Virus record (IMG/VR): IMGVR_UViG_3300014913_000809 | Location: 1 to 30,540 of that record | Reading direction: 5' to 3' (one strand) | Length of the DNA: 30,540 nt | From: a virus | Part shown: positions 1-30,540 of the stretch, one piece after another | How positions within the stretch are numbered: position 1 is the stretch's first letter | Layout of the letters: every line of letters begins with the position of its first letter | The notes under the pieces: model-generated | Databases searched by the model: none | Told to the model about the DNA's origin: nothing | What the model saw: only the letters and a program-made list of their open reading frames with translations | Program-made: the position numbers and the translations under genes

Positions 1-90
1 ATACCCTTCATTATATAAATAACGCAAATGTGGAGTTAATAATATTATGTCTCCTAATCCATGCCAGTATAAAATTAAAGCTTTTTTCAT
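1..90 (-). CDS. Glycosyltransferase family 9-like protein, N-terminal fragment
   Basis: Only the first 30 codons are in the window; the gene runs off the left edge. Translation from the ATG at 90 gives a hydrophobic strand followed by WHGLGDIILLTPHLRYL. This is the typical opening of GT9 (ADP-heptose:LPS heptosyltransferase-like) enzymes, in which a GxGDxxLxTPxLRxL loop follows the first beta strand. A GGAGG ribosome site lies just upstream and the ATG overlaps the TGA of the preceding gene as ATGA, so the start is well supported. It would be the second GT9-like enzyme of this block. The assignment rests on 30 residues, so the acceptor and donor sugar cannot be stated. Confidence 0.6.
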   Translation of the reverse strand, partial: MKKALILYWHGLGDIILLTPHLRYLYNEGY

Positions 91-908
91 TGCGCCTCCA
101 ACTGAAAATTTATACCATTATGTGGCTTATTAGTATTAAAAATACGAATATCATTTATTTGTCCTATTTTAGGAAATACAACAGTATCCAAAATATTTAA
201 TTTATCATCCAATACCCACACAGTACCGTCAAATAAATGTCTATCTGCCCTTTTAGCTATAATAGAACCTCCTACTAATAATATACCATTTTTGATATCT
301 AGCCCACGTGTCCATAACTCCAATTTTCTTTCGTGTACAATATTAAAATTTTTATCTAATTTTATAACGCTTTTTTTACCAGAATTACAGCAATAATAAT
401 CACAAAAATTATGTAACATTACTCCTACACGTTTCAATATTTTAGCTTTGTAGTTTACTATATTTAATTCTACAAGTTGACTATAATCCGTAGGATGTTT
501 ACCATTATTATAACACACTAACAACTTATTTTTTCCAAATGGAGTTAATGAATTTATATGGTTAACGTCAGTATTATAACCAGTCCAATTAATATAATTA
601 ATTTCACCATCATATACTACCAATCCATTATGAGCCGTGTCAGTTATAAATAATTTATCCTCATACCATAATATTTGATGTCCATCTAATACTTTATTAA
701 TATAAATATTATCTATTAATTCCAATTTTGTATTAAAAATCCTTATTATTTCACCTTTTTTCTTGTTCCTATCAAGAATAAATAATTTATCTTTAGTCCA
801 ACTTATACCAAAATAAGGGCCTAAACCATCAAGTAATTTCCACCTATTATTATTAATACATACCTCTACATAATTAATACCACTAACAATATAATCTATA
901 TTAAACAT
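87..908 (-). CDS. Propeller-like protein of the glycan block, function unknown
   Basis: 273 residues with no signal peptide or membrane segment. The sequence is a series of short four-strand units: hydrophobic strands alternate with turns such as DKLFILDRNKKKG, DKLFITDTAHNGLVVYD and NGILLVGG. This is the pattern of NHL/WD-type beta propellers. The C-terminal NDIRIFNTNKPHNG stretch looks like propeller closure. A GGGAGAG ribosome site precedes the ATG at 908, and the stop overlaps the next gene by 4 bases, so it is translationally coupled to the GT9-like gene. Its place among glycosyltransferases suggests a role in glycan recognition or in organising the enzymes, but that is inference. No catalytic motif was recognised. 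A structural relative (29631-30540) lies in the virion block. Confidence 0.5.
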   Translation of the reverse strand: MFNIDYIVSGINYVEVCINNNRWKLLDGLGPYFGISWTKDKLFILDRNKKKGEIIRIFNTKLELIDNIYINKVLDGHQILWYEDKLFITDTAHNGLVVYDGEINYINWTGYNTDVNHINSLTPFGKNKLLVCYNNGKHPTDYSQLVELNIVNYKAKILKRVGVMLHNFCDYYCCNSGKKSVIKLDKNFNIVHERKLELWTRGLDIKNGILLVGGSIIAKRADRHLFDGTVWVLDDKLNILDTVVFPKIGQINDIRIFNTNKPHNGINFQLEAQ

Positions 909-926
909 TATTAACCATTCTCTCCC

Positions 927-1796
927 TTAAGTACCTATTACACTTAATATGCTTCTAGCATAATTTATATTATCATATTTCTTAACAGTATTATAACCGT
1001 GCTCAGCTATACGTTCACGTTCTTCATCATAAATTAAATAATACTCTATTTGCTCTTTAAGATTTTTTGGAGATGTAAATATATCTAAATCCTCACCTAC
1101 TTCAAAATCTTCCTCCATATTTTCCCATGGCATAGTTAATAAAAACCCTTTAGCGGCTAATACTTTATATGTCCTATCAGAGGTACCGTCTCCTTCTGTA
1201 AAATTTAAATTGATTTTAGTTTCAGATACAATTTTAGCATGTTCTTCTCTAAATGCGTTAGAAACTACATCAAATTTTATTTCTTTATAATATGCATATC
1301 TATAACTTCGTAAATTACCTATAAAACAGACATTGCGTATTTTAGGAATATTAAATGGTTTATTTACTTTTGGATCATATCCTTCATGAATTCTATATAC
1401 ATTTCTATTGTATTTTTCTGCTACTCTTACAGCATCCCATCTAGACGTAAAAACATAATGACAATACTTCATTTTTTCTATCAATTCACCATCAATATTA
1501 CCACGAGGGTCCATATACCATAAAGCCGTCTTACATACTTTATTACATTCTTTAACTACATTAATGTGTAATTTATTACATTTACTGAATAATACCAAAT
1601 CTGGCAACTCTCTCTTACAAACCTCAATTAATTCAGCGTCTCTATTAGGATTTATACTATGTATACCACCATCCAAATCCCTAGCGCGTTGTCTATAATC
1701 ATAACGAATAACTTCACAACCAAGCTCTTCAAAAGCGTCTGCCTGCCAAACATTAGTTGATTCTGGTGTAAAAACTGCAACGTGTAATATTTTCAT
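927..1796 (-). CDS. Glycosyltransferase, CgeB-like (GT4-related, GT-B fold)
   Basis: 289 residues. The N-terminal half begins MKILHVAVFTPES, a first Rossmann strand, and continues with a DLVLFSK strand as expected for a GT-B N-lobe. The C-terminal half matches the CgeB-type glycosyltransferase group-1 domain. It contains the INLNFTEGDGTSDRTYKVLA segment (about residues 197-216), a GFLLTMPWENMEEDF region, and the helical tail EEREKIAEHG-like ERERIAEHGYNTV that closes these enzymes. It presumably transfers a sugar from a nucleotide-sugar donor; donor and acceptor are unknown. The start has AAAGG seven bases upstream. The protein is short for a complete GT-B enzyme but within the range of phage CgeB-like proteins. 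It lies two bases from the methyltransferase upstream of it in transcription. Confidence 0.75.
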   Translation of the reverse strand: MKILHVAVFTPESTNVWQADAFEELGCEVIRYDYRQRARDLDGGIHSINPNRDAELIEVCKRELPDLVLFSKCNKLHINVVKECNKVCKTALWYMDPRGNIDGELIEKMKYCHYVFTSRWDAVRVAEKYNRNVYRIHEGYDPKVNKPFNIPKIRNVCFIGNLRSYRYAYYKEIKFDVVSNAFREEHAKIVSETKINLNFTEGDGTSDRTYKVLAAKGFLLTMPWENMEEDFEVGEDLDIFTSPKNLKEQIEYYLIYDEERERIAEHGYNTVKKYDNINYARSILSVIGT

Positions 1797-1797
1797 A

Positions 1798-2508
1798 TTA
1801 GTTACCTTTCCTATATAAATACACCGCTGCCAATAAACCTGGCCTGGCGGTTTCTACTATTTTTATAAAAATTTTCTTAAATCCTAATTTAGCTAAATTA
1901 TTATGCAAACAATTAGTTGTAAATTCATATAAATGTACTCGTTCATAAAAAGTATTTAATTCATTAATCGTTATCTTATTAGGAACTTTAATATACAATA
2001 AACCATTAAATTTTAAAATATCTCTACATTTCATCAATGTAATTTTAGGATTATAAGTATGTTCTAGTGTATTCCATAAAACAACCGCATCATAATAATC
2101 ATTAGGTAAATCCAAATACTCTACAAAACCATACCTAATATCTATATTATAATTAGATTTAACCCATTTTATAGCAGCTTCGCTTATCTCATTACCATCC
2201 GCTTCCCAACCACATAACTTAGCAGCGTACATAAAAAATCCAGAAGCAGCGCCTACATCAAACACTTTTCCATTTTTAATACCACTAAATTCTATTAGAG
2301 TTTTCATTTGGACATCTAAAGCTTCGTCAATTCTAGCATTGTTAAACGGGTCTTTCTTACAAGCAGACAATAAAAAATTCCGATTTTTATTTAGGATTTC
2401 CTCTTGACTCATCGGTATATTAATATATAATCCACACTTATTACATACATTAAATTTGCAATTATTTATTTTATCGGTTGGTATATTACAAAAACAACAT
2501 TTTATCAT
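1798..2508 (-). CDS. Class I SAM-dependent methyltransferase with N-terminal zinc-binding knuckle
   Basis: 236 residues. The N-terminus carries paired cysteines (C4, C5, C7, then C17, C22, C25), consistent with a small zinc ribbon. The Rossmann methyltransferase core follows. Motif I is KVFDVGAASGFFMYAAK (residues 81-97, glycine loop D84-V-G86...G90), the acidic residue after strand 2 is in GNEIS, and motif IV is YYDAVVLWNTLEHTYNP. This layout is that of Methyltransf_23-type enzymes found in sugar and lipid modification clusters. The ATG at 2508 overlaps the TGA of the preceding gene (ATGA) and is preceded by AGGAG. In this setting it most likely O- or C-methylates a sugar on the glycan built by the flanking enzymes. 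The substrate is inferred, not shown. Confidence 0.8.
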   Translation of the reverse strand: MIKCCFCNIPTDKINNCKFNVCNKCGLYINIPMSQEEILNKNRNFLLSACKKDPFNNARIDEALDVQMKTLIEFSGIKNGKVFDVGAASGFFMYAAKLCGWEADGNEISEAAIKWVKSNYNIDIRYGFVEYLDLPNDYYDAVVLWNTLEHTYNPKITLMKCRDILKFNGLLYIKVPNKITINELNTFYERVHLYEFTTNCLHNNLAKLGFKKIFIKIVETARPGLLAAVYLYRKGN

Positions 2509-3377
2509 TTAAAAAACTCCTTAGCTTTATAATAAATATATAATGGATCTATATCTCTACACTCCCATTTCTTACAATCTTTATTCCATCTACGCTGAGG
2601 CTGGCACGGCCTACAATCCAAATCCTCACGATATATTAATGTACTATATTTATGAAAACGCCTATCATAATTTTTAGTGATAGACGTAGCAGTAAAAATA
2701 GCTATATTTGGTACTTCTAAAGCATTAGCACAATGATAAGTACCTGTATCATTAGATATAAACAATTTAGTCTTTTTAATAATACCTAATGTAGTTAATA
2801 ATGGTTTGCCTGTTAAATTAATAGTACCGTCTATATATTCATGCTTAGCACCTATAGATGCAACTTTAAAACCATCTTTTATTAATAATTTTGCTAATTC
2901 TTTATAATATGGATAACTTTTAACGCTCCAATTAGCAGAACCATATGGATTATACCCATTATGTAATACAATATTTATATTAATATCGACATTATCATAC
3001 AATGCGTTGCCATGCCATACAATACTATCTTCTTCAACCCCTAGTTGTCTAGCGATGTCCATATATGTATCAACTTCAGATCTATCAAACGATAAAGGAT
3101 TTGCTATAGCTAATACTCGTAATGGTATATTATTTATATATTTACCAACCCAATGAGTTGCTACCAAACCAGTATATTGTGCAAATTGTGCAGTATTTAT
3201 TTCACCGCTTTTATACCAACTATCAACATATGGTATAAATTTATCAAGTCTAAAATTACCAAAAACATGCCAGAAATCTACACTCACATTTAATACTTCC
3301 TTCAAAGTACGTATTACTGGTATAGTTTGAGTAACATTTCCTAAACCTTCACCAGTACAAAAGAGTAATTTAGTCAT
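2505..3377 (-). CDS. Glycosyltransferase family 9-like (heptosyltransferase-like)
   Basis: 290 residues from the chosen ATG at 3377. An in-frame upstream start at 3413 exists, but the 3377 ATG has AGAGGA eight bases upstream, overlaps the previous stop as ATGA, and starts directly at the family motif MTKLLFCTGEGLGNVTQTIP. The GT9 C-lobe signature is clear: KLFISNDTGTYHCANALEVP (the D-T-G...H...A donor-binding loop), followed by the IAIFTATS strand. The C-terminus has four cysteines (DCRPCQP and CKKWEC), which may bind a metal or form a structural cluster; this is unusual but seen in some GT9 relatives. It probably transfers a sugar, possibly a heptose, from a nucleotide donor. Substrate identity is not visible. 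Confidence 0.75.
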   Translation of the reverse strand: MTKLLFCTGEGLGNVTQTIPVIRTLKEVLNVSVDFWHVFGNFRLDKFIPYVDSWYKSGEINTAQFAQYTGLVATHWVGKYINNIPLRVLAIANPLSFDRSEVDTYMDIARQLGVEEDSIVWHGNALYDNVDININIVLHNGYNPYGSANWSVKSYPYYKELAKLLIKDGFKVASIGAKHEYIDGTINLTGKPLLTTLGIIKKTKLFISNDTGTYHCANALEVPNIAIFTATSITKNYDRRFHKYSTLIYREDLDCRPCQPQRRWNKDCKKWECRDIDPLYIYYKAKEFFK

Positions 3378-4276
3378 ATATAAATTCCTCTTAAAAATAG
3401 TTCCCCGTTCCATTCATCTAATTTTTTAGAAAATGTTTTATAATCCCGATATTGTTTGGCAGCACTTAATTCATACATTTTATCGGCGCTTTTTATAATC
3501 TCACGCAAATTATTTAAACGCTCATTAAATGAACTACCTGGTAATTTACCGCCCGGTCTATTTTTACCATAATACCCTATATGAATTTGTCTATTAACTT
3601 CAGGCATAATAACGTAACGATTTTCTTCTATTAACGCAACGTCAACAAGGCGATTAATTAAACCTGCTTGTTCATTATGCGCTCCATCTCTATATTTGTA
3701 CTCTTTACCCCACCATTTTCTATATTTTTGGTTTAACGCTAATACAAAGTTGTTTCTACTAACAAAATCCTTATAATAAGTTTCTGTTATACATGGTTTT
3801 ATATACAAATTAAAAAATTTTTTATTAATCAACGGAGCCAAAGCCGTATAATGATGTCCTTTATATATATAATGAACATCACCATTATCATTATGATTAA
3901 ATGGTGAAATAAGACTATATTCTGATTCATCAAACATATTTAAAATTATATTCAAATATTTAAAATATGTATGATGCACTAAAACATCATCCTCTATATA
4001 AATAATAAAATTATGTGCTATCTTAAACGCATCTTTCATTCCTAATAAAATATTTTTAGAAAGCCCAAATTTTTCATCGCGTTTAATAACGTCTTTCTTC
4101 ATCGGATAATTATTAACTATATCCAAAACTATAGGATCTGCTCCATGTTCTACTAAGAAAATAGTTATAAAATCATCGTTATTAAGCTTAAAATATTCTC
4201 TAGCTTTTAATTCGTACTCAATGGATAAATAAAGCATTTCTGGTCTATTATAAACAGGTCGTAAAATAACGTCCAT
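3374..4276 (-). CDS. Glycosyltransferase, GT-A fold (GT2-like)
   Basis: 300 residues. The N-terminus MDVILRPVYNRPEMLYLSIE is the nucleotide-binding first strand and loop of GT-A enzymes. FIIYIEDDVLVHHTYF (about residues 90-105) carries the acidic metal-binding triad E95-D96-D97, equivalent to the DxD motif. GLSKNILLGMKDAF just before it matches the helix that orders the donor site in family-2-type enzymes. The remainder (tryptophan- and histidine-containing loops, then a basic helix) has no motif I can name. The start is preceded by AGGAG. The stop overlaps the GT9-like gene, so the two are coupled. The donor and acceptor are unknown; a relationship to the GT13-like group is an alternative. 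Confidence 0.7.
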   Translation of the reverse strand: MDVILRPVYNRPEMLYLSIEYELKAREYFKLNNDDFITIFLVEHGADPIVLDIVNNYPMKKDVIKRDEKFGLSKNILLGMKDAFKIAHNFIIYIEDDVLVHHTYFKYLNIILNMFDESEYSLISPFNHNDNGDVHYIYKGHHYTALAPLINKKFFNLYIKPCITETYYKDFVSRNNFVLALNQKYRKWWGKEYKYRDGAHNEQAGLINRLVDVALIEENRYVIMPEVNRQIHIGYYGKNRPGGKLPGSSFNERLNNLREIIKSADKMYELSAAKQYRDYKTFSKKLDEWNGELFLRGIYI

Positions 4277-4286
4277 ATTACAACTC

Positions 4287-4862
4287 CTATAAAATATAAA
4301 TTAACTGTACATCATTTATTATAGGTTTTTTATTTATACTATTCATAAAATCACGTACATAATGACCTTTTCCACCATCTTTTCTATTATCATCTATAGC
4401 TATTATAGCCCCTTCCTTCAATTTTGGTAAAATAGCACAAAATTCTTTTAAATGATGTAACATAGATAAATGCTGAATTTGTGAATTATTAAAATCAATG
4501 TCATATGAGTCCAAATAAACAAGGTCTATATCATTATCAACACACAAATTCCATAAAAAAGGCACACTATCTGAATGATTAACTGTTGTTTTATTAGAAG
4601 TAAGTGAATTAGCTAAATCACAATGACCTTTTTCTTTGTCCACACTAAACACAGCACCATCATAAAAATTAACGAACTCATCAAATAAAACTGTACTCAT
4701 ACCATCGCCAAGAAAATTATCTCTAGTTCTAGCACAACCTGTTTCTACTATAACATAAAAATTTTTCTGTTTAGATTCCAATAATTTAAAAATTTTTCTA
4801 AAAGTCTGTCTACGCGGCCCCATTTTATTAGCATATTTTTTATCATAATAATTTACAAACAT
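4287..4862 (-). CDS. Class I SAM-dependent methyltransferase-like protein
   Basis: 191 residues. FYVIVETGCARTRDNFLGDG (from about residue 35) is a motif I-like strand and loop. AVFSVDKEKG gives the acidic residue after strand 2 that would bind the ribose of SAM. DLVYLDSYDIDF followed by LPKLKEGAIIAIDDN matches the strand 4/5 region of Methyltransf_24/CmcI-like proteins. The glycine loop is less canonical (ETG rather than GxGxG), so activity is less certain than for the other methyltransferase. The ATG overlaps the previous TAA by one base (TAATG). As part of the glycan block it may methylate a sugar or a phosphate-linked substituent; that role is inferred from context. Confidence 0.6.
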   Translation of the reverse strand: MFVNYYDKKYANKMGPRRQTFRKIFKLLESKQKNFYVIVETGCARTRDNFLGDGMSTVLFDEFVNFYDGAVFSVDKEKGHCDLANSLTSNKTTVNHSDSVPFLWNLCVDNDIDLVYLDSYDIDFNNSQIQHLSMLHHLKEFCAILPKLKEGAIIAIDDNRKDGGKGHYVRDFMNSINKKPIINDVQLIYIL

Positions 4863-5992
4863 TACTTTTCCTCCAATATTTTATTAATAGTGTATATAAA
4901 TTTATCGCCTAGTACGTCATAATTAAAATTCTTCCTTAAATTCCGTTGTAATGCTATCCCTTTTTGTTTTGCTTCTTCACGATTATTATAAACATGTCTC
5001 ATTAATTTAGCTGCATGATAAACATCAGGCTCAGCCCAAAGCTGATCCCCTTTATAATATGGAGACCATGGCATGCCAAAAACTGGTGTTAAAGTATAAT
5101 TAATTAAATAGCCAGTATTTTCATTAACATAATCTAATACACCTCCCCATCCAGTTACTATTACTGGATTACCCACTGCACCGGCAGCTGCCGGTACTAA
5201 CCCCCAACCTTCACCTCTATCAACATGTACTAAACAATCACAAGCTTTATGAATGCCTAATACTTCAGCATTACTTAATCTGTCCAATATTAAGTATGTT
5301 GGTGGATAATTATCCATAGGCATAACTTGTTTTAATCTTTTAATAGTTGTTCTAATAGCTTCCTTTTCTTTATCATCAAAACCTATTCTATAAGTTTTTA
5401 AAATTAAAGCTACATTCTCGTTATTTTGAAATGCATACCAATAAGCTTTTAATAATGCCACTGGATGTTTGCGCTCAAAAAATTGAAAAATAGAATAAAA
5501 TTTATATGCATCGCTTTTAACTCTACCAATCTCATAAGGTTCTATGTCTTTATATTCATCGACATCTATAATATGTGATACAGCATATACAGGCACTTTA
5601 ACACCAGACTTCTTATATACATTAACACCCCATTCAGTCGCAGTAATTATACCATCTGTATATTTATTAATCCAATTTACCCAATCACTGTGGATTTTAT
5701 CTGTCTCCCAAATTGAGTAACCTATATTTATTTTACCTGGTTCATAATGTTTTTCATAATGTTCAACTGTTAAATGAGTAAGAACAACATTATAATCTAT
5801 AGGCTTATTCACAAGTGATTCTATAATTCTGCCTTTCTCACCATAATCGGCTCTTCCACTCTCAAAAGTTACAGCCTTAACAGTTATTGGCACTTCCTTT
5901 TTATATAAAGCTAATATATAATCTCTAGCTGCTTGCGCATAGCCCGATATATCAAAAACAGGGCCTACATACTTTATTCCTTGTAATTTCAT
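4862..5992 (-). CDS. Glycosyltransferase group 1 (GT4-like, GT-B fold)
   Basis: 376 residues. The N-lobe opens with GPVFDISGYAQAARDYI, a loop common to phage and cyanobacterial GT4-type enzymes. The C-lobe carries DRGEGWGLVPAAAGAVGNPV (about residues 258-277) followed by TGWGG, which is the donor-phosphate binding region. The usual E-x7-E signature is altered: E261 is present, but the second glutamate is replaced by alanine (A269). The enzyme may therefore use an atypical mechanism or be catalytically weak. A strong GGAGG site precedes the ATG at 5992, which overlaps the previous stop as TAATG. It is related in sequence to the intein-bearing GT4 immediately upstream in transcription, and the two may act in sequence on the same glycan. 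Confidence 0.8.
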   Translation of the reverse strand: MKLQGIKYVGPVFDISGYAQAARDYILALYKKEVPITVKAVTFESGRADYGEKGRIIESLVNKPIDYNVVLTHLTVEHYEKHYEPGKINIGYSIWETDKIHSDWVNWINKYTDGIITATEWGVNVYKKSGVKVPVYAVSHIIDVDEYKDIEPYEIGRVKSDAYKFYSIFQFFERKHPVALLKAYWYAFQNNENVALILKTYRIGFDDKEKEAIRTTIKRLKQVMPMDNYPPTYLILDRLSNAEVLGIHKACDCLVHVDRGEGWGLVPAAAGAVGNPVIVTGWGGVLDYVNENTGYLINYTLTPVFGMPWSPYYKGDQLWAEPDVYHAAKLMRHVYNNREEAKQKGIALQRNLRKNFNYDVLGDKFIYTINKILEEK

Positions 5993-8472
5993 TAAAACTC
6001 CTCCGTTTCAATAACTTTACCTATAGTATCTACTATATTAACAGCTTCTTCCTTTTGTTTATTTACATTTAATACCATATCAGTATAAGCTTCATCAAAT
6101 AATTTAACCCACTGTGGTACAATATGCTTTTGCCAATCCATTTTTGTAGTTACCCATTTATAACCATTTTCAGCTCTACGTTTAGCTTCTTCACGATTAT
6201 TATAAATTTCCAATAATTTTTCTACCATATCTTCAACATCTACCATAGGACGTCTAACTTCATTATCGAATTGGATAGTAGTCCATAATGAAGGATTGGA
6301 ACCGCTTTTAGCTAGCCACCCTATATCTTCAGTTATAAATTCTGGCAGCATTGTATTAGCTGGCATAAGAATAGGAGTTTTAGTTGCTAATGCTTCGAGC
6401 CATGAATTATGAACAATAACATTCTCAGCAACAAAATCATTCGTGTTTGCCACTTGAATATCGATCAGTTTACCACTATAATGTACTTTATTAATCTCTT
6501 TAATAGGTAACACTAAATAACCATCTATTATACCAGCACGTTCATAAGCCCTACTACGATCCACTGTTTCTACATTTAATCCAAACAATTGTTGTAAATT
6601 CTCACGTGATATACCGCTAACATTAATCTTGTATTCAGCTCTAGAAGTACGAACAGATGACAAAATCCCTAACCTAGCCAATATTAAACGTAAACTATAA
6701 GCTATATTTTTTGATGTAGTGGAAAAAGATATTTCATATTGTGTTTTACTATAACTACCATCGCCGATATACAAACCTTTAACTAATCTAACTAACTTTT
6801 CCTTATTTAAGTTCAATAATAAAGCTGATATTTTCTTAGTCCGTGCTCCTTTACCACATAAAACATAGAACACATACGAAACGACTGAAGAATAAAATCG
6901 TATAGAATACCCATCATAATTAATTCTATTATCTTTAAGCTCATGCGCTTCTAACCCAAAAACTCTTTTCATTTGCTGTTTAACAAATTCTAGAGTATCT
7001 ATTTCATTTTTATTAAATGAAAACGTTATCGAATCCATTTTTGAAGAACTCAACGAACCCTCAGCTAAGTATAAACCAAGTAATTCACAAAAATCATCAT
7101 CAATTTCTATATATCTAGGTATATAATTCTCTTCTTTTTTAAAATTAGATTGAATTTTCACACTTTTATCTTTCACTACAATATTATCACGCTGCCGTTT
7201 ATTCAAAAAAGGATAAATAATATCCAATGTATCAATAACAGTTTTAGTTTTATAATTATAGTTACACGGAAAGAGTAAATTATCACCAATATTTAATTCT
7301 GATGCAGGTTTCCATTCAAACTTATCAGTATACACTAAAAATCCATGCTCAGGGGAGGCTTTTATTGGTATATTACTCAACCATGTTGTTATTTCATATA
7401 ATTCTCCTTTATAGTCTCTAGACATAATAGCTTTAACATTATTATATTCACCATTAGATGATAACACCTTATCAACAATAGTTAATTCCGATAATTTCTT
7501 AATACCATCATATGTATAAATATTAGTATCAGGGCTTAAACAAAGTCCAAAACCTTCGCCAAGTGTAGTACTAATAACAACATCACTAGCATTATAAATT
7601 AAATTCAAAACTTCTCTTGGATATCCTTGATTAGGACCAAAGTTTTTTGGAAAGATAACATCTTTTGATGTATCAAAACCAAATGTTTTACAAACTTCCG
7701 CTAAATCCCAGCCTTGATCTTTAATTGCACAATGTAAATATAATGTGCTATTAGGAACATGCTTTCTAAATTCTTCAAAAACAGCTATTGTTCGTGGTAT
7801 ATCTTTACGTTGTTGGTTCCTATTTACATTCGTTATAATAAATGTATCAGCCAATGGACCAAAATATTGTTTTCTAAAATTCATAACTTCACTTTCTGGT
7901 AATGTATAAAAATCTCTCGTATTAACACCGTGAGGAATTACTAATATATCTCTATCAATTCTTTTTAAAGTCTCTTTCTTACCAAATTCAGAATAGGCTA
8001 CTAAATAATCAACATCTTTTATATTATCAGCCCATTCTTGCTTAATAATAGAATCTACTGGATAATAACAAATAGACCTAAATGGTTTATTTCTATTTTT
8101 CTTTAAATGATCTAAAAGCATAGGTACAAAATTCAAAATGAAACTATCTTGAAGAAAAAATAAAATATCAAAATCCATTAATGGAATCATATTTAAAACT
8201 TTTTGCCTACCATATGGGTCTTTTTGGTTATTAGTACCAGTAGGCCATATTCTATAAGGAAAGTTGTGTGGGTCGCCCCAATAATTAATACCCAAAATCT
8301 CAATATCAAACCTACCAGTCCTATATAAACCTTCAAAAATATTACGGCTAACAGTAGCAAAGCCGGTAGCACAAGTAGGACTATCACAATACGCCAAAAC
8401 CTTTATTTTCTTTTTAGCTTGTCCACCAACCCTTTTATTCTTAACCTTTACCTTTCTAGATTTCTTAGCCAT
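5992..8472 (-). CDS. Glycosyltransferase group 1 (GT4-like) interrupted by an intein
   Basis: The 826-residue precursor consists of an N-extein (1-310), an intein (311-689) and a C-extein (690-826). The joined exteins give a 447-residue GT-B enzyme. N-extein features are a lysine-rich start, KVLAYCDSPTCATGFATVSR as the N-lobe donor/acceptor loop, LVIPHGVNTRDFY, and TFIITNVNRNQQRKDIPRTI, the C-lobe opening typical of GT4. After splicing the sequence reads GEGFGLSWLEALATKTPIL, restoring the E-x7-E motif (E306 and E693 in precursor numbering). The enzyme presumably transfers a hexose-type sugar with retention. A very strong AAGGAGG site precedes the ATG at 8472. The gene opens the glycan block, after a 40-base gap that shows no convincing promoter. 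Confidence 0.9.
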   Translation of the reverse strand: MAKKSRKVKVKNKRVGGQAKKKIKVLAYCDSPTCATGFATVSRNIFEGLYRTGRFDIEILGINYWGDPHNFPYRIWPTGTNNQKDPYGRQKVLNMIPLMDFDILFFLQDSFILNFVPMLLDHLKKNRNKPFRSICYYPVDSIIKQEWADNIKDVDYLVAYSEFGKKETLKRIDRDILVIPHGVNTRDFYTLPESEVMNFRKQYFGPLADTFIITNVNRNQQRKDIPRTIAVFEEFRKHVPNSTLYLHCAIKDQGWDLAEVCKTFGFDTSKDVIFPKNFGPNQGYPREVLNLIYNASDVVISTTLGEGFGLCLSPDTNIYTYDGIKKLSELTIVDKVLSSNGEYNNVKAIMSRDYKGELYEITTWLSNIPIKASPEHGFLVYTDKFEWKPASELNIGDNLLFPCNYNYKTKTVIDTLDIIYPFLNKRQRDNIVVKDKSVKIQSNFKKEENYIPRYIEIDDDFCELLGLYLAEGSLSSSKMDSITFSFNKNEIDTLEFVKQQMKRVFGLEAHELKDNRINYDGYSIRFYSSVVSYVFYVLCGKGARTKKISALLLNLNKEKLVRLVKGLYIGDGSYSKTQYEISFSTTSKNIAYSLRLILARLGILSSVRTSRAEYKINVSGISRENLQQLFGLNVETVDRSRAYERAGIIDGYLVLPIKEINKVHYSGKLIDIQVANTNDFVAENVIVHNSWLEALATKTPILMPANTMLPEFITEDIGWLAKSGSNPSLWTTIQFDNEVRRPMVDVEDMVEKLLEIYNNREEAKRRAENGYKWVTTKMDWQKHIVPQWVKLFDEAYTDMVLNVNKQKEEAVNIVDTIGKVIETEEF
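6406..7542 (-). mobile_element. Intein with LAGLIDADG homing endonuclease domain
   Basis: 379 residues in frame within the GT4 gene. The N-terminal splice block starts at C311 (CLSPDTNIYTYDG) and continues to KVLSSNGEYNNVKAI. Block B is KASPEHGFLV with the catalytic-site histidine H376. The endonuclease blocks are LGLYLAEGS (465-473) and KGLYIGDGS (565-573), the two LAGLIDADG helices with their acidic residues E471 and D571. The C-terminal splice blocks are SGKLIDIQVANTNDF and ENVIVHN, ending in H688-N689, followed by S690 as the +1 nucleophile. All residues needed for class 1 splicing (Cys1, block B His, His-Asn, Ser+1) are present, so it looks splicing-competent, and both endonuclease acidic residues are kept, so it may still home. 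Base composition is as AT-rich as the host gene. Confidence 0.95.
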
Positions 8473-8512
8473 ATATATCCTCCTTTTTTACATAAATCAT
8501 CTTGTAATTTTC

Positions 8513-9646
8513 TCATTTTTTAATATTTTTAACTCCTATAAACGGAGATGTATAAGATTTACGTGCATTTTCTTGCACAACCATTTTCGCAGACGGATTA
8601 GATTCAAAATATCTATCCGCGTCTCTTTTAGAAATAGAAATCATCTTTAAAAAGTCTTGTAATGGTACATGTTCATAAACTAATTTAGGATCATATACAG
8701 TAGATAAACGTTGTTTAGGATACAATTCTTTGCCACTACCAACAATATTTTTCTGTGTAGATTCAATTTTATTCAAAATATATTGTTTTAATTCTCTTTC
8801 ACGTTTATCTAAAATACGCTTTCTACTTTGAATATCTAAATACTCTTTGACTAAATCATCATCATTATATTCTTCTGGTTTTCTTTTAATAAAAATTTTA
8901 CCGCCAACAGCTTCTTGATAGGCAGTACAATTTTCAGTAAAATCGCACCAATTACACATATCATTAAGTGTTGGTTTAGCTTCTTCTTTCTCTAACTTTA
9001 GCATCTCTTGATAAATAACTGTAAGATATTCTAAAAAACTTTTACGTTCATCAATAGTCCTATATGTATAAACAGGTTCACCTCTCAAATAATCCAATGA
9101 TAAAATAATTCTTTTATAGTTTGGATATTTTATATTAGCAACTAAATCATAAATAGACAATTGAATATCAGATTTCAATTCATTTTGAGTTTCAAAATAC
9201 TTTGATGTTTTATAATCAGTTACTAATAATGTATCAGCATCAATTTCTTCAATTTTATCCATAGCTCCTATCAAAATAACACCCGTATCAGTTGTAACAT
9301 TGAAACGTTCCTCTACGGAAATGATTTTACCATTTACAAAATTTTTCAATCTTTCTAAAACCATATCCATACCATCTTTGTAAATTAGGGGGTCTTCAAT
9401 ACCTTCCTTAGCAGCAATCCTACTATATTCTTCGCGTATTTTCTTAATATCACTAGCCGTAAACTTTTCTTTCTCTTTCCAAATTTTGCCGGCTAAAAAC
9501 AAAGCACCATGTACTGCTAAACCTAATTTAAAAGAAAGATTAGGCTTTCTTGGCAACTTCAAAACATAATTACACCAATATTTCCATTTACATTGTAAAA
9601 ACATAGATAATCTAGTAGCAGAAACCATTACAACATTATTATTCAT
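8513..9646 (-). CDS. PD-(D/E)XK nuclease, RecB/Cas4-like with Fe-S cysteine cluster
   Basis: 377 residues. The N-terminal SATRLSMFLQCKWKYWCNYV is the opening helix of Cas4/AddB-type nucleases and contains the distal cysteine (C19 or C25). The active site is D130 in IGAMDKIE and D144-Y-K146 in LLVTDYKTSK, followed by the QxxxY motif (Q162, Y166) of RecB-family exonucleases. MCNWCDFTENCTAY supplies C231-x2-C234-x5-C240, completing a likely four-cysteine iron-sulfur cluster. The C-terminal third is helical and not recognised. It would resect or trim DNA ends during phage recombination or replication. The start at 9646 has GAGG upstream and the gene overlaps the RuvC-like gene by 8 bases. Cas4 itself is less likely because no cas genes or CRISPR array are nearby. 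Confidence 0.8.
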   Translation of the reverse strand: MNNNVVMVSATRLSMFLQCKWKYWCNYVLKLPRKPNLSFKLGLAVHGALFLAGKIWKEKEKFTASDIKKIREEYSRIAAKEGIEDPLIYKDGMDMVLERLKNFVNGKIISVEERFNVTTDTGVILIGAMDKIEEIDADTLLVTDYKTSKYFETQNELKSDIQLSIYDLVANIKYPNYKRIILSLDYLRGEPVYTYRTIDERKSFLEYLTVIYQEMLKLEKEEAKPTLNDMCNWCDFTENCTAYQEAVGGKIFIKRKPEEYNDDDLVKEYLDIQSRKRILDKRERELKQYILNKIESTQKNIVGSGKELYPKQRLSTVYDPKLVYEHVPLQDFLKMISISKRDADRYFESNPSAKMVVQENARKSYTSPFIGVKNIKK

Positions 9647-10106
9647 TATTCAACACCTCGCTAATATAATATAACCCTTGTAAAATAGCATCAGTAATAT
9701 CATTACCATCTTCAAAAGTTAAATGTTTTAGTTTAGATTTATATTTTTTCTTAATAAAATCAAAAACTTCTTTCTTAGTTTTAATTTTATAAGATGACCT
9801 TATTTTATTAGGACTTAAAAATTTTATCTCTTTATTATGTAATGCTGCTAACAAATTAACAATACCAGCAAACTGACTTAACAATTTTAAAGTCTTCACA
9901 TTTCTTAAATATGTATCTTCTACTAAAATAATATCCGGATTAAAAATTTTTAATAAATTATCAATATAGTTATAAAACCAATATAATTTAAACTTAGCTT
10001 CAATATCTGGCATAATTACAACACCATAATACAATAATTTAAATTTATCGTTTATAATAACCCAGCCTGTACTCTTAGATGAAACATCAAGCGATAAAAA
10101 AATCAT
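9639..10106 (-). CDS. RuvC-like Holliday junction resolvase
   Basis: 155 residues, the usual length of RuvC-type phage resolvases. The RNase H-fold catalytic carboxylates are in place. D7 is in IFLSLDVSSKSTGW (first strand), E63 is in PDIILVEDTYL, and the C-terminal pair D136/D139 is in GNDITDAILQGLYY. The enzyme would cut four-way junctions made by RecA-driven recombination or branched replication intermediates before packaging. It overlaps the nuclease gene downstream by 8 bases and the zinc protein upstream by one base, which ties it to the recombination genes. The ATG at 10106 starts exactly at the first catalytic strand, so no longer start is needed. Confidence 0.85.
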   Translation of the reverse strand: MIFLSLDVSSKSTGWVIINDKFKLLYYGVVIMPDIEAKFKLYWFYNYIDNLLKIFNPDIILVEDTYLRNVKTLKLLSQFAGIVNLLAALHNKEIKFLSPNKIRSSYKIKTKKEVFDFIKKKYKSKLKHLTFEDGNDITDAILQGLYYISEVLNNE

Positions 10107-10417
10107 TAATTAACCTCCCAACTAAAACCACAATTTGGACATGTATATACATCGCCTTCTCTTATAACTGGTTGATTGCAGCGCAAACATACATCTATCA
10201 AATCAGACATCGAAACACTATGTTCACCAAACGATGCAAATTCATCTGGCCCAAAAGAAATACTATCGTAAATTTCACCATTTTTTAATCGGATAGATGA
10301 TAAACAATCTCTACATACTAAATAAGTTATTTCAACTTTTCCACCACAATTATCACAAATAAATACATCAGTTCCAACGTTTACTAAATCCTCACTTCCA
10401 CATTTAATACATTGCAT
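10106..10417 (-). CDS. Small zinc-ribbon protein with five CxxC knuckles
   Basis: 103 residues containing five CxxC pairs: C3/C6, C21/C24, C35/C38, C77/C80 and C93/C96. The first and second pairs, and the fourth and fifth, each form a plausible four-cysteine zinc ribbon. The third pair lacks an obvious partner, unless the ribbons are arranged differently. The middle (residues 39-76) is acidic and non-cysteine. Tandem zinc ribbons of this size in phage replication blocks usually bind nucleic acid or protein partners, but no named family is recognised. The gene is one base from the gene upstream in transcription, so it belongs to the same operon as the primase and resolvase. Confidence 0.6.
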   Translation of the reverse strand: MQCIKCGSEDLVNVGTDVFICDNCGGKVEITYLVCRDCLSSIRLKNGEIYDSISFGPDEFASFGEHSVSMSDLIDVCLRCNQPVIREGDVYTCPNCGFSWEVN

Positions 10418-10418
10418 A

Positions 10419-10793
10419 TTAAACCTCCATCATTTCAATTAAATTACCAACAATATCTACATAATCATCTTTAATAACTAAAGCTATAGGTACAAAAGCT
10501 TGATTATCTTTCATATCTGGATATTGTGCTGTAGCAAATAATAGTTTAGAAATGGCTGGTAAAAATACAACATCCATATTTTCATCGTCATTATGTGATA
10601 ATATATTAAACTCACCATCTTTCTCACTAAACAACTTATCATTTAAATCAACATATTTACCGCGCCGCGGAACTCGTAAGCTATATTGTTCTTCATATAC
10701 TTTAAATTTATAATTTCTAGATGGTAATAGTAACGGTGTAGGAGTTCCAGAAACTTCTACAAATTCATTTTCTATCTTTTTCTTTTTAGCCAT
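10419..10793 (-). CDS. Hypothetical protein of the replication block
   Basis: 124 residues, not recognised. It has a lysine-rich start (MAKKKKIENEFVEV), then a mainly beta-type sequence with short strands (NYKFKVYEEQYSLRVP, MDVVFLPAISKLLFAT, AFVPIALVIKDDYVDIVG) and an acidic middle. No cysteines, membrane segments or catalytic motifs are visible. It overlaps the primase gene by 8 bases, so it is translated with it. A small beta-rich protein next to primase could be an accessory or nucleic-acid-binding factor, but nothing in the sequence fixes this. Confidence 0.6.
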   Translation of the reverse strand: MAKKKKIENEFVEVSGTPTPLLLPSRNYKFKVYEEQYSLRVPRRGKYVDLNDKLFSEKDGEFNILSHNDDENMDVVFLPAISKLLFATAQYPDMKDNQAFVPIALVIKDDYVDIVGNLIEMMEV

Positions 10794-11838
10794 TAATTAT
10801 TCCTCCTAACAATGATTTAAGCTGCTTTATAGACAAATCAGCTGGATCTTTACCGGTATATGGTAAAAAAATAGGTTTGATAATTATTTTATCTTTCATA
10901 TCTGACAGTGCATCAACTGTACCTTTTATACCTGCTTTATCAGCATCAAATAAAGTATAAAGACACTTAGCATATTTATAAACTAATTTTTGCTGACCAT
11001 CAGTTATTTTACTTCCCATGCACGCTACAACATTTTTATATCCAGCCATAAACAATTTCCAAACTGATTTAAATCCCTCAACCACTATTAATTTTCTATT
11101 GTCTCCTAGATATAATTTAGCGTTGTGTAAATTATAAAGCACCTCATTCTTTTTAAAATTCTCAGTTAAAATATATTTACATTCATCCTCGGCTTGGCCT
11201 GTTATATCTCTACAGCTATATGCTACCAATCTACCGTTATCATCACGGATAGGAATTACTTCTCTCTGTAAGCCAAATTTATCAACATAACCACCACCTA
11301 TTTCAAAATAATCTAACACTTCTTTTGGAAATCCACCATTCTCAGGTTTTTCAAAAAAATTGGTTCTAAATTTCTTAAAACTTTCTAAATATTCTTCACT
11401 AACTAATGATGGTGGCATGTATTGATTATTAAAAATTTCTTTTATAAATTCTTTCTTATCAGCTTCATCTTTATATTTCACAAACAAATTAGAATCATTA
11501 ATATTCAATCCTGTGATATTCTCTAGATAACTCACTGCTTCAATAAAATTTAAATTTAACATATACATCACTAGACTAATGACATCATATCCTATATCCT
11601 CATGGCAATGATGAGAAAAACATACCCAATTTTTAGTCTCTTTATTCATTCTAAAAGCGGTTTTATTATCACCACCATGTACCTTACATGCAGCTCTTAT
11701 CTCTTTAGGCGTTTCTCTATATATCACAAAGCCTAAAGATTCTAATAACTGTCTAGCGTCTACGGCTTCTTTTAACTTAGCTATTCTATATTTTCGTTCT
11801 TCATCAGAATAACTGTTCGTTGTTTTCATTACTGCCAT
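10786..11838 (-). CDS. DNA primase, DnaG-type (CHC2 zinc finger plus TOPRIM)
   Basis: 350 residues, shorter than bacterial DnaG because no C-terminal helicase-binding domain is present. The N-terminal zinc finger is C51-x2-H54 with C73-x4-C78 (AACKVHGG and WVCFSHHC). The TOPRIM catalytic domain shows E254 in KLIVVEGFKSVWKLF and the D298-x-D300 pair in YTLFDADKAGIKG. It would synthesise RNA primers at the replication fork together with the DnaB-like helicase encoded immediately upstream, whose 3' end it overlaps by 35 bases. The first ATG (11838) has GAGGA eight bases upstream and is preferred over an ATG three codons later. The long overlap means the primase ribosome site lies inside the helicase coding region. 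Confidence 0.9.
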   Translation of the reverse strand: MAVMKTTNSYSDEERKYRIAKLKEAVDARQLLESLGFVIYRETPKEIRAACKVHGGDNKTAFRMNKETKNWVCFSHHCHEDIGYDVISLVMYMLNLNFIEAVSYLENITGLNINDSNLFVKYKDEADKKEFIKEIFNNQYMPPSLVSEEYLESFKKFRTNFFEKPENGGFPKEVLDYFEIGGGYVDKFGLQREVIPIRDDNGRLVAYSCRDITGQAEDECKYILTENFKKNEVLYNLHNAKLYLGDNRKLIVVEGFKSVWKLFMAGYKNVVACMGSKITDGQQKLVYKYAKCLYTLFDADKAGIKGTVDALSDMKDKIIIKPIFLPYTGKDPADLSIKQLKSLLGGIING

Positions 11839-13261
11839 CTATCGATTCCTCAAAGACATCCTCAATACTAGATTCGTCATCTACAAACATTATCTCATCT
11901 TTTTCTTTACTTACATAATTATCATAATCTATTAATTGTTTAGGTGCTTCTTCTATTTTTAATAACCTTTTTAAAAAATAATAACCAATTCCTTCATCTG
12001 GTGTGGTCCCACCACGTCTACTATCTGTTATAATTAATTTATAATTACCATAATCTTTTTCAAATGGGTGAACTTTATCAAATTCTTCTTTAGTTTTAGG
12101 TTTAAAAAACATAACTACATCAGAGTAACGCAAAATTCTATCACTATCTGCTATATCATTCTGCCTATTAATCTGATTAGCACACAAAAATGGAATTTCA
12201 AGTTCACCAGCCAAATCTTTTAAAGTTGTTGTAACATCTCCTAGTATTTGATACTCTTTTTTATTCTTAAAATCTGCTCTACTCGGTGCTTTAATATAAT
12301 CAAAAACAGCTAGTTCAATATTTTCTATATGCCTATATTTATTATATAAAGCTGTCAATTTATCTAATGAATATCCAGGCATAAATTCATGAAAAAGCTT
12401 ACCTTTCTTAATGATAGAAGCAGCCAATTTTAATCTATCGTATTCTTCCTCTGTATAACCACCGTGCTTTATTTTACGCTCTGGTACATTCGATAACATA
12501 GCTAAAATTCTACTTCGCCATTGGTCAAAATCCATTTCTGTATCAACATATAATACTGGCTTATGTAATTCATATGCTACATATGCTGCTATGTTACTTA
12601 AAAAAGTACTTTTACCATGTTTAGGCCTTGCACATAACACAGTAAGCGTTCCTGGCACCAAACCATCTATTCTCTTATCTAAAATTGAAAAACCCGTCGG
12701 TATTCCACAAAATTCAACTTCATTATTATAACGTTCTTCCAAATATTCATCAATACCATCAGCCAAATCTTTAGCCTCTTTTATAGCCTTACTACTTAAT
12801 GATAATTCTAATAATTCCTTACTAACTTTACCGATAAGATCAACTGCTTTAAATTCATCATCTTCAGCGGCTTTTTCAACTAATTTTAAGTTACTGTGTA
12901 AATTAGTATAAAGTTTATATTTAGCACTCGCATCTAAAACTACTTGAAGACAAAAATCTAAATTTAAATGCGACAAATCCATATCAGCTAATGCTAAGAT
13001 GTATTGATGCAGTCGTTCACTTAAAATATTATTCTTCTTTGCTTCATTAATAACTAAATAAGCATCTAAATGTTTAATTCGCTTTCTAACCAAATCTTCA
13101 AAAATCATCCATATTAATTTATGATCGTCATCTAAAAAATCATCAGCTCCTATAAAAATAGAAATCATATAATAATTGTTTAATTCTCTAAAACAATATG
13201 ATAATAAAGCCCTTTCATAAAAGCTTTGCTTAAAATTAAACCTAGTCTTTACATCAGTCAT
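11804..13261 (-). CDS. Replicative DNA helicase, DnaB-like
   Basis: 485 residues, close to the DnaB length. Residues 1-110 resemble the DnaB N-terminal helical domain (a DHKLIWMIFEDL-type helix and ALADMD). After a linker helix, GIPTGFSILDKRIDG opens the RecA-type ATPase core. Walker A is ARPKHGKST (211-219), the catalytic glutamate region is VDTEMDFDQWRS (E242), Walker B-type NIELAVFDYIKAPS follows, and LCANQINRQ is the sensor/H3 region. It would unwind DNA 5'-3' as a hexamer and recruit the adjacent primase. The C-terminal tail is acidic (DDESSIEDVFEESIDGSNEN), as in many phage helicases. It sits three bases from a helical protein that might be its loader or a recombination mediator. Confidence 0.9.
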   Translation of the reverse strand: MTDVKTRFNFKQSFYERALLSYCFRELNNYYMISIFIGADDFLDDDHKLIWMIFEDLVRKRIKHLDAYLVINEAKKNNILSERLHQYILALADMDLSHLNLDFCLQVVLDASAKYKLYTNLHSNLKLVEKAAEDDEFKAVDLIGKVSKELLELSLSSKAIKEAKDLADGIDEYLEERYNNEVEFCGIPTGFSILDKRIDGLVPGTLTVLCARPKHGKSTFLSNIAAYVAYELHKPVLYVDTEMDFDQWRSRILAMLSNVPERKIKHGGYTEEEYDRLKLAASIIKKGKLFHEFMPGYSLDKLTALYNKYRHIENIELAVFDYIKAPSRADFKNKKEYQILGDVTTTLKDLAGELEIPFLCANQINRQNDIADSDRILRYSDVVMFFKPKTKEEFDKVHPFEKDYGNYKLIITDSRRGGTTPDEGIGYYFLKRLLKIEEAPKQLIDYDNYVSKEKDEIMFVDDESSIEDVFEESIDGSNENNEQLF

Positions 13262-13264
13262 AAA

Positions 13265-13738
13265 TTACAATCGCCTCTCAGTCCTAATCATCTTATGTTC
13301 AAATTCACGTCTATTCAATTCTCTTTTAAATGCATTTATCAATTCTACATAATATTTTTCTAAATTTTCTGTAAGTTTTAATTCATATTCCAACACTTCA
13401 ATATCATTAACCAATTGTTTAACTTTATCGTCTTGTACTACAAGCCTATTTAACTTTTCAACTTTTGTTTTAGCTTTAATATCACTCGTATTTAAAATCT
13501 TTTCAAGTAAATGTTTCTTTTGCATTAATTTAACTTTAGAAGCATTAATCTGAGATGTAAAATAAATCAAAAACTGAGCTAAACCAATTGTATAACGACT
13601 AATATCAACAGCCGCTATTTGCTCTAATGCTTGAGGATTAAAACGAAATATTTCTTCCATCAAAGTAGTATTCTTTGGCATTTTAAATAACATTAAATCT
13701 TCAGCTCGTTTATTTAAATAAGTGCTTACGTCAGTCAT
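13265..13738 (-). CDS. Small helical protein, possibly a UvsY-like recombination mediator
   Basis: 157 residues, almost entirely alpha-helical by composition. It has an N-terminal region (MTDVSTYLNKRAEDLMLFK), a central helix rich in lysine, and a coiled-coil-like stretch from about residue 75 to the end that finishes in a basic tail. The layout is a helical body, a charged linker, then a helix with a conserved-looking spacing of aromatic and leucine residues before a basic end. It recalls phage UvsY, which loads the RecA-like recombinase onto SSB-coated DNA. Phage-encoded RecA in the same operon supports this, but sequence similarity by eye is weak. Helicase loader is an alternative because the helicase gene begins three bases downstream. 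An AGGG ribosome site precedes the ATG. Confidence 0.4.
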   Translation of the reverse strand: MTDVSTYLNKRAEDLMLFKMPKNTTLMEEIFRFNPQALEQIAAVDISRYTIGLAQFLIYFTSQINASKVKLMQKKHLLEKILNTSDIKAKTKVEKLNRLVVQDDKVKQLVNDIEVLEYELKLTENLEKYYVELINAFKRELNRREFEHKMIRTERRL

Positions 13739-13743
13739 AGTAT

Positions 13744-13936
13744 TTACCCTAAATTAAATTGTAACCATTGCTTAAATTCAGCAAAAGTTAATACTCTAAT
13801 ATTTTTATACTTAATAGCAGCACAACGTGCCTTTAACATATGTTAAGCTTGTTACGTCATAACTTTTAATTAATTCCTCAACACGATGTTCTAAAGCTAA
13901 CCCATTTAAATTAGCAATTCTTCCCTGAGTACTCAT
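13744..13936 (-). pseudogene. Broken small gene, possible remnant of a PD-(D/E)XK-type nuclease
   Basis: A strong AAAGGAGG site leads to an ATG at 13936. Frame 0 gives 41 codons (MSTQGRIANLNGLALEHRVE...) and stops at 13811. A +1 frame entered near the TATGTTAAAGG at about 13840 continues without stops as KARCAAIKYKNIRVLTFAEF and then KQWLQFNLG, ending at 13744, six bases before the next gene's start. The first part resembles the opening of phage PD-(D/E)XK nucleases (a G-x-x-LE-x-x-VE-x-L helix), and the second resembles their closing helix with VLTFAEFKQWL. The catalytic middle is absent. The simplest reading is a nuclease gene reduced by an internal deletion that also shifted the frame. A functional 41-residue peptide, or frameshifting, cannot be excluded. 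Confidence 0.5.
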
Positions 13937-13960
13937 AATAATACCTCCTTTTCCTTTCCA

Positions 13961-14764
13961 TTAATTATATATAACTAACACTTCTTCAACTTTTGGACGA
14001 CCATAAACACTTATATATCTACAAGTAATCTTCCTTCTACTAACATCTCCATTTCTATATAAAACATCAGTTATACCAGGAATCCAATGATTAGAAATTA
14101 AAACTAAAGCCGCTGATTCTTCTGCTAACCTAACCAATTGTTCATGCATTTCAAAACTAAACCCATCACTCGTATAATCAGTAAAATTTGAAGTTTCCGT
14201 TAATGGTAAATACGGTGGATCACAATAAATGACATCACTTTCAATACATTCCTTAAAAGTCATATCAAAAGGCTGATTCTTAAAAATGTATCTGTCAATA
14301 TTATCTACTAAAAAAATCATCTCCTCTTCAGGAAAATACACATTTTTATACTTACCAAAAGGAACGTTAAATTCATTTTTAGAATTATATCTACACAATC
14401 CATTAAAACAATGCCTATTCAAATATAAAAAAAGAGCAGCTCTATAATAATCAAATTTCAAACTATTAAAAACTCTTCTGTTATAATAATAAATATCTTT
14501 ATTATTTCCATCAATAAATAGTTGTTTACAATAATTAATAAAATCCAACCTATATTCCTTCAACACATTAAAAAAATTAATAACATCATTATTAATATCA
14601 GCTATTAAATATTCGTCTGCTTTAACATTAAACGAAATTACAGCTGATCCAGCAAAAGGTTCTACAAAACGTTTTGGTCTATCAGGTATAGCTTTAATAA
14701 TAAAATCAAGACTTTTAGCTTTACTACCAGCCCATTTTAAAGGAGATTTAACACGCTTTCTCAT
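13961..14764 (-). CDS. dam: DNA adenine N6-methyltransferase (Dam/D12 class)
   Basis: 267 residues from the chosen ATG at 14764. A longer reading from a TTG at 14821 adds 19 residues with no family match and overlaps the neighbour further. The D12-class motifs are in order: SPLKWAGSK (residues 7-15), RFVEPFAGSAV as the SAM-binding motif I (32-42), a helical target-recognition region, and catalytic motif IV IYCDPPYLPL (DPPY at 182-185). Such enzymes usually methylate adenine in GATC-like sites and protect phage DNA from host restriction or mark it for replication. The ribosome site (GAAG repeats) is weaker than others here. The gene overlaps the small protein upstream by 17 bases and is followed by a broken nuclease-like gene. 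Confidence 0.9.
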   Translation of the reverse strand: MRKRVKSPLKWAGSKAKSLDFIIKAIPDRPKRFVEPFAGSAVISFNVKADEYLIADINNDVINFFNVLKEYRLDFINYCKQLFIDGNNKDIYYYNRRVFNSLKFDYYRAALFLYLNRHCFNGLCRYNSKNEFNVPFGKYKNVYFPEEEMIFLVDNIDRYIFKNQPFDMTFKECIESDVIYCDPPYLPLTETSNFTDYTSDGFSFEMHEQLVRLAEESAALVLISNHWIPGITDVLYRNGDVSRRKITCRYISVYGRPKVEEVLVIYN

Positions 14765-15014
14765 CTTCACTTCTTTCTTCCCAAACAGGACGTTTACCAG
14801 TACATAAATAATCTCTAGCAATTACATTACCATTTTCATCCACAAACTCAACATAATCACTCAACATCCCTATTTGCTTACAATAAAAAGATAAATTACA
14901 ATATTTCCAATCCCCCTTTATAGTGCCATCATCTAATGGAACAAAATCTGGACAATCTTTTTCCATATCAGGATCTCTTGGATGTTTTTTCTTATTAGTT
15001 ATTATCTCTACCAT
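14748..15014 (-). CDS. Hypothetical small cysteine-containing protein
   Basis: 88 residues, not recognised. It has five cysteines (in KDCPDF, KYCNLSFYCK, YLCTGKR and the last residue), plus a lysine/aspartate-rich N-terminus (NKKKHPRDPDMEKD). The spacing of the first four cysteines with an intervening WKYC could form a small metal site, but it fits no named zinc finger by eye. It is packed between the nuclease-like gene (1-base gap) and dam (17-base overlap), so it is co-transcribed with DNA-modifying genes. No signal peptide or membrane segment is visible. Confidence 0.55.
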   Translation of the reverse strand: MVEIITNKKKHPRDPDMEKDCPDFVPLDDGTIKGDWKYCNLSFYCKQIGMLSDYVEFVDENGNVIARDYLCTGKRPVWEERSEDEKAC

Positions 15015-15015
15015 C

Positions 15016-15363
15016 TTAATCTATATCCTTTAACAAATTTAAAGTACGTTTCAAAAACTCATCTTTATTTAATTCTGTTTCCGAATGTATATACAATAAT
15101 GCAATTTCATTATATTGACAATACTCTTTTTTCAAATTATCCCTATATTTAGAGCGCAAAAATCCTTCTTTGTCTTCATGAAAATGTTTAATAAACGAAT
15201 AATGCTGCTCACCTTGAACCTCTATTACTAAATTAAGTTCTTTTATAAAAAAATCAAAAAATAATCTCTGACCTTTATATTTAATATAATATTCTGGTAT
15301 TATTGTATAAAAAGGAAATACATTACGTAAAAAATCATATGTTTTATTTGCCAGTTGACTCAT
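15016..15363 (-). CDS. Small PD-(D/E)XK-like endonuclease
   Basis: 115 residues. The core LFFDFFIKELNLVIEVQGEQHY (start of the core at about residue 34) has the order acidic residue D37, hydrophobic strand, then E48-V-Q50. This is the D...E-x-Q variant of the PD-(D/E)XK active site seen in Vsr-like and DUF559-like enzymes. It is followed by a conserved-looking QHY, an acidic EDKEGF loop, a DNLKKEYC helix, and a strand IALLYI. The size is that of a stand-alone nicking or homing-type nuclease. Its start lies inside the 3' end of recA (20-base overlap). It may process recombination intermediates or act as a free-standing mobile nuclease; the sequence does not decide. Confidence 0.6.
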   Translation of the reverse strand: MSQLANKTYDFLRNVFPFYTIIPEYYIKYKGQRLFFDFFIKELNLVIEVQGEQHYSFIKHFHEDKEGFLRSKYRDNLKKEYCQYNEIALLYIHSETELNKDEFLKRTLNLLKDID

Positions 15364-16390
15364 TGTTTACCAAACCTAATAATTCGGATACATTATTTCT
15401 AAGTAATTTATATTCTTTAGATTCTTCTACAAAATATTTCACTAAATTTTGCTTTCCTTGAATCTTATTATCTTTATAACTAAACCAAGCGCCTTGCTGG
15501 TCAATTATACCAAATTGAATAGCCAAATCCACAACTTCCATTATATAATCATATCCAACTCCATAAATTAAATTAATGCTAGCTGTACGCCATGGCGCAG
15601 CTAACTTGTTTTTAACAATTTTAAAATCACATTTATGGCCAATAACAATTCCTTCATCCGATATAATTCTAGACGCATTAGTCTCACCGCCATCTACTTT
15701 AATTCTAGTCGTAGCATAAAATGACAAGGCTTCTCCACCAGTAGGTACTTCGTTATTCCCCCATTTACCAATCTGGTGTCTTATTTGATTAACGAAAATT
15801 AATAACGTATTCGTATAATTAGCCACTGGCGTAAGTTTAACACAAGCTTTACTCATTAATCTAGCCAATAACCCAATATAATTATCACCAATCTCCCCCT
15901 CCGCCATATCTTTTGGAAGCAAAGCTGAAACACTATCCACAACTAAGACAGCAACCTCTCCAGTTTTCATTAATCGTTCAGCTATTTCAAGATTATCATC
16001 GCCAGTAAAAGCTTGTACTATTTCCATAGAATCTGGATTAACATCGACAGCCTCACCCATATTACGAACCAATTTAGGATCTAATGAATGTTCTGCATCA
16101 ATATATACGACATTTAAATTTTTCTTCAAAGCTTGCATACATACACTCAATGCTAAGGTTGATTTACCACTACTATTCGGTCCATACATTTCATGAAGTC
16201 TGCCACGTGCCAACCCACCTACACCCAAAGCAGAATCCAAAGCTAAACATCCTGTAGAAATAACATCTACTTTCAAATCTTCATGTGATTTCAATTCACT
16301 AATAACTTCACTGCCGTATTTTTGAATGATAGCCTTTTTAGCCAATTCTAATGTGCTCGGTTTATCTTTAGACTTCCTTTTCTTTGCCAT
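15344..16390 (-). CDS. recA: RecA recombinase
   Basis: 348 residues, full length for RecA. Motifs in order are a lysine-rich start, DVISTGCLALDSALGVGGLA, Walker A GPNSSGKST (residues 70-78; bacterial RecA usually has GPESSGKTT), NVVYIDAEHSLDP, VAVLVVDSVSALLPKDMAEG as Walker B and loop L1, LLIFVNQIRHQIG as the sensor, and PTGGEALSFYATTRIKV spanning L2. It would form filaments on single-stranded DNA and drive strand exchange for repair and recombination-dependent replication. It is closer to cellular RecA than to T4 UvsX by these motifs. A GAGAGG site precedes the ATG. The downstream nuclease, RuvC-like resolvase, Cas4-like nuclease and possible mediator make a near-complete recombination set. 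Confidence 0.95.
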   Translation of the reverse strand: MAKKRKSKDKPSTLELAKKAIIQKYGSEVISELKSHEDLKVDVISTGCLALDSALGVGGLARGRLHEMYGPNSSGKSTLALSVCMQALKKNLNVVYIDAEHSLDPKLVRNMGEAVDVNPDSMEIVQAFTGDDNLEIAERLMKTGEVAVLVVDSVSALLPKDMAEGEIGDNYIGLLARLMSKACVKLTPVANYTNTLLIFVNQIRHQIGKWGNNEVPTGGEALSFYATTRIKVDGGETNASRIISDEGIVIGHKCDFKIVKNKLAAPWRTASINLIYGVGYDYIMEVVDLAIQFGIIDQQGAWFSYKDNKIQGKQNLVKYFVEESKEYKLLRNNVSELLGLVNNESTGK

Positions 16391-16392
16391 AA

Positions 16393-16995
16393 TTACCTCT
16401 CTAGATTATCTAATATTTTTTGTAAATTATTCTTAGAGTCATCCATTTCTTTCTCAATCTGAACTTCGATGTCTTCAGCAATATTTTCACTCTCCAACAT
16501 TTTATTCTTCTCAATTTTTTCATTCATTAATCTAAGCGCTTTATCAGTTACCCACGCCATTTTTTTCTGCCCCAAAATACGTATATCAGGTACTCTATCA
16601 AAGTTAAATTCATCTAAATTATCAAAAATTGTATTAATAATTGCTGCTGCTTCTTGAATTGCATTAAAACGATTTAACCCTTCAGCCTCTCTCGCTTCAA
16701 CTAACAAACGTAAATATTTTAAATCAATTTGATAGTTACCAAACATATAATTTTCATCTATTTTAAATTTTTCATACAAACGATTATAAAATAACTTACG
16801 CAAATCTTTCAGGGTAACTATTTTTTCATCAACAAAAATTGGAGTTAGAACTTTATACCCAACTTCTATAGCCAAATCACGTACTTCTTCTTTTGAACAT
16901 ACCACCTTATAACCATGCTCTTCAACAATACGCATAGCTTCTTTCAAACGTTTCTTATCAAAATCTTCTCCACTAAAAATATCAAAAGCTTTCAT
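16393..16995 (-). CDS. Hypothetical protein between clamp and recA
   Basis: 200 residues, not recognised. Three parts can be seen. The first is an N-terminal alpha/beta part (MKAFDIFSGEDFDKKRLKEA, then a GYKVVCSKEEVRDLAIE helix). The second is a helical middle with aromatic residues (YMFGNYQIDLKYLRLLV, then AAAIINTIFDNLDEF). The third is an acidic, coiled-coil-like tail from about residue 155 (LMNEKIEKNKMLESENIAED). It has no cysteine pairs or ATP-binding loop. The ATG overlaps the stop of the clamp gene as ATGA and recA follows after a 2-base gap, so it is tightly tied to the replication genes. Roles such as helicase loading are possible but unsupported. Confidence 0.6.
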   Translation of the reverse strand: MKAFDIFSGEDFDKKRLKEAMRIVEEHGYKVVCSKEEVRDLAIEVGYKVLTPIFVDEKIVTLKDLRKLFYNRLYEKFKIDENYMFGNYQIDLKYLRLLVEAREAEGLNRFNAIQEAAAIINTIFDNLDEFNFDRVPDIRILGQKKMAWVTDKALRLMNEKIEKNKMLESENIAEDIEVQIEKEMDDSKNNLQKILDNLER

Positions 16996-18113
16996 ATCAT
17001 TCTCAATGTCGAAATCAATGTGGTGTAATTTTCATTTTCAGATTTAAAAACAATAAATTTCAAATCATTGTTTATACAAATATCAATTACATCATACATA
17101 AAATATTGCAAAACACTTTCAAGTAAAACACCATTTACAGCAAAAATGATTTCTTCATTTACAGTATAATCTAGTTCATGTTCAGTTTCAACCCTTTCAT
17201 TAGCAACAATCAATCTGTTTCCATTAAATTTAAAAATAATCCTATTATCATCTTCAGCATTGAATGTATCTGATATAGTTTTTACAGTATCATAAACAGC
17301 GGAACGTGGGAACCTATATTTCTTATCAGTATTATATAAAATTTGTTTATAATCAGGATATTCTTCATTTATAATTAATGAGCCAACCAAAAATATTTTA
17401 TCAAATTTAAAATATGCATATTTAGAGCCAAATTTAATAAAAACTTGCTGATCCAAATCTAATAAATTGCGCAAAATATTAGCTAAACTATAACTAAATA
17501 AGACAATTCTTTCCGGCATATTAGTTTGTAATGAAATAATATACTCAGCCAAACGTACACCATCCGCACCAACAAAAATAATTTTATCATTATAAATTTT
17601 AATATAAAGACTAGACAACGCTTTGCGCATTTCCATTGGATTAACTAAATTTAAAGTTTTAATAATGCCATCTTTCAATATACTACTATTCAAAACTAAA
17701 TCAGCTTGTTTAACTATTTTAATTAAAGGAAACATATTTGAATTATAAACATCAAAGTGTAATTTACGGTAGGAATATTTACCGCCTTCGAAAAAAGTTT
17801 TTGCTTTAACCAATCCTGTTCTATTAACTATAAAATGAAATTCTTTAGTACCGACTGTTTCGTTATACGCTGTAAATTTGGAAATATAGCCTTTTAGATC
17901 TCTAAATTTAAATAAAATTGTGCCTTGTTCTATAATATTTGCTGTCTTCGATTCTATAATTATTGACAAAACGCCATTTGTAGCCTTAAATAAAAGTTTA
18001 TCTGCCGCTTCTATACAAACCATTCCAATTACCGTGTCTTCAGATGGTTTAACTATTCCATTAAGCTTATTAAAAATTTGTTGCAATTCATGAACAGATA
18101 TTTTAAATTCCAT
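16992..18113 (-). CDS. dnaN: DNA polymerase sliding clamp, DnaN (beta subunit)-like
   Basis: 373 residues, the length of bacterial beta clamps (three similar domains). The family landmarks are an N-terminal FKISVHELQQIFNKL helix, SLYIKIYNDKIIFVGADGVR (about 168-187) corresponding to the ATDGHRLA motif of the second domain, NEEYPDYKQIL (249-259) corresponding to the FPDYRxVLP motif that starts domain 3, and IIFKFNGNRLIVANE. It would encircle DNA and tether the replicative polymerase. It is the first gene after the strongest promoter in the window, with a GAGG ribosome site. Conservation is low outside these landmarks, as usual for phage clamps. A phage-encoded DnaN-type clamp rather than a T4 gp45-type clamp is notable. 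Confidence 0.85.
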   Translation of the reverse strand: MEFKISVHELQQIFNKLNGIVKPSEDTVIGMVCIEAADKLLFKATNGVLSIIIESKTANIIEQGTILFKFRDLKGYISKFTAYNETVGTKEFHFIVNRTGLVKAKTFFEGGKYSYRKLHFDVYNSNMFPLIKIVKQADLVLNSSILKDGIIKTLNLVNPMEMRKALSSLYIKIYNDKIIFVGADGVRLAEYIISLQTNMPERIVLFSYSLANILRNLLDLDQQVFIKFGSKYAYFKFDKIFLVGSLIINEEYPDYKQILYNTDKKYRFPRSAVYDTVKTISDTFNAEDDNRIIFKFNGNRLIVANERVETEHELDYTVNEEIIFAVNGVLLESVLQYFMYDVIDICINNDLKFIVFKSENENYTTLISTLRMI

Positions 18114-18142
18114 ATAAATACCTCGCCGTATTTTTTACTTAT

Positions 18143-18171
18143 ATTATAACACAAAAATTTATTTTTGTTAA
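18143..18171 (-). promoter_or_regulatory. Sigma70-type promoter of the replication operon
   Basis: Read on the minus strand, TTAACA (-35, positions 18171-18166) is followed by exactly 17 bases and then TATAAT (-10, positions 18148-18143). The -10 is preceded by TG-T, giving an extended -10. That is five of six and six of six consensus matches with the optimal spacer. The -35 box begins immediately after the stop codon of the upstream structural gene, and the clamp ATG lies about 30 bases after the -10 with a GAGG site between. This would drive dnaN and the recombination and replication genes after it. It is the only near-consensus promoter I found; weaker ones may exist. Confidence 0.75.
18151..18168. 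repeat. Perfect palindrome inside the promoter spacer (possible operator)
   Basis: ACAAAAAT-TT-ATTTTTGT: two 8-base arms around a 2-base centre with no mismatch. It overlaps the -35 box by three bases and fills the spacer between -35 and -10, where a dimeric repressor would block RNA polymerase. It could also form a weak AT-only hairpin that slows transcription coming from the structural genes, but the stem has just two G-C pairs and no separate U-run, so terminator activity is doubtful. Confidence 0.55.
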
Positions 18172-20214
18172 TTAATATTTAAAATTAAAATCATAATTAG
18201 TTGGAGGCGTATACCCTTTATCGGTAAAATTAAAGTCAGATTTATTAATAACTGCAACTAAATACCTAGACCATCTCTTCTTAACAACACCTATTGGATT
18301 TATATGGGCCTTTAGACAAGTAATTTTATCCAAAAATGGATAAATCTCAGCTTTTAAATCGTATTCTCTATAAGCCGACACTCTATCTATTAAATCTCTA
18401 ACTGCTTCATCAATTGAATGATATTTATTAATATTAAAAATAAACTTAGTTCTAACAGCCTTTCTCTCAATCATATCAGTTTTATCTGAAACATAAGAAT
18501 ATGCCCAGATAGTCCAGTGTCTATTTCTATCGACTTTATAAACTTTATTTTCGCCACTTACATAAAAATAATGGTATGGCTCCGCCCCACCTTTTCTAAA
18601 CATTAATTCTACAAAGCGCCTCCATTTTTCACGCCCTTTACCATCAAACTTTATAACCACCTCATGACTTTTTGGCTTAATATATTCCGGTAATTCGCTA
18701 TAATTTCTAGGTGTTATAACTTTTATACGAGCAGGCAAATCATTAAACCGTAAAGTACCAATAATATTGGCTATCAAATCTTTAAAATAATATGCACCAA
18801 ATAAAACATCTATAGTATTAAAAACATAATAATCATGTTTAGGCTTTACAACAATTCTATCAACAGTAAATTTACGTAGTTGTGGTGTGGACTTAATAAT
18901 TAATTTATCTTCAACTTGATACAATGTGCTATTAATAAAAGCTCCTAAATCTAAATATCCATCATTAGCCCTCCACGGAAAAATAAAAGCATGTAAATCT
19001 TTTTTATAAATAGTATATAAATAAGCTTCGAGGTCATTAAATGACGAAGCAAAACACGAATAATTAATTACAGCGTTTAAATCTGAATGTTCTAATAATG
19101 AAACCAATAATACTTTCTTCAAATGCACTACTTTAGGTATAATCTTAGCTACCAAATCTATAGATTGTCCTTTAGAAACAAGTATAGCTTGTAAATTTAC
19201 ACTATTAATTCCAAAAATTTGAGCGCCGAGCGTACTTATATACAAACCACTAATAATAGCTCTTAAATCAAAAGGCACATTAAGGCCTTTATACCCATGT
19301 ATAGTAGCGACAAGATCTTTATACGTTATAGCATATATATATGCATGAATATGCCCAGGCCCATAACCACCAATAATTATAGCTGGTAATCCTCTAATTG
19401 TAAATCCATGTATTTTTGCACTCAAATCTATTGGATTTATTGTGTATAATAGAGCTTGCAGAGTTGCTACACTAGTCGATTGAATTACAGCCAATAAATC
19501 AAATTTATAAACAGTCGCTATTATTCCGACTAAATCAAAGGTATCATAACCGTGTAATTTACCAATTAAATTGAAAACACCTCTTTGCCAAATCTTATAA
19601 ATATTACCATATAAATCAAATTGGCCGTGCCACCACTCACCATTAATAGAACTTATCAAATCACGTATTTCAATTATATTTAAATAAGCACTTAAATCAG
19701 TTGGCAAATGAATTTTTATATCTGCTAAAATATCACTAATTGCAAAGCCAGATAATAAACCACTTAAATCTTTAATGGCAAAACCATGTAAAATTCCATA
19801 CAAATTAATAGGAGGAATAGTTGTAACTGCAGCCCCTAAATTATAATATGCTTGTATAGTACTACGTAAATAAGCATTTAAATCAATAAAATTAATCAAC
19901 GCATAAATTGATGCTTTTAAATCAACATTAAATGGATTAGCGTAAATATACCCACCTATATCACGTATACCACCATAAATACATGGTAATTTTATTATTT
20001 GAATAGACCCTGGATAAGAAATTGTAATTGTAGGACACGATTTAAGGTAGGTATATGTAAATGTTTTATAAATACCAAAAACTTGAAGAGACGCTTTTAA
20101 ATCATTAGATGGAATTCTTCCAAATACAAAATGTATATTATTAAAACTAGGCGCAATATATCCTCTATTTGTAAATTTAAAAACTATATTATTAAAATTA
20201 GGTCTATTCGCCAT
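18172..20214 (-). CDS. Virion-type protein made of DLxAxI repeats
   Basis: 680 residues. It starts with an FNNIVFKFTNRGYIAPSF segment and ends with DFNFTDKGYTPPTNYDFNF, so both ends carry the FxFT-x2-GYxPP motif found in neighbouring structural proteins. Between residues 38 and 500 about 20-25 degenerate units follow one another, each built on a core such as DLKASI, DLSAYL, DLVATI or DLEAYL. Most are 12-20 residues apart, and several are followed by HGF or HGY. This spacing suggests stacked beta strands in a fibre or solenoid. Residues 500-620 are a different, basic and aromatic globular part (REKWRRFVELMFRKGG), after which two more repeat units precede the end. It is probably a tail or fibre component; no named family is recognised. 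The last gene of the structural block, it abuts the replication promoter. Confidence 0.65.
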   Translation of the reverse strand: MANRPNFNNIVFKFTNRGYIAPSFNNIHFVFGRIPSNDLKASLQVFGIYKTFTYTYLKSCPTITISYPGSIQIIKLPCIYGGIRDIGGYIYANPFNVDLKASIYALINFIDLNAYLRSTIQAYYNLGAAVTTIPPINLYGILHGFAIKDLSGLLSGFAISDILADIKIHLPTDLSAYLNIIEIRDLISSINGEWWHGQFDLYGNIYKIWQRGVFNLIGKLHGYDTFDLVGIIATVYKFDLLAVIQSTSVATLQALLYTINPIDLSAKIHGFTIRGLPAIIIGGYGPGHIHAYIYAITYKDLVATIHGYKGLNVPFDLRAIISGLYISTLGAQIFGINSVNLQAILVSKGQSIDLVAKIIPKVVHLKKVLLVSLLEHSDLNAVINYSCFASSFNDLEAYLYTIYKKDLHAFIFPWRANDGYLDLGAFINSTLYQVEDKLIIKSTPQLRKFTVDRIVVKPKHDYYVFNTIDVLFGAYYFKDLIANIIGTLRFNDLPARIKVITPRNYSELPEYIKPKSHEVVIKFDGKGREKWRRFVELMFRKGGAEPYHYFYVSGENKVYKVDRNRHWTIWAYSYVSDKTDMIERKAVRTKFIFNINKYHSIDEAVRDLIDRVSAYREYDLKAEIYPFLDKITCLKAHINPIGVVKKRWSRYLVAVINKSDFNFTDKGYTPPTNYDFNFKY
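18715..20103 (-). repeat. Coding array of about 20-25 degenerate DLxAxI units
   Basis: Within the protein at 18172-20214 (residues 38-500) the pattern [DN]L-x-[AG]-x-[ILV] recurs. Examples are DLKASL, DLNAYL, NLYGIL, DLSGLL, DLSAYL, DLYGNI, NLIGKL, DLVGII, DLLAVI, DLSAKI, DLVATI, DLRAII, NLQAIL, DLVAKI, DLNAVI, DLEAYL, DLHAFI, DLGAFI, DLIANI and DLPARI. Codons differ between units, so the array is old rather than freshly amplified. Confidence 0.75.
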
Positions 20215-20232
20215 TTAATATTCCTCAAGTAA

Positions 20233-22404
20233 TTAGTTACCAGGGTATAAATTATCATAGACAAGAGCATTATATTCACTATTAGTAGGATGCCTACATA
20301 TCATAAAATGAGCACCACCATACGTAGTCTGAATATAAAAATTTCCATTAGCATCAGATTCAGTAAAACCAATAAAACTCCCATCTTCTTGTTTATATAA
20401 ATAAATTAATGCGCCACTAATAGTAGATGAAGACTCAGATACAATACCAGAAAAGTACCACCCATTTACAATTTCTCCACTACTTGCAGAAGAGAAAGAT
20501 GGCTCGGAAGAGATATATTTTCTCACAAAAATATTGTCAAACTCATTAATCGAATTATACCAACACCCTAATCCAAACGCGCCACTATCTGCAATTGAAG
20601 AATCACTCACAGTTAGAAGCACCGAATCATCAACAAGTCCTTCCAAACTCGTTCCACTAATCCGAAACTCTAACTTATGAGTAGCGTTGACTGTAGGTCC
20701 TGAAGAAGTTTGCGTAAGAGTAGTATGCGAACCACTAATTGTCTTTCCTATGAACCATGTCATCCCAATGTCCCCACCGAAGTCATATTTTGTATTTCCA
20801 CTGATCTGCCTCAAACGAAGGGAGTATCTTTCATTATACTGCGGAAAAACGGTAGCAGTGATTGAAGCATTCTGAACATTTCCTCTATAACAATTAAAGC
20901 CTTTATTATCGTTACTATCTACTCGAAGTCGCCCATTCGACATCGACAGTGTACCTACACCTGCCGTAGTCCAACCCGTTGTATCACCTGAATCATTGAA
21001 ATATATGAAAGTCCTTTCACCGTTACTTACATTACTTACATTTGCATTTCCGTAATAACAGTAAATATCCACATCCGAATCTAAGCTATCATTTATTTTA
21101 ACCCAACAATAAGCCACTCTATCTGGTGTCGAACCCTCTACTTTTTCTACCCAAAAATTCAACAAGGTAGACTCGTCGTTATCAACAAACCGCAGATCTC
21201 CAGATTCATCGGTACCAGAGGGGAAGTTTTGAGAGTGACCCTCTACGTGAAAATCACAATTACTAGATCCAGAACTCTCTCCTACTTTTAAAAGGACTTG
21301 ATAACCTGTCCCAGCTCCAGAAGAACCAGAGATAGTAATTTCCTTCCTATATCTCCAATTCCCTAAATGCTCTTGAATAAGATTGTTAAACAGAGAGTAA
21401 TAAGTTGCTTTAAGCCAAGCATCTGACCTAGCTACACTAGAAATACGAACCTCATCAATTAAACCGTCGAAATACCCTTCCGCACCAGCATAAGACCGAC
21501 GCCCTATATTTGTATTACTATTAACTGAATTAGGGGTTGACCAAGCGGCGCTACCCCCATCATAACTATCATTAAGCCATGTTTTCCAACCAAGAGTGGA
21601 ATTTCCTTTCGCGACAACGAAATAATCTGTGTTATTAGACACAGTTATTTGGCCCGCCTGCCCTTTTATTGTGGGTGCTCCATTTATTTGGAGCATAATT
21701 TTATTGCTTCTAAATCCTAAAGCATAAGCGCGTCCTGAACTATTATCTCTCCCTACAGTAAATACCTCCCACGAACCCGTTTCTACGGAACCATTTATAA
21801 CTGTTTCTATAGTCATCTCAGTTGTTGGATTTAATGACGAATCATTGCCACAGTCGATATAATCATCGCTCCCATCGAAGTCTAATGCTTTCCCAACTTG
21901 ACCATCTACTAAATCACTTGAGGTCATACTTCCTTGGGGAGTGCCGTCATTATTATTTCCCGTGCTATCCTTAATACAACCTACCCCACCAGTTGGGTCT
22001 TGTGATAAATGCCAAACACCTGCGAAATTGCTATCCCAAACATTTGCAGCGACAGAATCTCCAGGGTCTCCAACATAAGTTGTGTTGTCTGCGACGGACG
22101 CGTCATAGTAAAGATAAAAATAAGTATCAAACGAGGATGAAATAGTCCAAGACGATCTAGAGATATGGAGAACCGCTTGTTTACTTGACAAGTCCCATAC
22201 CTCAACTTCTACATAAAGTTGAGTAGTACCATCATCAGAAGTAACTGCGATCTTTTTATAGTTAGAACCTAGTCCATTAAAGACCGCATCAGCATTATCT
22301 TCGGTCAAGAAGAGAGTAACCGGGAAGTGGGTAAGGTCAGAATCAATCTTGGTATGATCAATCTTAAAGCAAATTCTATGTGAATATCCTGAAAGCCAAC
22401 CCAT
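20233..22404 (-). CDS. DUF2341/LamG-type adhesin, higher-GC member
   Basis: 723 residues from the ATG at 22404, which has GGAGG at ideal spacing. A TTG four codons earlier lies across that ribosome site and is rejected. Domain order: an uninterrupted DUF2341 (1-125, from HRICFKIDHTKIDSDLTHF), a LamG/concanavalin-like lectin domain (about 125-340, closing with GLIDEVRISSVARSDAWLKA), a second DUF2341 (from NWRYRKEITISG), a jelly-roll-like region, and a C-terminal carboxypeptidase-regulatory-like module (last 76 residues). It is likely a carbohydrate-binding virion protein. The body is visibly richer in GC than its neighbours (25/60 at 21121-21180, 29/60 at 21181-21240), while the C-terminal module (20233-20463) is AT-rich like the rest, indicating a mosaic origin. 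Confidence 0.8.
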   Translation of the reverse strand: MGWLSGYSHRICFKIDHTKIDSDLTHFPVTLFLTEDNADAVFNGLGSNYKKIAVTSDDGTTQLYVEVEVWDLSSKQAVLHISRSSWTISSSFDTYFYLYYDASVADNTTYVGDPGDSVAANVWDSNFAGVWHLSQDPTGGVGCIKDSTGNNNDGTPQGSMTSSDLVDGQVGKALDFDGSDDYIDCGNDSSLNPTTEMTIETVINGSVETGSWEVFTVGRDNSSGRAYALGFRSNKIMLQINGAPTIKGQAGQITVSNNTDYFVVAKGNSTLGWKTWLNDSYDGGSAAWSTPNSVNSNTNIGRRSYAGAEGYFDGLIDEVRISSVARSDAWLKATYYSLFNNLIQEHLGNWRYRKEITISGSSGAGTGYQVLLKVGESSGSSNCDFHVEGHSQNFPSGTDESGDLRFVDNDESTLLNFWVEKVEGSTPDRVAYCWVKINDSLDSDVDIYCYYGNANVSNVSNGERTFIYFNDSGDTTGWTTAGVGTLSMSNGRLRVDSNDNKGFNCYRGNVQNASITATVFPQYNERYSLRLRQISGNTKYDFGGDIGMTWFIGKTISGSHTTLTQTSSGPTVNATHKLEFRISGTSLEGLVDDSVLLTVSDSSIADSGAFGLGCWYNSINEFDNIFVRKYISSEPSFSSASSGEIVNGWYFSGIVSESSSTISGALIYLYKQEDGSFIGFTESDANGNFYIQTTYGGAHFMICRHPTNSEYNALVYDNLYPGN

Positions 22405-22416
22405 AATTACCTCCAA

Positions 22417-24348
22417 TTATAAAAACCCTTTTGGTTGTACTCTATCTAAAATTAAAGCATTATAATCATAACCTGTATCATCATCAAACGCGACAATAAA
22501 ATGAGCACCACTAATTGGTGTTTCTAAGTAGTATTTACCAGTAATAGAGTCTGAATAACCCTCATCTATTAACTGGCCAGTCTGTCGGTCGTAAAGTCTA
22601 ACTAATCTAGACTTTGGTACATCCATTTCATAAACATATCCATCATAAAAATAACGTTTTGCGCCATGCCAAGAAACTAATTGATTTATGATAGAATAAT
22701 ATGTAGCTTTTATCCAACCTGAAGATCTAGCTATATTAGATATTCTTATTTCATCTATTACTTCATTCCCATATTCCACCCCACCTGGGGGGTCCACTCC
22801 TATATATAATTTATGTGATGAATCCATAGAATCTATCGGACCATTCCATGTAGATGGTGAATTACTATCCATTACACCATTAATATATTGTGACGCTTTT
22901 TTAGTATTATAATCATACAATCCAACTAAATAATACCACGCATCAACTTGCAATGCTGTATTACAAATTAAAGCATACTGATCCGGCCTATTCCAATTAA
23001 ACATAACCCTAAAATGTTTTCCATTTAAAACTTGTTGCAATGTATATGAAGAGTATTTAGGACTATAACCCCCCCAACAACCAACACAAAAAATACCACT
23101 AAAATCACTAAACTCTTTAATCTTAATATATGTCTCCAATGTTATACTACCAGTTATATTTAAAGAACTAGAATAGTTAGCAGCTAAATAATCATCATCA
23201 CCATCAAAGTCTATAGCTTTATTTATAGGCGATTCTACTAAATCAGAAAAAGTCATATTACCATATGAAGTCGTATTATTAAAATTATTTGTAGAATCTA
23301 ATACATTATAATTACTTGGATCTTGGCACATATGATAAACAGCTTTAAAATTAGAATCCCACACCCTAGAACCAGTCGAGCTAGCTATATCACCTACATA
23401 ATCAACGTTATCTATTGCGTTAGGGTCATAATACAAATATAATTCTGTATCAACACCAGAAGCAATAGTAAAATTATCCCTTGATACATGTAAAACTACT
23501 TTTTTAGCACTGACATCAAAACACTCAACTTCCGCATATAATTGTGTTTGTCTATCATCTTTTGTTATAGCAATTTTCTTTCTATATGGGTGATTAGAAC
23601 CGTTTGGTGATGGCCAATATTCTATGCCAGAACTAACTGTGAAATTATCAAAATCTACAGAAACAGTAGTGTTATTATTAGGTTTGTATAAACCTAATAA
23701 TACTACATATTCAGTATTATAAAACCCAGATCTAGAATCTAACTCTACCCAAGTAGAACTATTTCCATCTATTATATACGTAGTTAATGTCGTTCCTTGT
23801 TTAACAATACGCAATTTACCATAATTATTAGACCTAGTCATATAAGTATCATAAGATGTACCGTTTATAACAATATGTGAAAAAAACATATCATCGCCGT
23901 GGCTAGAATGATATCCTGCCTTTACAAATACTTGATTAGAAGAATCTCCACTTAATGGGTATAATTTAATCTCACACCCTACACCATCATGCTCGTCGCC
24001 TAAATTCAAATTGTTAAAATCTACATATAAATCTAAATTGTCTTTAAAAACAAAATTAGATCTTAACCTAGTATATTCAGCGTCTGCACTCGTATTAATA
24101 ACTTCATGAAGCATATTTGAACTTATATATATACTACCGTTAGATGATTTAACAATTGACCACTTATCAATATTTGGTAATGACCCGTCATTACCGCTAA
24201 AATCGTCATTTAAATTATATTTCATTTTATCAAAAAAATCATCATAATTCACAAGTAATGTCAATGGAAAATATGTTAAATCTTCATCTATGTAATTCGA
24301 ATTTACCTTTAATTTACATTTATACCTAAAATCTTGTAAATATCCCAT
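22417..24348 (-). CDS. DUF2341/LamG-type adhesin with inserted jelly-roll domain
   Basis: 643 residues. The N-terminal half of DUF2341 (1-46: YKCKLKVNSNYIDEDLTYF) is separated from its second half (from about 255: KKIAITKDDRQTQLYAEVEC) by an inserted domain. The insert opens DDFSGNDGSLPNIDKW, a jelly-roll-like start. A LamG-type domain follows (DFDGDDDYLAANYSSSLNIT, closing with VIDEIRISNIARSSGWIKAT). The last 78 residues are the shared C-terminal module (YVYEMDVPKSRLVRLYDRQT ... YNALILDRVQP). No signal peptide is present, as expected for a virion protein assembled in the cytoplasm. It probably binds host surface glycans. An AGAGG site precedes the ATG. Confidence 0.75.
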   Translation of the reverse strand: MGYLQDFRYKCKLKVNSNYIDEDLTYFPLTLLVNYDDFFDKMKYNLNDDFSGNDGSLPNIDKWSIVKSSNGSIYISSNMLHEVINTSADAEYTRLRSNFVFKDNLDLYVDFNNLNLGDEHDGVGCEIKLYPLSGDSSNQVFVKAGYHSSHGDDMFFSHIVINGTSYDTYMTRSNNYGKLRIVKQGTTLTTYIIDGNSSTWVELDSRSGFYNTEYVVLLGLYKPNNNTTVSVDFDNFTVSSGIEYWPSPNGSNHPYRKKIAITKDDRQTQLYAEVECFDVSAKKVVLHVSRDNFTIASGVDTELYLYYDPNAIDNVDYVGDIASSTGSRVWDSNFKAVYHMCQDPSNYNVLDSTNNFNNTTSYGNMTFSDLVESPINKAIDFDGDDDYLAANYSSSLNITGSITLETYIKIKEFSDFSGIFCVGCWGGYSPKYSSYTLQQVLNGKHFRVMFNWNRPDQYALICNTALQVDAWYYLVGLYDYNTKKASQYINGVMDSNSPSTWNGPIDSMDSSHKLYIGVDPPGGVEYGNEVIDEIRISNIARSSGWIKATYYSIINQLVSWHGAKRYFYDGYVYEMDVPKSRLVRLYDRQTGQLIDEGYSDSITGKYYLETPISGAHFIVAFDDDTGYDYNALILDRVQPKGFL

Positions 24349-24359
24349 ATTATACCTCT

Positions 24360-24707
24360 CTAACTAACAACATTAATATCAGTTATATTAAAACCGATTA
24401 ACGTTTCACCAACAGCTCCAGAATACGTTGTGGTATAAAAATCTACAACGCTGTTTGACTCAAGATCAACTATATTTAAACAATTATTTGAACCTATAAA
24501 CATTTTATTATTATACACCCACACAGACGTAAAATTATTAGATTCACCCATTAATACATTAAAATTTCTAACATTAACACCAAAATTAAAATTAGAGTCT
24601 GGACTATAACCAGCTTCCGTAAAATTAAAATTACAAATTTCACTCTGACCGAAATAAAAATTTAAATTTGATACAGGCCTATTTATAAAATTAAAAACCG
24701 TACCCAT
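24360..24707 (-). CDS. Short FNFT/GY motif protein, truncated relative of the propeller-like protein
   Basis: 115 residues. The N-terminal third has the strand motifs VFNFINRPVSNLNFYFG and NFNFTEAGYSPDSNFNFG, which match the ends of neighbouring structural proteins. From residue 52 the sequence resembles one blade of the protein at 26893-27684: NFTSVWVYNNKMFIGSNNCL here against FTSVWSNNDYVFVGTVNSG there. It ends soon after, so it looks like a shortened copy, or a single-blade cap, of that protein. It overlaps the next adhesin gene by one base (TAATG) and has GAGGG upstream. Function is presumably structural in the virion. Confidence 0.55.
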   Translation of the reverse strand: MGTVFNFINRPVSNLNFYFGQSEICNFNFTEAGYSPDSNFNFGVNVRNFNVLMGESNNFTSVWVYNNKMFIGSNNCLNIVDLESNSVVDFYTTTYSGAVGETLIGFNITDINVVS

Positions 24708-26635
24708 TATAACGCCCTCGGAATTAAACGATCTGCAATTAAAGCATTATATTCTTCTCCTTCATCATCATCAAAAACAACTACAAAATGTTGACCACTA
24801 TATGACGTTATTACTCTATAATAACCATCTCCACTAGAAGTTGTTGTATCTACTAATTCTCCTGATAATCTATAATATAAACGAACTAATCTCTTAACAG
24901 GCAAACCATCTTCTTTAACATACCCATCAATATAATAAATAGGTCTATATTCAATATCACCATAAGTAATTAATTCATCCCAAATTGTATAATAAGTAGC
25001 TTTTATATAAGCATTTGAGCGCTTAATTTTTGAAATACGCACTTCATCTAATGCACCAGTATATAAATCATTCCCATCTGAACGTCTTCCAAACCATAAA
25101 TTAGAATTAGGCCAATTAGCGCCAAAATTTGTTTTTTTACTAGGCGTACTATTATCTAATATATGATAACAATCAGTTCCATCCCAATAATGAACATTAT
25201 AATGCCATTTATCATCATAAACAACGTTTGTTGCTTCCTCATACCAATGAGAACCATTACTCCAAATAGCTAAATTATTACCGTAATTATAAATGCCACA
25301 ACCATTTTCATTGCCAGCCGAAAAATCCCAAAAAACATGTGCATCACCGCCAGGACTTGTTGCTGCACTCTTAAATAAGTACTCCATAATCCATTGATTA
25401 GATGTTGTTCCAATGTTATGGGCTATATGAATATAATCATCACTACCATCAAATTTAATCGCACGCCCAGTTTTAGCATCCACCAACGATGAAAATTTCA
25501 TGCCACCGCCAGAAGTGCCGTGATTAGCATTGCTAGTAGAATCTTTAATAGCATTAGCACTATCATTATCAGGGTTTTGCGACAAGTGGTAAACACATAA
25601 ATAATTATCATCCCATACCTGCGTAGCAGGAACCTCGCCTATATAACCAACTGTAGTATCATTATCCTCCTCACCGTCATAGTAAAAATATAAAACAGTG
25701 CTTATACCTGATGCTATAGTAGGTACCTTAACCCATAAAGTAGCATCATTAAATGTCCAATGCTCAATTTCAGTATAACATGGTGTATGTTCATTTGTAG
25801 TAACAATAAACTTTTTAGAATCTGCCTGTACATGAGTAATTTTAATATTATCATAGTATTGAGTACCAGTATGACTATAAGTATGCCAATGAAAATTTAA
25901 TTTAAATTCTGTACCTATATAATCTAAGATTGTAGAATCAAAACTAGATGATCCTATAAATTGGTCATCAATATACAACCTAATTACAAATGTATCAAAA
26001 TTAATAACCCATTTTACATAATGATGATTACCATATGTAAAATTTTCATTGATCAAAGTAGTCCATAATCCATTCAAGCGCTGCAAACACGAAATTTTAT
26101 TACTTTTATTCGAACGTAAAGCTAATATTAATTTAGAATTTGTACCACTGGCATATTCAGGTTCATTATACTGCCAACTACCAGTATTATAAGTAGGGTT
26201 AGTACATAAAATAGATAATTGATTTTTAGCATCGCTATTATCATCATCATACCATACAGAACTATCGGCGGGATACCAATCAAATTCAATAATATATTTG
26301 CCACTAGTTTCAAATGAAGATTTACTTAATACATTAACTCCTTCTCTATCCCCACCCCCATTCAATTGTAAACGCAGTTTACCACTATTATAATCTGAAT
26401 ATGAATCGCCATTAGATTTGTCTTCCCATTTATTTATAAATCCACCACTGCAATCATCACTAAAAACAACACCGCTAGTTGTTAAAGTTGTTATAATATC
26501 TGTAACATCTTTTTGGTTGATACCAGCCGCTGATGATAATTTAACCATTAGTGGAAAATCAGTTAAATCACCTGTTATTTTAGTACCATCAATACTTAAT
26601 TTTATACGTTTATTCCACGGACTTAACCACTCCAT
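24707..26635 (-). CDS. DUF2341/LamG-type adhesin with inserted jelly-roll domain
   Basis: 642 residues. DUF2341 starts with NKRIKLSIDGTKITGDLTDF and is interrupted at about residue 57 by an insert starting FSDDCSGGFINKWEDKS. It resumes at about 273 with KKFIVTTNEHTPCYTEIEHW. The LamG-type domain follows (KFDGSDDYIHIAHNIG, closing with ALDEVRISKIKRSNAYIKAT). The C-terminal module (YVKEDGLPVKRLVRLYYRLS ... YNALIADRLIP, last 76 residues) is the closest match to the stand-alone protein encoded next to it. A GGAGG site precedes the ATG. It is likely an alternative or additional receptor-binding protein of the same virion structure as its paralogues. Confidence 0.75.
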   Translation of the reverse strand: MEWLSPWNKRIKLSIDGTKITGDLTDFPLMVKLSSAAGINQKDVTDIITTLTTSGVVFSDDCSGGFINKWEDKSNGDSYSDYNSGKLRLQLNGGGDREGVNVLSKSSFETSGKYIIEFDWYPADSSVWYDDDNSDAKNQLSILCTNPTYNTGSWQYNEPEYASGTNSKLILALRSNKSNKISCLQRLNGLWTTLINENFTYGNHHYVKWVINFDTFVIRLYIDDQFIGSSSFDSTILDYIGTEFKLNFHWHTYSHTGTQYYDNIKITHVQADSKKFIVTTNEHTPCYTEIEHWTFNDATLWVKVPTIASGISTVLYFYYDGEEDNDTTVGYIGEVPATQVWDDNYLCVYHLSQNPDNDSANAIKDSTSNANHGTSGGGMKFSSLVDAKTGRAIKFDGSDDYIHIAHNIGTTSNQWIMEYLFKSAATSPGGDAHVFWDFSAGNENGCGIYNYGNNLAIWSNGSHWYEEATNVVYDDKWHYNVHYWDGTDCYHILDNSTPSKKTNFGANWPNSNLWFGRRSDGNDLYTGALDEVRISKIKRSNAYIKATYYTIWDELITYGDIEYRPIYYIDGYVKEDGLPVKRLVRLYYRLSGELVDTTTSSGDGYYRVITSYSGQHFVVVFDDDEGEEYNALIADRLIPRAL

Positions 26636-26649
26636 ATACCCTCCGACAA

Positions 26650-26889
26650 TTACGATGTAGTAGGATAAACATTACCAATAATTAAATCGTTATATTCAAC
26701 ACCAGATGAGTCATCTAAACAAACAATATAATGTGAACCACTATAAGTAGTTTCTAATTTATAATAACCATTCCCACTAGACGTTGTTGTAGCAATCAAC
26801 TCACCCGTATCACGCCTATGTAAATAGAGCTTACGTGAAACAGGTATCCCTTTTTCATACACATAACCTTCAAAATATCCACCAGGCAT
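26650..26889 (-). CDS. Stand-alone copy of the adhesin C-terminal module
   Basis: 79 residues consisting almost only of the module that ends the four adhesins: GYVYEKGIPVSRKLYLHRRD, then TGELIATTTSSGNGYY, then EYNDLIIGNVYP. The pattern (a strand with a polar turn, TGEL, S-x2-GYY, then YN-x-LI) is that of small carboxypeptidase-regulatory-like beta sandwiches, which often mediate attachment to a particle. It has its own GGAGT ribosome site and ATG, so it is expressed as a separate protein. It may cap or decorate the site the adhesins use, or be the remnant of an adhesin that lost its body. It precedes the 642-residue adhesin by 14 bases in transcription. Confidence 0.7.
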   Translation of the reverse strand: MPGGYFEGYVYEKGIPVSRKLYLHRRDTGELIATTTSSGNGYYKLETTYSGSHYIVCLDDSSGVEYNDLIIGNVYPTTS

Positions 26890-26892
26890 ATT

Positions 26893-27684
26893 TCAACTCC
26901 TTGTACAATAAATATCATAACAATCAGTATACTCATCAATAACATAAACACCAGAAGTTGTAGCTAAAAAAATCGTATTATAACCATTAGTAGCCGTGCC
27001 CTCAGTAATAAACAAATCATTAATACCTATACCACTAGCTAAAACCCCACTTCCAGTTATATATTCTTTATCTGGCTCTGACCAATCAAACAATGAGGTA
27101 TATACACAACATAATTTTGACTCATTAGAACCAGATACCGTATAATAAAATTTGCCAGATGACGTAATAAACCCTTTTTGTGCCCCACTAGTTAATGTAT
27201 AACTTCTATAACTCTGTGGGTTTATACTTACTACATCAACACCAGAATCAGTAATAACTAATAAAATATCATTATTACCGTGTAAATACTTTATATTAGA
27301 AGACGTTAATTCATAATATGGCGTCAAATCAGAAAAATCATTTAAACATGTAGTAATATCATACGGACTAGCCGTACTACCACTGATACATGTTGCCTCG
27401 ATATATTTAATTCCACTATTAACAGTACCAACAAAAACATAATCATTATTTGACCAAACACTAGTAAAACCACCAGAATAGGTTATATAAGCATATGGTT
27501 TTTCATCAAGTAAATCATAAATATCAAGAGACTCGTTAGTAGCAGCATATAAAAAATCTAATGTCCATATACTATTAATAGATTTTGTAACAAAATCATA
27601 TACACTGCCGCTAAATGAGGGAGGAGTATAACCGCCAATAGTAAAATTAAATATTCCACCACTAACAACAGGTATATTAGACAT
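26893..27684 (-). CDS. Propeller-like virion protein with N-terminal FNFT/GYTPP motif
   Basis: 263 residues. IFNFTIGGYTPPSFSGSVYDF (motif start at residue 11) is the shared structural motif. The remainder is a run of beta blades with VWS, YVFVGTVNSGIKYIEA, DILLVITDSGVDVVS, GKFYYTVSGSN and NTIFLATTSGVYVIDE strands, typical of a WD/NHL-type propeller with about five blades. The last strand ends in YCTRS. No catalytic motif is visible. It stands between adhesin genes and shares its first blade with the short protein at 24360-24707. It is likely a baseplate or tip component. A GGGG site precedes the ATG. Confidence 0.6.
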   Translation of the reverse strand: MSNIPVVSGGIFNFTIGGYTPPSFSGSVYDFVTKSINSIWTLDFLYAATNESLDIYDLLDEKPYAYITYSGGFTSVWSNNDYVFVGTVNSGIKYIEATCISGSTASPYDITTCLNDFSDLTPYYELTSSNIKYLHGNNDILLVITDSGVDVVSINPQSYRSYTLTSGAQKGFITSSGKFYYTVSGSNESKLCCVYTSLFDWSEPDKEYITGSGVLASGIGINDLFITEGTATNGYNTIFLATTSGVYVIDEYTDCYDIYCTRS

Positions 27685-27686
27685 TA

Positions 27687-29627
27687 TTAATCCCCATACT
27701 TAATTTTATCTTTAGCAATAATGTTATATGATTCATCAAGTTTAGGTAAAATTACAACAAAATGATAATCATCATATGGAGTAGGTATTTCAAAATAACC
27801 TGTACTTGAATTAGAAACAGTAGACCCTACAAATTCTCCAGTTAATCTTCTATATAAATAAACAGTCCTAGCAACTGGAACATTATTAACTTTAACATAT
27901 CCTGAAAATATAAAAGATGGTTTTATTTCTTCTGTTGAATATGTAATTAAATTATCTTTTAATGAACAACTAGAACTATAAAGCCATGCGTCACTTCGAC
28001 TAGTATTAGATATCCTTAATTCATCAATAATACCATCAAAATATTGATCTCCTCCACCATAATTACGCCTTCCAATACATAAAAGATTATCTTCATTTTT
28101 AATATAATTTACTGAAGTAGATCCACTAGCACTTACTTCACCATTTATATAAATTTTTAAATAATTACTAGCATAAAAATTGTAACCAAAAACATAATTA
28201 ACCTTATTTTGTACTTGATTAACAGTTTGAACAGAAGTATGTATAGAAGTATTTTGTACTACTTCGCCAAAAATTTTATTAGAATTATTTAAACCAAATC
28301 GTAAAGAAACATCGTCCCACCAATGTGCACCGTCTGATATTATAGTCTGCTGAGAATTTAACACATCAATAGAACATGCCGCTTCAATTGTTAATTGTGA
28401 TTGATTATCAATCATATCTTCAGGAATAGTTATATAATTATTGGACCCATCAAATTCTACTGCTTTGGACGTAATACTAGATCTAATATCATCAAATTCA
28501 AAATTATGGGCTGTCCCATCCTTACTATTATTAGTAGAGTCCTTTATAACATTATTTGAATTCAAATGATATACAGCTAAAAAACCACTATCCCAAACTT
28601 GTTGTGCCGCATATTCGCCTACATGCCCAATATATGAATTATTACTAGCGTTTTTATCATAATATAAATAAAGATCTAAATCAGTTCCAGAACTAATGGT
28701 CGGGATTTTAGCCCATAATGTACCATTCTTAAAACCAGATGATGTAGGCCAATAATCAACCTCCACATAACATTGAGTATCAGAACCGGAGACAGCAGTA
28801 TATAATGCAATTTTTTTACTATTATTCTTTGGTATTTCTACATATACATCTTTAAATCGTTCAGTATTATTCTTGTTATAATCATCAGTAGATAATTCTA
28901 ATTTCATATAAGAACCTAAAGCTTGCCAATCAGTATCATTTACTGTACCAGTAAGTTCATATATATCATCTAATTTTACTAATAATTCTTTAGTATCACA
29001 ATCAATCTCCCAATATATATCATGCCATTCATTCTCATCGATATCTATACTAACAGTATCCAATGTAGTCCAAGTTTGACTAGAAACGCTATACAGACGT
29101 AATTGCGTTCTATTGATAGTATCACTGTCTGCACCCAGCCCCAAATACAAACAATTATCGTTAATATATCCATAATAACTATTACGTGTAGTAGTAGTAT
29201 AATTATAAAAAATTACAGCTGGAATAGGAGCGCTACTATAATGATTCTTATGCGGTTTCCATTTACAACTAAAAATTATTTTTCCTTTTTTAGGTATATT
29301 AACTTTACTATCACATTGAGCTCCAGAATGTGCATTACCTGTAAAATTATTTAATTCTAATGCGCCGCTAACAGTAACTGACGCATTTGGCACTATATTG
29401 GTATTCCATTTAGATGTATCTAAAGATGTGCCGCTAAATGTATCACTTATTATATAATAATTTTCTAACAATTCATCAAATACACAAGTAGTATCTACTT
29501 TAGTAATTCCCGAAGAATCTGATAAATGTATCATTATAGGAAAATTACTAATATCCTCACTTATTTTACTACCATCAATTGTAAGTTTTAAACGTTTATT
29601 ATATGCACTATCATGCCACGTATACAT
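27687..29627 (-). CDS. DUF2341/LamG-type adhesin with inserted jelly-roll domain
   Basis: 646 residues from the ATG at 29627, with GGGGAG eight bases upstream; a TTG directly before it is less likely. DUF2341 opens with NKRLKLTIDGSKISEDISNF, is interrupted near residue 57 by an insert starting ISDTFSGTSLDTSKW, and resumes near 275 with KKIALYTAVSGSDTQCYVEV. The LamG-type domain follows (EFDGSNNYITIPEDMI, closing with IIDELRISNTSRSDAWLYSS). The C-terminal module (GYVKVNNVPVARTVYLYRRL) is the most divergent of the five copies: it ends in YNIIAKDKIKYGD and lacks the YNALI sequence. It is probably a carbohydrate-binding virion protein like its paralogues. Confidence 0.75.
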   Translation of the reverse strand: MYTWHDSAYNKRLKLTIDGSKISEDISNFPIMIHLSDSSGITKVDTTCVFDELLENYYIISDTFSGTSLDTSKWNTNIVPNASVTVSGALELNNFTGNAHSGAQCDSKVNIPKKGKIIFSCKWKPHKNHYSSAPIPAVIFYNYTTTTRNSYYGYINDNCLYLGLGADSDTINRTQLRLYSVSSQTWTTLDTVSIDIDENEWHDIYWEIDCDTKELLVKLDDIYELTGTVNDTDWQALGSYMKLELSTDDYNKNNTERFKDVYVEIPKNNSKKIALYTAVSGSDTQCYVEVDYWPTSSGFKNGTLWAKIPTISSGTDLDLYLYYDKNASNNSYIGHVGEYAAQQVWDSGFLAVYHLNSNNVIKDSTNNSKDGTAHNFEFDDIRSSITSKAVEFDGSNNYITIPEDMIDNQSQLTIEAACSIDVLNSQQTIISDGAHWWDDVSLRFGLNNSNKIFGEVVQNTSIHTSVQTVNQVQNKVNYVFGYNFYASNYLKIYINGEVSASGSTSVNYIKNEDNLLCIGRRNYGGGDQYFDGIIDELRISNTSRSDAWLYSSSCSLKDNLITYSTEEIKPSFIFSGYVKVNNVPVARTVYLYRRLTGEFVGSTVSNSSTGYFEIPTPYDDYHFVVILPKLDESYNIIAKDKIKYGD

Positions 29628-29630
29628 CAA

Positions 29631-30540
29631 CTATTCTCCCCACCAAACTTTTATACGACTTTGATAATCCTTAACATCTATATATGCTGGTATATTAGTT
29701 CTAATATACATATTCTTATAATCATATGGTTGTATACTATTAATCTTTATAGATGGAGGCATAATAATCTTATTTAATTTTACATCTCCGCTAATACCAA
29801 TTTTTAATTGAAAATATTTATGTTTAGGTAAAAAATAACCATTAATAGGCACTTCATTCCATTCCATTCCATTATTTCCCCATACAGGATCATTGGAATG
29901 CGGTACAATACCTTTTTTATGATTATCTACCATATCCTCATACGAAAACGACAATAACCCTGGTGTACGTGTATCTCCATAAGTAGCTTGCCATTCGGCT
30001 TTTATAGTTTTAGACTTTAAATCTATAAATTTAACATAATCATTTGTTTCAGAATTTACTACACAACAACTATGGCCGCCTCGCACATTACTTAAATGAG
30101 AAAGACCATCTATAAATAAATCAACTTCATTGTTATCGTTTATATGGCCCACTCCTTTAGAATTAATGTACCAAAAACCGTTATCATAATCCACCCTCAT
30201 TCTATGAATACCGCCTTCTGGAATATCCATTTCATCTACTTTATTAGCATTTATATCATACCTATATAATTTATTGTCTGTTTCATCTTCTACCCAACAT
30301 CCACCATCTCTAGTAGCACAAATTGCACGAGGTTTACGCAATACTACAGAATGTAATATATTTCCATCATAGTCTACATGTTTTAAAACGTTATATTGTT
30401 GGTCAGTATACCAACACATAGGACGCTCCCATTCCACACATGCATCAAAAAGAAAATCAGAACCAGTGTAAATATTACATGATAAATTATCATAATTTGG
30501 ATTTAATCTAATTAATCTATATCGGGACTCAGAATAACCC
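29631..30540 (-). CDS. Propeller-like protein, 5' end outside the window
   Basis: The frame is open from the right edge of the window to the TAG at 29631. A GTG at 30437 exists but is not the start: the frame continues upstream through GYSESRYRLIRLNPNYDNL without a stop. The visible 302 residues form repeated blades (VLKHVDYDGNILHSVVL, GGCWVEDETDNKLYRYDI, GFWYINSKGVGHINDNNEVD, VNSETNDYVKFIDLKSK), as in NHL/SMP-30-like propellers. The C-terminal 90 residues are a separate beta part with NGYFLPKHKYFQLKIGISG and a tryptophan-rich end KVWWGE. The blades recall phage structural proteins. It abuts the 646-residue adhesin by three bases and is likely part of the same virion structure. Confidence 0.6.
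   Translation of the reverse strand, partial: GYSESRYRLIRLNPNYDNLSCNIYTGSDFLFDACVEWERPMCWYTDQQYNVLKHVDYDGNILHSVVLRKPRAICATRDGGCWVEDETDNKLYRYDINANKVDEMDIPEGGIHRMRVDYDNGFWYINSKGVGHINDNNEVDLFIDGLSHLSNVRGGHSCCVVNSETNDYVKFIDLKSKTIKAEWQATYGDTRTPGLLSFSYEDMVDNHKKGIVPHSNDPVWGNNGMEWNEVPINGYFLPKHKYFQLKIGISGDVKLNKIIMPPSIKINSIQPYDYKNMYIRTNIPAYIDVKDYQSRIKVWWGE

Follow-up and report, generated by a model that had tools for sequence, protein, structure and literature searches.

We found that gene A, on the minus strand of an AT-rich virus contig, very probably encodes a phage surface adhesin whose two parts have different histories, an acquired DUF2341-LamG body and a CnaB-like C-terminal module that is the phage's own. 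The body appears to have been taken from a pool that is shared with an unrelated phage lineage of higher G+C content, rather than from a donor that can be named. The window, which is the whole stretch of DNA that we analyzed (30,540 nucleotides), is a single 30.5-kb virus contig with 30.1% G+C. Predicted lectin-type domains and gene context suggest that the body binds a receptor, and the domains and gene context of the module are consistent with attachment to the tail. The capsid and tail genes of this phage lie outside the window, and by analogy A may be part of the virion tail.

Gene A and its neighbors

The features of gene A and of the surrounding adhesin cluster are as follows.

20233..22404, minus strand: gene A, 723 aa, DUF2341-LamG-DUF2341-LamG-like body and C-terminal module (open reading frame, Pfam)
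20464..22404, minus strand: body of gene A, foreign, codons 1-647, 40.2% G+C (synonymous GC, DNA identity to the adhesin gene L009)
21848..22404, minus strand: conserved block 1 of the body, with the DUF2341-like N-terminus and the beginning of LamG
21445..21864, minus strand: hypervariable LamG interior, codons 181-320, 28-52% DNA identity to L009
20965..21444, minus strand: conserved block 2 of the body, end of LamG and second DUF2341, codons 321-480
20524..20964, minus strand: second hypervariable LamG-like stretch, codons 481-627
20470..20523, minus strand: junction zone RKYISSEPSFSSASSGEI, codons 628-645, conserved in L009, L014 and L015a
20233..20463, minus strand: native C-terminal module, ~75 aa, predicted CnaB/carboxypeptidase-regulatory-like beta-sandwich (alignment, model, fold matches, codon usage)
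18172..20214, minus strand: g18172, 680 aa, conserved gene downstream of A that anchors its position in related phages
22417..24348, minus strand: paralog B, split DUF2341-LamG body and module, normal composition
24360..24707, minus strand: g24360, upstream marker, whose L053 ortholog is followed directly by a bare module
24707..26635, minus strand: paralog C, DUF2341-LamG body and module plan, with an 85% identical ortholog in L053
26650..26889, minus strand: stand-alone module E, 79 aa
27687..29630, minus strand: paralog D, DUF2341-LamG body and module plan

The ATG at 22404 is the likely start of gene A, rather than the TTG at 22416, because homologs begin there. By alignment, the protein begins with a DUF2341-like block and a LamG domain, continues with a second DUF2341 and another LamG-like stretch, and closes with the end module. 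Pfam matches lie above the curated cut-offs for Laminin_G_3 (PF13385) at residues 177-330 (1e-8; 35.9 bits, cut-off 27.6) and for DUF2341 (PF10102) at residues 402-480 (5e-17; 62.6 bits, cut-off 23.4), and residues 560-629 give a weak lectin match to Glyco_hydro_59_C under its cut-off (E 0.002). The full-length structure model is poor (pLDDT 49), so the LamG and DUF2341 assignments rest on the Pfam matches; it was set aside, and our structural reading used the model of the module only.

We looked for flanking repeats around the body of A that would point to a dedicated exchange mechanism and saw none; the sole long direct repeat (95 nt, 75%) belongs to the C and E modules. A separate motif, NFxFTxxGYxPPxxxxFxFG, recurs at the end of g18172 and near the starts of g24360 and g26893 (window 20130-20200, 24600-24700 and 27600-27680).

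The composition of gene A changes at its start and at its module

Whole gene A has 39.3% G+C. The body reaches the 40.2% listed above, as compared to a mean of 29.4% (sd 1.3, maximum 32.9%) in windows of the same length elsewhere. The best-fitting GC segment over 16992-29630 is codons 21-666 of A (log-likelihood ratio 42), and the best segment for GC at codon position 3 over the same range is codons 12-651 of A (22371-20454; log-likelihood ratio 34). When gene A is taken alone, position-3 GC breaks at codon 650, where it falls from 0.308 to 0.135; the codon permutation p value for this break is only 0.03 because the module is short. The other composition break of the body is the start of the gene, so that the entire gene except for its end is foreign in composition. 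The earlier note had proposed from hand counts that composition changes near the start of the C-terminal module, and its counts were all exact (25/60 and 29/60 at 21121-21240, 26/60 at 20641-20700 and 14/60 at 23101-23160). The change that it proposed is borne out by the position-3 break at codon 651 (20454), the profile around 20460 is not smooth, and the last codons of A (20233-20463), which it had put at about 28-33% G+C, have 74/231, or 32.0%.

To separate codon choice from protein content, we fixed the amino-acid sequence and took the expected G+C from the phage's own codon usage. Gene A has a synonymous z of +9.9 as compared to –1.9 to +2.1 for the other 29 genes, and all seven of its seven body segments have z of at least 3.1. 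The last 77 codons of A have z = 0.1, which is phage-like codon usage. Since the synonymous excess is found at fixed amino acids, the G+C break in A is not an amino-acid effect, and amino-acid content was ruled out as the cause of the rise. A smaller rise to 38-39% G+C in gene C (25300-25699), over a DUF2341-LamG border, is probably amino-acid driven because synonymous usage over the whole of gene C is normal.

The body of A is shared with unrelated 44%-G+C phages

When we searched viral contigs with A, we found matches at six places in five other contigs (L009-L013, with L014 on a separate contig), which have 44% G+C. These matches cover residues 1-656 at most and leave the module unmatched. 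At the DNA level, A is 82.7% identical to L009 over 567 bp (22414-21848), with the likeness to the 44%-G+C phages in block 1 starting at the ATG, and 76.5% identical over 460 bp (21468-21015) at the second DUF2341, where identity to all of these phages (L009-L013/L054 and L014) is 74-77%. Over about 550 bp counted from the ATG, their identity to A is 83%. Over codons 1-120, A and L009 are 87-88% identical, which exceeds the 73.6% of backbone genes compared with G006, a true relative of the window phage. In blocks of 20 codons, identity to L009 is 70-93% for codons 1-180, 28-52% for codons 181-320, 72-90% for codons 321-460, past which the similarity in conserved block 2 drops, 33-53% for codons 461-620 and 75% for codons 621-640 at the junction. 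This alternation indicates a conserved scaffold with lectin interiors that either are replaced or evolve fast.

The genomes themselves are unrelated by tblastn of the 30 window proteins against G002 and G005. In G002, only A and, more weakly, paralogs B-D find matches, besides a generic 26% RecA-type match, and the rest of the window genome is unrelated to both. A and L009/L014 share a body fragment and have unrelated C-termini; the C-terminus switches beside the conserved stretch of the junction zone, and it changes at the same junction in four genes. In a tree of the first body unit, A groups with G002/G005-type rows (86/94) and apart from B, C and D; the support for A's own placements, here and in the module tree, is moderate and not starred, and the second DUF2341-LamG unit is too divergent for a usable tree. 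The body of A was correctly taken to be foreign, given its DNA identity over the first 567 bp to the adhesin gene of an otherwise unrelated phage.

L009 encodes 1330 aa, and its residues 690-1330 match phrog_1082, annotated 'tail assembly protein' (4e-19). Its gene cluster holds a tape measure, the adhesin, a BR0599-type tail assembly protein and a J-like tail protein. The 2495-aa protein of L014 has the same C-terminus (87% DNA identity over 1998 bp from codon 666) and a different body. That the L009 body is joined to a tail component offers the strongest indirect evidence for A being a virion adhesin with its C-terminal module as the joiner. A contig of an independent bacterial MAG (L054, JAGGSE010000232.1, isolate AUK014) carries the L009 locus with 100% identity over 10.6 kb, and this MAG may be the host of the L009 phage or the phage may have been binned with it.

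In IMGVR_UViG_3300016457_000282, which carries L009 and L013, one 14-kb tail region is present in two copies of opposite orientation, near both ends of the 150-kb contig; this points either to a large inverted repeat or to an artefact of assembly. In IMGVR_UViG_3300017593_000402 (L045-L051), a contig of 137 kb, G+C drops from ~44% to 37% at about 78 kb, and the contig may join two different genomes, or a virus and its host.

The C-terminal module is a predicted CnaB-like beta-sandwich

By alignment, the ~75-aa module is common to A, B, C, D and the stand-alone E. The model of the A module (pLDDT 91) is a six-stranded beta-sandwich, and its best matches among solved structures are SdrD B, CnaB-type domains (CnaB2 TM 0.67) and pilins, all with E > 0.001. 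Pfam scores are below the cut-offs for A with CarboxypepD_reg (PF13620; 17.4 bits, cut-off 32.3) and for E with SdrD_B (PF17210; 19.2 bits, cut-off 29.7). The profile of phrog_27013, a family of unknown function, matches the modules of A, B and C at 2e-5 to 2e-7 and that of E at 4e-4, and does not match the module of D. The best viral structural match of the A module is the C-terminal part of Sphingomonas phage vB_StuS_MMDA13 gp24 (A0A7G3PIB0; Foldseek E 8e-7, TM 0.88). A sequence search also placed the module in tail fiber proteins of Stenotrophomonas phages; in phage DLP4 it lies near the N-terminus, so a C-terminal location is not universal.

In the module tree, A groups with the bare module of L053 (88/92) and B groups with L015a (96/94), and a forced grouping of A with L015a was rejected (p = 0.02). 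The module alignment is too divergent for a scan of the collection.

Related phages carry modules at the place of A

The close relatives of the window phage are all metagenomic contigs. G006 (68 kb, about 30-32% G+C) and L053 (a 22-kb contig, 31% G+C) have more than a dozen genes colinear with the window, and g18172 is 66% identical at the amino-acid level to its ortholog in G006 and 59% in L053. In L053, the order is the C ortholog, the g24360 ortholog (1923-2252; 55% amino-acid identity), a bare ~82-aa module and the g18172 ortholog. A's module has no closer relative than this bare one (45-47%). G006 has two genes with bodies ahead of its g18172 ortholog. L074, which is more distantly related, lacks an adhesin beside its clamp gene and is uninformative on the join of body and module.

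The first of the two G006 genes, L015a, has two parents. Identity to the L009 body is 78% over its bases 1-908, and identity to the module of B in the window (22427-22653) is 74% over its bases 931-1157; neither parent matches the other's part. Within G006, the body of L015a is compositionally foreign (z = 5.4) and its module is not (z = 1.0). Positions 21020-21299 of A are also 78% identical in DNA to L015a. The contigs of the relatives end inside or beside the adhesin cluster (L015 at position 1, L053 at position 1 and L014 at positions 1-114), which suggests that the region is hypervariable or repeated in populations.

Comparison of the relatives at A's place thus yields a bare module in L053 and body-bearing genes, including the two-parent L015a, in G006, and the separate phylogenies differ, with the body of A among the G002/G005-type rows of an unrelated 44%-G+C lineage and its module with L053. 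In these sequences, modules keep their place while bodies circulate. The view that a native module, putatively for attachment, was kept holds up, since A's module is nearest to a free-standing module that a related phage carries at this position and has phage-like codon usage. The view that a receptor-binding body was swapped in stands as far as a foreign body is joined to a native module; fusion onto a bare module is as likely as a swap, because L053 carries a bare module at A's place.

Origin of the body

Under fusion, an ancestral bare module stood at A's place and gained, upstream and in frame, a whole foreign body that brought its own start codon, with no native body lost. Module E shows that a bare module is present in the window as well, and the foreign similarity starts at the ATG, as such a fusion would have it; however, G006 is body-bearing at the A/B place and L053 could have lost a body. 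We put fusion slightly short of an even chance. The same near balance applies to the reading that neither phage is the donor and that DUF2341-LamG bodies (about 0.30-0.33 GC3) entered both lineages from other viruses or cells. The L009 body is slightly low in G+C at home (z = –3.4, where the minimum among 42 genes is –2.2), with a GC3 of 0.33 in a genome at 0.41, and this AT shift makes a shared pool or a third source possible. In AT-rich phages, body GC3 is 0.29-0.31 as compared to about 0.17-0.20 at home, and DUF2341-LamG proteins occur in Methanoculleus viruses too. However, the L014 body is at home in its own genome (z = –1.2), so that a G005-like donor fits equally, and a genome scan found no cellular source beyond the MAG contig identical to L009. 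Substitutions between A and L009 over codons 1-186 show no AT excess in A (37 versus 39) that would give a direction of transfer.

Two further readings are very improbable. That gene A is a metagenomic assembly chimera would fit with the G006, L053 and G005 contigs ending in or beside the adhesin cluster, which marks a region that is hard to assemble; however, a chimera needs two in-frame joins, the body of A is identical to no other contig, backbone genes lie on both flanks, the independent contig G006 has the same kind of join at the same motif, and the L009 locus recurs without a mismatch in the independent MAG. Even a shade less credible is that the body is a native sibling of B, C and D whose higher G+C comes from amino acids alone. 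A is homologous to B-D (36-42% amino-acid identity in the first unit), and its excess is partly amino-acid driven (34.9% expected for A, about 29% for typical genes), but B, C and D have synonymous z values of –0.2 to –1.9 with the same domains that give 9.9 in A, and A is 83% DNA-identical to a foreign gene.

A model for body exchange

In the model that we favor for the adhesin of two histories, codons 1 to about 645 would be a DUF2341 scaffold cassette bearing hypervariable LamG lectin-type domains, which would have entered between the start codon and a fixed junction after the RKYxxPEPSFS motif. The observed part of this model is that DUF2341-LamG bodies are shared by unrelated phages as DNA segments, with the start codon and the conserved RKYxxPEPSFS stretch as their bounds. 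The conserved DUF2341 blocks may serve as homologous landing sites, which would also account for the patchwork within the body. The CnaB-like module would join A to the tail, like the phrog_1082 part in L009, and the LamG domains would bind a surface ligand, either a cell-surface glycan or a protein. Recombination that swaps bodies would then alter what the phage recognizes.

More tentatively, and with a little less confidence than we give to fusion or a third source, we suggest that the ~75-aa CnaB-like modules are fixed docking sockets, some of them empty as stand-alone proteins, and that DUF2341-LamG bodies are exchanged as cassettes between unrelated phages that share a habitat. If so, five side-by-side sockets would give one phage several interchangeable binding specificities.

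Comparison with known systems

Mosaicism of receptor proteins is itself a known kind of phage evolution, and it is established that domain mosaicism links the receptor-binding proteins of distant phages (Smug et al. 2023, PMC10684548). As in those mosaics of tail proteins, fragments are common to otherwise unrelated proteins, exchange occurs at domain borders and transfer between distant phages is recent. In the usual layout there, the N-terminal part is conserved and binds the tail, and the variable receptor part is C-terminal; in contrast, A has its constant part at the C-terminus and its variable body at the N-terminus, and the constant part occurs on its own, too, as a small protein. In vB_StuS_MMDA13, gp24 has a ConA-like body followed by the same module and its gene lies among tail assembly genes, although the body is of the B30.2/SPRY family rather than DUF2341-LamG. 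A structural protein of Xanthomonas phage Elanor (Elanor_BL40045) has the same C-terminal module (45% identity) and is encoded between a tail gene and lysis genes, but its body is unrelated to that of A. The tail-region protein gp33 of Methanoculleus virus Blf4 / L4768 is of DUF2341-LamG type (32% identity over 343 aa); this is an archaeal virus, however, and there is no recent transfer.

Our data document how two unrelated uncultured phage lineages share surface-binding parts: they have a DNA segment in common, the junction is fixed, the module is retained by position and a relative carries a two-parent recombinant. The reversed layout, with a bare module as a possible acceptor, offers a testable model for how arrays gain new specificities.

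Sugar-related genes and an intein-like insert

A glycosyltransferase gene in the window (5992-8472, minus strand) contains an intein-like insert at about protein residues 311-690. The orthologs in G006 (L040 905-2200) and L074 (11697-12944) are contiguous across the site and have no insert. Stretches related to the insert (24-29% identity) are found in other G006 genes (L042 276-1514 and 8054-8908, L041 19776-20000); G006 thus lacks the insert in its glycosyltransferase yet has similar inserts elsewhere. A large sugar-related cluster, with several glycosyltransferases and methyltransferases, spans window 87-5992 and about 2200-11000 of L040, and in G006 it also has apparent aminotransferase and acyltransferase genes. 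In L009, a GT9-type gene (9986-10852) directly follows the adhesin. Glycosylation of the adhesin or of the host surface is a possible role for this cluster and for the GT9-type gene.
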